Of a DNA stretch of 64,000 bases, positions 1-64,000 are shown in pieces. This DNA is from Stenotrophomonas sp. BIO128-Bstrain. Its GTDB lineage: Bacteria > Pseudomonadota > Gammaproteobacteria > Xanthomonadales > Xanthomonadaceae. Position numbers and translations under genes: made by a program. The notes beneath the pieces are model-generated. The model saw only the letters and a program-made list of their open reading frames with translations, was not told the DNA's origin and ran no database searches. Where the stretch lies: positions 3,731,001 through 3,795,000 of the forward strand of contig NZ_CP124620.1 of NCBI RefSeq assembly GCF_030128875.1. The letters run 5' to 3'. The stretch's first letter is position 1. Every line of letters starts with the position of its first letter.

Positions 1-499
1 GCGAGCGTACTTCGTCGCTGGTGACGAACTCACGCTCGGTGACCACGCGCAGGCCGCGCAGGTCAGGATCAGACGATGCCCGGGTTTCGCCGGGGCGGCC
101 CACCAGCGCCAGCGGCGCCTGGGCGTATGGGCGGGTGTAGACCATGCAGCGCGTGCGATCGGCGGTGAGCGTGATGTTCATCACCACATCGACTTCGCCC
201 CGGCATGCCGCCTCCAGGACCTCGGTCCAGTCGCGATACATCCGCACCTGCACCTGCACCCCCAGCTGCCGGGTCAGCAGGCTGAGGTAGTCGTAGCCGA
301 GGCCGACCGGCTTGCCGTTCTGCATGGACTCGAACGGCGGCCAACCGCTGTCGTACATGCCCAGGATGATGGTAGGGTGCCTGCCAAGCCACTCGCTCTG
401 GTGGGGGGGCAAGGGAGGCGACGCAGCCGCGTATACCTGCATGCCCGTCGCCATCGCGAGCACGAACAGAACCAGCCAGCGAATGACGTGGGTACGCAT
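1..499 (-). CDS. BvgS/EvgS-like sensor kinase, N-terminal part (cut by window edge)
   Basis: The reading frame opens at the ATG at 499 and runs leftward off the window without a stop. The visible ~166 residues start with a hydrophobic signal (IRWLVLFVLAMATGM) and continue into a periplasmic solute-binding type 3 fold: GMYDSGWPPFES, then GLGYDYLSLLTRQLGV, then CRGEVDVVMNITLTADR and YTRPYAQAPLALVGR. In BvgS/EvgS hybrid kinases such domains precede the transmembrane, PAS and kinase parts. The gene is divergent from an RcsB/EvgA-like regulator 74 bp away, which supports a two-component pair. The kinase domain is outside the window, so a plain binding protein cannot be excluded. Confidence 0.7.
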   Translation of the reverse strand, partial: MRTHVIRWLVLFVLAMATGMQVYAAASPPLPPHQSEWLGRHPTIILGMYDSGWPPFESMQNGKPVGLGYDYLSLLTRQLGVQVQVRMYRDWTEVLEAACRGEVDVVMNITLTADRTRCMVYTRPYAQAPLALVGRPGETRASSDPDLRGLRVVTEREFVTSDEVRS

Positions 500-573
500 G
501 CTGCCTGACCTCCGTAGAATGACATCCCCATCCCGGCACGGCCCGACGGCTGCCTCACAGGCAATACTAGTCC

Positions 574-1212
574 ATGACCCTGCGCATTATCATTGCCGAT
601 GACCATCCGGTCGTACGGATCGGCACGAAGGCCGTGATCGAGTCCAGCGGCGTTGGCCAGGTGGTGGCCGAGGCCAGTACCGTGGCCGAGCTGATGACCG
701 TACTGGGCGACCACGAGTGCGATGTTCTGGTCACCGATTACTCCATGCCCGGCGGCGCGCAGGCCGATGGCTTCGCGATGATCGCCATGATCCGCCGGCG
801 TTTTCCCGAGCTGCCGGTGCTGATGCTCAGCGTGTCCAACAACCTGGCGATCCTGCGCATGGTGGTCGCTACCGGCGTGCTTGGCCTGGTCGACAAGACC
901 TCCTCGATGGATGAGCTGCCGCTGGCGATCCAGACCGTGCAGCGCGGCGTGCCCTACGTCAGCCTGTCGCTGAAGGAACGCATTGACGCAATCGGCACGG
1001 AGAGTGTCGAGGAAGGCGGAGCCCGTCCCTTGTCGCCACGCGAAGTGGAAGTGCTGCGGCTGCTTGGCAGCGGCATGACGGTCAAGGAGATCGCCCTCCA
1101 TCTGCACAAGAGCGTCAGCACCATCAGCCGCCAGAAAGGCGATGCGATGTTGAAGCTCGGGCTGAAGGGCGACGCCGAGCTGTTCGACTACCTGCGCGAC
1201 GGCGAACGCTGA
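574..1212 (+). CDS. RcsB/BvgA-like NarL-family response regulator
   Basis: 212 aa. The receiver domain (about 1-125) has the acidic pair D9-D10, the phospho-acceptor D55 in VLVTDYSMPGG and the switch lysine in LVDKTSS. The short insertion after D55 (GAQADGF) is typical of the RcsB/EvgA/BvgA branch. A LuxR-type helix-turn-helix follows at about 150-205 (LSPREVEVLRLL, then KEIALHLHKSVSTIS, then MLKLGL), very close to RcsB. It is predicted to be a DNA-binding regulator phosphorylated by the divergent kinase at 1-499. The targets are unknown; ax21 lies next downstream on the same strand, 287 bp away. Confidence 0.88.
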   Translation: MTLRIIIADDHPVVRIGTKAVIESSGVGQVVAEASTVAELMTVLGDHECDVLVTDYSMPGGAQADGFAMIAMIRRRFPELPVLMLSVSNNLAILRMVVATGVLGLVDKTSSMDELPLAIQTVQRGVPYVSLSLKERIDAIGTESVEEGGARPLSPREVEVLRLLGSGMTVKEIALHLHKSVSTISRQKGDAMLKLGLKGDAELFDYLRDGER

Positions 1213-1217
1213 TCCCG

Positions 1218-1246
1218 GTCCGCCTGCGGACGCGCGTTCTTTTTTC
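1218..1246 (+). terminator. Probable terminator after the response regulator
   Basis: A short dyad GTCCGC-CT-GCGGAC begins 6 bases after the stop codon. A T-rich tract (TTCTTTTTT) follows a few bases further on. The loop is only two bases, so the hairpin is imperfect. Confidence 0.4.
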
Positions 1247-1433
1247 TTCGATACCCATGCGATGCACGTCATCGCGATGGTGTCCTGTCGTGTGCGCGCG
1301 TTACGCATGAGACGGAGTGCGCGTGCGTAGCAGATAGCGAACGAAGAGTTCCCGATGTTGCCGCTTCATTTATGTACTGCTCAGTTTGATATTCAGGGCT
1401 AATTCGGGTGACTAACGGATAATTCACACCTGT

Positions 1434-1465
1434 CGCCAGCAGCGTTTCCCCTCCCTCTGCTGGCG
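1434..1465 (+). other. Hairpin in the ax21 leader
   Basis: CGCCAGCAG at 1434-1442 pairs perfectly with CTGCTGGCG at 1457-1465 around a pyrimidine-rich 14-base loop. It lies about 35 bp before the ax21 start and is followed by an A-rich stretch (AAAACCAAAAAATAAAAAGG) that contains the ribosome-binding site. It may stabilise the mRNA or act as a regulatory leader structure. There is no T tract on either strand, so it is not an obvious terminator. Confidence 0.45.
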
Positions 1466-1499
1466 GACAAAACCAAAAAATAAAAAGGTGTTCCCGAAA

Positions 1500-2072
1500 A
1501 TGAAGACTTCCCTGCTTGCTCTGGGTCTGCTCGCTGCACTGCCGTTCGCTGCGTCGGCAACCGACGGCCTGTCGTACAACTATGTCGAAGGCGGCTACGT
1601 GAACACCGATGCCAAGGGCGGCGACGCCGATGGTTGGGCGGTGAAGGGCTCGGTCGCCGTGGCGCCGAACTTCCATGTCTTCGGTGACTACAACGCGCAG
1701 GAAACCAAGCGCGGCAGCAACGACGTCGACCAGTGGCGCGTCGGTGTGGGCTACAACTACGGCATCGCCCCGACCACCGATCTGGTCGCCCGCGTTGCTT
1801 ACCAGAAGTTCGACCCGAAGCACGGCCCGGACTTCAACGGCTACTCCACCGAAGTTGGCGTGCGCAGCGCGTTCACCCCGAACTTCGAAGGCTACGTAAT
1901 GGCCGGTTACGAGGATTACAGCAAGAAGCACGGCATCAATCCGGACGGCGAGTTCTACGGCCGCGTCGGCGCCCAGGCCAAGCTCAACCAGAACTGGGGC
2001 CTGGCCGGCGAAGTGAAGCTGGCCAAGGGCGGCGACAAGGAATGGTTCGTCGGTCCGCGCTTCACCTGGTAA
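1500..2072 (+). CDS. ax21: Ax21-family outer-membrane beta-barrel protein
   Basis: 190 aa with a clear Sec signal peptide (MKTSLLALGLLAALPFAASA, cleaved before TDG). The mature N-terminus reads LSYNYVEGGYV, which closely matches the sulfated-peptide region described for Xanthomonas Ax21 (LSYNFVEG). The rest is alternating Gly/aromatic strands ending in the aromatic PRFTW, as expected for a small OMP beta-barrel. I chose ATG 1500 because AAAAAGG sits just upstream; a GTG at 1488 would only add four residues before the signal peptide. It is a single-gene unit with its own terminator. Ax21 has been linked to outer-membrane vesicles and motility in Stenotrophomonas; the proposed signalling role is contested. 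Confidence 0.88.
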   Translation: MKTSLLALGLLAALPFAASATDGLSYNYVEGGYVNTDAKGGDADGWAVKGSVAVAPNFHVFGDYNAQETKRGSNDVDQWRVGVGYNYGIAPTTDLVARVAYQKFDPKHGPDFNGYSTEVGVRSAFTPNFEGYVMAGYEDYSKKHGINPDGEFYGRVGAQAKLNQNWGLAGEVKLAKGGDKEWFVGPRFTW

Positions 2073-2133
2073 TACGCGATACGCAATACCGCGGTACGTT
2101 GTTGGATGGCGCGGTCTCTCTCCCCTGCGCCAT

Positions 2134-2165
2134 GAAGCCCGGCTCACGCCGGGCTTCACTTTTAC
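2134..2165 (+). terminator. Intrinsic terminator of ax21
   Basis: A perfect 10-bp stem GAAGCCCGGC / GCCGGGCTTC with a TCAC loop is followed by ACTTTTAC, about 60 bp after the ax21 stop codon. Confidence 0.85.
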
Positions 2166-2170
2166 AGCAG

Positions 2171-2191
2171 GCGACCAACGGTCGGCTCTAC
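2171..2191 (-). repeat. SMAG-like repeat (GTAG end at right)
   Basis: Read on the minus strand this is GTAGAGCCGACCGTTGGTCGC: the GTAG head followed by an inverted repeat with a short loop, the hallmark of Stenotrophomonas SMAG elements. The ax21-gpsA convergent gap (2073-2382) otherwise holds only terminators. Confidence 0.7.
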
Positions 2192-2249
2192 CTGCACGGC
2201 CGTCGCGGTTTTTTGCGGTTGGCATGGCCACACCCTCGTCGGTACGCCA

Positions 2250-2282
2250 CGAAACAACCCGGCCACGTGCCGGGTTGTTTCG
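2250..2282. terminator. Strong hairpin in the ax21-gpsA gap
   Basis: A perfect 14-bp stem (CGAAACAACCCGGC / GCCGGGTTGTTTCG) with a 5-base loop CACGT. The plus-strand side is followed by TTCT only, so it may be a terminator with a weak U tract, or a transcription barrier between the two convergent genes. Confidence 0.6.
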
Positions 2283-2345
2283 TTCTGGCGTGGCCCAGCG
2301 CCCGACCCATCCGCCGTCGCGCCTCAAAAGAATGGACGAAGACCC

Positions 2346-2375
2346 AAAAAAAACCCCGGCATCTGCCGGGGTTTT
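2346..2375 (-). terminator. Intrinsic terminator of the yibN-secB-gpsA unit
   Basis: Read on the minus strand, CCCCGGC-AGAT-GCCGGGG is followed by eight T residues. It ends 7 bp past the gpsA stop codon. The AAAA/TTTT flanks make it potentially bidirectional. Confidence 0.9.
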
Positions 2376-2382
2376 GGGTGCC

Positions 2383-3408
2383 TCACTTGAACAGCGTGTC
2401 CGGATACTCCGGCTTCTGCTCGCGTGCCAACAACGCACGCAATCCTTCTTCGGGGGTCTGCTCACCGTGCAGCACGGCGCGCACCCCGTCGGAGATGGGC
2501 AGGTCGATGCCATGACGCCGCGCCTGGCGCATCACTTCATCGGCGGTCTGCACCGATTCCACCACCTGGCCGATCTCGCGCACCGCATCCTGCAGCGTCT
2601 GCCCACGGCCCAGGGCCAGGCCCAGCCGACGGTTGCGCGAGAGGTCGCCGGTGCAGGTCAGCACCAGATCGCCCAGGCCGGCCAGCCCCATCAGGGTTTC
2701 CGGCTTGGCACCGATCGCCGCGGCGAGCCGCAGCATTTCGTTGAGGCCACGGGTGATCAGGCCGGCACGGGCGTTGAGGCCCAGCTGCATGCCATCGGCA
2801 ACGCCGGTGGCCACGGCCAGCACGTTCTTCATCGCGCCGCCGAGCTCGGCACCGACCATGTCATCGCCGGTGTAGGCGCGGAACGCCGGGCCGTGCATGG
2901 CATCGGCCACCTGCTGGGCGAAGTCCGGCGCGTCACCGTGGACGGTGATCGCGGTCGGCAGGCCCTGGGTGACTTCCTTGGCGAACGACGGGCCGGTCAC
3001 CACCGCCAGCGGCACGTCCGGCCCGAGGACCTCACGCGCCACTTCGTGCAGGAACCGACCGGAGCCGGGTTCGAAGCCCTTGGTCGCCCACGCCACGCCG
3101 GCATCAGCCGGGCGCAGCGGCGCCAGTGCACGCACGGTTTCACCGAAGGCGTGCGACGGCACCACCACCAGGATCCAGGCGGCGTCCTTGACGGCAGCGG
3201 CCAGGTCGGTGGTCGCGCGCAGCGACTCGGGCAGCGGAATGCCCGGCAGATAACGGGTGTTCTCGTGGCGCTGGTCGATGGCCTCGACCATCGCCGCATC
3301 GCGCCCCCACAGCACGGTCGGGTGACCGTGCCGCGCGAGCAGGCTGGCCAGGGCCGTGCCCCAGGAGCCGGCGCCGAGAACCGCGATTTTGTCTGCGTGC
3401 TTGCTCAT
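2383..3408 (-). CDS. gpsA: Glycerol-3-phosphate dehydrogenase [NAD(P)+]
   Basis: 341 aa, the full family length. It reduces dihydroxyacetone phosphate to sn-glycerol-3-phosphate for phospholipid synthesis in the cytosol. The Rossmann motif [12 protein letters not shown] is at residues 9-20. The GpsA signatures [38 protein letters not shown] and [14 protein letters not shown] follow in order. The frame is open upstream, but the start MSKHADK at 3408 fits the family N-terminus and avoids a long overlap with secB. It is the last gene of the conserved yibN-secB-gpsA order also seen in E. coli. Confidence 0.97.
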
Positions 3409-3428
3409 CCGTACGACTGCAGCGCCGA

Positions 3429-3944
3429 TCAGGCGTTGCCGGCCGGCTCGGAATCGGCGAGCGAGGTCTCGCCCTGTTCCTGGCGCTGGCGCAGGGTTTC
3501 GGCGTAGAGGCCTTCGAAGTTGATCGGCTGCAGGAAGAACGGCGGGAAGCCACCGGCCTGGATCAGCTCGCTCACCAGCGAACGCACGTACGGGAACAGG
3601 ATGTTCGGGCACTGGGTGCCGAGCAGCACGTCGATCGACTGCGGGTCCAGGCCCACCAGGCCGAACACGCCGGCCTGCTGCACTTCGGCCACATAGGCGG
3701 TCTTCTCGCCGGCCTTGCAGGTCAGGGTCACGGCCAGCACGACTTCGAAGGCGCTCTCGCCCAGGCGCTGCACGCGCTGGTTCAGGTTGAGCTGCAGTTC
3801 CGGCTGCACGGCGTCATTGAAGACGGCCGGAGCGTTCGGCGATTCGAACGAAACGTCCTTGACGTAGATCTTCTCGACGGTGAACGAGGGACCGGTGGCG
3901 GCGTCGACCGGCGCGACGGCGCCGTTGGTGTTCTCTTCGGACAT
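3429..3944 (-). CDS. secB: Protein-export chaperone SecB
   Basis: 171 aa. SecB is a cytosolic homotetramer that keeps preproteins unfolded and hands them to SecA. The family core is visible: [19 protein letters not shown], the ELQLNLN strand, AVTLTCK, and [25 protein letters not shown] 3944 is preceded by GGAGCAACAGGAA and fits the usual acidic N-terminus (MSEENTNG); a TTG at 3959 would only add five residues. It lies 20 bp upstream of gpsA and downstream of the rhodanese gene. Confidence 0.97.
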
Positions 3945-4049
3945 TTCCTGTTGCTCCAAAAATGAATGCTGTAAAAACGGATTGTTACATGCCCTGCGAT
4001 GGGGGCGCTGTGCGCCGCGTACAAGGCGTGCGCTGCAATCCGACGGGGA

Positions 4050-4487
4050 TCAGTTGCGGCCCTTGACCAGCGGCAGCTCGGCCTGCTGCCACGCCGGGAT
4101 GCCGCCATCGAGCACGTTGACCTGGGTGAAACCAGCCTTCTTCAAGGCCTTGGCGGCCGTCTCGGAGGCGTTGCCGCTGCGGCAGACCAGAACGACCGGG
4201 CTCTGCTGGGCCTTGGCGACCAGCTTGTGCTCCGGACCGAACTGGCTCGGCTGCACATTGCGGCTGCCGGCGATATGGCCCTTCTCAAAATCGCTGCTCG
4301 AGGACAGATCGACCACGATGGCGCCACCGGCGTTCATCAGCTGGGTCAGTTCCGCCGGCTTGAGCGATTTGAAGCCACGGAACAGACGGCGGACTTCGGT
4401 CACGATGATGGCCACGGTCAGGCCGACCAGGGCCATCGACAACATCGGGTTTCGGCCGGCAAAGGCCAGCAACTCTTCGTAATTCAC
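4050..4487 (-). CDS. yibN: Membrane-anchored rhodanese-like protein (YibN type)
   Basis: About 145 aa. An N-terminal membrane segment (MLSMALVGLTVAIIVTEV) is followed by a rhodanese domain with DLSSSSDFEKGHIAGS and an active-site loop VLVCRSGNASE containing the catalytic Cys. The predicted activity is sulfur transfer or sensing at the inner membrane. The GTG at 4487 (then NYEELLAF) matches YibN-type N-termini; an in-frame ATG at 4526 would add 13 Pro/Arg-containing residues with no clear ribosome-binding site. The gene order yibN-secB-gpsA matches E. coli except that grxC is missing. Confidence 0.85.
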   Translation of the reverse strand: MNYEELLAFAGRNPMLSMALVGLTVAIIVTEVRRLFRGFKSLKPAELTQLMNAGGAIVVDLSSSSDFEKGHIAGSRNVQPSQFGPEHKLVAKAQQSPVVLVCRSGNASETAAKALKKAGFTQVNVLDGGIPAWQQAELPLVKGRN

Positions 4488-4565
4488 TAAGATCACGGGT
4501 CGATAAGCGGGCGCCGATTGTCGCACATGCGGGCGAATCGGCGTCCAGCCCCGTGTGGGCGGGCG

Positions 4566-5000
4566 TCAGCGGTCCTGCCAGAGGTCGGGCAGCCCGTTGG
4601 CCTGGAGCCAGCGCTTGTCTTCGGCATCCCAGCGCCAGATCTCCCGCACCCGCACCGTGCGCTCGGCCTGGGTGTTGTTGTTGATCACCCGCACCTCGGC
4701 GGTGCGCCCCACCCGGCCATCGGGCATGGGCACGTTGTCGCTGGCGCGATAGCTGGAGATCTTCACCTGCTCGAAGCGGCGCAGTTCCAGATCGGTCAGC
4801 GGGTGGACCCGGGTGTATTCCGGGTCCAGGTACGGCAACGCGTCTTCAACGGTGCCCCAGCGCATCGTGGCGTCGTACTTGATCTGGGTTTCCTCCAGAT
4901 CCTTGCGCTGCTTCCGGGTGGTTTTCTGCTCGGCCGCCAGGGCACTCACGCTGGTCAGCGCGAGCAATGCCAGCAGCAGGATCTGAAGCGTACGACGCAT
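4566..5000 (-). CDS. Secreted conserved hypothetical protein
   Basis: 144 aa. A clean Sec signal (RTLQILLLALLALTSVSALA, cut near AEQ) is followed by a charged region KTTRKQRKDLEE and a compact domain with DPEYTRVHPLTDLELRRFEQ, VRVINNN and VREIWRWDAEDKRWLQ. This resembles small periplasmic NTF2/SnoaL-like folds, but I do not recognise a named family. It follows the thioesterase gene at 5031 on the same strand after about 30 bp, so the two may be cotranscribed. Confidence 0.8.
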   Translation of the reverse strand: MRRTLQILLLALLALTSVSALAAEQKTTRKQRKDLEETQIKYDATMRWGTVEDALPYLDPEYTRVHPLTDLELRRFEQVKISSYRASDNVPMPDGRVGRTAEVRVINNNTQAERTVRVREIWRWDAEDKRWLQANGLPDLWQDR

Positions 5001-5030
5001 GCGAATTCCCCAATAGGCAAGGCGCCCATC

Positions 5031-5501
5031 CTACCGCCTGGCGAAGGCCACGAAACGGCCGCTCAGTTCAGCGGCGGCCTTGTCGCCCTCGCCCGGCTGC
5101 CGGGCGGTGAGGCTGATGCGGGCCTTGCCGCGCTGGGCGAAGGTGGCCAGGAAGCTGTCCCAGTCGGTTTCCGCATCGGCCTGGGCCTGCGCATGCAGAT
5201 CGCCGTAGACCGGCGCCAGGTAGCGGATGTGGCTGTCGGCCACGTAGACATCGGCATCGAACCCGGCCAGGCGCAGCCGCAGCGTCACCAGGGCCCAGCC
5301 GGACAGGGTCAGGGCCGAGGCCAGGCTGCCACCGAAGGCGTTGCCCTTGTCATTGACGTTGGCCGCCAGCGGGGCATGGATGTGCAGGACGCCGTCGCGA
5401 TAGTCGTGGACACGGATCTGCATGGCCGCCACCGGCGGCATGGCATCCAGGACATGCTGCAGCGCGGACAACTGCGCCGGCAGGGAATCGGTTGCGGACA
5501 T
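5031..5501 (-). CDS. Hotdog-fold thioesterase, YiiD C-terminal-domain type
   Basis: 156 aa. The motif NDKGNAFGGSLASALTLSGWALV (residues about 50-72) is the hotdog helix region of the putative-thioesterase (YiiD_C) family, followed by the strands DVYVADSHIRYLAPVYGDL. The predicted role is acyl-thioester hydrolysis; the substrate is unknown. The ATG at 5501 was chosen because the longer open frame upstream overlaps hemD antisense. Only 34 bp separate it from the divergent hemD start, so the two promoters must overlap. Confidence 0.8.
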   Translation of the reverse strand: MSATDSLPAQLSALQHVLDAMPPVAAMQIRVHDYRDGVLHIHAPLAANVNDKGNAFGGSLASALTLSGWALVTLRLRLAGFDADVYVADSHIRYLAPVYGDLHAQAQADAETDWDSFLATFAQRGKARISLTARQPGEGDKAAAELSGRFVAFARR

Positions 5502-5535
5502 CTGGTTGATCACGTCACATCGAAGGGCTCGCATA

Positions 5536-6321
5536 ATGCCCGCAATGAACACCGAAACGAAAGTCGCGCCCTGGACCCTGATCTCGCTGCGCCCGCGTGG
5601 CCAGCATGCGCCGCTGCGGCGTGCGGCCGCTGCCGCCGGGGCGCGCGTCATCGCGCTCTCGCCGTGGGCGCTGCAGGCCTGCGCTGATACGGCCACGCGC
5701 GCCGCGCTGGAGGCCGCGCTGGCAGCCGAGCGGGTGGTCTTCAGCAGCCCGGCGGCGGTTAAGGCGGCCGCGCGCCTGGTGGACCTGGCCGCACCCCACC
5801 CGGGGCAGTGGCTTGCGGTGGGCGCCGGCACGGCGGCGGCGTTGGACCGGCAGGGCGCACAGGGCATCGCCGCGCCGGCGCGGATGGACAGCGAGGGCCT
5901 GCTCGCGTTGCCGGCCCTGGCGGATCTGCATGGCCTGCGCGCCGGCCTGGTGACCGCGCCCGGCGGGCGCGGGGTGATCGCGCAGACCCTGGAGCAACGC
6001 GGTGCCCGGCTGCTGCGGGCCAACGTCTATGTCCGCCGTGCGCTGCCCCTTGCGCCGCGCATGCTGCAGCGGCTGCGGCACGCGGCCACGCCGTGGGTGC
6101 TGGCACTGAGCAGTGGCGAGGCACTGACCCTGCTGCTGGCGCAGTTGCCGGACGATCTGCAGGCCCCCCTGCGCGAGGCCCTCGTGGTGGCCGCCAGCGA
6201 GCGGCTGGCCGCGCAGGCGCGCGCGGTCGGCTTCGGGCAGGTGCAGCTGGCGGCAGGCCCGTTGCCTTCGCAGCTGGTTGCCGCTGCACACGCCGCGCTC
6301 ATCCCGCCCGCATCTTCCTGA
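5536..6321 (+). CDS. hemD: Uroporphyrinogen-III synthase
   Basis: About 261 aa. The enzyme cyclises hydroxymethylbilane to uroporphyrinogen III in haem and sirohaem synthesis. The family is divergent; support comes from ISLRPRGQHAPLRRAAAAAG at the N-terminus, VVFSSPAAVKAA (domain 2 phosphate loop), GLVTAPGGRGVIAQTLEQRG, and ALSSGEALTLL near the C-terminus, plus its place before hemX-hemY. ATG 5536 has GAAGGG eight bases upstream; ATG 5545 (MNTETK) is the alternative. Confidence 0.9.
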   Translation: MPAMNTETKVAPWTLISLRPRGQHAPLRRAAAAAGARVIALSPWALQACADTATRAALEAALAAERVVFSSPAAVKAAARLVDLAAPHPGQWLAVGAGTAAALDRQGAQGIAAPARMDSEGLLALPALADLHGLRAGLVTAPGGRGVIAQTLEQRGARLLRANVYVRRALPLAPRMLQRLRHAATPWVLALSSGEALTLLLAQLPDDLQAPLREALVVAASERLAAQARAVGFGQVQLAAGPLPSQLVAAAHAALIPPASS

Positions 6322-6430
6322 ACAGGGCGCCGGAGCGGTCTTGCAGGCGGCTCGGGCGGCGGGCGATGCTGTGCGCCACGTCGCTCGCCAGCCAAGCGGA
6401 TTGCCCGGCGCGCGCGACAAGGATGCCCGT

Positions 6431-7408
6431 ATGAATGACCCTGTTTCGCCTTCCTCTCCGCGCCGCCCCCTGCGCTGGATCGTGCCGGTCACGGCGTTGG
6501 CCGTGCTGGCCGGCGGCGGTGCCTGGGGCTGGACGCAGTGGCAGTCGCGACAGGCGCAGGAGCGTGTACGCGAGGAGAATGCCCAGTTGCAGGTGCAGGG
6601 CCTGCTGGACAGTGTCGAGGCGCTGCGCCGCGATCAGCGCTCGACCTCCCAGCGCGTGCAGGACGCCGCCGCGACCAACCGGGTGCTGCGCGATGAAATG
6701 CTCGGCCTGAGCCAGCGCAACGCCCTGCTCGAAGAAAACCTGGCCAAGTTGGCCGACAGCACCCGCCACGGTGCCCAGGCGCTGCAGCTGGAAGAGGCCG
6801 AGCTGTTGCTGAGCCAGGCCGGCCAGCGGCTGGCCTATGCCGATGACGCCGACGGCGCCAAACGCCTGTACGCCTTGGCGGCCGCCTCGTTGGACGATGT
6901 GCAGGGCAGCGAGTATCTGAACCTGCGGCAGGCGCTGATGCAGGAGCGCAATGCCGTGGATGCACTGGGCCCCGGGGTGCGTGCGCAGACCCAGGCACGG
7001 CTGGGCCGGTTCGCCCAGGCGCTGACCGCGCTGCCCGAGCAGATCGACGCCCCGGCCGATACCGCCGTTGGCAGCCCCTGGTGGCACCAGGTGCTGGCAC
7101 CGTTCGTGACCATCACCCCCACCCGCCTGCAGGGCCCGTTGACCGAGGCCGAGCGGGTGGCCGCGTGGGATTCGCTGCAGCTGGAACTGACCCTGGCGCG
7201 GGCCGCGGTGGAGCGCGGCGATCAACCCGGCTATGTGCAGGCGCTGGACCGCGTGGCGCTGTGGCTGCCGCGGCTGTGGCCGGATTCACCTGCTCTGCGC
7301 GAGCAACGTGCTGAACTGCATCAACTACGCGCCTGCGAGCTGCGTCCATCGCTGCCAGAACTGGGCAGCACCCTGCAGCAACTGCGCTCGATGCGTAACG
7401 GGAGGTAA
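6431..7408 (+). CDS. hemX: HemX-like membrane protein (uroporphyrinogen-III C-methyltransferase family name)
   Basis: 325 aa. A Pro/Ser-rich cytosolic tail, one membrane helix (WIVPVTALAVLAGGGAWGW, about 16-34), then a long coiled coil (EENAQLQVQGLLDSVEALRRD and on to the NALLEENLAKL region) and the HemX periplasmic domain (AEL LLSQAGQRLAYADD; SPWWHQVLAPFVTI). It lacks SAM-methyltransferase motifs despite the database family name. AAGGA lies about seven bases before the ATG. It lies between hemD and hemY, and HemX-HemY are thought to organise tetrapyrrole enzymes at the inner membrane. Confidence 0.9.
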   Translation: MNDPVSPSSPRRPLRWIVPVTALAVLAGGGAWGWTQWQSRQAQERVREENAQLQVQGLLDSVEALRRDQRSTSQRVQDAAATNRVLRDEMLGLSQRNALLEENLAKLADSTRHGAQALQLEEAELLLSQAGQRLAYADDADGAKRLYALAAASLDDVQGSEYLNLRQALMQERNAVDALGPGVRAQTQARLGRFAQALTALPEQIDAPADTAVGSPWWHQVLAPFVTITPTRLQGPLTEAERVAAWDSLQLELTLARAAVERGDQPGYVQALDRVALWLPRLWPDSPALREQRAELHQLRACELRPSLPELGSTLQQLRSMRNGR

Positions 7409-7411
7409 TCG

Positions 7412-8776
7412 ATGAAGCCCTTTCAATCTCTGGTGGTCCTGCTCTTGGCCGTCGCCCTGGGCGTGATCGCCTCACAGTGGCTCGGCACCGAACAGCTGCG
7501 GCAGTTCGGCGAAGTGATCTACCGCTACGGCGGTACCGACTACCGCTCCACCGTGCCGCAGGTCGCCCTGATGGTGCTGGTGGGTCTGCTGGTGCTGTGG
7601 CTGCTGTGGAGCCTGCTGGCCTCGCCGTTCCGCGCCTGGGGCCGCTACCGCCGCAAGCAGGGCCGTGCGCGCCTGACCGAGGGCCTGCAGGCCCATGAAC
7701 AGGGCCACTGGCAGCGTGCGGAAAAGCTGTTGACCAGCGCCGCCGAAGACAAGGAAGTGAGTGCTGTCGCCTTGGTCACTGCGGTGCGCAGCGCGCAGGC
7801 GCGCGACGACGACGCCGCGGTCAACCAGTATCTGCAGCGCCTGGCCGCCGAAGACGCCACCAGCCATGCCCTGCTGCAGGCCGAACGTCTGCTGGCACAG
7901 GAGCGTCCGGTGGATGCGATCAACGTGCTCGACATCGCCGCGATCCAGCCGCTGCCGCCGCGCGGCCTGTGGCTGCGCACCGAGGCACTGGCCCGTGCCG
8001 ATCGCGCGCATGAGGCGTACGGGCAGCTGGGCGCGCTGCGCAAGCAGAAGGTGCTGCCGGACACCGCCGTGGCCGAACTGGAAATCCGCCTGGCGGCCCA
8101 GTCGCTGCTGGAGGCCGGTGATGTCAACGCACTGGCCGCGCAGTGGGAGGCCACGCCGAAGGCCCTGCGCAGCGATCCGGACGTGGTTTCGGCCTATGCC
8201 CTGCGGGCGGTTGCCCTGGACTGGGACGAACCGGCCCTGCTGAACCTGGAGCAGGCGCTGGACACGCGCTGGGACGAATCGGTGGTGACGCTCTACGGCC
8301 AGATGCCGGTGGAGAAGCTGGCCACGCGCCAGGCCAACCTGCAGCGCTGGTTGACCACCCAGCCCTCCAGCCCGGCCTTGCTGCTGGCGCTGGGCCGCAT
8401 TGCCGCCCGCCAGCGCCAGCACACCCTGGCCGAGGATTACCTGCACCGCGCGATTGCCGCTGGTGCCGGCCCGGCCGCGTGGGAAGCCTTGGGCGAGCTG
8501 TTCCTGGAACGCGGCGAAACCGCGCTGGCCTCGCAGTGCTTCGCCAATGCGCTGCGCCAGCAGCGCGGCGATGACAGCGTGGCGCTGGCCCGTGCCGCGA
8601 CCGCGACGCCGCTGGACCCGATCGTGCCCGAGCGCGCCACCGTCGAAGAGCAATCGCTGATGGGTGAACCGGCGCCGGTGCACGATCGCCTGCACGTGGA
8701 GCAGGGCCGCATGCACGTGGAGGAAGATCGCCTGCACGTGGAACGCGACGAGTTCGGCAACCCGCGCCTGCCGTAA
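7412..8776 (+). CDS. hemY: HemY, TPR membrane protein of the hem operon
   Basis: 454 aa. Two N-terminal membrane helices (VVLLLAVALGVIASQW; VALMVLVGLLVLWLLWSLLA) flank the HemY motif RYGGTDYRSTVPQ. A basic patch and tetratricopeptide-like helices follow (GLQAHEQGHWQRAEKLL; ALGRIAARQRQHTLAEDYL). GGGAGGT precedes the ATG, and the gene starts 3 bp after hemX. The C-terminus is unusual: three heptads of the form R-L/M-H-V-E-x-x encoded by a 21-bp repeat (8687-8749). It is not related to the Bacillus HemY oxidase. Confidence 0.92.
   Translation: MKPFQSLVVLLLAVALGVIASQWLGTEQLRQFGEVIYRYGGTDYRSTVPQVALMVLVGLLVLWLLWSLLASPFRAWGRYRRKQGRARLTEGLQAHEQGHWQRAEKLLTSAAEDKEVSAVALVTAVRSAQARDDDAAVNQYLQRLAAEDATSHALLQAERLLAQERPVDAINVLDIAAIQPLPPRGLWLRTEALARADRAHEAYGQLGALRKQKVLPDTAVAELEIRLAAQSLLEAGDVNALAAQWEATPKALRSDPDVVSAYALRAVALDWDEPALLNLEQALDTRWDESVVTLYGQMPVEKLATRQANLQRWLTTQPSSPALLLALGRIAARQRQHTLAEDYLHRAIAAGAGPAAWEALGELFLERGETALASQCFANALRQQRGDDSVALARAATATPLDPIVPERATVEEQSLMGEPAPVHDRLHVEQGRMHVEEDRLHVERDEFGNPRLP
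8687..8749 (+). repeat. Triple 21-bp in-frame repeat in hemY
   Basis: Three successive 21-base units beginning CGCCTGCACGTGGA / CGCATGCACGTGGA / CGCCTGCACGTGGA encode (R-[LM]-H-V-E-x-x)x3 at the extreme C-terminus of HemY. Confidence 0.9.
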
Positions 8777-8793
8777 CAGCGCCGTGGTTCCCG

Positions 8794-8901
8794 GTAGTGC
8801 CGGCCGCTGGCCGGCAACGCGCGGTCCCTGAAAATGAGGGTTCCCCGAGCATGCAGGCTCCCCGAAACGGTATGGAGGAGCCGGCCAGCGGCCGGCACGA
8901 C
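8794..8901. repeat. Pair of opposed SMAG repeats
   Basis: GTAGTGCCGGCCGCTGGCCGGC starts at 8794. Its inverse, AGCCGGCCAGCGGCCGGCACGAC, is at 8879-8901 (head changed to GTCG). The two face each other across about 60 bp in the convergent hemY-thiolase gap. Confidence 0.85.
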
Positions 8902-8940
8902 CAGAGCCCAATGGTGCAACACCTCCGCCGGATACAAAAA

Positions 8941-8968
8941 AGAAGGCCGCCCTTGGGCGGCCTTCTTC
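8941..8968. terminator. Bidirectional terminator between hemY and the thiolase gene
   Basis: GAAGGCCGCCC-TTG-GGCGGCCTTC. On the minus strand it is followed by TTTTTTGT, as expected for the thiolase transcript; the plus side has TTCGTT. Confidence 0.85.
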
Positions 8969-8987
8969 GTTCCATGCAGCGGGACGA

Positions 8988-10268
8988 TCAGCGCTCGACG
9001 ATCGCCACCACGCCCATGCCGCCGGCGGTGCAGATCGAGACCAGCGCGCGGCCACCGCCGCGTTCGGCCAGCTGCTTGGCCGCCGTGGCGATCACGCGGG
9101 CGCCGGTGGCGGCGAACGGGTGGCCGGTGGCCAGCGAGGAGCCCAGCGGATTGATCTTGGCCGGATCGATCTTGCCCAGCGGCGCCTCCAGGCCCAGCCG
9201 GTTGCGGCAGTAGTCTTCGCTTTCCCACGCGCGCAACGTGCACAGCACCTGTGCAGCGAAGGCCTCGTGGATTTCGTAGAGATCGAAATCCTGCAGGGTC
9301 AGGCCATTGCGCTTGAGCATCTCCGGCACCGCGATGGTCGGCGCCATCAGCAGGCCTTCGCCGTGTACGAAATCAACGGCCGCCACCTGCGAATCACGCA
9401 GGTACGCCAGCGGCTCGTGGCCATGCGCGCGCGCCCACTCTTCGCTGGCCAGCAGCACCGCCGAGGCGCCGTCGGTGAGCGGGGTGGAGTTGGCGGCGGT
9501 CAGCGTGCCGCGGCCGGAGACCTTGTCGAAGGCCGGCTTCAGCGTGGCCAGTTTTTCCAGCGAGGTATCGGCGCGCAGGATGTTGTCGCGCTCCACGCCG
9601 CGGAACGGCGCGATCAGGTCGTTGAAGAACCCGCGCTCGTAGGCAGCGGCCAGCTTCTTGTGCGAGGACACCGCCCACTCATCCTGCGAGTCGCGGGAGA
9701 TGTTCCACTCCTTGGCCATGTCTTCGCAGTGGTCGCCCATGCTCTTGCCGGTGCGCGGCTCGGCCACGCCGGGGAATTCGGGCTTGAGTTCGCTCAGCTT
9801 GAAGCCGCGGGTCAGTGCCTTGAGCTTGTCGCCGGTGCTCTTGGCGCGGTTGGCCGCCAGCAGGCGCGCACGCAGCTTCTTGCCGTACACGATCGGCACA
9901 TCGGAGGTGGTGTCCGAGCCGCCGCCGATGCCCGAGTCGATCTGGCCCAGCGCGATCTTGTTGGCCACTGCGATGATGGTATCCAGCGAGGTGCCGCAGG
10001 CGCGCTGCATGGTGATGCCCGGAGTCAACGGGGACAGGCCCGAGGACAGCGTTGCTTCGCGGCCCAGGTTCCAGTCGCTGGAGTGCTTGATCACCGCGCC
10101 CATCGCCACTTCGCCCAGCTGCTGGCCGTGCAGGCCGAAGCGCTCGACCAGCGCACCGAGTGTGCGCACCGACATACCGAGATTGCCGACGTCCGAATAA
10201 GCCGTGTTCTGGCGACAGAACGGAATGCGGACGCCGCCGAGGATGGCGACGGGACGGGCGTTGGGCAT
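8988..10268 (-). CDS. fadI: Acetyl-CoA C-acyltransferase (FadI-type thiolase)
   Basis: 426 aa. The protein catalyses thiolytic cleavage of 3-ketoacyl-CoA in beta-oxidation, or the reverse condensation. Catalytic elements are present: the nucleophilic Cys in ITMQRACGTSLD, the His in YEIHEAFAAQV, NPLGSSLATGHPFAATGAR, and the C-terminal Cys loop ICTAGGMGVV. The length and the KSMGDHCEDMAKEW segment fit the FadI group of about 430 aa. ATG 10268 (MPNARPVAIL) has AGGT upstream; an ATG 15 bases further out is possible. No fadJ partner is adjacent. Confidence 0.9.
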   Translation of the reverse strand: MPNARPVAILGGVRIPFCRQNTAYSDVGNLGMSVRTLGALVERFGLHGQQLGEVAMGAVIKHSSDWNLGREATLSSGLSPLTPGITMQRACGTSLDTIIAVANKIALGQIDSGIGGGSDTTSDVPIVYGKKLRARLLAANRAKSTGDKLKALTRGFKLSELKPEFPGVAEPRTGKSMGDHCEDMAKEWNISRDSQDEWAVSSHKKLAAAYERGFFNDLIAPFRGVERDNILRADTSLEKLATLKPAFDKVSGRGTLTAANSTPLTDGASAVLLASEEWARAHGHEPLAYLRDSQVAAVDFVHGEGLLMAPTIAVPEMLKRNGLTLQDFDLYEIHEAFAAQVLCTLRAWESEDYCRNRLGLEAPLGKIDPAKINPLGSSLATGHPFAATGARVIATAAKQLAERGGGRALVSICTAGGMGVVAIVER

Positions 10269-10375
10269 GGAGATACCTGGCATGGGAGGGGTGTCTGCAA
10301 CATGGCCTGCACGAAGGAGCAGGCATAATGGGGCCAAGTGTAGCTGCCGCCCTGTGATGGGCCAACCGTGAAACC

Positions 10376-11263
10376 ATGAGCAAACCCGACCACGGCATGA
10401 ATGCCATTGGCGTACTGGCATTGGAACTGGCCGGCGGCGACGCCCCGCGCCATGCCGCGCTGTCCTCCGAACAGGCTGGTGAACTGGCCGAACGCGTCGG
10501 CCGCGATCTGGCCAAGCTGGTGCCCGGCGTCAGCGGGCTGGACTTCGTGTTCGCCGGCGCCCACTTCGATCCGGCGGAAATCCTGCGTCCGGGCTGGCCG
10601 GTGCACCGGCGCCTGGAAGAACTGCAGATGCGCGCCCCGGGCCGCAACCAGGGCCCGCGCGTGCTGGCCTTTGGTGCCGGCGCCGATGGCGATGTACCGC
10701 TGCCGTTCCAGGCCGATGCCAGCCTCACCGGCGGCGGCCTGCGGGTCGTCCCGTTCCTGCTGACGGGCACTGAAGTCGCCCAGACCCAGGCCGTGGCCGA
10801 GGCGCTGGAAGACGTGCTGCTGGCCCAGGGCATGGCGCAGGCCGATACCGCGCTGCAGGCCCAGAACGCCTTCGGCGCGCAGATCGAACACGCGCGCTAT
10901 TTCACGGTGAATGATCTCGCCGCGATGATGTCGATGCAGTACGACAACCAGGGCCTGGCGATTCTGTGGCCGCTGATTGAAACCGCACTGATGGCACCGC
11001 ACGTGGAAGAGTGGCTGGATGCCGCGCCGGAGCCGCTGCTTCGATACGCTGACGGCGAAGTGCGTATGGCGCTGTTCGATCCCGCCGGCTGGTGCGCGTA
11101 CTACAACCACGGCACCGGCGACTGCGATCGCCTGCAGGGCATCTACGATCAGTACCTGATCCGCCAGCGGCAGATGGCCGCCGTGCTGGAAGCGCATGGC
11201 CTGCCGGTGCTGTTCGTACATTGCGAAGCCGGGCAGGACGCGCGCGAGCTGCTGGCCCGCTGA
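10376..11263 (+). CDS. Conserved hypothetical protein
   Basis: 295 aa, acidic, with no signal peptide or membrane segment, so probably cytosolic. Notable stretches are RVLAFGAGADGDVPLPFQAD, FTVNDLAAMMSMQYDNQGLA and FDPAGWCAYYNHGTGDCDRL near the C-terminus, the last with two Cys close to aromatic residues. I do not recognise the family. The gene diverges from the thiolase gene (107-bp gap) and has no same-strand partner, so context gives no function. Confidence 0.75.
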   Translation: MSKPDHGMNAIGVLALELAGGDAPRHAALSSEQAGELAERVGRDLAKLVPGVSGLDFVFAGAHFDPAEILRPGWPVHRRLEELQMRAPGRNQGPRVLAFGAGADGDVPLPFQADASLTGGGLRVVPFLLTGTEVAQTQAVAEALEDVLLAQGMAQADTALQAQNAFGAQIEHARYFTVNDLAAMMSMQYDNQGLAILWPLIETALMAPHVEEWLDAAPEPLLRYADGEVRMALFDPAGWCAYYNHGTGDCDRLQGIYDQYLIRQRQMAAVLEAHGLPVLFVHCEAGQDARELLAR

Positions 11264-11265
11264 GG

Positions 11266-11339
11266 GTAGTGCCGGCCGCTGGCCGGCTCCTCGGGAAAAT
11301 CGATATCGCTCATGGCAGCCACGCATGGCGTGGCTCTAC
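11266..11339. repeat. Opposed SMAG repeats, two sequence subfamilies
   Basis: A forward GTAGTGCCGGCCGCTGGCCGGCT at 11266-11288 starts 3 bp after a stop codon. A reverse copy of a different type, AGCCACGCATGGCGTGGCTCTAC at 11317-11339, closes the pair. Confidence 0.85.
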
Positions 11340-11347
11340 CAACGTTC

Positions 11348-11377
11348 AAAAAAACGCCGGCGTTCGCCGGCGTTTTT
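11348..11377. terminator. Bidirectional terminator between the hypothetical gene and sodC1
   Basis: AAAAAA, then ACGCCGG-CGTTCG-CCGGCGT, then TTTT. T tracts on both strands make it suitable for both convergent transcripts. Confidence 0.88.
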
Positions 11378-11395
11378 CGTCAAACACGGCCTGGA

Positions 11396-12031
11396 TTACG
11401 GGGCCGCTTTGATCACCGCGCAGGCCAGGCGTGCGCCGGCATTGCCGGTCGGCTGGGTCTTGTAGTCGTCCGCGTCGGCATGGACGATCAGGCCGCGGCC
11501 AATGATGTCGAAATCATCGCCCTTGCCGATGTTGACGTTGGTCGAGACCGGGGCGTCGACCACGGCGTTGCCCTGGGCATCAGCCTTGATGTTGGGCATG
11601 TCGCCACCGTGATGCGGTTCGCTGGCGACGCTGCCATGGTCTTCCTGGCCCGGATTGAAGTGGCCACCGGCGCTGGCACCGTCCGGCGCGCTGCAATCGC
11701 CCTTCTCATGGATGTGGAAGCCGTGCTCGCTGTTCGGCTTCAGGCCGCTGACCTGGCCTTTCACATGAACCTTGCCGTCAACGATGCTGAAGGTCACGTT
11801 GCCTTTGACGTCATTGCCCTGGGTCGGCGCAAGGTCGGCACTGGCAGTGTGGATGGCATGGGCCTCACTGGTCATCGCCGGCGGTGCCTCGGGGGTCGCT
11901 TCGGCCGTCGGCTGGGACGCGGTGGCTTCGGCAGCCGGCGTGGCTTCCGGGGTGGTGTCGGCCGGCTTGTTGCAGGCGGTCAGGCCGAGCGCGGCGATGG
12001 CCGCGAACAGCGTGGTGTGGATCAGGCGCAT
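11396..12031 (-). CDS. sodC: Cu/Zn superoxide dismutase lipoprotein 1
   Basis: 211 aa. It is predicted to dismutate superoxide in the periplasm, anchored as a lipoprotein (lipobox LTAC, Cys20). A Pro/Ala/Thr/Glu-rich spacer (about 22-58) precedes the SOD domain. Metal ligands are visible in HGFHIHEKGDCSAPDG, GGHFNPG, HHGGDMPNI and LIVHADADDY, with the disulfide Cys pair (C in GDCS and LACAVI). GGAGATCC precedes the ATG. It lies 53 bp downstream of a second sodC, forming a tandem pair. Confidence 0.95.
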   Translation of the reverse strand: MRLIHTTLFAAIAALGLTACNKPADTTPEATPAAEATASQPTAEATPEAPPAMTSEAHAIHTASADLAPTQGNDVKGNVTFSIVDGKVHVKGQVSGLKPNSEHGFHIHEKGDCSAPDGASAGGHFNPGQEDHGSVASEPHHGGDMPNIKADAQGNAVVDAPVSTNVNIGKGDDFDIIGRGLIVHADADDYKTQPTGNAGARLACAVIKAAP

Positions 12032-12084
12032 GTGGATCTCCTTGCGGGTAGCGTTGGAAGAAACGGCGTCGTGGGACGGCGCGA

Positions 12085-12651
12085 TCAGCGCACGACCCGG
12101 ATGACGCCGCAGGCAATTCGGGCGCCGGCGTTGCCGGCCGGCTGGCTGCGGTAATCGTCGGCATTGGCATGCACGATCAGTGCACGCCCGGCGATATCGG
12201 TGGCTGCGCCGCCGCCAAGGGTAACCGCTGGCAGGCGGATGTCGACGTTGACGCGTCCCTGCGCATCGGCACGCAGGTTGTCCATGTCACCGGCGTGGTG
12301 CGCGCCGGCACTGTTGCGGCCGTGCGGCTGCCCGGCTGGATTGAAATGCGCACCGGCGCTGCTGGCATCGACCGCACTGCAGTCGCCGCGCTCATGCACG
12401 TGGAACCCGGCCACCTGCAGCGGCTGCAGGCCACCGATGACACCGGTGATGTGTACGCCACGTGCATCGGGCACCAGCGCAAGGCGCCCACTGACCAGGC
12501 TGGCCGAGGCGGGCGACAGATTGGCCTCTGCCATCTGCGCGGTGCTGACCACCGGCACGACGGGGGCGGCGGGACGCGGCGGCGGTGTGCTGCCACAGGC
12601 GGCCAGACCGACCGCGATCGCCGCAGCGAGGACGACATGGGAACTGCGCAT
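12085..12651 (-). CDS. sodC: Cu/Zn superoxide dismutase lipoprotein 2
   Basis: 188 aa. Lipobox LAAC (Cys19), a short Pro-rich spacer, then a SOD domain with GFHVHERGDCSAVDASSAGAH, HHAGDMDNLRADAQG and ALIVHANADDY. The active-site His set and Cys pair are intact. ATG 12651 has AGGAG seven bases upstream; the frame is open further upstream but lacks such a site. It is more diverged from the family than its neighbour at 11396 (VAGFHVHE in place of EHGFHIHE) and has a much shorter linker, suggesting an old duplication with a different reach from the membrane. Confidence 0.94.
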   Translation of the reverse strand: MRSSHVVLAAAIAVGLAACGSTPPPRPAAPVVPVVSTAQMAEANLSPASASLVSGRLALVPDARGVHITGVIGGLQPLQVAGFHVHERGDCSAVDASSAGAHFNPAGQPHGRNSAGAHHAGDMDNLRADAQGRVNVDIRLPAVTLGGGAATDIAGRALIVHANADDYRSQPAGNAGARIACGVIRVVR

Positions 12652-12744
12652 GGGAAGACTCCTTGATTGCAAACTAACCGTGTGCTCGTCCACAGGCCAT
12701 GAAAGCGGCCCGGACATGGCGCACACGCGGTGTGGACATGCGGT

Positions 12745-14188
<1,444 letters not shown>

Positions 14189-14196
<8 letters not shown>

Positions 14197-15247
14197 GGGC
14201 GGCGGTGTCCTCGGCGGGGGTGCCCTGCCCGATCGGCAGCAGCACGGTGAATACGGTATGGCCCGGGCGCGAGCGGTAGGTCAGGGTGCCGCGGTGCTCG
14301 CGCGCGACCTGCTGGGCCAGCGCCAGGCCCAGCCCGGTGCCCTCGGCACGACCACTGACCAGCGGCAGGAACAGGTGCTCGGCCAGGTCTTCGGGCACGC
14401 CACGGCCGTCATCGGCGATTTCCAGCCGCAGTGCCAGCGGGTGCAGCTGATCGGTGATCCGCACGCCGTGCTCCACGCGCGTGCGCAGGGTGACGGTGCC
14501 CGCACCGGCCTGGATCGCATTGCGGACCAGGTTCCACACGGCCTGGGTGAGGCGGTCGGCATCGCCATCGAACTCGGGAATGCTGGGATCGTAATCGCGC
14601 TGGATCCGGACCGCCCAGCCACCTTCGCTTTCGGCCAGCCGCAGCACGCGCTCCAGCGAGGCATGGATATTGAGCGGTGCGTGCGGCGCGGCCGGCGCGG
14701 GCGACAGCAGTTGCTCGAGCAGGCCGTTCAGGCGCTCGATCTCCGAGCCGATCAGCTCGATCAGTTCACGCTCGTCCGGATCGCGCTGCGCGTTGCGCCG
14801 CGCCAGCAGCTGGGCCGCGCCCTTCAAGCCGGCCAGCGGATTGCGCAGCTCGTGCGCCAGGCCCTTGAGCGCGGCACTGAGTGCGCTGGGCAGCGCCTGG
14901 GTGGGGTCCAACCCCGGGAACTCATCGACCGGATGCGCCTCCAGCAGCCAGCCGCCCTCGTCCCAGCGGCTCAGCCACCCCTCGGCAAAACGGGGCGCAT
15001 CGCCCGGCAGCGCCAGGGCCAGCCGGTGCAGGCGCAGGGTGTCGCGCTCATCGCGGGCCAGGAAGTGGGCCAGGGCATCGCCCTGTGCCTCCAGCGAGGC
15101 CAGCGGCTGGCCCAGCAGGCGCCGCACGCTCACGCCCAGCCAGCGGGCAAAGGCGGGATTGCAGCCCACCACACGGCCGCTGGCGTCGGCCCATGCGACC
15201 GGGGTGCCGAGGGCGTCGAGGGCGGGAGGCGGGAGCACGGTGGTCAT
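14189..15247 (-). CDS. ntrB: Nitrogen regulation sensor kinase NtrB
   Basis: 352 aa, soluble. An N-terminal PAS region (about 10-110), the phospho-acceptor H132 in GLAHELRNPLAGLKGAAQLL, an N box (NLVRNAIQAGA) and G boxes (IADDGRGVPED; GTGLGLALAQQ). NtrB phosphorylates or dephosphorylates NtrC depending on PII (GlnK, 19490). ATG 15247 (MTTVLPPP) was chosen; an alternative start 18 bases upstream lacks support. It is cotranscribed with ntrC. Confidence 0.95.
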
Positions 15248-15301
15248 TGCACCAATGTAGTGCAAAACGGCAGGCCTGTTGATCCCGGTTTCCTGCCTCG
15301 C

Positions 15302-15652
15302 TCACGCATGCTGCAGGAGGTTGACCAGCCGGCCCAACGGATCGCGGAGGTAGAACCGACGCACGCCCCACGGTTCGCTGGCTGGGCCATAGGCGATGGG
15401 GAGGTTGGCCGCGTGCACCCGTCGAAGCACTTCGTCCAGATCGTCGACCTCGATGGAGAGATCGGGCACGGCGGTACCGGAGCCGCCTTCGGACGCCACA
15501 CTCACCTGGACAGTCATATCCGCGGATCCCGCATAGGTACGGATCCAGCCGTGATCCATGACCAGCTCCAGGCCGAGGATGTCCCGATAGAAACTGTCCG
15601 CGGCGGCCGGATCGGACGCGGCGATGTTGGCGATGATGCGTTTGACCTTCAT
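15302..15652 (-). CDS. Glyoxalase/VOC-superfamily protein
   Basis: 116 aa, a single VOC unit made of two beta-alpha-beta-beta-beta modules: KRIIANIAASDPAAADSFYRDILGLEL, then DLSIEVDDLDEVLRRVHAANLP and the metal-side strand VRRFYLRDPLGRLVNLLQ. The family covers glyoxalases, dioxygenases and resistance proteins; the substrate cannot be read from the sequence. GGAGGATTC gives an excellent ribosome-binding site. It stands alone between ntrB and the Imm53 gene. Confidence 0.85.
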   Translation of the reverse strand: MKVKRIIANIAASDPAAADSFYRDILGLELVMDHGWIRTYAGSADMTVQVSVASEGGSGTAVPDLSIEVDDLDEVLRRVHAANLPIAYGPASEPWGVRRFYLRDPLGRLVNLLQHA

Positions 15653-15674
15653 GAATCCTCCGGGCAATCGATCG

Positions 15675-15968
15675 CTAGGCCTCAGCCCAGCTGAGAAATA
15701 CACCAAGCAACTCAGTCAGGTTCCCGGCACCACCGCTCGCTACAAACTGCGACTTCTCAACCGTGCAGATAATCCAGTCGGCATCATCTTCCGAGTCCCC
15801 CCGGCTGATCGATGCAAAGGGCTTTTGCTCAAGCTCCGTCTCGATGAGATCAATGCAGACGTGCCAGCCGGGGTTATCAAGGGTGTCGATAGTGACCCCG
15901 AACGTATGCTCCCAGTCCTCGTTGCACTGCCTTCGATACCAGTGCTGGAGTCGCTGCAGTTCATCCAT
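15675..15968 (-). CDS. Imm53-family immunity protein (orphan)
   Basis: 97 aa, acidic. The pattern LQRLQHWYRRQCNEDWEH followed by GVTIDTLDNPGWHVCIDL matches the Imm53 family of polymorphic-toxin immunity proteins. Such proteins neutralise a cognate toxin delivered by contact-dependent or secretion systems. No toxin gene is nearby. The gene follows mltA so tightly that a GTG at 15977 would overlap the mltA stop (GTGA); ATG 15968 is the other start. It is probably expressed with the amiD-mltA unit. Confidence 0.8.
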   Translation of the reverse strand: MDELQRLQHWYRRQCNEDWEHTFGVTIDTLDNPGWHVCIDLIETELEQKPFASISRGDSEDDADWIICTVEKSQFVASGGAGNLTELLGVFLSWAEA

Positions 15969-15973
15969 CGGTG

Positions 15974-17152
15974 TCACTCGCTCTTGTCAGGCGCCTTCGG
16001 CAACGCCACACCCTTCGGCCACAGCATCCAGATCGTGCCCTTCTGCTTCATGTGCCCGGCCAGCTCGCCGGCCGCATCGCCGGTGCCCCAGAAAAGATCT
16101 GCGCGGACCTCGCCGGTGATGGCACCGCCGGTATCCTGCGCGGCGACCGGGCGCACCAGCGCGGTGCCGTCCGGGCGCGTGGTGGACAGCCACAGCAGGC
16201 TGCCCAGTGGCACGACGTTGCGATCCACGGCGACGCTGTAGCCGGCGGTCAGCGGCACGTTCAACGAGCCGCGCGGGCCTTCGTCGCTGTCCGTGCCGCG
16301 GGTGAAGAACACATAGCTGGGATTGCTGGCCAGCAGTTCGGGCACACGGGTCGGGTGGGCATCGGCCCAGGCGCGGATGGCGGCCATGCTGACGTCGGCC
16401 TGCTTCAGCTCACCCTGCTCCACCAGCCAGCGGCCGATGGGGCGATAGGGATGGCCATTCTGGTCGGCGTAGGCGATCCGCAGCTGACGGCCATCGGCCA
16501 GCTGGACGCGGCCCGATCCCTGGATCTGCAGGAACTGCAGGTCCATCGGGCTGGTCAGCCAGGCCAGTACGGGTGCCTTGACGCCGTTCGCGGCGATCCG
16601 CGCGGCATCGTCATACGGCTTGAGCACGCGCCCTTCCACGCGTCCGCGCAGGCGCTTGCCCTTGAGTTCGGGATAAAGACTCTCGAGCTGGACGCTGATC
16701 ATGTCGTCGGGCACACCGTACACCGGCACCGCCGCCTTGGCGGTGCGGGTGAGGCTGCCGGCATAGATCGGCTCGTAGTAACCGGTGATCAGGCCATCGG
16801 CCCGGTTGCCACCGGCGCGCAGGGCATAGACGTCGAGATTCGCCTGCAGGAACTGGCGGATGGCGGCCGGCGTGGTGGCAACCTTGGCGGCCGCGGCGCA
16901 GGTGGGTGCCCAGTTGGCCTCTGTCTTCAGGCGCGGGCAGGCACTGCGCCAGGCTGCGAAGCCGGCCTGCAGATCGGCGTCCGCGACGGCGGGCAATGCG
17001 TTCCAACTCGTCTTTGCGTAGGTGCTGGTGGGCACGGTCGCTGGCGATGACGCAGGGCGCTGCGGCGCGACCGCGCAGGCGCTCAACACGGCCAACGCGA
17101 CCCCCGACAGCGCGGCGTGCTTGAGTGCGTGGCGAAGGGAATCGGACTTCAT
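15974..17152 (-). CDS. mltA: Membrane-bound lytic murein transglycosylase A
   Basis: 392 aa. Lipobox LSAC (Cys26) anchors the enzyme to the outer membrane, where it cleaves peptidoglycan glycan strands to 1,6-anhydromuropeptides. Family landmarks are GLITGYYEPIYAGS, the PVLAWLTSPMDLQFLQIQGSGRVQL barrel with the catalytic Asp, PYRPIGRWLVEQG, and the 3D-domain motif VAAQDTGGAITGEVRADLFWG. Its start overlaps the stop of the amidase gene at 17149 (ATGA), so the two murein enzymes are coupled and could produce and trim the muropeptides that feed beta-lactamase induction. Confidence 0.95.
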   Translation of the reverse strand: MKSDSLRHALKHAALSGVALAVLSACAVAPQRPASSPATVPTSTYAKTSWNALPAVADADLQAGFAAWRSACPRLKTEANWAPTCAAAAKVATTPAAIRQFLQANLDVYALRAGGNRADGLITGYYEPIYAGSLTRTAKAAVPVYGVPDDMISVQLESLYPELKGKRLRGRVEGRVLKPYDDAARIAANGVKAPVLAWLTSPMDLQFLQIQGSGRVQLADGRQLRIAYADQNGHPYRPIGRWLVEQGELKQADVSMAAIRAWADAHPTRVPELLASNPSYVFFTRGTDSDEGPRGSLNVPLTAGYSVAVDRNVVPLGSLLWLSTTRPDGTALVRPVAAQDTGGAITGEVRADLFWGTGDAAGELAGHMKQKGTIWMLWPKGVALPKAPDKSE

Positions 17153-17898
17153 GGGCGGCGTTCCTGTTGCAGCAGCAGCGAGTGCAGGATGCGGGCGTCT
17201 TCGGCATCAAGATCTGCGGGAAGATCGTCGCGCCCGCGGAAGCGGCGATGGAAGGCGCCGACCGCGGCCGCCCGGTCGTCCATCGGGTAGCCGAAGGCCT
17301 GCAGGGCCATCCAGGCATCAAAGCCGGCCGGTGCCGGGCCATCGGCTGCGCGCGGCCATACGCCGAAACCGGCTTCGGCCAGCTGCTGCCACGGGAAGAA
17401 ACGGCTGGGATCCTGCTTGCGCGAGGGCGCCAGATCGGCATGCGCGATGATCTGGCTGGGCGGAATGCGCAGGCGCGTGCACAGGTCATCCAGCAGGCGG
17501 ATCAGGGCCGCGATCTGTGCCGGTGCGAACGGCGTGTCGCCATCGTTGTCGATCTCGATGCCGATCGAGGCCGAGTTGAGATCGGTGATCGTCCCCCAGC
17601 GACCGGGACCGGCATGCCAGGCGCGCCGGTCATCGCCAACCAGTTGGTAGATGTGGCCATCGGCCCCGACCAGATAGTGCGAACTGACCTTGCCGCCGCT
17701 GTTGGCGCTGCGCAGCGTGTCCAGGCTCTGCTGCACGGAATGCTGATCGGTGTGGTGCAACACGATCACCACCGGCGCGCGCGCGTTGTGGTTCGGCGAC
17801 GGCACCCAGGTGGCGAGCGGGCTGCGGACCTCGGTGCTGGCGCAGGCGGCGAGCAGCAGAAGGGCGAGCAGTGCGAGGGAAGTACGGGTCACGTGCAT
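17149..17898 (-). CDS. amiD: N-acetylmuramoyl-L-alanine amidase, AmiD/AmpDh-like lipoprotein
   Basis: 249 aa. Lipobox LLAAC, then an amidase-2 (AmpD-like) zinc domain: VVIVLHHTDQHSVQQSL (first His ligand), VSSHYLVGADGHIYQLV, RAWHAGPGRWGTITDLN, IIAHADLAPSRKQDPSRFFPW (last ligands). A C-terminal peptidoglycan-binding-like region (GFDAWMALQAFGYPM) follows. It removes the stem peptide from MurNAc or anhydro-MurNAc in the periplasm. ATG 17898 starts the lipoprotein signal; the open frame upstream lacks one. It is translationally coupled to mltA. Confidence 0.92.
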   Translation of the reverse strand: MHVTRTSLALLALLLLAACASTEVRSPLATWVPSPNHNARAPVVIVLHHTDQHSVQQSLDTLRSANSGGKVSSHYLVGADGHIYQLVGDDRRAWHAGPGRWGTITDLNSASIGIEIDNDGDTPFAPAQIAALIRLLDDLCTRLRIPPSQIIAHADLAPSRKQDPSRFFPWQQLAEAGFGVWPRAADGPAPAGFDAWMALQAFGYPMDDRAAAVGAFHRRFRGRDDLPADLDAEDARILHSLLLQQERRP

Positions 17899-17962
17899 GC
17901 CTGCATTGTGCGTGATTGCACGATCAGCTGCCAAAGCACGGTAATGCCCAGCGGGCGCCCAC

Positions 17963-17990
17963 AAAAAACCGGCGACCCGAAGGCCGCCGG
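17963..17990 (-). terminator. Intrinsic terminator of amtB
   Basis: On the minus strand, CCGGCG-GCCTTCGGGT-CGCCGG runs into TTTTTT, about 50 bp past the amtB stop codon. Confidence 0.85.
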
Positions 17991-18037
17991 CAAAGGTAGA
18001 ACATCTCTCTCGTTTCTAATGCGGTAGCGCGCGCGGA

Positions 18038-19471
18038 TCAGGCCTCGTAGGCCGACTCGCCGTGCGAGGTGACGTCCAGGCCGGTGCGCTCGGCTTCTTC
18101 GGTGACGCGCAGGCCGAACACCATGCGCACCACCAGCAGGATCAGCACGGTGGCTACGGCACACCAGACGATGGTGAAGCCGACGCTGACCAGCTGCACC
18201 CAGACCTGGTGGCCGATGTCCAGGTCGGCCTTGGTGCCGCCCAGCGACTGCGCGCTGAACACACCCGTGAGCAGCGCACCGACGATGCCGCCGATGCCGT
18301 GCACGCCGAACACATCGGCGGTGTCATCGACCTTGAGCAGGCGCTTGAGACCGGTGACGCCCCAGACGCAGACCACGCCGGCGACCAGGCCGATCACGAT
18401 CGCGCCCAGCGGGCCGACGGTGCCGCAGGCCGGGGTGATGCCGACCAGGCCGGCGACGGCGCCGGAGGCAGCGCCCAGTGCGGAGGGCTTGCCCTTGCTG
18501 ACCGCTTCGACCAGGGTCCAGCCCAGCACGGCAGCAGCGGTGGCCAGGATGGTGTTGATGAAGGCCAGCGAGGCGACGGTGTCAGCCGCAGCCGCCGAGC
18601 CGGCGTTGAAGCCGAACCAGCCCACCCACAGCAGCATCGCGCCGATGTAGGTGAACGGCACGTTGTGCGGCTTCAATGCGGTCTGGCCGTAGCCGATGCG
18701 CTTGCCCACGAAGTAGGCGCCCACCAGGCCGGCCACGCCGGCATTGATGTGGACCACGGTGCCACCGGCGAAGTCGATCGCGCCCATCTCACCGAGATAG
18801 CCGCCGCCCCACACGATGTGCGCCATCGGGATGTAGCTCAGGGTGAACCACAAGGCCGAGAACAGCAGCACGGCCTTGAACTTGATGCGCTCGGCGAAGG
18901 CACCCACGATCAGCGCGGTGGTGATGCCGGCGAAGGTCGACTGGAAAGCGACGAACAGATAATCCGGCAGACCGGCGATCGGCGTGTTGCCCACGGTATC
19001 CGGGCCGAAGCCCTTGAGGAAGGCGAACTCGGTGAACGAGCCGAAGAAGGCGTTGCCTTGGCTGAACACCGCGCTGTAGCCGTAGGCCACCCACAGCATC
19101 AGCACCAGCGAGAACACCACCAGGATCTGGCTGAGGATGGACAGCACGTTCTTGGAGCGCACCAGGCCGCCGTAGAACAGGGCCAGGCCCGGCACCACCA
19201 TCAGCAGCACCAGCAACGTGGAGGTGAGCATCCAGGCGACATCGCCGTGATCGAACGTGGCCGCCGCGGCGGCTTCGGCGACCGGGGCAGCCGTGGCCTC
19301 CGGCGTGGCCGGCAGCGGCTCGACCGCGACCGTCTCCGACGGTGCCGGAGTGACCTGGGCCTGGGCGTGCGCACTGCTGGAGAAGGCACCGACGGCCAGC
19401 GCGCTGAGCAGCATCATCAGGCACACGGCATGGAACCGGGCTTGCCACCCGGTGAACAAAGAGGTCTTCAT
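18038..19471 (-). CDS. amtB: Ammonium transporter AmtB
   Basis: 477 aa. An N-terminal signal and Ala/Pro/Val-rich periplasmic segment are followed by about eleven membrane helices. Hallmarks are DVAWMLTSTLLVLLMVVPGLALFYGGLVRSKN-type helix 1, the signature region around DFAGGTVVHINAGVAGLV, and the PII-contact tail ending GLDVTSHGESAYEA. AmtB conducts ammonium and is blocked by GlnK binding. It lies 18 bp downstream of glnK, the conserved glnK-amtB arrangement. Confidence 0.96.
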   Translation of the reverse strand: MKTSLFTGWQARFHAVCLMMLLSALAVGAFSSSAHAQAQVTPAPSETVAVEPLPATPEATAAPVAEAAAAATFDHGDVAWMLTSTLLVLLMVVPGLALFYGGLVRSKNVLSILSQILVVFSLVLMLWVAYGYSAVFSQGNAFFGSFTEFAFLKGFGPDTVGNTPIAGLPDYLFVAFQSTFAGITTALIVGAFAERIKFKAVLLFSALWFTLSYIPMAHIVWGGGYLGEMGAIDFAGGTVVHINAGVAGLVGAYFVGKRIGYGQTALKPHNVPFTYIGAMLLWVGWFGFNAGSAAAADTVASLAFINTILATAAAVLGWTLVEAVSKGKPSALGAASGAVAGLVGITPACGTVGPLGAIVIGLVAGVVCVWGVTGLKRLLKVDDTADVFGVHGIGGIVGALLTGVFSAQSLGGTKADLDIGHQVWVQLVSVGFTIVWCAVATVLILLVVRMVFGLRVTEEAERTGLDVTSHGESAYEA

Positions 19472-19489
19472 TGTGGGCTCCGAGTGGGG

Positions 19490-19879
<390 letters not shown>

Positions 19880-20034
19880 TCAACCGGCGGCCACTTGCAC
19901 ATGGCCGCCGGTCGTTGCGCCGAACGTTGCATGGGCCACGCCGTTGCCGACGCCCGAAGGGCGACGCCAGCGGTGACGCGGGAGGGAGGAAGGGCCCATG
20001 ACACGCGTCCGGTCTCTCTTGCCCCTGGTGGTGG

Positions 20035-20087
20035 AGCGGACCAACGGTCCGCTCTACCTTTTTCAGCGGACCGACGGTCCGCTCTAC
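20035..20087 (-). repeat. Two tandem SMAG repeats, 30-bp period
   Basis: AGCGGACC-A-ACGGTCCGCTCTAC (20035-20057) and AGCGGACC-G-ACGGTCCGCTCTAC (20065-20087), both with the GTAG head on the minus strand. The rest of the glnK-glnA gap (19829-20177) holds a long hairpin and no open frame of note. Confidence 0.85.
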
Positions 20088-20127
20088 AACATGGTCGCCT
20101 TGCCGGCTCCCCAGCCGGAAAAGCGGC

Positions 20128-20168
20128 GACGATGACGAAGGGTGGGAGGGAAATCCTTCGTCATCGTC
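20128..20168 (-). terminator. Long hairpin just after glnA
   Basis: GACGATGACGAAGG (20128-20141) and CCTTCGTCATCGTC (20155-20168) form a perfect 14-bp stem around a purine-rich 13-base loop. It starts 9 bp past the glnA stop. It lacks a T tract, so it may be a 3'-end stabiliser or attenuator for glnK-amtB rather than a classical terminator. Confidence 0.6.
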
Positions 20169-20177
20169 ACCTGTTGC

Positions 20178-21587
20178 TCAGTTCGCGTAGTACATCTGGT
20201 ACTCGAGCGGGTGGGTCGCCGCGCGGAACTTGGTGACTTCCTGCATCTTCAGCGCGATGTAGCCGTCGATGAAGTCGTCGCTCATCACGCCACCGGCCTT
20301 GAGGAACTCGCGGTCCTTGTCCAGCGCTTCCAGGGCCTGGTCCAGCGAGGAGCAGACCTGCGGGATCAGCTTCTCTTCTTCCGGCGGCAGGTCGTACAGA
20401 TCCTTGTCGCTCGGTGCGCCCGGGTCGATCTGGTTCTTGATGCCGTCCAGGCCGGCCATCATCAGCACGGTGAAGGTCAGGTAGCCGGACTGGATCGGAT
20501 CGGGGAAGCGCATTTCGATGCGGCGCGCCTTCGGGTTGGACACCCACGGAATGCGGCACGAAGCCGAACGGTTGCGGGCCGAGTAGGCCAGCATCACCGG
20601 GGCTTCGAAGCCCGGGACCAGGCGCTTGTAGCTGTTGGTGCCGGAGTTGGCGAAGGCATTGATCGCCTTGGCGTGCTTGAAGATGCCGCCGATGTACCAC
20701 AGCGCCAGCTGGCTCAGGCCGCCGTAGCCATCACCGGAGAACAGGTTGGTGCCGCCCTTGGAGAGCGACTGGTGCACGTGCATGCCGCTGCCGTTGTCGC
20801 CGACCAGCGGCTTGGGCATGAAGGTGGCAGTCTTGCCGTTGCGGTGGGCAACGTTCTTGATGACGTGCTTCATGCGCAGCAGTTCGTCGGCCTTCTGCAC
20901 CAGGGTGCTGAACTTGGTGCCGATTTCGCACTGGCCGGCAGTCGCCACTTCGTGGTGCTGCACTTCCACTTCGATGCCGACCTGTTCCAGGGTCTTGCAC
21001 ATTTCCGCACGCAGGTCGTGCAGCGAATCGGTCGGCGGGACCGGGAAGTAGCCGCCCTTGACGGCCGGACGGTAGCCGCTGTTGGCGCCGTCGTACTTGT
21101 CACCGGTGCTCCAGGCCGCTTCTTCGGAATCGATCTTGAAGAAGGTGTGGCCCATGTCGTTGGCGAAGCGGACCGAATCGAAGATGAAGAACTCCGGCTC
21201 CGGACCGAAGAAGGCCTGCTCGGCGATGCCGGAGGACTTCAGGTAGGCCTCGGCGCGCTTGGCGATGCCGCGCGGGCAGCGGCCGTACGGCTGCATGGTG
21301 GCCGGATCGAGGATGTCGCAGCTGATGACCAGGGTCGGGTCGGCGTAGAACGGGTCGATGTAGGCGCTGGACGGGTCCGGCAGCAGGACCATGTCCGACT
21401 CGTTGATGCCCTTCCAGCCGGCGATCGAGCTGCCATCGAACATCTTGCCTTCTTCAAACAGCGACGGCTCCACGATGCTGACCGGGAAGGTGACGTGCTG
21501 CTCGATACCACGCATATCGACGAAACGCAGGTCGACGAACTCGATCTGGTTGTCCTTGATCAGCTTCTCAACATTTTCCACGGACAT
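20178..21587 (-). CDS. glnA: Glutamine synthetase type I
   Basis: 469 aa, typical GSI-beta length. It makes glutamine from glutamate, ammonia and ATP as a dodecamer. Landmarks are [22 protein letters not shown], metal-binding [21 protein letters not shown] (NGSGMH), [13 protein letters not shown] segment and RIEMRFPDP. The adenylylation Tyr398 sits in [11 protein letters not shown], indicating GlnE control. GAGG precedes the ATG. Transcription should depend on the sigma-54/NtrC sites at 21626-21750. Confidence 0.98.
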
Positions 21588-21625
21588 CGGTGAAACCTCA
21601 GATGGGTGATTGCCTGAGTGGATAG

Positions 21626-21641
21626 AGCAATCCCCGTGCCA
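21626..21641 (-). promoter_or_regulatory. Sigma-54 promoter of glnA
   Basis: On the minus strand the sequence reads TGGCAC-GGGGA-TTGCT, matching the -24/-12 consensus (TGGCAC-N5-TTGCW). It lies about 40 bp upstream of the glnA start. Confidence 0.9.
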
Positions 21642-21706
21642 ACTTTTCAGACTTCACAAACCCTTGATTTCACTGGGCTGCCCGACCCCGCAGTGCACGG
21701 CTATCC

Positions 21707-21721
21707 GCACCAAAATAGTGC
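21707..21721. promoter_or_regulatory. NtrC-binding dyad 1 upstream of glnA
   Basis: GCAC-CAAAATA-GTGC, the GCAC-N7-GTGC arrangement of enterobacterial NtrC enhancers. It is centred about 100 bp upstream of the predicted glnA transcription start. Confidence 0.8.
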
Positions 21722-21735
21722 GCGCCCTGCACCAC

Positions 21736-21750
21736 GCACACATTTGGTGC
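21736..21750. promoter_or_regulatory. NtrC-binding dyad 2 upstream of glnA
   Basis: GCAC-ACATTTG-GTGC, the same arrangement as dyad 1 and 29 bp further upstream. That is close to three helical turns, so two NtrC dimers could bind the same DNA face. Confidence 0.8.
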
Positions 21751-21810
21751 GGGACGCGGATGTTTTATGCTGCCTCCCGATTTCACCCATTCCGAGCCCC
21801 AGCCCCCCCG

Positions 21811-22605
21811 ATGTCCGACCTGCTCTCCGCCCTCCTTCTGGGCATTCTTGAAGGCCTCACCGAATTCCTGCCGATCTCCAGCACCGGCCACCTGCTGATC
21901 GCCCAGCACTGGTTGGGCGCACGCTCGGACTTCTTCAACATCATCATCCAGGCCGGCGCGATCCTGGCGATCACGCTGGTGTTCCGGCAGCGGCTGTGGA
22001 CCCTGGCGACCGGCCTGCATGAGCGCGCCAACCGCGATTACGTGCTCAAGCTCGGCACCGCCTTCCTGGTCACCGCCGTGGTCGGCCTGCCGGTCCGCCT
22101 GGCCGGCTGGGAACTGCCGGAGACGGTCACGCCGGTAGCCTGGGCACTGATCATCGGCGGCCTGTGGATGATCCTGGTGGAGGCCTACACCGCACGCCTG
22201 CCCGAGCGCGATGAGGTGACCTGGAAGGTCGCCATCCTGGTCGGTGTGGCGCAGGTGGTGGCCGGTGTGTTCCCGGGCACCTCGCGGTCGGCGGCGGCGA
22301 TCTTCATCGCGATGCTGTTCGGCCTGAGCCGCCGCGCGAAAGCCACCGAGTTCGTGTTCCTGGTCGGCATCCCGACCATGTTCGCCGCCAGCGGCTATGC
22401 CTTCCTGGAACTGGCCAAGGACGGCAAGCTCGCCAGTGAGAACTGGACCGACGTCGGCGTGGCCTTCCTTGCCGCGGTCGTCACCGGCTTCATCGTAGTG
22501 AAGTGGTTGCTGGGCTACATCAAGTCGCACAAGTTCACGGCGTTCGCGGTCTACCGCATCGCACTGGGCGCGGCCTTGCTGCTCTGGTTGCCCGCTGGCA
22601 ACTGA
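21811..22605 (+). CDS. uppP: Undecaprenyl-diphosphate phosphatase
   Basis: 264 aa, polytopic membrane protein. It recycles the C55 lipid carrier for peptidoglycan and O-antigen synthesis; overexpression gives bacitracin resistance. The two family motifs are present: LEGLTEFLPISSTGHLLI (14-31) and the PGTSRSAAAI motif with its catalytic Arg. The gene diverges from glnA, and its start lies 61 bp from NtrC dyad 2. The sequence TTGGTG-N16-TATGCT at 21744-21771 could be its promoter, overlapping that dyad. Confidence 0.95.
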   Translation: MSDLLSALLLGILEGLTEFLPISSTGHLLIAQHWLGARSDFFNIIIQAGAILAITLVFRQRLWTLATGLHERANRDYVLKLGTAFLVTAVVGLPVRLAGWELPETVTPVAWALIIGGLWMILVEAYTARLPERDEVTWKVAILVGVAQVVAGVFPGTSRSAAAIFIAMLFGLSRRAKATEFVFLVGIPTMFAASGYAFLELAKDGKLASENWTDVGVAFLAAVVTGFIVVKWLLGYIKSHKFTAFAVYRIALGAALLLWLPAGN

Positions 22606-22614
22606 ACGGCCCGG

Positions 22615-22652
22615 CGCCGGCGCAACCCCGTTGGGGGCGCGCCGGCGTTTTT
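22615..22652 (+). terminator. Terminator of uppP
   Basis: CGCCGGCGC at 22615-22623 pairs with GCGCCGGCG at 22639-22647, followed by TTTTT. Confidence 0.85.
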
Positions 22653-22676
22653 CCCCAGGTTCCCAAGGAGATGTAC

Positions 22677-23501
22677 ATGAAACGCACCCTGATGCTGATG
22701 CTGCCGCTGGCCCTGATGGCCGCCTGCAGCAACCCTTCCACCGCCCCGGCCGGCCGCGATGACCTCGCCCCGGCACCGACCGCCGCCGCCGACCAGGCTG
22801 CCGTGGCCCGCCTGGATGTGCAGCGCCTGCAGGGCAGCCATTGGCGCCTGGAATCGGCCACCGATGCCAGCGGCAAGCGCATCGATGCGCTGTTCGCCCG
22901 CGCCGACAAGCCGGTCACGCTGGACTTCAAGGATGACCGCATCGCGATCAGCAACACCTGCAACCGCATGGGCGGGGGCTACACGCTGGCCGATGGTTCG
23001 CTGACCGTCTCGCCGATGGCCTCGACCATGATGGCCTGCACCGACAAGAACCTGATGGCGCTGGACCAGGCCGTGGGCAGCCGCCTGGAAGGCGCGCTCA
23101 AGACCGAGCTGGGCGATGCCGGCCAGCTGACCCTGCGTACCGCCAACGGCGATGTGCTGGTGTTCACCCCGGAGCCGACCGCTGAGACCCGCTACGGCGG
23201 CGAAGGCGAAACGGTGTTCCTGGAGGTGGCCGCGCAGACCAAGCCGTGCCCGCACCCGCTGATCCGCGACAAGCAGTGCCTGCAGACGCGCGAGATCCGC
23301 TACGACGCCAATGGCATCAAGCAGGGCGAGCCGGGCGAGTGGCAGAACTTCTACGACGTCATCGAGGGCTACACCCACGAAGACGGCGTGCGCAACGTGG
23401 TGCGCGTGAAGCGCTACACGATCGCCAACCCACCGGCCGATGCCTCGTCCAACGCCTACGTGCTGGACATGGTGGTCGAGTCGGCGAACGAGAAGAAATA
23501 A
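22677..23501 (+). CDS. META and DUF4377 domain lipoprotein
   Basis: 274 aa. Lipobox MAAC (Cys16). A META domain (about 50-165) contains LQGSHWRLESA, the SNTCNRMGGGYTL motif and a second Cys pair region (MMACTDKNLM), as in HslJ-like proteins. A DUF4377 domain follows (about 178-265: TVFLEVAAQTKPC, DKQCLQTREIRYD, EGYTHEDGVRNVVRVKRYTI). This two-domain envelope lipoprotein is common in proteobacteria and is loosely linked to stress or novobiocin tolerance. ATG 22677 has AAGGAG six bases away; the ATG at 22671 is too close to it. Confidence 0.88.
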   Translation: MKRTLMLMLPLALMAACSNPSTAPAGRDDLAPAPTAAADQAAVARLDVQRLQGSHWRLESATDASGKRIDALFARADKPVTLDFKDDRIAISNTCNRMGGGYTLADGSLTVSPMASTMMACTDKNLMALDQAVGSRLEGALKTELGDAGQLTLRTANGDVLVFTPEPTAETRYGGEGETVFLEVAAQTKPCPHPLIRDKQCLQTREIRYDANGIKQGEPGEWQNFYDVIEGYTHEDGVRNVVRVKRYTIANPPADASSNAYVLDMVVESANEKK

Positions 23502-23507
23502 GAACGC

Positions 23508-23534
23508 AGAAGGGCGGCCGCTGGCCGCCCTTCT
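23508..23534. terminator. Terminator after the META lipoprotein gene
   Basis: AGAAGGGCGGCC-GCT-GGCCGCCCTTCT, a perfect 12-bp stem 6 bases past the stop codon, followed by TCATCC. The U tract is short. Confidence 0.75.
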
Positions 23535-23540
23535 TCATCC

Positions 23541-23638
23541 TGTAGTGCCGGCCGCTGGCCGGCTCCCGACTGTAGTGCCGGCCGCTGGCCGGCTCCCGAC
23601 AGTACCTACCGGATGTAACGCCGACCAACGGTCGGCAC
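23541..23638 (+). repeat. SMAG array: exact 30-bp tandem duplication plus a third copy
   Basis: The 30-bp unit TGTAGTGCCGGCCGCTGGCC plus GGCTCCCGAC occurs twice without mismatch (23541-23570, 23571-23600). A third element of another subtype starts at 23615 (GTAACGCCGACC-AAC-GGTCGGCAC). All lie in the convergent gap before the YbhB-type gene. Confidence 0.9.
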
Positions 23639-23649
23639 CCACCGGGGGA

Positions 23650-24261
23650 TCACGCCAGCGCCGGGTTCAACGTATACGTGCCATGCAGCGATGCTTCGGC
23701 CAGCACGTGCCCGTGCATCGCATGCAGCACATCGGCAGCGGTAAACGGCGTGGGCAGCTCCAGCTGCGCCACGTCCAGCGCGAACACGCGGAAGAAGTAG
23801 CGGTGCACGCGCTCGTCGTTGAACGGCGGGTACGGGCCGTCATAGCCCAGGTACTGGCCGGCCATGTCCGGATTGCCGGCGAACCAACCGGTGAAATCGT
23901 TCAGGCCCTGGCGGCTGCCCGCCGGGCCGGCCGGCTGGGTCTTGCCGCGCACGGTGAAGCCGTCGCTGCAGCTGCCCGCGGCCAGCGCGCGCACATCGGC
24001 CGGAATATCGGCCATCGCCCAGTGCGCGAAGTGCGCACGCGGTTGATCGCGTGGCACCGTGCAATCCTGGCGGCCGACCGTATCGGGCACGGTCGGCACA
24101 TCCGGGTCGATGCACAGCAGCGCGAACGACCGGGTGCCGGCCGGCACATCGTGCCAGGCCAGCTGCGGGTTGCGGTTGGGGGCGAAGCCTTCGGCATCGC
24201 CGGCCGCGAAGGTGGCGGCGATCGGTTGGCCGTTGGTGATGCTGTCACTGCTCAGATGCAT
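23650..24261 (-). CDS. YbhB/YbcL-family (PEBP, Raf-kinase-inhibitor-like) protein
   Basis: 203 aa. The PEBP core is clear: NRNPQLAWHDVPAGTRSFALLCIDPDVP (ligand pocket), HFAHWAMADIPADVRALA, GYDGPYPPFNDERVHRYFFRVFALDV and HGHVLAEASLHGTY. No signal peptide, so it is cytosolic. Bacterial members have no established function. AAGGAGACCTGT gives a strong ribosome-binding site. The next gene upstream on the strand ends 10 bp away, so the two are likely cotranscribed. Confidence 0.9.
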   Translation of the reverse strand: MHLSSDSITNGQPIAATFAAGDAEGFAPNRNPQLAWHDVPAGTRSFALLCIDPDVPTVPDTVGRQDCTVPRDQPRAHFAHWAMADIPADVRALAAGSCSDGFTVRGKTQPAGPAGSRQGLNDFTGWFAGNPDMAGQYLGYDGPYPPFNDERVHRYFFRVFALDVAQLELPTPFTAADVLHAMHGHVLAEASLHGTYTLNPALA

Positions 24262-24271
24262 ACAGGTCTCC

Positions 24272-26341
24272 TTATTCTTCCGGGTAACCCAGGCGCACCG
24301 CGACCGAGGTCAGCAGCGCGAACGCCGGCCCCATCACCTCGCGGTAATCGCGCCAGTGGCCGGGGGCCATGCGGGCCGGGCCCAGCGTGCCGGCCGGCGG
24401 GAAACGCATGCCGAAGTGGGCACCGAGGAACTCGGCCATCGCCTGCGGGTCGTTGCCGATCTCGTCGATCTTCAACAGCGCGTGCGGGTACAGGCTCTGC
24501 TCGTGCAGGGTGGCGACCTGGGCCAGCGCACGCGCCAGCCATTCGGCCGCTTCGTGCACCGAGGTCACCGCGAGCGGGGCCGGGGCACTGAAGGCGATCC
24601 ACTCCAGCAGCATGTCGCGCGGGTCGCGCAGCACGATGACCAGGCGTGCCTCCGGCAGCTGGGGGCGCAGCGCCCACAGCAGCGCGTTGTCCCACCACAG
24701 CAGCCAATCGATCACCGCCCCGTCGGCGATGCCCCGGGCTGGCAACTGGCTGCGCCACTGCTCCACCAGTGCCTCGGGCGTGAGCTTGCCGGTCGAGAGC
24801 TCCTGCAGCGTGTGATAGCGCTGGAAGGGATCGTTGGGCGGCGTCGGCCCGAAGCGGTCACCACGCATCACCGGGCTGGCGGCGGCCATCGCGGCGACCA
24901 CGCGTTCAACGCCGGAGCCGGGCGCGCCCCAGATGAACAACGGAGCGATCGCATTGTCTTCAGCCACCGGCGCAAGGTCCGGCCAGCTCAGCGGTGCCTT
25001 GGCCTGCGGCGGCAGGGGCAGGCGCTGCGGCGCCTCGGCCGCATGCAGGTCGACCCACGTCCGCAGCGCATCGTGGTACTGGCCGGCACGGTCCTGCACT
25101 GAGCCCAGCCAGGCGCGCAGTCCCGCCCGGGCATCCTCCGGGGCCGTGTCCAGCAGCGCCTGCACGCGCGCGATCGCGGCAGCCGGCTCACGCGTGAGCA
25201 GTCCATCGACCAGGCGCACTTCACCGGAAACCCGGCCCGGCTCCAGCGCGACGATGCGCTCGGCCACGGCCTCGGCCTGGTTGGCTTCGTTGTTCATGTC
25301 GTGCAGGCGCAAACGCGTTTCCAGTGCCGGCAGGTGCTCCGGCATGGCCTGCAGCCAGCGTTCGCCCACGGCCACCGCTTCCGGGCCACCCACCGGTTCC
25401 ACGGTAAGGCGCGCCATCCACAGGTCATGCACCTCGGGATGATCGGCCAGGGTCGCATCCAGCGTCTCGCGGGCCTGCTGTTCACGGCCCAGGCGCTGCC
25501 ACGCCATCAGCAGCAGCTGCAGCGTGTGCCGATCGGAGGGCCACTGCGCCAGCACCGGCAGCAGGTGCTCCAGCGCCTGCAACGGCTGGCCGGCCTGCAG
25601 TTCGAGCTCGCCGGCCAGGCGGCGCATGGCCGGCGTATCGCCGCCGGGCACGGCCAGGACCTGGCGCATCATGTCCGCTGCGCTCTCCAGGTTGCCCTGG
25701 CGCAGCGCGAGCTGGACGACCAGCCCCTGCAGGGCGGTGGTGGCCGGATTCAGGGCAAGCACCCGGCGGAAGGCCTGCTCCGCGAAGGCCAGCATGTCCT
25801 TGCCCAGGTAGGCAAAGCCCAGTGCGTAAAGCACCCGGGCATCATCCGGCAGCGCCTGGCTGGCCGCCGAGAGCTGGGCCAGCGCGCGATCCACCTCACC
25901 CCGGCGCAGCGCGACCATGCCCGAGAGGGCGGCCAGTTCCGGATGTTCCTCATCCACGCGCAGGCCCAGGCGGGTCAGGCGGTCGGCGTCGTCCACGTCA
26001 TTGCGGGCCAGCGCCAGGTGCGCCTGCATCACGTACGCGGACAGTTCGTTGGGGTTGAGTTCGGCGGTGCGGTCCAGCGCCGAGCCGGCTGCGTCGAACT
26101 GGCGCAGGGCCAGCAACAGGCCGGCCTGCTGCAGATGCAGGTCGGCGTTGTCCGGCGCCAGCGTCAGGGCCTGCTGCAGGCTGGCCAGCGCGTCATCGAA
26201 CTGGCCCTGCTGCTGCAGCGACAGCGACAGCCAGCGGTGTGCCTGCGGCTGCTCCGGCTCGGCCGCGATCCACTCGCGCGCCAGCTGCACGGCATCGTCC
26301 ACCGCATTGCGGCGCAGGGCTTGGAGAATCTGGTCTTGCAT
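24272..26341 (-). CDS. TPR-repeat sulfotransferase-family protein
   Basis: 689 aa. About 430 residues of tetratricopeptide repeats come first (AHRWLSLSLQQQGQFDDALASL; ALGFAYLGKDMLAFAEQAF). A sulfotransferase-3-like domain follows: the 5'-phosphosulfate loop in FIWGAPGSGVERVVAAM and a 3'-phosphate strand VIVLRDPRDMLLEW. The loop has GSGVE in place of the usual GTS/GSTL, and no PAPS-synthesis genes are nearby. Substrate unknown; such proteins may sulfate peptides or glycans. No signal peptide is seen. Confidence 0.85.
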   Translation of the reverse strand: MQDQILQALRRNAVDDAVQLAREWIAAEPEQPQAHRWLSLSLQQQGQFDDALASLQQALTLAPDNADLHLQQAGLLLALRQFDAAGSALDRTAELNPNELSAYVMQAHLALARNDVDDADRLTRLGLRVDEEHPELAALSGMVALRRGEVDRALAQLSAASQALPDDARVLYALGFAYLGKDMLAFAEQAFRRVLALNPATTALQGLVVQLALRQGNLESAADMMRQVLAVPGGDTPAMRRLAGELELQAGQPLQALEHLLPVLAQWPSDRHTLQLLLMAWQRLGREQQARETLDATLADHPEVHDLWMARLTVEPVGGPEAVAVGERWLQAMPEHLPALETRLRLHDMNNEANQAEAVAERIVALEPGRVSGEVRLVDGLLTREPAAAIARVQALLDTAPEDARAGLRAWLGSVQDRAGQYHDALRTWVDLHAAEAPQRLPLPPQAKAPLSWPDLAPVAEDNAIAPLFIWGAPGSGVERVVAAMAAASPVMRGDRFGPTPPNDPFQRYHTLQELSTGKLTPEALVEQWRSQLPARGIADGAVIDWLLWWDNALLWALRPQLPEARLVIVLRDPRDMLLEWIAFSAPAPLAVTSVHEAAEWLARALAQVATLHEQSLYPHALLKIDEIGNDPQAMAEFLGAHFGMRFPPAGTLGPARMAPGHWRDYREVMGPAFALLTSVAVRLGYPEE

Positions 26342-26401
26342 GACGGTCCGAACTCGAGGGCAAACCCCGATTGTAGCGGGGCCGGCCGGCCAGAACGGCT
26401 G

Positions 26402-27400
26402 TCAGGCCGGCGTGTTCGCCTCGATCCGCAGCCGCTGGGCCACCCAGCGCTCGGAGAAGCCATCACCACGCCAGTTTTCCAGGAAACCGCAGTGGCCACC
26501 CCACGGGGCGATTTCCAGGTGGGCATGGGCCGGCAGCCGCCAGCCGTTGAAGGTGGCGAACGGGATCACCGGGTCATCCTGCGCCATCAGGATGTCGGCC
26601 GGCACCTGCAGCCCGGCCAGGCGGTCGCCGGCGATGGAGTAACCATCGAAGTAGGCCTGCAGCGAACCGAACTCGGTGTGGTGCTCGACCAGCCAGGCGG
26701 TCAGCGCGCGGATGTCCAGCTTGAGCACGCGGTCGTCCCAGTCGCTCAGCTCGGGGAACAGATCGCGCTTGCGACGCAGCGAGCCGGCCCATTTGCGCCG
26801 GAAGTACCAGTCGTACATCGCCGGGCCGTTCTCGATGCTCTCCATCGTGATCGCCGGGTCCAGCACCGGGCACACCGAGGCCACGCGGCGCAGCGGCACG
26901 CCGGCCGAGGGCGCGCGCAGGGCCAGGCGCAGCACGAAGTTGCCGCCCAGCGAATAGCCGGCGGCGACCAGCGGCAGCTCGGGCCAGCGGCGGGCGATGT
27001 CACCGGCTGCGTGCACCACCTCATCGATGCGGTTGGAGTGGAAGATGCCCGGGTTGAGGTGGTGGGTATTGCCATGGTCGCGGAAATTCAGCCGCACCAC
27101 GTCGTAGCCCTCTTCCAGCAGCCGCGCGGCGGTCATGCGCATGTAGCTCGATTCGGCGCTGCCTTCCCAACCATGCAGCAGCAGCGCCATGCCGACCGGC
27201 TGGCGCCCCTGGAGGTAGCTGTGCCAGCCCTGCAGGCGCACGCCTTCACCGCCATCGAGGATCAGCTCGTCGGTGTGCGCGCCGGTCGCCGCCAGCAGCA
27301 CCAGCCCGCGCTGCATCCGCATCCGGCTCGAGCTGAGCATCGACTGCAGGTGCGGGTTGCGCAGCCAACGCGGGGGGTGATAGTCGGCAGCGGTCAACAT
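26402..27400 (-). CDS. YheT-family alpha/beta hydrolase
   Basis: 332 aa. PRWLRNPHLQSMLSS at the N-terminus, MALLLHGWEGSAESSYMR (oxyanion region), VRLNFRDHGNTHHLN, the nucleophile elbow AAGYSLGGNFVL (Ser), acid VPADILMAQDDPVIP, and the catalytic His in APWGGHCGFLEN. This is the hydrolase-4 YheT/ABHD1-3 group of predicted cytosolic esterases with unknown substrate. It stands 60 bp upstream of the TPR-sulfotransferase gene on the same strand. Confidence 0.9.
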   Translation of the reverse strand: MLTAADYHPPRWLRNPHLQSMLSSSRMRMQRGLVLLAATGAHTDELILDGGEGVRLQGWHSYLQGRQPVGMALLLHGWEGSAESSYMRMTAARLLEEGYDVVRLNFRDHGNTHHLNPGIFHSNRIDEVVHAAGDIARRWPELPLVAAGYSLGGNFVLRLALRAPSAGVPLRRVASVCPVLDPAITMESIENGPAMYDWYFRRKWAGSLRRKRDLFPELSDWDDRVLKLDIRALTAWLVEHHTEFGSLQAYFDGYSIAGDRLAGLQVPADILMAQDDPVIPFATFNGWRLPAHAHLEIAPWGGHCGFLENWRGDGFSERWVAQRLRIEANTPA

Positions 27401-27453
27401 GGGCGCGAGCCTGCTCCCGGCCGCGACGCTGGCGTGTGAAGGACCACCACCGC

Positions 27454-28245
27454 TTACTCGGCGGACATGGCCGCCAGGATGCGCGCGCGCGAGGTTTCCG
27501 CGATGCGGCGACGGCCTTCCAGATCGTGGGTATCAATGGGCGCGAGGAAGTGCACCTCGGCCCGCCGTGCCGGCTCTCCCAGCAGACGCAGGAAGTTGGC
27601 GAAGAAACTCTCTTTCGGGCCGAACGCGACAATGGTCTGCGCGTCACCGCGCCAGCCGTAGCGCAACGCGACCGGCTGCACCGGGACCTGGGTCTCGACC
27701 GCGGCCTGGAAGATGCGCGCATGGAAGGGGCCGACTTCATGGCCACCGCGGGTGCGCCCTTCCGGGAACACGCCCACTGCCTTGCCCTCGCGCAGGCGCA
27801 CGACCATTTCCTGCATCACCCCACCCAGCGACTCGGTGCTGCCGCGCTGGTGGAAGATGGTCTGCCCGCGCGCGGCCAGCCAGCCGACCACCGGCCAGCC
27901 GGCGATCTCCTGCTTGGCCACGAAGCCCATCATGCGCTGGCTGTGCAGCATCGAAATATCGACCCAGCTGACATGGTTGGCCACGAACAGCACCGCACCC
28001 GGCAGCGGTGTGCCGATCCGGTGCAGGCGGAAGCCGAAGATCCACATCAGCCCGCCCGACCAGGCGTTCACCGCCGCATGCTCGAACGTGCGCTGGCCCA
28101 CGCGCACGCGCCCCCACGGCGGCAGCATGGCGATCAGCAGCATCGGCAGGAACAGCAACAGGTGGACCAGCAGCAGCGGTACGCGGTACAGGTAACGGCA
28201 CACACGCGCCACGCCGCCACGTGAGGCCGGAGTGGGGGAATTCAT
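27454..28245 (-). CDS. 1-acyl-sn-glycerol-3-phosphate acyltransferase (PlsC family)
   Basis: 263 aa. An N-terminal membrane segment (RVPLLLVHLLLFLPMLLIAMLP) is followed by acyltransferase motifs: NHVSWVDIS (HX4D), GQTIFHQRGS, VGVFPEGRTRGG (substrate-binding FPEGT-like) and VPVQPVALRY. It transfers an acyl group to lysophosphatidate or a related lyso-lipid at the inner membrane. ATG 28245 (MNSPTPAS) is chosen over an open frame upstream because it gives a normal N-terminus. A 181-bp gap upstream (28246-28426) shows no gene. Confidence 0.88.
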   Translation of the reverse strand: MNSPTPASRGGVARVCRYLYRVPLLLVHLLLFLPMLLIAMLPPWGRVRVGQRTFEHAAVNAWSGGLMWIFGFRLHRIGTPLPGAVLFVANHVSWVDISMLHSQRMMGFVAKQEIAGWPVVGWLAARGQTIFHQRGSTESLGGVMQEMVVRLREGKAVGVFPEGRTRGGHEVGPFHARIFQAAVETQVPVQPVALRYGWRGDAQTIVAFGPKESFFANFLRLLGEPARRAEVHFLAPIDTHDLEGRRRIAETSRARILAAMSAE

Positions 28246-28426
28246 CCGCGAACGATACCCGAGCGCCGCAGGCTCTGCCAGCGGAATCCGGACAAATCGA
28301 TGGCAGGCCCAAGCCAGCCGCCGCACGCTGTCAAGCCAACGGCCAGCGGCGGCACAACGGCCGTGCGCACATGCGCCGGCGCACTGTCATGGGCCACGCA
28401 ACACAGCATCCGTGCCATGCGTGCGA

Positions 28427-28864
28427 TCAGCCCGGGCGCACCGCGGGCACCACCGCCAGGGTCAACCGCGACGTGCAGACCAGCTTGCCGGCCGCGTCCT
28501 CGATGCGGATGTCCCACACCTGGGTGCTGCGCCCCACATGGACCGCACGCGCGGTGCCGGTGACCGTGCCGGCGCGCACCGCGCGGATGTGGTTGGCATT
28601 GATCTCCAACCCGACGCAGACCTCCCTGGTGGTATCCACGCACAGGTTGCCGGCGCTGCTGCCGAGAGTTTCGGCCAGCACGACCGACGCCCCGCCATGC
28701 AGGATGCCGTACGGCTGGCGGGTGCGTTCGTCCACCGGCATGGTGGCGCTGATCCAGTCCTCGCCCGCGGCGGTGAACACGATGCCCAGGTGCTCGATGA
28801 GCGTGTTGCGGCTGAGCGTGTTGAGCGCCTGGATCGACACCGCGTCGCGGAATACCTGGGGCAT
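28427..28864 (-). CDS. MenI/YdiI-like hotdog acyl-CoA thioesterase
   Basis: 145 aa. The match to E. coli MenI (YdiI) is strong: ATMPVDERTRQPYGILHGGASVVLAETLGS with the active-site Glu, then VGLEINANHIRAVRAG and STQVWDIRIEDAAGKLVC. MenI hydrolyses DHNA-CoA in menaquinone synthesis. Ubiquinone-only organisms, as I would expect here, carry the same family as general or phenylacetate-type thioesterases, so the substrate is open. The ATG at 28864 lies in an isolated short unit between the phospholipase D and plsC genes. Confidence 0.88.
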   Translation of the reverse strand: MPQVFRDAVSIQALNTLSRNTLIEHLGIVFTAAGEDWISATMPVDERTRQPYGILHGGASVVLAETLGSSAGNLCVDTTREVCVGLEINANHIRAVRAGTVTGTARAVHVGRSTQVWDIRIEDAAGKLVCTSRLTLAVVPAVRPG

Positions 28865-28889
28865 GCAGCTTCTCCGTGGGGTTGCAGAT

Positions 28890-30923
28890 TTACAGAATCG
28901 GAACCAGCCCGGCACCGAAGGCGGTGAGCATGCGCACCAGCAGCCACTTCGGCCCGACATTCACCTCGGGGAAATCCCCGACGGCGACGTAGCAGGTGTG
29001 GAAGGCCGGGTCCTGCCGCTTGAGCGGATCCGGGCACTCGGGCCCGGGCTGGAACTCGTAATCGGTGGCGTAGCGCCACGGCCAGAAATCGAGCACGGGC
29101 AGCGCCTCGGAGGCCTTGCCGACACTGTAGTTCAGGCCGGACAGGACCGGCGGCTTGGCACGCGGCGCGACCACCCAGGAGTTCTGCGGGTGGATGTCGC
29201 GCAGGATGCTCTGCGCCAGCGCCTCGGCGAACACCGGGTCATCGATGATCACCGCCCCTTCGGTGTTGTAGTTCTCGCTGCGCGGGTCGAAGTTGTGGGT
29301 GCCGATCACGCCGATGCGGCGATCCACCACCATCGATTTGGCGTGCAGGCCCATGCGGGCGCCCTTGCGGGTGACCGGCAGCGGCTTGTTGACCGCCTTG
29401 GTGCCCAGGAACGAGGGCCGGGTTTCAGCACGCAGCACGCGGCGCTCCACTTCGCTGCCATCGGTACTGCGGCGGCGCCCGCTGGCGCTGTTGCGGTCGG
29501 CGTTGCCACGGCGCGGGCCATCGCTGGCACGGCCGTCGCTGCCAGCGCGCGCATTGCTGCCGGCCGCGCTGCCCCCGAGCAGACTGCTGCGCTTGCCCTG
29601 CGACGGCGGCGCCTCGGAACCCAGCGGTGCCGGCAGCAGGTTGCGGTAGTCCACCGGGGCATCGAGCGGGAACGGTTTGAACTCGTAGATGTTGAACCCG
29701 AGCTCACGCAGGTTGCGGCGTTTGTACTTGTAGGACAGCGCGTAGACGATCGGGTTGTCGGTGGCGGCCAGGCTGTTGGTGGACACCACCACGCGCGGTG
29801 CCTGCTCGCGTTTGCGCAGGTCGCGGAACAGGCGCTGCGCCGGCTTGGACAACACCAGGTACGGCGTCTGCAGCAGCACTTCGGACTGTGCGCTGGCGAT
29901 CAGCGCATCCAGCTGCGGCTCGGTCACGTGCTGGCCGTTGGCCGGCTGGCTGGCACGTTCGCGGCGATGCTTGCGCGGCAGATCGGCGACGTACTGCACC
30001 GAGGCCACGGGCAGGGCGGTATCGACGAAGGTGCGGCGCACGTAGTCCGGATCGTCGGCCTCTTCACTGACCCGCTCGACCCGCTCGGGCCGCCGGAAGT
30101 CGGCCGGCGGCATGGCCGGCACGCCCTGGCGCAGCAGCGTGCGGCCGACATCGTTGAGGCGCTCGGCCGGCACACTGCGCGGCGCGCGCCAGAACGCATC
30201 GAAATTGGCGGCCATCTCACGCACTTCCGGGCCGGCCACGATCACATCGCGGTCGCGGAAGTTGTATTCGCTGTCCCAGTCGTAATAGTCGTCCTGGTAG
30301 TTGCGCCCACCGACCACGCCCAGTGCATCGTCGACCACCAGCAGCTTGTTGTGCATGCGCTGGTTGAAACGGCGGAAGCAGCACACCACGCTGGCGGCGT
30401 AATCGAAGTAGTTCAGGCGCGCCTTGCCGAAGGTCGGGTTGTAGACCCGCAGTTCGAAGTTGGCATGGCTGCCGGACAGGGCGCCGAGGATCTCCAGGTC
30501 GGAGATCGCCGAGAGCTGGTCGATCAGCACCCGCACCTTGACCCCGCGGCGTGCGGCCGCCTGCAGTTCGTCCAGGACCAGCCGGGCGCTGTCGTCCTTG
30601 TCGAAGATGTAGGTCTGCAGGTCGATGCTGCGCGTGGCGCTGCGGATCAGGTTCAAGCGCGCGACGAGGGAAACTTCCCCTTCGTCGAGGATGGTGGCGT
30701 AGTGCCGCGGCTGGCCGGCATGCGATTCGGCGAAGGCGCGGCCACCGAGGGCACGCAGCGGCGAATCAAGCGCGCAGCGGTCCGGCTGGGCGCAGTCGAC
30801 CACGGTCGAACGCGCCTGTACGGCGATGCCGGCGGCGCGGTCGCGCTCGGCGTTGGACAGCGAAGCACAGCCGCTGCCCAGCAACAGCGTTGCCAGCACC
30901 AACAGACGCAGCAATGGGTTCAC
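28890..30923 (-). CDS. Phospholipase D family protein, ClsC (YmdC)-like
   Basis: 677 aa. A lipoprotein signal (LLGSGCAS, Cys19) and two HKD catalytic motifs: MHNKLLVVDDALGVVGGRN and LHAKSMVVDRRIGVIGTHNFDPRS. ClsC-type enzymes join phosphatidylglycerol and phosphatidylethanolamine into cardiolipin. It is about 200 residues longer than E. coli ClsC; much of the excess is a low-complexity Ser/Arg/Gly insert just before the second HKD motif (SLLGGSAAGSNARAGSDGRA and on). The GTG start overlaps the YceI-gene stop (GTGA), so it is translationally coupled. Confidence 0.87.
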   Translation of the reverse strand: MNPLLRLLVLATLLLGSGCASLSNAERDRAAGIAVQARSTVVDCAQPDRCALDSPLRALGGRAFAESHAGQPRHYATILDEGEVSLVARLNLIRSATRSIDLQTYIFDKDDSARLVLDELQAAARRGVKVRVLIDQLSAISDLEILGALSGSHANFELRVYNPTFGKARLNYFDYAASVVCCFRRFNQRMHNKLLVVDDALGVVGGRNYQDDYYDWDSEYNFRDRDVIVAGPEVREMAANFDAFWRAPRSVPAERLNDVGRTLLRQGVPAMPPADFRRPERVERVSEEADDPDYVRRTFVDTALPVASVQYVADLPRKHRRERASQPANGQHVTEPQLDALIASAQSEVLLQTPYLVLSKPAQRLFRDLRKREQAPRVVVSTNSLAATDNPIVYALSYKYKRRNLRELGFNIYEFKPFPLDAPVDYRNLLPAPLGSEAPPSQGKRSSLLGGSAAGSNARAGSDGRASDGPRRGNADRNSASGRRRSTDGSEVERRVLRAETRPSFLGTKAVNKPLPVTRKGARMGLHAKSMVVDRRIGVIGTHNFDPRSENYNTEGAVIIDDPVFAEALAQSILRDIHPQNSWVVAPRAKPPVLSGLNYSVGKASEALPVLDFWPWRYATDYEFQPGPECPDPLKRQDPAFHTCYVAVGDFPEVNVGPKWLLVRMLTAFGAGLVPIL

Positions 30924-31516
30924 GGTTTCGGCGCCTCGCTCAGACGCGCACGCAATACAAAGGTCACTCGATCACTCAGCGCAAGCTGCCAGCTGTCCAT
31001 TCCATACCGGCCACGCTGGACGGTACCGCGGCTGACCACGTCGCAATCATACCCGGCCCGGGCACACTGCGGCGGTTCGACCCGTAGCGTTTCCGGGTGG
31101 CTGACCCCGCGCAGGATCAGCCGGCCCTGGATGCTGCCCCCCTTGTCGACCACCTCGGGCCAGTAGGGCAGCGAGTCGAACTCCACGACCGGGTAGCGGG
31201 CCGCGTCGAAGAACTCCTCGCCCCGCATCCAGCCGGTGTAGCGGGCCTTGCCGGGGATCTCGACATAGCGGGTGAACATCCGCAGGTGCACCTGGTGGCG
31301 ACCGTCGGAGAGCACTTCGATGTTGCCTTCAAAGCGGGGGAAGATGCCCTCGATGCGCTGCCCCAGCCGCGTCCGGATCTCAAACCCGAAGCGCGAGGTG
31401 GCCGTATCGAAGGCAAGGGCCTGGCTGGTGGCGGCCGGCACCGACGACGGCGGGGCGGCATGGGCCGCCCCTGCCATCAACAGCAGCCCGACCCACGCCG
31501 CGCGGACTGCCCACAC
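30920..31516 (-). CDS. YceI-like lipid-binding periplasmic protein
   Basis: 198 aa. A Sec signal (AWVGLLLMAGAAHA) and a YceI lipocalin-like barrel: FDTATSRFGFEIRTRLGQRIEGIFPRFEGN, the EEFFDAARYPVVEFDS strand and LRGVSHPETLRV. These proteins bind polyisoprenoid or other lipids. Starts with GTG three bases after the sixA stop. Its stop overlaps the clsC-like start, so SixA, YceI-like and ClsC-like genes form one unit; a lipid-binding protein next to a cardiolipin synthase is a sensible pairing. Confidence 0.85.
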   Translation of the reverse strand: MWAVRAAWVGLLLMAGAAHAAPPSSVPAATSQALAFDTATSRFGFEIRTRLGQRIEGIFPRFEGNIEVLSDGRHQVHLRMFTRYVEIPGKARYTGWMRGEEFFDAARYPVVEFDSLPYWPEVVDKGGSIQGRLILRGVSHPETLRVEPPQCARAGYDCDVVSRGTVQRGRYGMDSWQLALSDRVTFVLRARLSEAPKP

Positions 31517-31519
31517 GGG

Positions 31520-31996
31520 TTACGGCCACCAGAAGGCGGTCAGGCTGGCCACACCCGGCTCGATGGCAGCCTCACGGTCGAAGGCCAGGACCGCGATTCC
31601 GCCCGGTGGCATGCCCCGGTAATCACTGCTGGTGCCTTCGCTCATCAGGGCGACCAGTTGTTCCAGGCCCGGGTTGTGCCCGACCACCAGCAGGCGGTCG
31701 ACGTCCCGGCGCGCATCGATCAGCCCCATCAAGGTGCCCGGGGTGGCCTCGTAGACGGCATCCTCCAGGCGCTTTTCGACGAAGCCGGTGATGCCCAGCA
31801 CAGCCTCCAGGGTTTCGCGGGTACGCCGCGCCGGCGAGCAGAGCACGCAGTCGGGGAGCAGGTTGTTTTCCTTCAGCCAGCGGCCGGCGGCCTCGGCTTC
31901 GGCCAGACCGACCGGCGACAGCGGGCGGTCCAGATCGGCCTGGCCGGTGCTGGCGGCTTCGGCATGGGCGTGACGCAGCAATATCAGTTCTCGCAT
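31520..31996 (-). CDS. sixA: Phosphohistidine phosphatase SixA
   Basis: 158 aa. The RHG signature LILLRHAHAE (catalytic His) lies at residues 4-13, CSPARRTRETLEA and LLVVGHNPGLEQLV (second His) follow. SixA removes phosphate from histidine in phosphorelay HPt domains and the nitrogen PTS protein NPr. It follows the ParA-type gene by 13 bp on the minus strand. Confidence 0.93.
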   Translation of the reverse strand: MRELILLRHAHAEAASTGQADLDRPLSPVGLAEAEAAGRWLKENNLLPDCVLCSPARRTRETLEAVLGITGFVEKRLEDAVYEATPGTLMGLIDARRDVDRLLVVGHNPGLEQLVALMSEGTSSDYRGMPPGGIAVLAFDREAAIEPGVASLTAFWWP

Positions 31997-32009
31997 GGGA
32001 TCTCTCGTG

Positions 32010-32642
32010 TCAGGCTTTCTTCAGCCACTTCAACAGCGGCTCCCAGTCACTCTGGTGCTCGCGCACCTGGGCCGAGCGGTAGTCGAACAGACTCCGTCCC
32101 AGCCCGACCATCACCACATAGCTCTGGCTGTCGCGCAACTGCGCAACGACCTCGTAAGGCCAATCGGCCAACATCTGTATCGCCTGTTGCGAGGTCTGCG
32201 TCCAGGGTTTGGTGCGGTTGAGCACCAACCCGACCGGCAGGCTGCGGTCATGGACGCGGGCCACGCGCGACAGGCTGTTGAGGAAGCCGACGATGGCTTC
32301 GATGTCCAGCGCGGAAGGCAGCACGGGAACCACCACCGCATCGGCAACGTCAAGGAAATGCGGAATATCGTCGGCCATCGCACCGGCCGGCGCATCGATG
32401 ATGACTTCGTCGGTGCCGTCGGGAACCAGTCGTTCCCAGCTCTTTTTGCGGTACACGTCGATCGGCAGCACGGCGCTTTCCAGGACCGAGCGGCGTTGTG
32501 CCCAGCGTGTGCTGGAGCCCTGTGGATCGGCATCGGCCAGGACGGTCCGCTTGCCTTCCAATGCCGAATGCGCCGCCAGGTGGGTGGCGACGGTGGTTTT
32601 GCCCACTCCGCCTTTGGAACCGGCCACCAGGATCGTCTTCAT
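32010..32642 (-). CDS. ParA/MinD-like ATPase
   Basis: 210 aa. Deviant Walker [11 protein letters not shown] (10-19), [13 protein letters not shown], and Walker B region [11 protein letters not shown] followed by [14 protein letters not shown]. Short orphan ParA proteins of this type position cargo such as chemotaxis or secretion clusters, or act in partitioning; there is no parB next to it. First gene of the ParA-sixA-yceI-clsC run; it diverges from the AAA ATPase gene across 132 bp. Confidence 0.88.
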
Positions 32643-32774
32643 GCAGGCCTCGCTTCCGGGGAACGTTTCCGCAGCCTACACCGGCGCCTGTGACGGAGAT
32701 AGTCGCGGCGCTGAACCAGAACCGGCGCCCACGGCTTTGCTATCGTGGATGGTTCCAATGGACTGACCGCCCGC

Positions 32775-34259
32775 ATGAGCGAACTACAGGACCTGAGCGC
32801 GCTGATCCGCGCCAACACCCCGCTGATCATCATCGAGACCCAGGATGAAGGCCGGGTGGTCGAGCTGTTCCGGCAGACCCTGATGCATGTCTGGCGCGCC
32901 CTGCACCGCTGGTCGATCACCGAGGGGCTGCGCCGGATCGACATGGACCGCGAGGACGACCCGGTCGGCCCGCCCGACGCCAGCGCGGCCCTGCAGATGA
33001 TCCGCCAGGCCGAGCAGCGCGGCATCTACCTGCTGCTCGATTTCCATCCCTACCTGGGCTATGCCAGCCACCAGCGCGCCCTGCGCGACCTGATCCAGCG
33101 GCGCCACTGCCAGGCCCACGTGCTGGTCCTGATCGGGGCCAAGGTAGAACTTCCGGCCGAGCTGGAAGCGCTGGCCACCCGCTTCAATCCGCGCCTGCCC
33201 GACCTCAACGCGCTGTTGAAGATGCTGCGCGAGGAAGCCGAAGCCTATGCCCGCGAACATGGCGGGCGGCGCGTGGAGGTGGACAACGAGGCGGTCCAGA
33301 AGATCCTGCACAACCTGCGCGGGCTGAGCCTGGTCGACGCGCGGCGGATCGCCCGCCAGCTGATCTTCGCCGACGGTGCGCTCAGCCAGGACGACCTGCC
33401 GCAGCTGGCCCGGCTCAAGTTCGAGCTGCTCAACCGCGCCGGCCACCTGCACTACGAATACGACACCACCCGCTTCGCCGACGTGGCCGGTGCCAACCGG
33501 CTCAAGCGCTGGGTCAACCAGCGCCGCCCGGTCTTCCTCGGCGGCGCCGGCCCGGCGGGCCTGGACCCGCCCAAGGGCATGCTGCTGCTGGGCGTGCAGG
33601 GCTGCGGCAAGTCGATGCTGGCCAAGGCGACGGCCGCCGGTTTCGGCGTGCCGCTGCTGCGGCTGGATTTCGGCAGCCTGTATGACAAATACCACGGCGA
33701 GACCGAGAAGAACCTGCGCGATGCGCTGGCCTCGGCCGAGCAGCTGGCGCCGTGCGTGCTGTGGATCGACGAGATCGAGAAGGGCCTGGCCAGTGGCGGC
33801 GAAGATGGCGGCGTCTCGCGCCGCGTGCTCGGCCACCTGCTGACCTGGCTGGCCGAACGCAAGGGCACGGTGTTCATCGTCGCAACCGCCAACCAGGTCC
33901 ATGAGCTGCCGGCCGAGCTGCTGCGCAAGGGGCGTTTCGATGAGATCTTCTTCGTCGACCTGCCCGATGCCAACACCCGGGTGGAACTGCTGCGCCTGCA
34001 CCTGGGCAAGCGCCAGCTCAACGCCGACGATTTCGCGCTGCCGGCGCTGGCGGCCGCGGCGGACGGATTCTCCGGGGCGGAGATCGAACAGGCGGTGGTC
34101 GCCGGGCTGTACGCCGCACACGCCGAATCACGCGGGCTGGATACCCAGCTGCTGATGCAGGAGATCCGCGGCAGCCGGCCGCTGTCGGTGCTGATGGCCG
34201 AGCAGGTCACCGCGCTGCGCGAGTGGGCCCGCGGGCGCACCGTCAGCGCGGACGGGTAG
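32775..34259 (+). CDS. Ycf46-like AAA+ ATPase
   Basis: 494 aa. The N-terminal half (about 1-215) is a conserved non-ATPase region (LSALIRANTPLIIIETQDEGR; YLLLDFHPYL). The AAA+ core follows: VAGANRLKRWV, Walker A GVQGCGKSMLAKA, YHGETEKNLRDA, Walker B CVLWIDEIEKGL, sensor FIVATANQVHELPAELLRKGRFDEIF. It resembles the Ycf46 family, which has no settled bacterial function. ATG 32775 is used; an open frame runs 30 bases upstream. No downstream same-strand partner. Confidence 0.9.
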   Translation: MSELQDLSALIRANTPLIIIETQDEGRVVELFRQTLMHVWRALHRWSITEGLRRIDMDREDDPVGPPDASAALQMIRQAEQRGIYLLLDFHPYLGYASHQRALRDLIQRRHCQAHVLVLIGAKVELPAELEALATRFNPRLPDLNALLKMLREEAEAYAREHGGRRVEVDNEAVQKILHNLRGLSLVDARRIARQLIFADGALSQDDLPQLARLKFELLNRAGHLHYEYDTTRFADVAGANRLKRWVNQRRPVFLGGAGPAGLDPPKGMLLLGVQGCGKSMLAKATAAGFGVPLLRLDFGSLYDKYHGETEKNLRDALASAEQLAPCVLWIDEIEKGLASGGEDGGVSRRVLGHLLTWLAERKGTVFIVATANQVHELPAELLRKGRFDEIFFVDLPDANTRVELLRLHLGKRQLNADDFALPALAAAADGFSGAEIEQAVVAGLYAAHAESRGLDTQLLMQEIRGSRPLSVLMAEQVTALREWARGRTVSADG

Positions 34260-34292
34260 CGCCCGACCGTCAGCCGGCTGCCGGCTGCCTGA

Positions 34293-35225
34293 TCATGGCG
34301 ACCCTGGAAGACCGGCCCCGCGCTGCAGCACCCACACCCACGCCGGCAGCGTCACCAGCGACAGCAGGATGCCGTAGCCAACGAGCGCGGCAGCCAGGCG
34401 CGGGGCCAGGCGATGTGACATCGCCAGCGCGGCGGCGGTGATCATGGTCGGCATCGCCGACTCCAGCACATTGGCCTGCAGCATCGCACCCTGCAGGCCG
34501 AACCCCCACGAGATCGGCAGCGCCAGCGCCGGCATCACCAGCAGCTTCAACAGCAACCCGATGCCCAGCGGCTTGAGCTCGTCCAATGGCAGGCGCAGCT
34601 GGATCGAAAAACCGACCGCCAACATCACCAGCGGCAGCATCGCATCGGCCAGCTGCTTCAGCCCGGTGCCGATCCAGCCCGGCGGCTGCTCAGGCATCAG
34701 GGTCAGCGCGAACAGCAACGCCCACAGCGGCGGGAACTTCGCGATCCGCAGCAGGATCTGCGCGGCGGTGGGCGGGGTGTCGCCGCTGTAGCGCGCGATC
34801 ACGTACAGACCAAAGGTGGACAGCAGCACGAAAGTGCCGAACTGGTCGTAGACCACCGCATAGGGCAGGGCGTGATCGCCGAGCAGGGCACGCACCATCG
34901 GATAGCCGATGAAGCTGGAATTGGCCAGCGCCACACAGATCAGCAGCACCGCATGCACATCCCGGGCGAAGCCGAACGCGCGCGTGGCCAGGCTCACCAG
35001 TGCGAGCGTGCACAGCATCAACAGCCACGGCGTGGCGACCAGCCCGATCAGGCTGGTGTCCAGATGCAGCCGCGGGACATAGATCAGCACCGCCGCCGGC
35101 AGGCACACGTACAGCACGATGCGGTTGAGCACATCGGCCGTGTTCTCCGGCAGCGTGCGCAGGCGCGAGAACGCCATGCCCAGGCCGAGCATGGTCAGGA
35201 TCAGAGCGAATGCGTCGAAAGCCAT
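34293..35225 (-). CDS. AEC-family transporter (auxin efflux carrier-like)
   Basis: 310 aa, about ten membrane helices in two halves. Characteristic elements are ENTADVLNRIVLYVCLPAAVLIYVP at the N-terminus, ALANSSFIGYPMV, and MLQANVLESAMPTMITAAALA in the second half. The family exports or exchanges small organic anions such as malate. ATG 35225 (MAFDAF) is preferred over a GTG six bases upstream. It is convergent with the AAA gene. Confidence 0.9.
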   Translation of the reverse strand: MAFDAFALILTMLGLGMAFSRLRTLPENTADVLNRIVLYVCLPAAVLIYVPRLHLDTSLIGLVATPWLLMLCTLALVSLATRAFGFARDVHAVLLICVALANSSFIGYPMVRALLGDHALPYAVVYDQFGTFVLLSTFGLYVIARYSGDTPPTAAQILLRIAKFPPLWALLFALTLMPEQPPGWIGTGLKQLADAMLPLVMLAVGFSIQLRLPLDELKPLGIGLLLKLLVMPALALPISWGFGLQGAMLQANVLESAMPTMITAAALAMSHRLAPRLAAALVGYGILLSLVTLPAWVWVLQRGAGLPGSP

Positions 35226-35297
35226 CGCCACAGCCTAGCCCAATCGCCTGCATGGCATGTTCCGACCATGGTCGAAGCCCGCATCGCCCGCGCTATG

Positions 35298-35329
35298 GCA
35301 GGCCAGCCCGCCTGCACGGGCCGGCCTGC
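35298..35329 (-). terminator. Strong hairpin after the TPR-protein gene
   Basis: GCAGGCC-AGCCCG-CCTGCA-CGGGCC-GGCCTGC folds with one internal mismatch. It begins 5 bp past the stop of the minus-strand gene at 35334. There is no T tract. Confidence 0.4.
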
Positions 35330-35333
35330 GGAA

Positions 35334-35972
35334 TCATGGCCAGGCGGGTGGCTTCTCGGCCCACGCACGCTGCACCTCGGCCAGCGTGCTGCGCTCGCTG
35401 TCGCGCCAACCAGGCAGCAGTTCGGCGTAGCGATCGGCCCCACTCCACTGTTGCGGCTCGGTGCGCACGGCGGCGGCGTACCACTGCACGGCTTCGGTCT
35501 TGCGGCCCAGCGTCCACAGCGCCAGCGCGAAGGTGGGCGGCACCCACGCCGGATTCCCGCGCAGCGTGTTCTGCGCCGCGGTCCATTGCACCAACGCCGC
35601 GTCGGCCTCACCCAGCCGGAACAGATCCCAACCGTAGTTCCAGCGCACCGACCGACCGGGCACCGAACTGGCCGATGCGGTCGTCGCGGCCTGTTCGTAC
35701 AGACTGCGCCCCAGCTCGGGCCGGCCCTGCGCGATCGCGACGCCGGCCAGCTGCACGGTCGCTTCCAGGCTCTTGCGGCCGCGCTCGCGCTGCTTCATCA
35801 ATTGGTCGACGAGCTCCCCGCCCTGGCCCTGCACCACCACCATCGGGGCGGCCGCCACGTCGTTGTCGAAGTAGAACTCCTGCACGGCCGGCAGCGATTG
35901 CGCCGACGCGTTGAACACACACGCCCCCATGGCCAGCATCACGCCGGCCACCATCTGTCTTGCAATTGCCAT
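35334..35972 (-). CDS. Secreted tetratricopeptide-like protein, unknown function
   Basis: 212 aa. A signal peptide (MVAGVMLAMGACVFNASAQ) is followed by VQEFYFDNDVAAAPMVVVQGQ and three TPR-like helical pairs (ATVQLAGVAIAQGRPELGRSLYEQA; GWDLFRLGEADAALVQWTAA; ALALWTLGRKTEAVQWYAAA). It is probably periplasmic and mediates protein contacts. GGGGGAG precedes the ATG. It appears to be a single-gene unit. Confidence 0.82.
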   Translation of the reverse strand: MAIARQMVAGVMLAMGACVFNASAQSLPAVQEFYFDNDVAAAPMVVVQGQGGELVDQLMKQRERGRKSLEATVQLAGVAIAQGRPELGRSLYEQAATTASASSVPGRSVRWNYGWDLFRLGEADAALVQWTAAQNTLRGNPAWVPPTFALALWTLGRKTEAVQWYAAAVRTEPQQWSGADRYAELLPGWRDSERSTLAEVQRAWAEKPPAWP

Positions 35973-36046
35973 GCAAACTCCCCCAGGTTGTCACAACAAC
36001 CTCCCCTCCTGATCCTAACCGCAGCATGCGCCGGACACCAAGCGCG

Positions 36047-36067
36047 GCCGACCAGCGGTCGGCGCTA
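36047..36067 (-). repeat. Degenerate SMAG-like repeat
   Basis: GCCGACC-AGC-GGTCGGC followed by GCTAG, the inverse of a CTAG-headed SMAG. It overlaps the stop codon of the DUF938 gene. Confidence 0.5.
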
Positions 36068-36691
36068 GCCGGCGCGCCGCCACACCCGCAGGCGGTTGTT
36101 GGCCGGCATCGCCACGTCCTCGATCAGCTGCAGGCCCGCCCCCGCCGCCAGCGCATCCACCGCCTCGGCGTCGCGGATGCCCGAGGCCGGGTCCCGCGCC
36201 TTGAGCCATGCGTCGAACTGGCGGTTGCTGTCGCTGCTGTACTCGCCATGGGCATTGAACGGACCGTAGATACAGAGCACGGCACCGGCCGCCATGACTG
36301 CCGGCAACCCGGCAAACAGCGCCTGGACGTGCGCCCAGCTCATGATGTGCAGGGTGTTGGCGCTGAACACCGCATCGAACGCCAACGGCGCGTCCGGCGG
36401 CAGCGGCCCGAGCCCGGGCGCGGGGGACAACACGGCCTGCAGCGGCCACGGGGCCGGTGTGTTGGGCAGGCCCGCGGCGTCCAGCCGCTCGGCGATGCCC
36501 GGCAGGTGATCCGGATGGTCGCTGGCCTGCCACTGCAGGTGGGGCAGTGCCGCCGCGAAGGACTCGGCGTGCTGGCCGGTGCCGCTGCCAATCTCCAGCA
36601 CCCGGTGGCGGTCGGCGAGGTGGCGCTGCAGCACCGCCAGGATCGGCGCGCGGTTGCGGTCGCAGGCCTCGGACCAGCGTATCTGGCTCAT
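36065..36691 (-). CDS. DUF938 SAM-dependent methyltransferase
   Basis: 208 aa. RWSEACDRNRAPILAVLQRHL is the DUF938 N-terminal motif. Then come SAM motif I VLEIGSGTGQHAESFA, the acidic strand WQASDHPDHLPGI, FDAVFSANTLHIMSW and GPFNAHGEYSSDSNRQFDAWL. Cytosolic; substrate unknown. ATG 36691 is the family start; a longer open frame runs antisense into the divergent TldD leader and is unlikely. The shared 144-bp intergenic region must hold both promoters. Confidence 0.9.
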   Translation of the reverse strand: MSQIRWSEACDRNRAPILAVLQRHLADRHRVLEIGSGTGQHAESFAAALPHLQWQASDHPDHLPGIAERLDAAGLPNTPAPWPLQAVLSPAPGLGPLPPDAPLAFDAVFSANTLHIMSWAHVQALFAGLPAVMAAGAVLCIYGPFNAHGEYSSDSNRQFDAWLKARDPASGIRDAEAVDALAAGAGLQLIEDVAMPANNRLRVWRRAG

Positions 36692-36835
36692 CGCAATGTC
36701 ACATCGGCAGGGAATCGATGTCCATCCAACCATGACCGCAGTCACTTGTGCCACTGTGCGATGCCACCGAAAGTCGAAGACTTGTCCAACGCCGGCCGCC
36801 TGCGCGCCGCCGGCCGTCCTTGGGGGATGTGAGCT

Positions 36836-38464
36836 GTGCAACGTCGTGAGTTTCTAGCGCTGTCTGGAATGGGCCTGGCGGGCCTGGTACTGCCGCATGG
36901 CCGGCTGATCGCCGCCGAGCAGCTGCTCGAACCGGGCGATGCGGGTCGCCGGAAGGCCTTGGCCGAGGCCGCGCTTGCCGCCGCCAAACGCGCCGGTGCC
37001 AGCTACTGCGATGTGCGCATCGGCCGGTACCTCAACCAGGCGATCATCACCCGCGAGGCCAACGTCCAGAACGTCACCAACAGCGAATCCTCGGGCATCG
37101 GCATCCGGGTGATCGTCAACGGCGCCTGGGGCTTTGCCGCCACCCACCAGCAGACCCCGGCCGCGGTGCTGGCCACGGTCGAGCAGGCCGCGGCGATCGC
37201 CCGCGCCAACGCCGGCATCCAGAGCCGCCCGGTACAGCTGGCGCCGGTGACCGGCGTGGGTGACGTGAGCTGGAAGACCCCGATCCGCAAGAACGCGATG
37301 GCGGTACCGATCAAGGACAAGGTCGAGATGCTGCTGTCGCTGAATGCGGCCGCGCTCAATGCCGGCGCCGACTTCATCAACTCCACCCTGTTCCTGGTCA
37401 ACGAACAGAAGTTCTTCGCCTCCAGCGACGGCTCGTTCATCGACCAGGACGTGCACCGGATCTGGCTGCCGTTCACCGCCACCGCGATCGACAAGGCCAG
37501 CGGCAAGTTCCGTACGCGCGCCGGGCTGTCCTCGCCGATGGGCATGGGCTACGAATTCCTCGATGGCGACGCGCGCGGCAAGATCGCGTTGCCGGGCGGC
37601 GTGGTCGCCTACCGCGATTCCTACGACCCTGTCGAAGATGCCATTGCTGCCGCCCGCCACGCCCGTGAAAAGCTCAAGGCGCCGTCGGTCAAGCCGGGCA
37701 AGTACGATCTGGTGCTGGACCCGTCCAACCTGTTCCTGACCATCCATGAGAACGTCGGCCACCCGCTGGAGCTGGACCGCGTGCTCGGCTACGAAGCCAA
37801 CTACGCCGGCACCAGCTTCGCCACGCTGGACAAGCGCGAGGCGGGCTTCCGCTGGGGCAGCGACATCGTCAACTTCTTCGCCGACAAGACCGCCCCGGGC
37901 AGCCTGGGCGCGGTGGGCTACGACGATGAAGGCGTGAAAACCAAGCGCTGGGACCTGGTCAAGGACGGCATCCTGGTCAACTACCAGGCCACCCGCGATG
38001 AGGTGCACCTCCTCGGCGAGAAGGAAAGCCACGGCTGCAGCTACGCCGATTCGTGGTCCAGCGTGCAGTTCCAGCGCATGGCCAACGTGTCACTGGCGCC
38101 GGGCAAGGCCCCGCTGAGCGTGGCCGACATGATCAAGAACGTGGAGAACGGCATCTACATCCACGGCCGCGGCTCGTACTCGATCGACCAGCAGCGCTTC
38201 AACGCGCAGTTCGGCGGCCAGCTGTACTACCAGATCAAGAACGGTGAGATCACCGGCATGGTCGAGGATGCCGCCTACCAGATCCGCACGCCGGAGTTCT
38301 GGAATGCCTGCAGCGCGATCTGCGATGAGCGCGATTTCCGCTTCGGCGGCTCGTTCTTCGATGGCAAGGGCCAGCCGGGCCAGGTCTCGGCGGTCTCGCA
38401 TGGCTCGGCGACCACGCGCTTTGATGGCATCAACATCATCAACACCGCACGCAGCCTGGGATGA
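36836..38464 (+). CDS. Tat-exported TldD-family metalloprotease 1
   Basis: 542 aa, about 60 longer than cytosolic E. coli TldD because of an N-terminal twin-arginine leader (QRREFLALSG then hydrophobic GLAGLVLPHG). The TldD zinc motif HENVGH is at residues 304-309 (HExxxH) within LTIHENVGHPLELDR. FRWGSD, GAVGYDDEGVKTKRWDLVKDG and NGIYIHGRGSYSIDQQRF follow. It is predicted to be a peptidase exported folded to the periplasm, working with a TldE-like partner (40252). Starts with GTG. It is about two-thirds or more identical to its neighbour at 38597 by eye. Confidence 0.92.
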   Translation: MQRREFLALSGMGLAGLVLPHGRLIAAEQLLEPGDAGRRKALAEAALAAAKRAGASYCDVRIGRYLNQAIITREANVQNVTNSESSGIGIRVIVNGAWGFAATHQQTPAAVLATVEQAAAIARANAGIQSRPVQLAPVTGVGDVSWKTPIRKNAMAVPIKDKVEMLLSLNAAALNAGADFINSTLFLVNEQKFFASSDGSFIDQDVHRIWLPFTATAIDKASGKFRTRAGLSSPMGMGYEFLDGDARGKIALPGGVVAYRDSYDPVEDAIAAARHAREKLKAPSVKPGKYDLVLDPSNLFLTIHENVGHPLELDRVLGYEANYAGTSFATLDKREAGFRWGSDIVNFFADKTAPGSLGAVGYDDEGVKTKRWDLVKDGILVNYQATRDEVHLLGEKESHGCSYADSWSSVQFQRMANVSLAPGKAPLSVADMIKNVENGIYIHGRGSYSIDQQRFNAQFGGQLYYQIKNGEITGMVEDAAYQIRTPEFWNACSAICDERDFRFGGSFFDGKGQPGQVSAVSHGSATTRFDGINIINTARSLG

Positions 38465-38596
38465 GCCCGTCCCTGCTCCGTGCCGAATGTCACTACCGCG
38501 GCGCACGCATGGCCGCAAGAATCGGCTGTGCCGCCGCGGCGGTCGCCCTGATGTCGCTGTTTCCCTGCCACCCCCACACCGACGTGGAGAGCTGCC

Positions 38597-40231
38597 TTGC
38601 AAAGACGTGACTTTCTCGCCCTGACCGGGCTTACCGCTGGCGGACTGATCGTGCCGTCGTTCTTCGGCAAGGTCATTGCCGCCGAGCAACTGCAGAGCAG
38701 CCTCGACCCGGCCCTGAAAAAGCGCCTGGCCGACGCCGCCCTGGCCGCTGCGCGCCAGGCGGGCGCGACCTACTGCGATGTGCGTATCGGCCGCTACCTG
38801 CGCCAGTACGTGATCACCCGCGAGGACAAGGTCCAGAACGTGGTGAACACCGAATCGACCGGCGTGGGCATCCGCGTGATCGTCAACGGCGCCTGGGGCT
38901 TTGCCGCCACCAACCAGCTCGGCACCACCGACGTGGCCCGCGCCGCACAGCAGGCCGCGGCGATCGCCAAGGCCAACGCCGGCGTGCAGACCGCCCCGGT
39001 GCAGCTGGCTGCCGCGCCCGGCGTGGGTGAGGTGTCCTGGCGCACCCCGATCCGCAAGAACGCGATGGACGTGCCGATCAAGGAAAAGGTCGAGCTGCTG
39101 CTGGACGTCAATGCAGGCGCGATGGGCGCCGGCGCCAGCTTCGTCAACTCGATGCTGTTCCTGGTCAACGAGCAGAAGTACTTCGCCTCCACCGACGGCT
39201 CCTACATCGACCAGGACGTGCACCGCATCTGGGCACCGATGACGGTCACCGCCATCGACAAGAGCACCGGCAAGTTCCGCACCCGCTCGGGGCTGTCCTC
39301 GCCGATGGGCCTGGGCTACGAGTACCTCGATGGCGTCGGCACCGGCAAGGCGGTCTCGCCCAACGGCGTGGTCAACTACCGCAACTCCTACGACATGAAG
39401 GCCGATGCGATCGCCGCGGCCAGGCAGGCGCAGGAGAAGCTCAAGGCCCCGTCGGTGAAGCCGGGCAAGTACGACCTGATCCTGGATCCGTCGCACACCT
39501 GGCTGACCATCCACGAGTCGGTCGGCCATCCGCTGGAACTGGACCGCGTCCTCGGCTACGAAGCCAACTACGCCGGCACCAGCTTCGCGACGCTGGACAA
39601 GCGCGAGCAGCATTTCCAGTACGGCAGCGACAAGGTCAACATCTTCGCCGACAAGACCCAGCCGGGCAGCCTCGGCGCGGTCGGCTACGACGATGAAGGC
39701 GTCAAGACCAAGCGCTGGGACCTGATCAGCGAAGGCAAGCTGGTGGATTACCAGACCATCCGCGACCAGGCCCACATCCTCGGCAAGACCGAGTCCGATG
39801 GTTGCTGCTATGCCGATTCGTGGTCCAGCGTGCAGTTCCAGCGCATGGCCAACGTCTCCATGGCACCGGGCAAGACCAAGCTGAGCGTGGCCGACATGAT
39901 CAAGGACGTCGAGAACGGCATCTACATCATCGGCGACGGCTCGTTCTCCATCGATCAGCAGCGGTACAACGCGCAGTTCGGTGGGCAGCTGTTCTATGAA
40001 ATCAAGAACGGCCAGATCACCCGCATGCTCGAGGACGTGGCCTACCAGATCCGCACGCCGGAGTTCTGGAATGCCTGCACCGCCGTGGCCGACGAAAGCG
40101 ACTACCGCCTGGGCGGCTCGTTCTTCGACGGCAAGGGCCAGCCGGGCCAGGTCTCGGCGGTCTCGCACGGTTCGTCCACCGCGCGCTTCAACGGCATCAA
40201 CGTCATCAACACCGCGCGCAGCCTCGGCTGA
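38597..40231 (+). CDS. Tat-exported TldD-family metalloprotease 2
   Basis: 544 aa, a close paralogue of the 36836 gene. It has the Tat leader QRRDFLALTGLTAGG and the zinc motif HESVGH at 306-311. A Cys pair GCCYADSWSS replaces GCSYADSWSS of copy 1. The start is TTG (GGAGAGCTGCC upstream), so both copies use non-ATG starts directly before QRR. A 132-bp interval after copy 1 is bridged by a 49-codon open frame. The product probably pairs with the TldE-like protein encoded 20 bp downstream. Confidence 0.92.
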   Translation: MQRRDFLALTGLTAGGLIVPSFFGKVIAAEQLQSSLDPALKKRLADAALAAARQAGATYCDVRIGRYLRQYVITREDKVQNVVNTESTGVGIRVIVNGAWGFAATNQLGTTDVARAAQQAAAIAKANAGVQTAPVQLAAAPGVGEVSWRTPIRKNAMDVPIKEKVELLLDVNAGAMGAGASFVNSMLFLVNEQKYFASTDGSYIDQDVHRIWAPMTVTAIDKSTGKFRTRSGLSSPMGLGYEYLDGVGTGKAVSPNGVVNYRNSYDMKADAIAAARQAQEKLKAPSVKPGKYDLILDPSHTWLTIHESVGHPLELDRVLGYEANYAGTSFATLDKREQHFQYGSDKVNIFADKTQPGSLGAVGYDDEGVKTKRWDLISEGKLVDYQTIRDQAHILGKTESDGCCYADSWSSVQFQRMANVSMAPGKTKLSVADMIKDVENGIYIIGDGSFSIDQQRYNAQFGGQLFYEIKNGQITRMLEDVAYQIRTPEFWNACTAVADESDYRLGGSFFDGKGQPGQVSAVSHGSSTARFNGINVINTARSLG

Positions 40232-40251
40232 CCGGTCAGGAGCCCCAATCC

Positions 40252-41586
40252 ATGAGTATCTTCACCGAAGCCCAGGCCAAGGCCATCCTCGACAAGGTCA
40301 TCGCGCTCTCCAAGGCCGATGAATGCACTGCCGTGCTGGCCGGCTCGATCGACGGCAACATCCGTTTCGCACTGAACAATGTCTCCACCAGCGGCATCGT
40401 CGACAACACCGAACTGGCCGTCACGGTCGCCTTCGGCAAGCGCGTCGGCACCGCCTCGATCAACGAATTCGACGATGCCGCGCTGGAACGCGTGGTGCGC
40501 CGCGCCGAGGATCTGGCCCGCCTGGCCCCGGAGAACCCGGAGTTCCTGCCGGCGATCGGCAAGCAGACCTACCGGCCCAGCCCGACCTTCAGCGAATCCA
40601 CTGCGGCGATCGACCCGGCCTTCCGCGCCAAGGTCGCCGCCGACTCGATCGCGCCGTGCCGTGGCAACGGTCTGATCGCGGCCGGCTTCCTGGAAGACGG
40701 CCAGAGCTTCTACGCCACCGCCAACAGCAACGGCAACTTCGGTTACCAGCGCGGCACCAACTTCGACTACACCTGCACCGTGCGCACCGAAGACGGCCGC
40801 GGCTCGGGCTGGGTGGGTCGCAACCTCAAGGATGCCGCCGATTTCAAGGCCGACCAGGACATCCGCATCGCCATGCGCAAGGCCACCGAATCGGCCGAGG
40901 CCAAGGCGCTGGAGCCGGGCAAGTACACGGTGATCCTGGAGCCGGCGGCCGCGGCCGGCCTGATCAGCTTCATGATGAACTTCTTCGATGCGCGCTCGGC
41001 CGATGAAGGCCGCAGCTTCCTGTCCAGGAAGGGCGGCGGCAACAAGCTGGGCGAACAGGTCTACGACCCGCGCGTGACCATGGTCGCCGACCCGTGGCAC
41101 CCCGAAGCCGCCGTGCTGCCGTGGGACAACGAAGGCCAGCCGCGCGAGAAGCTGGACATCATCAAGGACGGCAAGATCGCCAACCTCAACTACTCGCGCT
41201 TCTGGGCGCAGAAGCAGGGCAAGACCGCCAACGCGCGCCCGGGCAACCTGCTGATGTCCGGTGGCGACAAGAGCACTGCCGAGCTGGTCCGTGGCACCCA
41301 GAAGGGCATCCTGGTCACGCGCACCTGGTACATCCGCATGGTCGATCCGCAGACCGTGCTGCTGACCGGCCTGACCCGCGATGGCACCTTCTACATCGAG
41401 AACGGCCAGATCAAGCACCCGGTGAAGAACTTCCGCTTCAACGAGTCGCCGGTGATCATGCTCAACAACATCGAAGAGCTGGGCAAGCCGGTGCGTGTGG
41501 CCGGTGACGAATCCAGCCTGGTGATGATGATCCCGCCGATGAAACTGCGCGATTTCACCTTCACCTCGTTGTCCGACGCGGTCTGA
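40252..41586 (+). CDS. TldE/PmbA-like partner protein
   Basis: 444 aa. It has the TldD/PmbA fold without an HExxxH motif: SADECTAVLAGSIDGNIRFALN, TASINEFDDAALERVV at the N-terminus, then GLISFMMNFFDARSADEGRSFL, GNKLGEQVYDPRVTMVADP and NEGQPREKLDIIKDGKI in the C-terminal beta-rich domain. In the TldD/TldE heterodimer TldE shapes the channel and TldD holds the zinc. No signal peptide is visible here (MSIFTEAQ), although the two TldD copies have Tat leaders; it could ride along as a hitchhiker or stay cytosolic. CAGGAG precedes the ATG. Confidence 0.9.
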   Translation: MSIFTEAQAKAILDKVIALSKADECTAVLAGSIDGNIRFALNNVSTSGIVDNTELAVTVAFGKRVGTASINEFDDAALERVVRRAEDLARLAPENPEFLPAIGKQTYRPSPTFSESTAAIDPAFRAKVAADSIAPCRGNGLIAAGFLEDGQSFYATANSNGNFGYQRGTNFDYTCTVRTEDGRGSGWVGRNLKDAADFKADQDIRIAMRKATESAEAKALEPGKYTVILEPAAAAGLISFMMNFFDARSADEGRSFLSRKGGGNKLGEQVYDPRVTMVADPWHPEAAVLPWDNEGQPREKLDIIKDGKIANLNYSRFWAQKQGKTANARPGNLLMSGGDKSTAELVRGTQKGILVTRTWYIRMVDPQTVLLTGLTRDGTFYIENGQIKHPVKNFRFNESPVIMLNNIEELGKPVRVAGDESSLVMMIPPMKLRDFTFTSLSDAV

Positions 41587-41653
41587 TGAACGGTCGTGAC
41601 GGCCACTGGCCGTCTCTTCGTCTGGCCGGTCGCTTCCGGGAACGTGCGCGGCG

Positions 41654-42355
41654 ATGAACCGTGCACAGTTCCTGCGGCTGATGCTGGGCAGTGCCGCGTT
41701 CGCGGCCTTGCCCGCGCCGGCGCGCGCCCAGGCCGGGCGGTACGACTTCTGGTTCACCCGCCTCAAGTACGACTCCGGCGACTGGGACGTGGACGCGCGC
41801 ATGCCGTCCAACGTGATCACCTCGCTGATCGATTACACCACCCTGCGCGTTGACCCGACAGAGCACGTGATCGCGCTGTCCGATCCGCGCATGCTGGAGG
41901 CACCGTTCTGCTACCTGGCCGGGCACAAGCTGGTCGAGTTCAATGCCGCCGAGCGGCAGAACTTCGTGCGTTACGTGCGCAATGGCGGCTTCGTGTTCGT
42001 CGATGACTGCAACCACGATATCGATGGTCTGTTCGCGAAGTCCTTCGAAGCACAGATGGCCAAGCTGTTCGGGCCGAAGGCGCTGAACAAGCTGCCCAAC
42101 AACCACGCGCTCTACCGCAGTTTCTTCCGCTTCCCCGATGGCCCGCCGGCCACCGGGTTCGAGCTCAATGGCTGGGGCGATGATCTGGTCCACGATTACC
42201 TCAAGGGCATCCAGATCGATGGCCGCCTCGGCGTGCTCTACAGCAACAAGGATTACGGGTGCGAGTGGGACTACGACTGGCGCAACAAGCGCTTCCTGGC
42301 CGAAGACAACACCCGTTTTGCGGTCAACATCGTGATGTATGCCTTGAACAGCTGA
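41654..42355 (+). CDS. Exported DUF4159 protein
   Basis: 233 aa. The leader NRAQFLRLMLGSAAFAALPAPARA resembles a Tat signal with one Arg changed (NRxQFL). The DUF4159 domain follows: FWFTRLKYDSGDWDVD, MPSNVITSLIDYTTLRVDP, PFCYLAGHKLVEF, VRNGGFVFVDDCNHDID (glutamine-amidotransferase-like fold) and the VVLYSN-like LGVLYSNKDYG. In many bacteria this domain is fused behind a BatA-type membrane domain in MoxR/DUF58 operons; here it is a separate gene before moxR. Confidence 0.88.
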   Translation: MNRAQFLRLMLGSAAFAALPAPARAQAGRYDFWFTRLKYDSGDWDVDARMPSNVITSLIDYTTLRVDPTEHVIALSDPRMLEAPFCYLAGHKLVEFNAAERQNFVRYVRNGGFVFVDDCNHDIDGLFAKSFEAQMAKLFGPKALNKLPNNHALYRSFFRFPDGPPATGFELNGWGDDLVHDYLKGIQIDGRLGVLYSNKDYGCEWDYDWRNKRFLAEDNTRFAVNIVMYALNS

Positions 42356-42373
42356 GCTTCTTCCTGCTTTTTC

Positions 42374-42396
42374 AGCCACGCATGGCGTGGCTCTAC
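42374..42396 (-). repeat. SMAG repeat inside the TldD-MoxR cluster
   Basis: AGCCACGCATGGCGTGGCTCTAC, the same subtype as the copy at 11317. It lies between the DUF4159 and moxR genes and could mark a transcript processing point. Confidence 0.8.
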
Positions 42397-42416
42397 GCCG
42401 ATCCTGCGAGTGCCTT

Positions 42417-43400
42417 ATGACGACCGACCGCCTTGATGCCCTTCTTCCCAAACTGCAGCAGCTGCGCGGTGCGTTGGCCCAGGCCGTGGTCGGCCAGCAC
42501 GCGGTGGTCGAACAGCTGCTGATCGGCCTGCTGGCCGGCGGCCACTGCCTGCTCGAGGGCGCCCCCGGGCTGGGCAAGACCCTGCTGGTGCGCTCGCTAG
42601 GCCAGGCCTTGGAGCTGCAGTTCCGGCGCGTGCAGTTCACGCCCGATCTGATGCCCAGCGACATCCTCGGTACCGAGCTGCTGGAAGAGGACCACGGCAC
42701 CGGGCACCGTCACTTCCGGTTCCAGAAGGGCCCGATCTTCACCAACCTGCTGCTGGCCGACGAGCTCAACCGCACCCCGCCCAAGACCCAGGCCGCACTG
42801 CTGGAGGCGATGCAGGAGCGCACCGTCAGCTACGCCGGCACCACCTATGCGCTACCGGCGCCGTTCTTCGTGCTGGCCACGCAGAACCCGATCGAACAGG
42901 CCGGCACCTACCCGCTACCCGAAGCCCAGCTGGACCGCTTCCTGCTGCACGTGCGGGTGGATTACCCCACCGAACAGGAAGAGCGCGACATCCTGCTGCA
43001 GACCACCGGCAGCGCCAACGGCAGCGTCCCCAAGGTGATGGAGGCTGACGAGGTCCTGGCGCTGCAGTCAGCCGTGCGCGAGGTCCACATCAGCGACGAC
43101 GTACTCACCTGGATCACCCGCCTGGTGCGTGCCAGCCGCCCGGGCAGCGACGCACCGGCGGCGGTGAACCAGTGGATCAAGTGGGGCGCCGGCCCGCGTG
43201 CCGGGCAATCGCTGGTGCTGGCGGCCAAGGCGCGCGCGCTGCTGCAGGGCCGCTTCGCGGCCACCCGCGAGGACGTGCAGGCGCTGGCGGCACCGGTGAT
43301 GCGTCACCGCCTGCTGCTGTCCTTCGCTGCCGAGGCCGAGCAGAAGAGCGCCGACGACGTGGTCGCCGCGCTGCTGCAGGCCGTGCCGTTCCCGGGTTGA
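42417..43400 (+). CDS. MoxR-family AAA+ ATPase
   Basis: 327 aa. Walker A GAPGLGKT at 48-55, Walker [17 protein letters not shown] at 110-125, the MoxR signature [25 protein letters not shown], sensor [22 protein letters not shown], and lid [15 protein letters not shown] region ([19 protein letters not shown]). MoxR ATPases act as chaperones for metal or cofactor enzymes and partner with vWA/DUF58 proteins. ATG 42417 is chosen; an open frame extends 30 bases upstream into the repeat. Confidence 0.94.
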
Positions 43401-43410
43401 TCCGCACACC

Positions 43411-44307
43411 GTGAGCCGCAACGCACCGATCGCGATCCCCGCCGATGTCCGCAGCCGCCTGAAGGCGCTGCGGCTGCTGCCACGGCGTGCACGCGGCGCG
43501 CACGGCATCGGCCAGCACGCCAGCCGCAGCCGCGGCGCCGGGCTGGAGTTCGCGCAGTACCGCGCCTATGAACCTGGCGATGAACTGCGCCAGATCGACT
43601 GGAAGCTCTACGCGCGCTCGGACCGCTTCTTCGTGCGTGAATCCGAACGCGAAAGCCCGATCACGGCCTGGGTGCTGATCGATGCGACCGCCTCGGCGCG
43701 CCAGAGCGACCGTGCGCGACCGGACTGGTCGCGCCTGGACCACCTCTGCGCCACCGCCGCCTGCCTGGTCGAACTGGCCCTGCAGCAAAGCGACCGCTTC
43801 GGCGTGATCGCCATCGGCGGCGAGGGCGTGCAACTGGTCCCCGCCGGGCACGGCCCGCGCCAGCGTGACCGCGTGCACCTGCTGCTGCGCCAACTCCTGG
43901 CCAGCGGCACGTGGCCGCCGGTCACTTCCCTGGCCCCGGTCTGGGAGCGGGTGCAGGCCGGCGACCTGCTGGTCGCGCTGGGCGACGGTTTCGACGAGGG
44001 CGGCATCGTGCTGCTGGAACGGCTGGCCGCCGCCCGCCGCGAGGTGCTGCACCTGCAGGTACTGACCGCCGAAGAGCGCGATTTCCCGTTCACCGACGGC
44101 CACCGCTTCCGCGATCCGGAAACCGGCGATGAGCTGCTGGGCGATGGCCGTGCGATCCGTGCCGAATACCTGGCCCGTTTCGATACCGCCCAGCGCGCGT
44201 TGCAGGCGCGGCTGCAGAGCAGCGGCATCGTGCATGCCACCGGCTATCTCGACCAGCCGCTGGATCAGCCGCTGCGGGCGCTGCTCGGTGCCGGAGGCGG
44301 CGCGTGA
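43411..44307 (+). CDS. DUF58 protein
   Basis: 298 aa. The DUF58 signature is at about 42-76: SRGAGLEFAQYRAYEPGDELRQ, then IDWKLYARSDRFFVRESERE. A vWA-like region follows (AWVLIDATASARQ, lacking a strict DxSxS). DUF58 proteins are the regular partner of MoxR ATPases. Starts with GTG 10 bp after moxR; its end overlaps the next start (GTGA). Confidence 0.93.
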   Translation: MSRNAPIAIPADVRSRLKALRLLPRRARGAHGIGQHASRSRGAGLEFAQYRAYEPGDELRQIDWKLYARSDRFFVRESERESPITAWVLIDATASARQSDRARPDWSRLDHLCATAACLVELALQQSDRFGVIAIGGEGVQLVPAGHGPRQRDRVHLLLRQLLASGTWPPVTSLAPVWERVQAGDLLVALGDGFDEGGIVLLERLAAARREVLHLQVLTAEERDFPFTDGHRFRDPETGDELLGDGRAIRAEYLARFDTAQRALQARLQSSGIVHATGYLDQPLDQPLRALLGAGGGA

Positions 44308-45422
44308 GCCTGCTGTTTCCGCTCGGACTGCTGGCACTGGCCGCCTGGCTGGTCCCGCTGCTGATCCACCTGGCGCGGCGGCATCAGTACGCGCCACTCG
44401 ACTTCGCCGCGCTGCGCTGGCTGCAGGCCCGGATCCGGCCGCACCAGAAGATCCGCTTCGACGCGTGGCCGCTGCTGCTGGTGCGGCTGCTGCTGCTGGC
44501 TGCACTGGCCCTGTTGCTGGCGCGGCCGGTGCTGTACGGTGGCGCCGCCGACATCCACCCGGTCACGGTGGTCGCCCCTGGTCTGGACGGTACGGCCCTG
44601 CGTGGCCAGGACGCGAAGGGAGATTGGCGCTGGCTGGCTCCGGGCTTCCCCGCACTGGCCGATGCCGCCCCGGCGACCGCTTCCGCGCTGTCCAGCCTGC
44701 TGCGTGAGCTGGACCAGACACTGCCTGCCGGCGCACCGCTGACGGTGTACGTGCCCGACCCGATGCCCGGACTGGATGGCGAGCGCCCGCGCCTGTCGCG
44801 TGCCGTGGATTGGCGGCCGGTGCCGTTGGCGCCGGCCAGCACGCGCACCGCCGCACCGCCGGTGCTGCAGGTCGGTGGCGAGATCGCAGAAGGCGAGCAG
44901 CGCGTGCTGGCCGCGCTGCAGCGTGCCTGGTCCAACCAGGCGTTGTCTCCTGCCCGCGGTGCCGGTACCGCCCCCGATGCCGGGCAGACCGGCGTGTGGC
45001 TCGCCGCTGCGCCGCTGCCTGCTGCCTGGCAGGCGTGGGTGCACCAGGGCGGCAGCGTACTGGTCGCGCCCGGTGCTGCGGAGGCCGGCTGGATGCCCAT
45101 CCTGCGCGATGCAGAGGGTGCAGTGGTGCTGGAACAGCGGTCCGAAGGACAGGGTCGCCTGCTGCGCTTCGCGTCGCCGCTGACACCGACGGCCCTGCCG
45201 GTGCTGCGCGATCCCGGTTTCCCGCGCCAGTTGCTGGCCGTCCTCGCCGCACCCGCCCCGCCGACCCTCGCGGCGGCAGCGACACAGCAGCCGCTGCGCG
45301 GCGGCGCCACGCCGCTGCCCGCACCGCGCGAGCTGAGCCCCTGGCTGCTGGCGCTGATCGTGCTGCTGTTCGCGCTGGAACGGGCAATGGCGACCTCACC
45401 GCGCCGCGGAGCAGGCGCATGA
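44304..45422 (+). CDS. BatA-type membrane protein
   Basis: 372 aa. The N-terminal BatA double-membrane motif is clear: SLLFPLGLLALAAWLVPLLIHL, a loop with ARRHQYAPLDFAALRWL and HQKIRFDAWPLLLVRLLLLAALALLLARPVL. The periplasmic part is Ala/Pro-rich with a poorly conserved vWA-like region, and a C-terminal helix follows (LSPWLLALIVLLFALERAMAT). It is translationally coupled at both ends (GTGA with DUF58, ATGA with the next gene). Confidence 0.88.
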   Translation: MSLLFPLGLLALAAWLVPLLIHLARRHQYAPLDFAALRWLQARIRPHQKIRFDAWPLLLVRLLLLAALALLLARPVLYGGAADIHPVTVVAPGLDGTALRGQDAKGDWRWLAPGFPALADAAPATASALSSLLRELDQTLPAGAPLTVYVPDPMPGLDGERPRLSRAVDWRPVPLAPASTRTAAPPVLQVGGEIAEGEQRVLAALQRAWSNQALSPARGAGTAPDAGQTGVWLAAAPLPAAWQAWVHQGGSVLVAPGAAEAGWMPILRDAEGAVVLEQRSEGQGRLLRFASPLTPTALPVLRDPGFPRQLLAVLAAPAPPTLAAAATQQPLRGGATPLPAPRELSPWLLALIVLLFALERAMATSPRRGAGA

Positions 45423-47590
45423 ACGCTGCCATCCAGCACGCCTGGCAGCGCGCGCGCCGGCGCCAGTGGTGGATCACCACCCTGCTCGCGGTGCCGGTCG
45501 CGTCGGCGATCAGCGCGGTGGCGTGGCGGCTGGCCGGCTTCAACGCGGCTACGGTGGTCCTGCTGTTGACGTTGCTGGTCAGCGCCGGCGTGGCGACCTG
45601 GCGCGCACGTGGTCTGGATCGCCAATGGCTGGTCCGCCGGCTGAACGACCACCCGGTCGCACAGGACAGTGCCGACCTGCTGTTTGCCCTACCGGCGGCA
45701 TTGAACCCGTTGCAGCAGCGGCAGCGCGCACATGTCGCCGCCGCCCTGCAGTCGCGCATGCCCGATCTGCGGTCGCGCTGGCCGGGCCGGTGGCTGCTGG
45801 CCTCGGTGATCACGTCGGTGGTGGTGATGGCGCTTGCGCTGGGCTGGCCGCGCGGCCCGGACGCGGCGCCCCTGTTGCCGGGCACGGCGGCACCGCCGGC
45901 CACACCTGCGCAGCCCCCGCAGCTGCGTTCCGCCCGGCTGGAGATCACCGCCCCGGCCTACACCGGGCAGGCCGCGCGGGTGCAGAGCACGCTGGACGGC
46001 AAGGTCCCGCAGGACAGCCGCCTGCACTGGTCGCTGCGCTTCTCGGCGCAACCGCAGGCCGCTGCGCTCCAGTTCCACGATGGCCAGCGCATCGCGCTGC
46101 AACGCGATGGCGACCAATGGACCACGCAGTGGACCGCCACGCGTCCGGCGCTGTACCGCGTGATCACCGAGCCTGCCCTGCGCGACACCCGCCTGTACCG
46201 GCTCGATGTGGTGCCCGATCGCCCGCCCGTGGTGCGCGTGATCGCTCCGGACCGCAGTCTCGTGCTGGGGACGCCCGGCCAACGCCAGTGGCCGCTGCAG
46301 TTCGAGGCTACCGACGACTACGGCGTGGTCGCCACGGCACAGTTGAAGGTCACCCTGGCCCAGGGCAGCGGCGAGAACATCACCTTCCGCGAGCAGACCT
46401 TCAACCTCGCCGGCACCGGACCGGCGACGCAGCGGCGCTTCGCGCGCACGCTCGATCTCGCCGCGCTGGGCGCCACCGAAGGCAACGATGTGATCGCGCA
46501 GTTGACCGTGCGCGACACCCACACGCCCGGCGCGCAGAGCGCCCAGAGCAGCAGCGTGATCCTGCGCCTGCCCAGCGCAGCGGAGATCCAGGGCACCGAC
46601 ATGGAGGGCATGGTCAAGAAGACCCTGCCCGCGTATTTCCGCAGCCAGCGCCAGATCATCATCGACGCTGAAGCGCTGATCAAACAGCGTCGCCAGCTGC
46701 CGGCAGAGGAATTCGTGAAGCGTGCCGATGCGATCGGCGTGGACCAGCGGATCCTGCGCCTGCGCTATGGCCAGTTCCTCGGCGAGGAAAGCGAAGGCGG
46801 GGCCAAGCCACCGCCGACCAGCGATGCCCTGCCGACCAGTGACACACCGGCGGCCGCGCACGATGACGATCACGATCACGATGGCGACCATGCCAGGACC
46901 CAGGCGCAGGCCGGCCACGACGACCATGATCATGGCGCGCCGACCGATGGCAGCGCCCCGGTGTTCGGCAGCGCCACCGACGTGCTCTCCGAATACGGCC
47001 ATACCCACGATCACGCCGAGGCCGCCACCCTGCTCGATCCCAAGACGCGCGCCACGCTGAAGGCGGCGCTCGATCAGATGTGGTCGTCGGAAGGCGAGCT
47101 GCGCCAGGGCCAGCCCGAGCGTGCCCTGCCCTACGCCTACAAGGCGCTGGGCTTCATCAAGGAAGTGCAGCAGGCCGAGCGCATCTACCTGGCACGGGTC
47201 GGCCCGGAACTGCCGCCGATCGACGAGAGCCGACGCATGAGCGGCGATCGCGCCGACCTGGCCAGCCGCACCTTGCCACTGCGTGCGCTGGAGGCACCCG
47301 ACCAGGCCATCGTGCAGGTCTGGCAGCAGCTGGCCGATCCGGCCAGCGCGCCGGATCTGGATGCACTGACCCACTGGCTGCGACGCAATGAAGCGCGCCT
47401 GCCGGACCCGCTGAGCCTGGCCGCCGCCATCGAAACACTGCGCATCACCCCGGACTGCGCCAACTGCCATCAGGCCCTGCGCGCGCAGCTGTGGCGTGCG
47501 CTGCTGCGACCACTGCCGCAGGTCGCCCGGCGCAACGCCGCCGATGCCATGGGTCAGCGCTACCTGGATGCACTGGAGGCCACCCCGTGA
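45419..47590 (+). CDS. DUF4175-like membrane protein with His-rich runs and a CxxCH motif
   Basis: 723 aa. Two N-terminal helices (WWITTLLAVPVASAISAVAW; ATVVLLLTLLVSAGVATW), a third near 127-142, then a large periplasmic domain with beta repeats (LEITAPAYTGQAARVQSTLDG; QFEATDDYGVVATAQLKVTL), the pattern of DUF4175 proteins. From about 478 come DDDHDHDGDHA, HDDHDHGAP and GHTHDHAEA, likely metal-binding. Near the C-terminus DCANCHQAL has the CxxCH form of a c-type haem site. Overlaps the neighbours on both sides (ATGA, GTGA). The function is unknown. Confidence 0.82.
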   Translation: MNAAIQHAWQRARRRQWWITTLLAVPVASAISAVAWRLAGFNAATVVLLLTLLVSAGVATWRARGLDRQWLVRRLNDHPVAQDSADLLFALPAALNPLQQRQRAHVAAALQSRMPDLRSRWPGRWLLASVITSVVVMALALGWPRGPDAAPLLPGTAAPPATPAQPPQLRSARLEITAPAYTGQAARVQSTLDGKVPQDSRLHWSLRFSAQPQAAALQFHDGQRIALQRDGDQWTTQWTATRPALYRVITEPALRDTRLYRLDVVPDRPPVVRVIAPDRSLVLGTPGQRQWPLQFEATDDYGVVATAQLKVTLAQGSGENITFREQTFNLAGTGPATQRRFARTLDLAALGATEGNDVIAQLTVRDTHTPGAQSAQSSSVILRLPSAAEIQGTDMEGMVKKTLPAYFRSQRQIIIDAEALIKQRRQLPAEEFVKRADAIGVDQRILRLRYGQFLGEESEGGAKPPPTSDALPTSDTPAAAHDDDHDHDGDHARTQAQAGHDDHDHGAPTDGSAPVFGSATDVLSEYGHTHDHAEAATLLDPKTRATLKAALDQMWSSEGELRQGQPERALPYAYKALGFIKEVQQAERIYLARVGPELPPIDESRRMSGDRADLASRTLPLRALEAPDQAIVQVWQQLADPASAPDLDALTHWLRRNEARLPDPLSLAAAIETLRITPDCANCHQALRAQLWRALLRPLPQVARRNAADAMGQRYLDALEATP

Positions 47591-49416
47591 GCGACCCGCG
47601 CTGGACCCTGATCGCGCTGTTCGCCGTGCTGCTGCTGAGCAGCGCGCGTCTGTGCTGGCAGCAATGGCGTGGACCGGCGCGGGCACCCGGTGTGTTCGCC
47701 AGCCTGCTGGTGTTGCAGGCCGTGGCGACCGTGCTGCTCTACCTGACCCTGGTGCCACCGATGCAGCGCGTGGCCGGTGGCCAGCTGACCGTGCTGACTG
47801 GCGCGGCCGATCAGGTGCGCTGGTCAGCGGCGCCGGGCGAAACCGTGGTCGCACTGCCGGAAGCGACGAAAGCAGCAGACGCCCTCGCCGCACCCGACCT
47901 GGCCACCGTGTTGCGCCAGCATCCCGGTCCCACCTCCCTTCGGTTGATCGGCGATGGCCTGTCGGCCCGCGATCGCGATGCCGCGCTGCCCCGTGGCGTG
48001 CGTATCGAATGGCCCAGCGCACCACAGGGCTGGATCGCACTGCAGCCGCCACCGGTTGCTGCGCCCGGTGCGGTGTTCACCGTCAACGCGCGTGCGCAGG
48101 GCGTGCCGAATGCACGCGCCGAGCTGGTGGACCCGGCCGGGCTGGTGGTTGACCGCGCAATGCCCGGGGCCGATGGTCGCGTGCAGCTTGATGGTGTCGC
48201 GCGCGTGCCGGGGCAGAGCACGTTCCGTCTGCGCCTGCTGGATGCCGGGCAGCACGTGGTCGATACGCTGGAGGTACCGGTGGACACTGTGGGCGCGGCA
48301 GCGCCGCGGCTGCTGATCCTCGCCGGTGCGCCGGGGCCCGAGTTGAAGTACCTGCGTCGCTGGGCGACCGATGCGGGGCTGGCCGTACAAGCGCACGCCC
48401 ATGCCGGCGGTGGGGTGTCGCTCGGCGATGCGCCGGTCGCGCTGACCGCGGCGACGCTGGCGGCGACGGATGCCGTGCTGCTCGATGAGCGCAGCCTGGG
48501 CACCCTGTCCGCTGCCCAGCGCAGCACGCTGCAGCAGGCCGCCCGTAGCGGGCTGGGCGTTCTCGTCCGCACCGGTGGCCCGCTTGGCGACAGCGCCCGC
48601 CAGACGCTACGCAGCTGGGGCCTGTCCGTCACCGGCAGCAACCAGGCCGCGCCCCTGTCACTGCCGGCCGATGCCGATGCCGCGTTGCTGCAGGCGCGTC
48701 GTGGCCCGCAACGACCTGCAGCGGACACCACCACCTACATCGACGAAGCCGACATGGCCTCGCACCAGGCCGCGCTGCCGGTGCTGGAGCGACTGGGTGT
48801 GACGGTCAACGACGCGACACCGCTGCTGCACGATGACAAGGGCAACGCGATCGGCGGCTATCGCCCGCTGGGCCGGGGCCGTGTTGCGCTGCTGCCGGTC
48901 ACCGACAGCTATCGACTGGTGCTGGCCGGTCGCGACGATCGCCACGCCGAGCTGTGGAGCAGCGTGCTGGCCAGCGTGGCCCGCCCGATTGCTGCCGCGC
49001 AGGCGCCCCGGATCGACGCGGTCACCCCATGGGCGGGCGAGCGTATGGCGCTGTGCCAGCTGCAGGAGGCCGCGCAGGTGCGCGCACCGGATGGCGCGCA
49101 CATTCCCCTGCGGATCGATCCAGCCAGCGGTGCCGAGCGGTGCGCCGGCTATTGGCCCGACCAGGCTGGCTGGCATCAGCTGCAGCAGGGTGAGCGCAGC
49201 CAGGCGTTCTACGTATTCGATCCGGCCAAGGCACGCCCGCTGCATCGCCAGCAGCTGCGCGACGCGACCGCGCAGCGCCTGGCGGCGGGCGCCGCCACGA
49301 CGTCGGCCGGGGTGATCGAAACGCCGGGGGCCCGTTGGCCGTGGTTGCTGGGCTTCGTGCTTGCCGCCGGGCTGCTGTGGTGGATGGAGCGGCGGCGGGG
49401 GGCGAGGCCCGCTTGA
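47587..49416 (+). CDS. Large membrane-anchored protein, class I glutamine-amidotransferase-like
   Basis: 609 aa. Two N-terminal helices (WTLIALFAVLLLSSARLCW; FASLLVLQAVATVLLYLTLV) and one C-terminal helix (WPWLLGFVLAAGLLWW) with a basic end. The periplasmic part has a carboxypeptidase-regulatory-like beta domain (VFTVNARAQGVPNARAELVDPAGLV) and a region PRLLILAGAPGPELKYLRRWATDAG, then SGLGVLVRTGGPLGD, like the GATase1-like proteins found at the end of MoxR/BatA operons. No catalytic Cys is evident. GTG start coupled to the previous stop; last gene of the cluster. Confidence 0.8.
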   Translation: MSDPRWTLIALFAVLLLSSARLCWQQWRGPARAPGVFASLLVLQAVATVLLYLTLVPPMQRVAGGQLTVLTGAADQVRWSAAPGETVVALPEATKAADALAAPDLATVLRQHPGPTSLRLIGDGLSARDRDAALPRGVRIEWPSAPQGWIALQPPPVAAPGAVFTVNARAQGVPNARAELVDPAGLVVDRAMPGADGRVQLDGVARVPGQSTFRLRLLDAGQHVVDTLEVPVDTVGAAAPRLLILAGAPGPELKYLRRWATDAGLAVQAHAHAGGGVSLGDAPVALTAATLAATDAVLLDERSLGTLSAAQRSTLQQAARSGLGVLVRTGGPLGDSARQTLRSWGLSVTGSNQAAPLSLPADADAALLQARRGPQRPAADTTTYIDEADMASHQAALPVLERLGVTVNDATPLLHDDKGNAIGGYRPLGRGRVALLPVTDSYRLVLAGRDDRHAELWSSVLASVARPIAAAQAPRIDAVTPWAGERMALCQLQEAAQVRAPDGAHIPLRIDPASGAERCAGYWPDQAGWHQLQQGERSQAFYVFDPAKARPLHRQQLRDATAQRLAAGAATTSAGVIETPGARWPWLLGFVLAAGLLWWMERRRGARPA

Positions 49417-49446
49417 CGCGCGACGGAGCGATACTGCCCTGCCAGA

Positions 49447-49929
49447 TCAGCGCGCCGGCGGCGCCGGGCATCCCCCCTGCTGCACACACACCTCCTGTGC
49501 CCGGCGCTGCTCGTCGTCGGTCAACTCCGGCGGTGGGCGGGCGCTCGCGGACTGGATCTGATCCGGTCCGCCGGTGAGCTTGTTCACACCCTGCGCCGCG
49601 GCGGCCAGCCCCTTGTTGATGCCCATCATCAGATAGCCACCGCTCATGCTGACCTGCTCGGGCGAGGGGGGTTCGCTCCAGGTGCGGCTGAAGCGGTTCG
49701 GCTGCACCTGTACCGGATTCTTGAAGCGGTACAGATCCAGCGGTTCGTCGTCGGGCTTGAGCGCACGCACCTCGCCCAGCGTGGTGACATCCCCCTGCGT
49801 CGGTGCAGGCGGCGGCTCCACGGGGTCGGGTGGCGCCACCTGCTGTGCCTGCACGGCAGCGGCCAGCACCAGGCCGGCCAGCAACGCTGCACCTTGCTCT
49901 CCACGTAATGCCACAGCGACTCCATCCAT
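49447..49929 (-). CDS. Secreted hypothetical protein
   Basis: 160 aa from ATG 49929; a GTG at 49914 with GGAG six bases upstream would give a more typical signal peptide (MALRGEQGAALLAGLVLAAAVQA). The mature part is Pro-rich (VAPPDPVEPPPAPTQGD), then LYRFKNPVQVQPNRFSRTWSEPP and MSGGYLMMGINKGLAAAAQGVNKLTGG, and ends with a Cys pair (EVCVQQGGCPAP). I do not recognise the family. It is convergent with the cluster end at 49416. Confidence 0.75.
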   Translation of the reverse strand: MDGVAVALRGEQGAALLAGLVLAAAVQAQQVAPPDPVEPPPAPTQGDVTTLGEVRALKPDDEPLDLYRFKNPVQVQPNRFSRTWSEPPSPEQVSMSGGYLMMGINKGLAAAAQGVNKLTGGPDQIQSASARPPPELTDDEQRRAQEVCVQQGGCPAPPAR

Positions 49930-50100
49930 GTTGGTTGCGGGCTGGCCTCAAAGCATACGGAGGCCGGCGTCAGGTTTCGTTGATGGCAGCTGTCCGGCCG
50001 GCGCGGCGGGCACTGAACCATTCACCGGCCCGCATCGCGATGTCTCAGACATTGAGACGCGGTCATGTTTCCATAGCGTCCTTTGCAGACCGTTGTGACC

Positions 50101-52581
50101 ATGGCTTACGAACTCGCCAAGCGGACCGAGGACGCCGAACGCCGCCTCGCCACCACCGATGGGCTGCCCTCGCGCGATGGTGCGCTGCTGACCGCACGCC
50201 TGCAGCGCCGCTACAACGACCGCATCACCGGCAGCTTCACGATTCCCGCCCGCGAGGGCCAGTACGCGCCGATCCCGGCCGATGTGCCCGCCGCGCTGGT
50301 CAATGCGCTGAAGGCGCGCGGCATCGAGCAGCTTTACAGCCACCAGGCGCAGGCCTGGGAGGCCAGCCAGCGCGGCGAGCACGTGGCCATCGTCACCCCC
50401 ACCGCCAGCGGCAAGTCGCTGTGCTACACCCTGCCCGTGGTCAGCGCGGCGATGCAGGGCAAGGCCAAGGCGCTGTACCTTTTCCCGACCAAGGCGCTGG
50501 CCCAGGACCAGGTGGCCGAGCTGCTGGAGCTCAATCGCGCCGGCGACCTGGGCGTGAAAGCCTTCACCTTCGATGGCGATACGCCAGGCGATGCGCGCCA
50601 GGCGATCCGCCTGCACGGCGACATCGTGGTCTCCAACCCGGACATGCTGCACCAGGCGATCCTGCCGCATCACACCAAATGGGCGCAGTTCTTCGAGAAC
50701 CTGCGCTATGTGGTGATCGATGAGGTGCACACCTATCGCGGCGTGTTCGGCAGCCACGTTACCAACGTGCTGCGCCGGCTCAAGCGGATCTGCGCGTTCT
50801 ACGGGGTGGAGCCGCAGTTCATCCTGTGCTCGGCGACCATCGGCAATCCGCAGGCGCATGCCGAGGCATTGATTGAAGCGCCGGTCACCGCGATCACCGA
50901 ATCCGGTGCGCCCAGCGGGCCCAAGCACGTGCTGCTGTGGAACCCGCCGGTGGTCAACGCCGATCTCGGCCTGCGTGCGTCCGCCCGCTCGCAGAGCAAC
51001 CGCATTGCCCGCATCGCGATCAAATCCGGCCTGAAGACGCTGATCTTCGCGCAGAGCCGGTTGATGGTCGAAGTACTGACCAAGTACCTCAAGGACATCT
51101 TCGACCACGACCCGCGCAAGCCGGCCCGCATCCGCGCCTACCGCGGCGGCTACCTGCCGACCGAACGGCGCGAGACCGAGCGGGCGATGCGCGCCGGGCA
51201 CATCGACGGCATCGTCAGCACCTCGGCGCTGGAACTGGGCGTGGATATCGGCAGCCTGGACGTGGTGATCCTCAACGGCTACCCGGGCAGCGTCGCCGCG
51301 ACCTGGCAGCGCTTCGGCCGCGCCGGTCGTCGCCAGCAGCCCGCGCTGGGGGTGATGGTGGCCAGCTCGCAGCCGCTGGACCAGTACGTGGTGCGGCATC
51401 CGGACTTCTTCGCCGAGGCCTCGCCCGAGCATGCGCGCATCGCACCGGACCAGCCGCTGATCCTGTTCGACCACATCCGCTGCGCCGCCTTCGAGCTGCC
51501 CTTCCTGGCCGGCGATCCGTTCGGGCCGATCGACCCGCTGGTGTTCCTCGAAGCGCTGGCCGAAACCGAGGTCGTGCATCGCGAGGGCGACCGCTGGGAG
51601 TGGATCGCCGACAGCTACCCGGCCAACGCGGTCAGCCTGCGCTCGGTCGCCGACGGCAACTTCGTGGTGGTGGACCGCAGCGACGGCAAGCAGCAGATCA
51701 TCGCCGAGGTGGATTACTCCGCCGCCGCGCTGACGCTGTACGAAGGTGCCATCCACATGGTGCAGTCCACGCCCTACCAGGTGGAGCGGCTGGACTGGGA
51801 AGGCCGCAAGGCCTATGTCACGCGTACCCACGTGGACTACTACACCGACAGCATCGACTTCACCAAGCTCAAGGTGCTGGACCGCTTCGATGGCTGCATT
51901 GCCGGGCGCGGCGATTCGCACCACGGCGAAGTGCACGTGGTGCGCCGCGTGGCCGGCTACAAGAAGATCCGCTACTACACCCATGAAAACATCGGCTACG
52001 GCCCGGTCAACCTGCCCGACCAGGAGCTGCACACCACGGCGGTGTGGTGGCAGTTGCCGCAGGCGCTGCTGCTGACCGCGTTCGACAGCAAGCAGGAAGC
52101 GCTGGACGGCTTCCTCGGCGCGGCGTATGCGCTGCACATCGTCGCCACGGTGGCGGTGATGGCCGATGCGCGCGACCTGCAGAAGGCGGTCGGCAATGGC
52201 GATGGCGCGTGGTTCGCGGTGGCCGACCAGAGTGGCCGCGGGCAGCTGCGGGGCGCCGAGTTCGATGCCAGCGCGATCGAGCTGCAGCAGCAGTTCGTGC
52301 CGACGGTGTATCTGTACGACAACTTCCCCGGCGGTGTGGGCCTGAGCGAGCCGCTGTGGCTGCGCCAGGCGGAGCTGCTGCTGCGCGCGCGCGAGCTGGT
52401 GCAGGGCTGCGACTGCAAGGCCGGCTGCCCCGCCTGCGTGGGGCCGGTCCTGGCCGGCCAGGAAGACGATGCCACCACGCCCAAGGCACTGGCCCTGAAG
52501 GTGCTGGCGCTGTTCGACAGCGCGGCGTTGCCGTCTGCCGCCGAGCGTGAGCGCCAGAGCGCCGAGATGGTCGCCCCGTGA
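50101..52581 (+). CDS. mrfA: DEAD/DEAH-box helicase MrfA (YprA-type)
   Basis: 826 aa. Walker A TPTASGKSLCYTLP, DEVH box VVIDEVHTYRGVFG, motif III CSATIGN, and the second RecA domain with STSALELGVDIGSLD and WQRFGRAGRRQQP. A MrfA C-terminal domain ends in a four-Cys cluster (GCDCKAGCPACVGP). In Bacillus MrfA and MrfB excise mitomycin-C adducts independently of UvrABC. ATG 50101 (MAYELAK) is used; a TTG 18 bases upstream is possible. Its stop overlaps the mrfB start, an almost certain operon. Confidence 0.94.
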   Translation: MAYELAKRTEDAERRLATTDGLPSRDGALLTARLQRRYNDRITGSFTIPAREGQYAPIPADVPAALVNALKARGIEQLYSHQAQAWEASQRGEHVAIVTPTASGKSLCYTLPVVSAAMQGKAKALYLFPTKALAQDQVAELLELNRAGDLGVKAFTFDGDTPGDARQAIRLHGDIVVSNPDMLHQAILPHHTKWAQFFENLRYVVIDEVHTYRGVFGSHVTNVLRRLKRICAFYGVEPQFILCSATIGNPQAHAEALIEAPVTAITESGAPSGPKHVLLWNPPVVNADLGLRASARSQSNRIARIAIKSGLKTLIFAQSRLMVEVLTKYLKDIFDHDPRKPARIRAYRGGYLPTERRETERAMRAGHIDGIVSTSALELGVDIGSLDVVILNGYPGSVAATWQRFGRAGRRQQPALGVMVASSQPLDQYVVRHPDFFAEASPEHARIAPDQPLILFDHIRCAAFELPFLAGDPFGPIDPLVFLEALAETEVVHREGDRWEWIADSYPANAVSLRSVADGNFVVVDRSDGKQQIIAEVDYSAAALTLYEGAIHMVQSTPYQVERLDWEGRKAYVTRTHVDYYTDSIDFTKLKVLDRFDGCIAGRGDSHHGEVHVVRRVAGYKKIRYYTHENIGYGPVNLPDQELHTTAVWWQLPQALLLTAFDSKQEALDGFLGAAYALHIVATVAVMADARDLQKAVGNGDGAWFAVADQSGRGQLRGAEFDASAIELQQQFVPTVYLYDNFPGGVGLSEPLWLRQAELLLRARELVQGCDCKAGCPACVGPVLAGQEDDATTPKALALKVLALFDSAALPSAAERERQSAEMVAP

Positions 52582-53684
52582 GCCTGAGCCTGGACAAGCT
52601 GCGCCTGCTGCGCCGGCAGGCCGGTGATGCAACGCCCGCGCCGGCCCGTGATCCGTCCATCGCCACTGCGGGCCGATCCGATGCGGGTGACACCATCGCT
52701 ACCGGCGGCGCCGCCCCCGCGCCCCTCCCGGCCGCCGCCAACGACGCGCGCGCGCGCACGCCCGCGCCCGCCTCCGTGTTCGGCTGGGTGGAGCAGGAAA
52801 TCCGCCACAAGCCCACCGGTGAGGCCGCACGCCATACCGCACCGGCAGCGCCTGCCCTCCCGGCGCCCGCGCTGCGCAAGCCCGAGATCGGTGGCCTGCG
52901 CCGGCTGCTCGGCCTGCGCGAGCGGAGCCTCAGCACCGCCCACCCGCGTGAGGACGCCAAGGACCGCCATGTACCGGGCGAGGAGATCGCGCCGGGCCTG
53001 TTCCTGATCGAGTCGTTCGTCGCCCAGGCCATTCCCACCGAGCCCTTGTCGCTCGCCTTCGCCAAGCGCGAGGGCGAACAGGTGCAGCCACAGGACCTGC
53101 TGTTCTTCGATACCGAAACCACTGGCCTGGCCGGCGGTACCGGCACCCGCGCCTTCATGATCGGCGCCGCGGACTGGCACGCCCATCCCGAGCGCGGCGA
53201 TGGCCTGCGCATCCGCCAGCTGCTGATGACCACGATGGCCGCCGAAACCGCGATGCTGCGCGAGTTCGCCGGGTGGCTGCGGCCGAGCACGGTGTTCTCC
53301 AGCTACAACGGCCGCTGCTACGACGCCCCGCTGCTCAAGACCCGCTACCGTTTGGCGCGGCAGCGCTGCCCGATCACCCCGCTGGATCACGTCGACCTGC
53401 TGTTCCCGACCCGCCGCCGCTATCGCGGTACCTGGGAAAACTGCCGGCTGGCCACGATCGAACGCCAGCTGCTGCAGATCGTGCGCGAAGACGACCTGCC
53501 CGGCTCGGAAGCCCCGGCGGCGTGGTTGAACTACCTGCGCGGCGGCAGCGCGGTGAACCTGCGCCGCGTGGCCGAGCACAACCACCAGGACGTGGTGACC
53601 CTGGCGCTGTTGATGCGACGGCTGGTGGCCGAGGAACAGCGTGACCGGGAGACGTTGGCGCTGCAGGCCATTGACGCGGTGTAA
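52578..53684 (+). CDS. mrfB: Exonuclease MrfB (YprB-type, RNase H-like)
   Basis: 368 aa. A Pro/Ala-rich, low-complexity N-terminus (about 1-100), then a DEDD exonuclease domain: DLLFFDTETTGLAGGTGT (ExoI), a segment SSYNGRCYDAPLLKTRYRL (ExoII with Asp), LDHVDLLFPTRRRYRG and the ExoIII region RRVAEHNHQDVVTLALL (HxxxD). This is the nuclease partner of MrfA in mitomycin-C repair. GTG start inside the mrfA stop (GTGA). Confidence 0.92.
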   Translation: MSLSLDKLRLLRRQAGDATPAPARDPSIATAGRSDAGDTIATGGAAPAPLPAAANDARARTPAPASVFGWVEQEIRHKPTGEAARHTAPAAPALPAPALRKPEIGGLRRLLGLRERSLSTAHPREDAKDRHVPGEEIAPGLFLIESFVAQAIPTEPLSLAFAKREGEQVQPQDLLFFDTETTGLAGGTGTRAFMIGAADWHAHPERGDGLRIRQLLMTTMAAETAMLREFAGWLRPSTVFSSYNGRCYDAPLLKTRYRLARQRCPITPLDHVDLLFPTRRRYRGTWENCRLATIERQLLQIVREDDLPGSEAPAAWLNYLRGGSAVNLRRVAEHNHQDVVTLALLMRRLVAEEQRDRETLALQAIDAV

Positions 53685-53691
53685 AGGCCGG

Positions 53692-53721
53692 CCCACGGAC
53701 ACTGCGGGTCCTTACCGTGGG
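53692..53721 (+). other. Hairpin beside the ribosome-binding site of the I78 gene
   Basis: CCCACGG at 53692-53698 pairs with CCGTGGG at 53715-53721; its 3' arm runs into GGAGGA, the ribosome-binding site of the gene at 53733. It could lower translation when folded, or end mrfAB transcripts. Confidence 0.35.
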
Positions 53722-53732
53722 AGGACCACCAC

Positions 53733-54068
53733 ATGCGTCTGAACCTTCTGTTCGCCCTGGGCTGCGCCCTGCCGCTGGCCGCGTGCAGCCATCCCGGCAA
53801 GACGGCGGTGACGCCGGCTGACAGCCCCACCTCCACCGCGCCGCCCGCGGTGGCCGGCAGCGCCTCCCAATGCGACCCGGAAAAACTCACCGGCCTGACC
53901 GGGCAGACCGCCACCGAGGCGGTGATCCAGAAAGCGGTGAAGGACAGCGGTGCGCGCAACGCCCGCGTGCTCAAGCCGGGCATGGCGATGACGATGGATT
54001 TCCGCGAAGACCGGCTCAGCATCGAAGTGGACGCGCAGAACAGGATCGTGCGCGCCAACTGCGGGTGA
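53733..54068 (+). CDS. I78-family peptidase-inhibitor lipoprotein 1
   Basis: 111 aa. Lipobox LAAC (Cys18), a Pro/Thr/Ser-rich linker, then an I78 domain: CDPEKLTGLTGQTATEAVIQKAV, RNARVLKPGMAMTMDFREDRLSIEVD and the terminal IVRANCG with the paired Cys. The family contains serine-protease inhibitors of the potato-inhibitor fold. GGAGGA gives the ribosome-binding site. It is one of three related lipoproteins within 6.3 kb (also 58066 and 59616). Confidence 0.88.
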   Translation: MRLNLLFALGCALPLAACSHPGKTAVTPADSPTSTAPPAVAGSASQCDPEKLTGLTGQTATEAVIQKAVKDSGARNARVLKPGMAMTMDFREDRLSIEVDAQNRIVRANCG

Positions 54069-54103
54069 CCGGCTGAACCCTGCCGCGTGCTGCGACTGAA
54101 GGC

Positions 54104-54131
54104 GGCGGCCCGCCATCATCTGCGGGCCGCC
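54104..54131. terminator. Hairpin between convergent I78 and BlaR1-like genes
   Basis: GGCGGCCCGC and GCGGGCCGCC form a perfect 10-bp stem with an 8-base loop. No T tract on either side. Confidence 0.55.
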
Positions 54132-54148
54132 GTGCCAGGCAGGCGGGG

Positions 54149-56014
54149 TCAGTCGCGCAGGCGCTTGGCCTTGCCGCTGGCCAGCGCCTGATCGATGGCC
54201 GTGCGGACCTCGCGCACGGCGCGGGCCGAGGCCAGGCTCTGCTGCTGCGCCAGACGCGCCTGTTCGCGGCCCAGTTGCGCCTGCTCGCGTGCCACCAGGG
54301 TGATCTGGCGGGCATCCACCGCCTTGGCTGTGGCGACGCGCGCCTGGCGTGCTGACTGGCTGGCGCTGGCTGACGCCGCACCCGCCTGCCGAGCGGCCTG
54401 GTTGGCCTCGGCGGCCGCATCCAGGCCGGCCTGGCGGGTGACGTGATCGGCTACCGCCTCGACATCCACCGCCGCCAGAGCATCTGCGGTGACCTGCATC
54501 GAGACGTTGGCCAACTGCTGCCCGATCACGGCTTGGCGGTCGCCCAGTTCAGCCTGTGCGTTGCCCAGCGCGGCCACGTCGGATTGGCTGCGGCTGAGCT
54601 GGCTGAGCACGGCAGGATCGCGGATCAGATAGCGCGCCTGGCCACGGCGTACCCACAGCGCCGGCGCGCTGCCGCCCACGTCGCGTCGGGCCTGCTTGAG
54701 GTCGGCGACGGACGCATCGACGAAGTTGTCGTCGCCGCCCATCAGCACGAAGGCCTGCGCGGGCTGCCGGCCGATGTCGAGCCGGCCGTGGGTGACGTAG
54801 GACATGCCGTCGTCCAGATCCTTCGGCGGCTCCGGCGCACGGGGTGCGGCAGGCGCGGCCGGCGGTTCCGGGGCCGACAGCGGTTCCGGCGCGGGAGCAG
54901 GCTCAGGCGCGGGCAGCGCCGCAGGGGCCGGTCGCGGTGCCGGTGCCGGCAGCGCTGCCGGCGGGGTGGGTGCGCTGGGCGCGACCGGTGCCTGGGGTGC
55001 GGCCGGCGGCGGCGGCGGCGCAGCCACCAGACGCAGCGGCGCCACGCCGACCACCACGAACAACGCAGTGATCGCCAACGAAGCCACGCGCGGCACGTTG
55101 CGGGTCTGCTGCAGGGTCACCAGGCGGCGCTTGAGACTGCGCAGGTTGGGCGAGGCGCTGGCCACGCCCACCGCAGGACGCGGCGCGACACCGAGCTGCA
55201 CCAGCAGGCGGCCATAGTCATGGCGGCAATGGCCATGCCCGGCCACGACGGCGCCATCGCAGGCTTCTTCGCGGGCCAGCGCGTACTCGCGGGCTGCCAC
55301 GTGCACCAGCGGGTGGAAGAAGAACAGATGCTGCGACACCGCCGGCAGCAGGCCCCACCACAGGTCACGGCGCTGCAGATGGATCAGCTCATGGGTCAGC
55401 GCCATGTCCAGGTCGTCGGCCGACATCGCCGGCAGCTCGCGCGCTGGCAACAGCAGCACCGGCCGCCAGGGGCCGATCAACTGCGGCGAGCGGATCTGCG
55501 CGGAGAGCTTCAGGCGCGGCGCACGGCGCAGGCCGTGGGCTTCGGCAGCCAACTGCAATGCCTGCTGCAGCCCGGCGTCGGTGCACTCGGTGGCGCTGCG
55601 CACCAGCGCGCGGCTGGCGCGGTAGCCCCGCAGGCTGTGCGCCACCATCAACAGCACGCCGGCGGCCCACAAGGCCAGCAGCAGCGAGGGCCAGGACCAC
55701 GCCATCGTCGCCGTCTCGACCGCGGCCGGCGCGTAGGCGACCGGGGCCGCCTGCACGGCGGCATCGAACGCGGGCAACGCCACCGCGGGTGCCGTCATGG
55801 TGGCGGGTGCGGGCAGCACGGCCAACTCCAGCGGGCTGCTCCACACCAGGCCCAGTACCGCCTGTGCGGCCACCAGCCACCACAGGCGGCAGCGGGTGGC
55901 GGCCGGCAGCTGCGGCAGCAGGCGGCACACGCCCCACACCAGCGCCACCAGCACCGCGCTCTGCACGCTGGTCCAGCCCAGCCGCATCAACAGCTCACTC
56001 ATCATCGTGTCCAT
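54149..56014 (-). CDS. BlaR1/MecR1-type M56 metallopeptidase with unusual C-terminus
   Basis: 621 aa. Membrane helices at the N-terminus (VQSAVLVALVWGVCRLL; WPSLLLALWAAGVLLMVAHSL), the zinc motif MALTHELIHLQRRD (HExxH) and ALAREEACDGAVV, then a fourth helix (VASLAITALFVVVGVAPLRLV). In BlaR1 the extracellular part is a penicillin-binding sensor with SxxK. Here it is a Pro/Ala-rich linker of about 85 residues, a small domain (YVTHGRLDIGRQPAQAFVLM) and an Ala/Gln/Arg-rich helical tail, so it is unlikely to bind beta-lactams. It follows blaI by 3 bp and should cleave that repressor. Confidence 0.87.
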   Translation of the reverse strand: MDTMMSELLMRLGWTSVQSAVLVALVWGVCRLLPQLPAATRCRLWWLVAAQAVLGLVWSSPLELAVLPAPATMTAPAVALPAFDAAVQAAPVAYAPAAVETATMAWSWPSLLLALWAAGVLLMVAHSLRGYRASRALVRSATECTDAGLQQALQLAAEAHGLRRAPRLKLSAQIRSPQLIGPWRPVLLLPARELPAMSADDLDMALTHELIHLQRRDLWWGLLPAVSQHLFFFHPLVHVAAREYALAREEACDGAVVAGHGHCRHDYGRLLVQLGVAPRPAVGVASASPNLRSLKRRLVTLQQTRNVPRVASLAITALFVVVGVAPLRLVAAPPPPPAAPQAPVAPSAPTPPAALPAPAPRPAPAALPAPEPAPAPEPLSAPEPPAAPAAPRAPEPPKDLDDGMSYVTHGRLDIGRQPAQAFVLMGGDDNFVDASVADLKQARRDVGGSAPALWVRRGQARYLIRDPAVLSQLSRSQSDVAALGNAQAELGDRQAVIGQQLANVSMQVTADALAAVDVEAVADHVTRQAGLDAAAEANQAARQAGAASASASQSARQARVATAKAVDARQITLVAREQAQLGREQARLAQQQSLASARAVREVRTAIDQALASGKAKRLRD

Positions 56015-56017
56015 GGC

Positions 56018-56404
56018 TCAGCCCTCCCGCTTGCGTGACTGCAACTGTGCGACCAGCGCTTCCAGCTCGGCCAGTTCCTGATCGCTGACATCCACCTTGT
56101 GCGACATGAAGGCAACGAACGGCGAGACCGAGCCCTGCAGCGTCTTCTCCACGAAGCTGGCCACGGCGCCCTGCACCACGCTGTCCTGGCCACTGGTGGT
56201 GGCATAGCGGTACACGCCGTCCACCTGCTTGCGGCTCAGGTACGACTTGGCGCGCAGGCGCTCCATCATGGTCAGCACGGTCGAGCGTGCCAGCCCGCGC
56301 GGCTCCCCGAAGCCGGTGGCGACCTCCCCGACACTGGGGCGGTCCTGTTCCGCGATGTACTGCAGCAGGGCCAGTTCCTGGTCCCCGATGGTCTTGCCGC
56401 GCAT
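56018..56404 (-). CDS. BlaI/MecI/CopY-family repressor
   Basis: 128 aa. A winged-helix domain (IGDQELALLQYIAEQDRPSVGE, then ARSTVLTMMERLRAKSYLSRK and YRYATTSG) and a C-terminal dimerisation helix (SDQELAELEALVAQLQSRK). Repressors of this family are inactivated by proteolysis by the coupled M56 protease. Two near-identical dyads directly upstream (56418-56459) are probable operators for autoregulation. Confidence 0.92.
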   Translation of the reverse strand: MRGKTIGDQELALLQYIAEQDRPSVGEVATGFGEPRGLARSTVLTMMERLRAKSYLSRKQVDGVYRYATTSGQDSVVQGAVASFVEKTLQGSVSPFVAFMSHKVDVSDQELAELEALVAQLQSRKREG

Positions 56405-56417
56405 GGCGCACTCCCTA

Positions 56418-56459
56418 TGACTACACGTGTCGCTACCGTGCCAGTGACTACAGGTGTCG
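56418..56459. promoter_or_regulatory. Two BlaI-type operator dyads
   Basis: TGACTACACGTGTCG at 56418-56432 and TGACTACAGGTGTCG at 56445-56459, 27 bp apart. Each has the core ACA-SG-TGT similar to the TACA-TGTA operator cores of BlaI/MecI repressors. On the minus strand, TTGACG (56458-56463), a likely -35 box, abuts the second dyad, so binding would block blaI-blaR1 transcription. Confidence 0.72.
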
Positions 56460-56504
56460 TCAAGTGCCGGATGGCGCGCGCCGACGAACGGTCGTTGGGG
56501 GTGA

Positions 56505-56780
56505 TGTCCCCCGCGCGGGGCGTTAAACCTTTCCGCCTGGGGAGACGGCTGGGCGGTATTGCAGGGAGCCCCGCAACGCCAGGTGGCCGGCATGGGCGGC
56601 GCGCGCTCGGCGTTCATTGCTTACCCCGACCAGGGGCTGGCCATCGTGGTGCTGACCAACCTGGTCGGGGCCAACCCGCAGAACTTCATTCCGCAGATCG
56701 CCGCGTTCTACGGCGCGGGTGCGCCGGTGCCGACCGTCAGCCGCGCGGCCCGCCCATCACCGGCAGGATCACGCCGCTGA
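56505..56780 (+). pseudogene. C-terminal remnant of a serine hydrolase (beta-lactamase family)
   Basis: An open frame without a plausible start encodes AWGDGWAVLQGAPQRQ, then GMGGARSAFIAYPDQGLAIV, VLTNLVGANPQNF and IPQIAAFY. This is the C-terminal end of class-C-type serine hydrolases (the GG-R-AF-YP-D-L-VVVLTNL pattern). The catalytic SxxK and YxN parts are absent, and its 3' end overlaps the SDR gene. It is probably the relic of a gene once divergent from blaI, perhaps its original regulatory target. Confidence 0.75.
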
Positions 56781-57858
56781 TGTAGCTGGCAGTAATCGGC
56801 GAGGCGAGGAACACGTACGCCGGCGAGAGCTCTTCCGGCTGCGCCGGTCGGCCCATGTCGCTGTCCTGGCCGAACTCGGCCACGTCCGGCGCCTTCTTGT
56901 CGGCGGGATTCAGCGGGGTCCAGACCGGGCCGGGCGCGACCGCATTGACGCGGATGCCGCGCAGCAGCAGCTGGCTGGCCAGCGCCTTGGTGAAGGCATG
57001 GATCGCGCCCTTGGTCGCCGAATAGTCCACCAGCGACTTGCTGCCGAACAGGCCGGTTTCCGAGCCGCTGTTGATGATGCAGGCGCCTTCGCCCAGGTGC
57101 GGCAGCACCGCGCGCGCCATCTGGATGTAACCGCCGATGTTGGTCTGCAGGGTTTCCTGCAGGTGCTCGTCCTCAAGGTCTTCAAGGCGGTCGCAATGCA
57201 GCTGGAAGGCGGCGTTGTTGACCAGGATGTCCACCCCACCGAACGCCTTGACCACCTGCTTGACCGCCTTGTTGCAGAACGCCGGGTCGCGCACGTCGCC
57301 GGCGATCACCAGGCAGCGGGCGCCTTCCTTCTCGACGTGCTCGCGGGTGATCTTGGCGTCCTTCTTTTCATCCAGGTGCAGCACGGCGACATCGGCGCCT
57401 TCGCGGGCGAACAGCACGGCCACCGCGCGGCCGATGCCCGAGTCGGCACCGGTGATGATGGCGCGCTTGCCCTTGAGCTTGCCGCTGCCTTGGTAATCCG
57501 GCGCGAGGAAGCGCGGGGCCAGCTGCATCGCGTGTTCGTTGCCGGGTTTGGCCAACTGTTCGGCAGGCATCTTCTCCGGCTGGCGGCGCGGGCCTGCCTG
57601 GGTCGCCTTCTTGGTCGTGGATTTGGCGGCCTTCTTCGCCGCACGCGCGTCCTTGGCCTTTTCCTGGTCCTGCAGACGGCGCTGGCGGGCCGCCACGCGC
57701 GCAGCGCGCGGATCGGTGGCGGCGGCCTTGCGGGTCGCGGTTTTGACGACCGGGGTGCGGCTGCGCGGTTCGGCCGCGGTCGCGGCTGCTTCGGCCGGGC
57801 GCGGGCGCTTGCGGGAGGTGGGGGTCTTGGTGGTCTTACGGGTTTTGGCCGTGGCCAT
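56737..57858 (-). CDS. Short-chain dehydrogenase/reductase with Lys/Ala/Arg-rich N-terminal tail
   Basis: 373 aa. The C-terminal 255 residues are a classical SDR: KRAIITGADSGIGRAVAVLFA (TGxxxGIG), DILVNNAAFQ (NNA), SGSETGLFGS with catalytic Ser, and YSATKGAIHAFTKAL (YxxxK), ending ASPITASYISGVILPVMGG. This matches the YhdF/YghA-like group. The first about 95 residues are a basic, Ala-rich tail (RKTTKTPTSRKRPRPAEAAA; ARAAKKAAKSTTKKATQ) like histone H1 or AlgP, which may bind DNA or polyphosphate. GGAG precedes the ATG. Confidence 0.9.
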   Translation of the reverse strand: MATAKTRKTTKTPTSRKRPRPAEAAATAAEPRSRTPVVKTATRKAAATDPRAARVAARQRRLQDQEKAKDARAAKKAAKSTTKKATQAGPRRQPEKMPAEQLAKPGNEHAMQLAPRFLAPDYQGSGKLKGKRAIITGADSGIGRAVAVLFAREGADVAVLHLDEKKDAKITREHVEKEGARCLVIAGDVRDPAFCNKAVKQVVKAFGGVDILVNNAAFQLHCDRLEDLEDEHLQETLQTNIGGYIQMARAVLPHLGEGACIINSGSETGLFGSKSLVDYSATKGAIHAFTKALASQLLLRGIRVNAVAPGPVWTPLNPADKKAPDVAEFGQDSDMGRPAQPEELSPAYVFLASPITASYISGVILPVMGGPRG

Positions 57859-58065
57859 GCTCGACTCCTGTTGCCGGATCAGATGCGTGGATCAAACTCG
57901 AATGCGCGCCGTGTCGGGGATCCCGTGTCGGCAGTGCGCACTTCCACTATGGTCAACCGGGCGGCCAGGCACGGTGAATGGAGCGTGCCCACACCGTGTA
58001 GAGGATTCATCCGCTGCATACGGGCGCCGATGCACCCTGAGCGCAATTCCCATGGAGTACGTCGC

Positions 58066-58407
58066 ATGCTTCGTTACCTGTCCGCGGCTGTGGCCGTCCT
58101 CGCTTTGTCCGCCTGCAGCAGCACCCCCGTCGCGCAGGTCCAGCCGATCGACGGCGTCATTTCCGGCCAGTGCCATATCGACAAGGTCCGCGGTGCGACC
58201 GGGCTGGCTGCGTCGGCGGCAACCGTCGAAAGGGCACGCGTGGACAGCGACAGCCTGGAAGTGATCGTGCTGCGCGGTCAGCGCCTGGAAAGCGGCCCGA
58301 CCGCCAGCGGCGCGGTGCCATCCACCACCGGTGCGGAAAGCGGTGGCGAGCGGCTGACCATCGAAACCGGCAATACCAACAACATCACCGCGATCTATTG
58401 CGGCTGA
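58066..58407 (+). CDS. Divergent I78-like lipoprotein
   Basis: 113 aa. Lipobox LSAC (Cys16), then GQCHIDKVRGATGLAASAATVE, LEVIVLRGQRLESGPTASGA and GGERLTIETGNTNNITAIYCG. The Cys-start, GLxxSAAT, RLxIE and terminal YCG follow the I78 plan of its neighbours at 53733 and 59616, but with an insert of about 12 residues before the last strands and no FREDRLN match. I call it a remote I78 relative by pattern only. GGAG lies eight bases before the ATG. Confidence 0.75.
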   Translation: MLRYLSAAVAVLALSACSSTPVAQVQPIDGVISGQCHIDKVRGATGLAASAATVERARVDSDSLEVIVLRGQRLESGPTASGAVPSTTGAESGGERLTIETGNTNNITAIYCG

Positions 58408-58416
58408 TCGCTACGC

Positions 58417-59481
58417 TCATCCCGCGCGGGCACGCCGGACGGTGCGCCGCGCGGCTTTGAGTACTTTCAGCGTGGCCAGTTCCCACTGGCGCTCGCCACG
58501 CAGGCCGGCAAGGGCCTTCAATGAGCCGGCCCGCCAGCCATCGAATACGCAAGGATCGATATACGCCTTGCGGCACACCGACGGTGTATTGCCCAGCAGG
58601 TTGGCGACCTCGCATACCACCTGTTTCTGCAATGCTGCCAGCGCGCGCTCACTGGAGGGTTCGGGCAGCTCGGTCACGGCAAGCTGACGGATCGCCTCCA
58701 GCGTGCCGCCCCAGGTGCGGAAGTCCTTGGCGCTGAAATCCTCGCCCATCGCATCGTGCAGATAGTCGTTGACCATGCCCGAGTCCACCGGTTGGACCGC
58801 GCCATCGTCATCGCGATACTGGAACAGCGCCTGCCCGGGCAGCTGCTGGCAGCCACGGATCAGCTTGACCAGTTCGCGATCATCCACATCCACCTCATGC
58901 GCCTGCCCGGACTTGCCCCGGAAGCGCATCTGCGCCCGGCCGCCCTTGACCAGCGCGAGGTGGCGGTTGCGTAGCGTGGTCAGCCCGTAAGAGCGGTTGT
59001 CACGTGCATAGACTTCATTGCCAACGCGCACCAGCGTCTGTGCCAGCAGCGCCACCACGATCGCCAGCACCTTGTCGCGTGGGAAGCCGGGCAGCTTCAG
59101 ATCGCGGCGCAGCCGCCGGCGCAGCGTGGGCAGGGCGGTACCAAAGGCAATGATGCGATCGAACTTGCCATCGCCCCTCACCCGCGCCCAATCAGCGTGG
59201 TAACGGTACTGCTTGCGCCCTCGCGCATCGCGGCCGGTGGCCTGCAGATGGCCGTTGGGCAGCGCGCAGATCCACACGTCGGTGTAGGCCGGCGGGATGG
59301 CCAGCGCGCGGATCCGGGCCAGGGTGGCCGCATCGCGCACCGCCGCGCCGTCGGCATCGCGGTAGGCGAAGCCCTTGCCGGCCTTGCGGCGGGCGATGCC
59401 GGGCAGTTCATCGCTGACGTAACGCAGGCCGGCCTGGCGGGCAGCGGCGGCTTCGGGGGTGACGGTGCGGCTCGGGCTCAT
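58417..59481 (-). CDS. Bacterial (poxvirus-like) DNA topoisomerase IB
   Basis: 354 aa. LRYVSDELPGIARRKAGKGFAY at the N-terminus, IPPAYTDVWICALPNGHLQATG (DNA clamp), RVGNEVYARDNRSYGLTTLRNRH (catalytic Arg), KDFRTWGGTLEA (second Arg), and the nucleophile Tyr307 in VCRKAYIDP. It relaxes supercoils through a 3'-phosphotyrosine intermediate. ATG 59481 is taken as the start (MSPSRTVTPE). A single-gene unit, convergent with the I78-like gene. Confidence 0.93.
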   Translation of the reverse strand: MSPSRTVTPEAAAARQAGLRYVSDELPGIARRKAGKGFAYRDADGAAVRDAATLARIRALAIPPAYTDVWICALPNGHLQATGRDARGRKQYRYHADWARVRGDGKFDRIIAFGTALPTLRRRLRRDLKLPGFPRDKVLAIVVALLAQTLVRVGNEVYARDNRSYGLTTLRNRHLALVKGGRAQMRFRGKSGQAHEVDVDDRELVKLIRGCQQLPGQALFQYRDDDGAVQPVDSGMVNDYLHDAMGEDFSAKDFRTWGGTLEAIRQLAVTELPEPSSERALAALQKQVVCEVANLLGNTPSVCRKAYIDPCVFDGWRAGSLKALAGLRGERQWELATLKVLKAARRTVRRARAG

Positions 59482-59615
59482 GGACGCGACGCGGATCAGG
59501 GAAGCGCAGTGTCGCCGCTGCCGGTGCGGCACCGCGTCAATAACGCAACACAAACACCTCACACCGCGCTTGGCGATATCCTCCCAGGTTTACTGGCTCG
59601 CTTCCTGGAGTACCG

Positions 59616-60017
59616 ATGTCGTCCTTGTCGTTCCGCCGCCTGCGGCGTTCTTTCGGGCTGATGGCCCTGTTCCCCGCCCTGTTGGTCCTCGGTGCCTGCA
59701 GCGCACCGCCCATGGACGAACAGGAAGCGGTCGCCACCGATGCACAGAAGGCCGCCGAAGCGGCTGCCGCGCCGACCGACGAAGCCGGCAAAGCCACCGA
59801 AGCCCCGCCGGTTGGCAACTGCGATGCCACCCAGGTGCAGAGCCTGGTCGGCCAGCCCTACACCGACGAGATCGGCAGCCAGGCCCAGCAGGATGCCGGT
59901 GCCAGCAGCCTGCGCGTGCTCAAGCCCAACGACATGACCACGATGGAGTTCATCGGCGAGCGCTTGAACGTGGAAGTGGATGCCAAGAATGTCGTGGCCG
60001 GCGTCCGTTGCGGCTGA
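59616..60017 (+). CDS. I78-family peptidase-inhibitor lipoprotein 2
   Basis: 133 aa. A basic N-region (SFRRLRRSFG), membrane stretch and lipobox LGAC (Cys28). An Ala/Glu-rich linker (about 30-64) precedes the I78 domain: NCDATQVQSLVGQPYTDEIGS, SSLRVLKPNDMTTMEFIGERL and NVEVDAKNVVAGVRCG. GGAG is upstream of the ATG. It lies 165 bp before gltB; a weak hairpin (AAACCC / GGGTTT, 60031-60053) may end the transcript. Confidence 0.87.
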   Translation: MSSLSFRRLRRSFGLMALFPALLVLGACSAPPMDEQEAVATDAQKAAEAAAAPTDEAGKATEAPPVGNCDATQVQSLVGQPYTDEIGSQAQQDAGASSLRVLKPNDMTTMEFIGERLNVEVDAKNVVAGVRCG

Positions 60018-60053
60018 ACAGGCGCTGCGGAAACCCCTGAAACACAAGGGTTT

Positions 60054-60092
60054 GGTTGCGCCTGCAACCGTGTATTGCGGCGTTGCAGCAAC
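60054..60092. promoter_or_regulatory. Two GTTGC/GCAAC dyads upstream of gltB
   Basis: GGTTGC-GCCT-GCAACC (60054-60069) and GTTGC-A-GCAAC (60082-60092) share the same half-site, with centres about 26 bp apart. A -10-like TATGCT follows at 60093-60098. They are candidate binding sites for a regulator of glutamate synthase. Confidence 0.4.
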
Positions 60093-60182
60093 TATGCTCT
60101 AGTCGAGTCATCCGGTGCCTCCAGATGCGCTCAACGGATTGAGCGGGGACGAGTGTCGCCGCTCACCCGACATTGAGGCAGA

Positions 60183-64000
<3,818 letters not shown>

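Follow-up and report, generated by a model that had tools for sequence, protein, structure and literature searches.

The window, a 64,000-nucleotide stretch of DNA, carries a block of nine genes (36836-49416) that encodes two TldD-type metalloproteases with twin-arginine leaders, a TldE-like partner, a DUF4159 protein, and a MoxR/DUF58 module with three associated membrane proteins. Comparison with related genomes provides good support for the block as one unit at the sequence level. We hypothesized that this unit is a single envelope system, in which Tat-exported TldD/TldE is matured or operated by MoxR/DUF58 and the membrane proteins, a reading that we favor while placing it a little short of probable.

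All nine genes lie on the + strand at the position claimed in the initial annotation, and its assignment of two twin-arginine TldD proteins and of TldE-like, DUF4159, MoxR, DUF58 and BatA-type proteins was borne out by Pfam matches and by translation of the leaders (Table 1). Its remaining two labels were not confirmed: searched against Pfam, the "DUF4175-like" protein of the window gave nothing at E ≤ 1, and the "GATase-like" protein only ThuA (E = 0.14). The genes of the first half are separated by gaps of 132 bp (TldD1/TldD2), 20 bp (TldD2/TldE), 67 bp (TldE/DUF4159) and 61 bp (DUF4159/MoxR). The proposed coupling of the last five genes was recovered on measurement, with MoxR and DUF58 10 bp apart, followed by three 4-bp overlaps at 44304, 45419 and 47587. 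The MoxR start was set at the ATG at 42417, the longest ORF beginning at 42387. A scan for sigma-70 promoters found 0 (0.8 expected), and a scan for terminators found 6 (4.9 expected).

Table 1. Features of the nine-gene block, in coordinates of the window.
Feature	Position	Strand	Evidence
TldD1, Tat-leader TldD-type metalloprotease	36836..38464	+	Pfam PF01523/PF19290/PF19289; translation, alignment
TldD1 predicted twin-arginine leader (putative cleavage site)	36836..36916	+	Translation
TldD2, second Tat-leader TldD	38597..40231	+	Pfam, alignment
TldD2 predicted twin-arginine leader (putative cleavage site)	38597..38683	+	Translation, alignment
TldE-like partner, without HExxxH and without leader	40252..41586	+	Pfam; conserved leaderless start
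DUF4159 protein	41654..42355	+	Pfam; predicted fold
MoxR AAA+ ATPase	42417..43400	+	Pfam AAA_3
DUF58 protein with DxTxS motif	43411..44307	+	Pfam
BatA-type protein	44304..45422	+	Pfam BatA N-terminus; hydrophobic segments
His-rich membrane protein, no Pfam family	45419..47590	+	Hydrophobic segments, alignment
His/Asp-rich loop of the His-rich membrane protein, GHTHD at its end	46859..47011	+	Alignment
Last gene, membrane protein, weak ThuA resemblance only	47587..49416	+	Hydrophobic segments

TldD1, TldD2 and TldE each contain all three PmbA_TldD domains (PF01523, PF19290 and PF19289) above the Pfam cut-off, and the HExxxH motif is present in both TldDs and absent from TldE. Both TldDs miss the NCBIfam equivalog cut-offs for E. 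coli-type TldD (121 and 129 vs 635 bits; 71 and 70 vs 513 bits). The Cys that is the third metal ligand in E. coli-type TldD is absent from the exported TldDs, which have Asp instead. In TldD1, the first His codon of HExxxH is at 37745 and the Asp codon at 38360-38362; in TldD2, the His306 codon is at 39512 and the Asp511 codon at 40127-40129. Passages of PMC5810440 describe the roles of the TldD metal ligands and the Asp alternative, and mention an Asp-type TldD from Gemmatimonas. Asp occupies the site in 157/157 readable TldDs of the system (the L151 and L191 copies being cut before the ligand, and the Asp of L171 being read by eye), in 120/120 close database relatives and in 28/28 aligned system TldDs. 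Cys occupies it in 20/20 TldDs of loci L086-L105, in L126, in Nonomuraea, and in 120/120 proteins near the last two. Judged from these sequences, the Cys-to-Asp change of the exported TldDs is of single origin among the relatives compared. Because leader, Asp and module all lie on one branch, their correlation counts as a single event.

The TldD leaders are Tat-like (MQRREFLALSG... and MQRRDFLALTG...), and TatC is encoded in the genome of the window. A script detected an RRx[F/V/I/L/M] leader in 154 of 160 TldDs, and a second look added 3 more. Of the six script failures, L140, L145 and L204 do carry the leader, the L169 and L174 copies are cut on the contig side, and L126 has no leader. Eight of 120 close database relatives lack the pattern, and the eight displayed ones look truncated or mis-started. 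The leaders and the Cys-to-Asp change thus agree with the earlier prediction of a periplasmic protease side, supporting it from sequence. The contrary reading, in which the leaders are unused and the TldD complex works in the cytosol, draws on the TldE, which has a conserved leaderless start (2 of 101 have a Tat-like motif close to the start of the profile), and on the DUF4159 of the window, in which the Tat-like leader reads RA instead of RR. We regard it as hardly credible, because the leader is present in 157/157 system TldDs with a readable N-terminus, compared with just 1/120 outgroup proteins and 1/20 TldDs of L086-L105, the last without a hydrophobic run.

DUF4159 matches its Pfam family with 185 bits, and is predicted to have a class I amidotransferase-like fold. 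Pfam scores for the module were 211 bits for MoxR AAA_3, 101 for DUF58 (which we take to be a vWA-type protein) and 37 for the BatA N-terminus. The MoxR Walker B and DUF58 D-x-S/T-x-S motifs are each present at 68/68 loci, as is the KT of Walker A (preceded by G in 60, GK, and by A in 8, AK), the ATPase and MIDAS motifs being largely intact. The BatA-type protein has two N-terminal hydrophobic segments and one near the C-terminus. The His-rich protein has three at its N-terminus, followed by a beta-rich middle, a low-confidence His-rich loop and a GHxH motif, and a large part of it would be periplasmic. GHxH is present in 68/68 loci, and the two Cys of a CxxC further along in 62/68, while the variable His-rich loop may reflect mere composition. 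Heme attachment via the CANCH of the window was considered for this protein and rejected, as CxxCH occurs in only 2/68. Foldseek matches listed for it were mostly Ig-like or complement-type chains, with query-normalized TM-scores ≤ 0.14. The last protein has two N-terminal hydrophobic segments and evolves fast. An anti-phage defense role was also rejected, as PADLOC gave only weak AAA matches to MoxR (≤ 18.9 bits) and none for the other eight proteins.

Co-occurrence was surveyed in 150 genomes of the order: TldD, TldE, DUF4159 and a distinct MoxR class (> 390 bits) share one set of 29 genomes and are absent from the other 121 (a chance figure of 10^-31 for this joint presence ignores kinship and was set aside). 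MoxR of any class is present in 148 of the 150, mostly without the exported TldD, which shows that modules of this kind have other jobs. Among 105 related loci, the whole block is in order at 81 and cut by stretch ends at 23, and the one exception, L126, has a TldD/TldE pair that lacks both leader and module; because the window and L066-L085 supplied the gene-order profiles, those 20 loci are circular in this tally. The same full order at 81/105 loci argues that the arrangement is not due to chance. Pairwise distances of the eight block proteins compared are correlated, with r of 0.80-0.96 (68 loci, after eight near-identical Stenotrophomonas loci were dropped from 76). For all eight, the alphaproteobacterial copies are closer to those of Xanthomonadaceae than other gammaproteobacterial copies are, the three groups being hand-picked subsets with L156 placed by similarity, and these distances suggest that the whole block was probably transferred into alphaproteobacteria. 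At least 583 TldD stretches were confirmed, sometimes two per genome. Plasmid carriage was rejected, the best of 18 plasmid records with TldD relatives reaching 41% identity.

The joint presence is patchy. Three genomes (G012, G029 and G398) lack the block though the neighboring genes are conserved, and its presence varies inside three genera (g1, g7 and g253) and three families (f4, f11 and f12), corresponding to at least about six joint gains or losses if those genera and families are monophyletic. This pattern, differing within genera, weighs against the idea that a TldD/TldE pair and a MoxR module were joined once and merely hitchhike in one operon, as does the lack of split copies among the 105 loci apart from the leaderless L126 and the contig-split G389. 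Single origin and whole-block movement are also expected of a mobile operon, and the 61-132 bp gaps in the first half leave space for internal promoters; we nevertheless consider mere co-travel very unlikely. With fixed order and parallel divergence, the single-system claim of the initial annotation stands in the relatives examined, where the TldD and MoxR blocks stay together.

The partner mechanism proposed there, in which MoxR prepares and TldD trims an exported substrate, fared less well, since the flanks of the block show no widely recurring candidate for a substrate gene. No gene outside the block recurred broadly, and no ORF family of ≥ 90 aa was found in > 5 loci across clades (clade labels being our own). 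Among the 12 largest clusters of small ORFs within 2 kb, one 20-locus cluster represents the DUF938 side of 19 Xanthomonadaceae and one Microbulbifer, and 4-locus clusters join three Microbulbifer with L122; none was broadly common across clades, and a broadly shared adjoining substrate gene was rejected on this basis. Very short or fast-evolving peptides could escape this search for a RiPP precursor beside the protease. The absence of a broadly recurring outside gene suggests that the client may be inside the block, which is at least as likely as a substrate outside. The MoxR complex might still extract or remodel an envelope protein encoded elsewhere, which the exported TldD/TldE then trims or degrades. 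Joint inheritance suits this reading equally well, and passages of PMC5810440 and PMC7688217 describe, respectively, sequence-independent peptide binding by TldD/TldE and a chaperone-like MoxR. Set against the missing neighbor, they leave it a minority possibility.

Our favored reading, the envelope system, would work as follows. TldD, a metalloprotease, would fold in the cytosol, pair with TldE after the E. coli pattern and leave via Tat as a folded complex, with the leaderless TldE hitchhiking alongside TldD. Tat export of leaderless partner proteins is known (PMC4273604). Replacement of the Cys ligand by a putatively metal-binding Asp would give a thermolysin-like site proof against oxidation. 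By way of three membrane proteins (the BatA-type, the His-rich and the last one), cytosolic MoxR and DUF58 would mature, metal-load or activate the exported TldD/TldE and possibly DUF4159 as well, in a role comparable to that of the mxa genes for methanol dehydrogenase. The active chamber might then degrade or trim unfolded periplasmic peptides. The more specific version, a dedicated AAA+/vWA maturase (MoxR, DUF58 and the His-rich protein) for a Tat-exported, Cys-to-Asp TldD with hitchhiking TldE, is tentative and rather doubtful as it stands. Because Tat substrates are already folded when exported, TldD could acquire its metal beforehand with no need for a dedicated maturase. Some TldD/TldE proteins are reportedly N-deacetylases, so the activity of the exported TldD need not be proteolysis.

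In an RNA-seq biofilm study of Stenotrophomonas, apparently the same nine genes (equated with the block by appearance, not by sequence) are treated as one uncharacterised operon (PMC7688217). Open-license PMC literature yielded no paper joining TldD, TldE and twin-arginine, and none joining DUF4159 and MoxR. In all seven S. maltophilia isolates, some genes of that operon are expressed less in biofilm (PMC7688217), which would fit peptide scavenging or detoxification, with periplasmic TldD/TldE breaking down antimicrobial or misfolded peptides on entry, under stress-linked regulation by MoxR/BatA. So would the 2.3- and 2.5-fold increase of two X. campestris tldD genes, possibly not those of the cassette, reported for an hpaR1 mutant (PMC6430473). 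For a promiscuous peptidase, such a module seems elaborate, and we judge this explanation improbable.

The TldD/TldE studied most closely acts as a protease in the cytosol, and to our knowledge most MoxR/DUF58 modules have no known client. In a widespread, fixed-order cassette, the candidate client of a MoxR module is plain to see and can be assayed concretely, and joint inheritance of the genes opens a new TldD-MoxR partnership in the bacterial envelope to testing. If the change from Cys to Asp did accompany export, it would plainly illustrate how a metal site adapts to the periplasm.

E. coli TldD/TldE (PDB 5nj5), the protease of microcin B17 and CcdA, shares with the block the three PmbA_TldD domains, HExxxH in TldD only and a separate TldE. 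It differs from the TldD of the window (59.8 bits over the chain), which has Tat leaders, Asp for Cys454 and the MoxR link; a canonical TldD/TldE pair is also present in the genome of the window, at 617 kb. Leaderless pairs of the Methylocystis type (L126), Nonomuraea (L206) and gammaproteobacteria (L086-L103 and L105) share the HE..GH..E(L/I)DR neighborhood, with TldE close by in all except L097. They differ in the Cys ligand, and no leader, DUF4159 or MoxR was found in the stretches examined. In stretches G050:C28 and G039:C7, the MoxR scores 426 and 408 bits against the system profile and is accompanied by DUF58 and, about 5.5 kb off, by DUF4159, but the DUF4159 scores just 45 and 44 bits, and no TldD/TldE was found in the 19.5-kb stretch.

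The mxa genes of methylotrophs have a role in metal insertion into methanol dehydrogenase, and we take MxaR and MxaS to be MoxR and DUF58 proteins. The mxa/mox operon resembles the block in gene order only, with MoxR, DUF58 and further genes coming after those of an exported metalloenzyme; its enzyme is a quinoprotein dehydrogenase, and it contains no TldD and no DUF4159. Its order is given as mxaF-J-G-I-R-S-A-C-K-L-D in a passage of PMC6414531, and electron transfer is named as a possible MxaR/MxaS role in one of PMC9728263. With its AAA_3 ATPase carrying Walker motifs and adjoining a DUF58 protein with D-x-S/T-x-S, the block fits the MoxR AAA+/DUF58 module class. Bat aerotolerance operons share MoxR, DUF58 and the BatA-type N-terminus with it, and we know of none with TldD or DUF4159.

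The nine same-strand genes proposed in the initial annotation were borne out, as was the coupling of the last five (one 10-bp gap and three 4-bp overlaps); its labels "DUF4175-like" and "GATase-like" for the last two proteins lacked Pfam backing. TldD2 of the window and its counterpart in Stenotrophomonas rhizophila strain USBA GBX 843 share 99% identity. Canonical TldD/TldE genes sit apart from the block, at 617 kb of the same single-contig, 4.49 Mb genome.

Features of the block and its surroundings in the window
Feature	Position	Strand	Size or score	Remark
Nine-gene block	36836-49416	+
Two TldD-type proteins		+	542 and 544 aa	Twin-arginine leaders
TldE		+	444 aa	No leader, no HExxxH
DUF4159, MoxR, DUF58, BatA-type protein, two membrane proteins		+		After TldE, in this order
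DUF4159 leader	41654-41700			Tat-like, RA in place of twin-arginine pair
MrfA-like helicase and RNase_H_2 gene pair	50083-53684	+		Immediately downstream of block
BlaR1-type M56 membrane peptidase	54149-56014	-	220 bits	Close to block

Among 150 genomes of the order, strong TldD (E<1e-200), TldE (E<=1e-30), strong DUF4159 (E<1e-100) and MoxR above 390 bits were each present in 29, and these were the identical 29 genomes, upholding the view of a single unit. MoxR of some kind occurred in 148 genomes, the next-best match scoring 344 bits. Eight further genomes gave only weak TldD matches (<=158 bits), and G039 only a weak DUF4159. In G389, TldD lies on a separate contig from the remaining block genes, at the extreme contig end. 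Within the genus, DUF4159 was absent from 2 of 37 genomes, window counted (G012 and G029); both retain the MrfA helicase and the small gene that lie downstream, with other genes occupying the site of the block, and the upstream DUF938 gene was not found in either stretch. G398 keeps all three neighbors, again with other genes in place of the block, and in G433 MrfA was the only neighbor found.

The class sample (276 genomes) gave three strong matches, all within the genus, and 35 weak ones. The phylum sample (299 genomes) gave 12 at E<=1e-55. One, G606, is a leaderless relative; the other 11 are of the system type, and two among them, G473 and G708, come from beyond the class. A named-genome scan confirmed at least 583 stretches among at least 597, from which at least 79 loci were retained; genera among the matches listed include Stenotrophomonas, Xanthomonas, Lysobacter, Luteimonas, Sphingobium, Erythrobacter, Brevundimonas, Nevskia, Microbulbifer and others. 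In a set of 105 loci (85 new and 20 from the order, the latter circular because they contributed to the profiles), the complete block with its order kept was found in 81. In 23, at most 85 bases remain on the side with missing genes, and L126 (G606; Methylocystis, 99% match) carries just TldD-TldE, and 12 kb of sequence extend past the pair. The complete loci comprise 38 with a single TldD, 29 TldD-TldD-TldE, 11 TldD-TldE-TldD and 3 other duplications; TldD copies have thus been rearranged around TldE. TldD-TldE-TldD order was seen in Lysobacter (L150, L152, L154, L159, L165, L199) and Microbulbifer (L200, L201, L205). In Brevundimonas (L169, L174), the last gene is followed directly by an extra same-type TldD in reverse orientation, truncated where the stretch ends.

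Pairwise distances of eight proteins were correlated across 68 loci (r 0.80 to 0.96). For all eight, a chosen alphaproteobacterial set was closer to the Xanthomonadaceae set than other gammaproteobacteria were (MoxR, 78% vs 62%; TldD, 77% vs 69%). In a TldD tree from a short search with SH-aLRT support only, named alphaproteobacteria and G473 nest within a Xanthomonadaceae group (support 98), and G708 is placed elsewhere. The block probably passed into alphaproteobacteria as a whole. The TldDs with predicted export group together as a single clade in this tree, which takes in 36 of its 63 rows and has support 98.

All 157 system TldDs with a readable N-terminus carry a twin-arginine leader (154 by script, three on re-inspection). 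In the literature searched, mostly judged at title level, no description of a Tat-exported TldD was found. The metal ligands of E. coli TldD are His262, His267 and Cys454, and the paper describing them allows Asp in place of Cys, naming Gemmatimonas (PMC5810440). Exported TldDs retain HExxxH, and the third ligand position is Asp in 157/157 readable system TldDs (160 inspected, less two cut copies and the L126 one) and in 120/120 close database relatives. Cys occupies it in all 20 leaderless TldDs of L086-L105 (18 from the class sample, one from the order, one the canonical TldD of the window's own genome), in L126 and Nonomuraea, and in 120/120 proteins closest to these two. Because the exported TldDs are one clade, the correlation of leader, Asp and module counts once; to judge from the tree, all three were acquired on one branch. 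The leaderless TldDs of L086-L103, L105, L126 and L206 (Nonomuraea) are about 30-42% like exported TldD, and no MoxR module was found in the stretches around them.

TldE lacks a leader, with a Tat-like motif near the start in 2 of 101. Since Tat can carry leaderless partners, as described in PMC4273604, TldE would travel out as a hitchhiker. The DUF4159 leader pair, called by script in 95 copies, is RR in 48, KR/RK in 7, RA in 27 and other in 13 (e.g. TRSEFLRL); this leader could represent a decayed Tat signal or identify a passenger.

Outside the block, no ORF recurred broadly: for those of at least 90 aa, cross-clade families reached 5 loci at most. Clustering of small ORFs beside it gave one group of 20 loci, which corresponds to the DUF938 side in Xanthomonadaceae; the other largest clusters listed have 4 loci each. 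With no broadly recurring outside gene, its ATPase probably has the block's own soluble exported proteins as clients. A parallel is offered by the mxa operon, which has a calcium role. Its gene order, as given in PMC6414531, shares the logic of the block: the genes of an exported enzyme come first, followed by mxaR, mxaS and further genes. Given likely clients inside the block and an operon of the same logic, we tentatively favor maturation or activation of TldD/TldE by the MoxR module over the preparation of a foreign substrate for them, which seems somewhat less likely.

An RNA-seq study of Stenotrophomonas maltophilia (PMC7688217) describes an uncharacterized operon; its nine locus tags include two for TldD and one for a MoxR-like ATPase, and some of its genes were expressed less in biofilm in every isolate. 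Going by its description, that operon looks like the block studied here.
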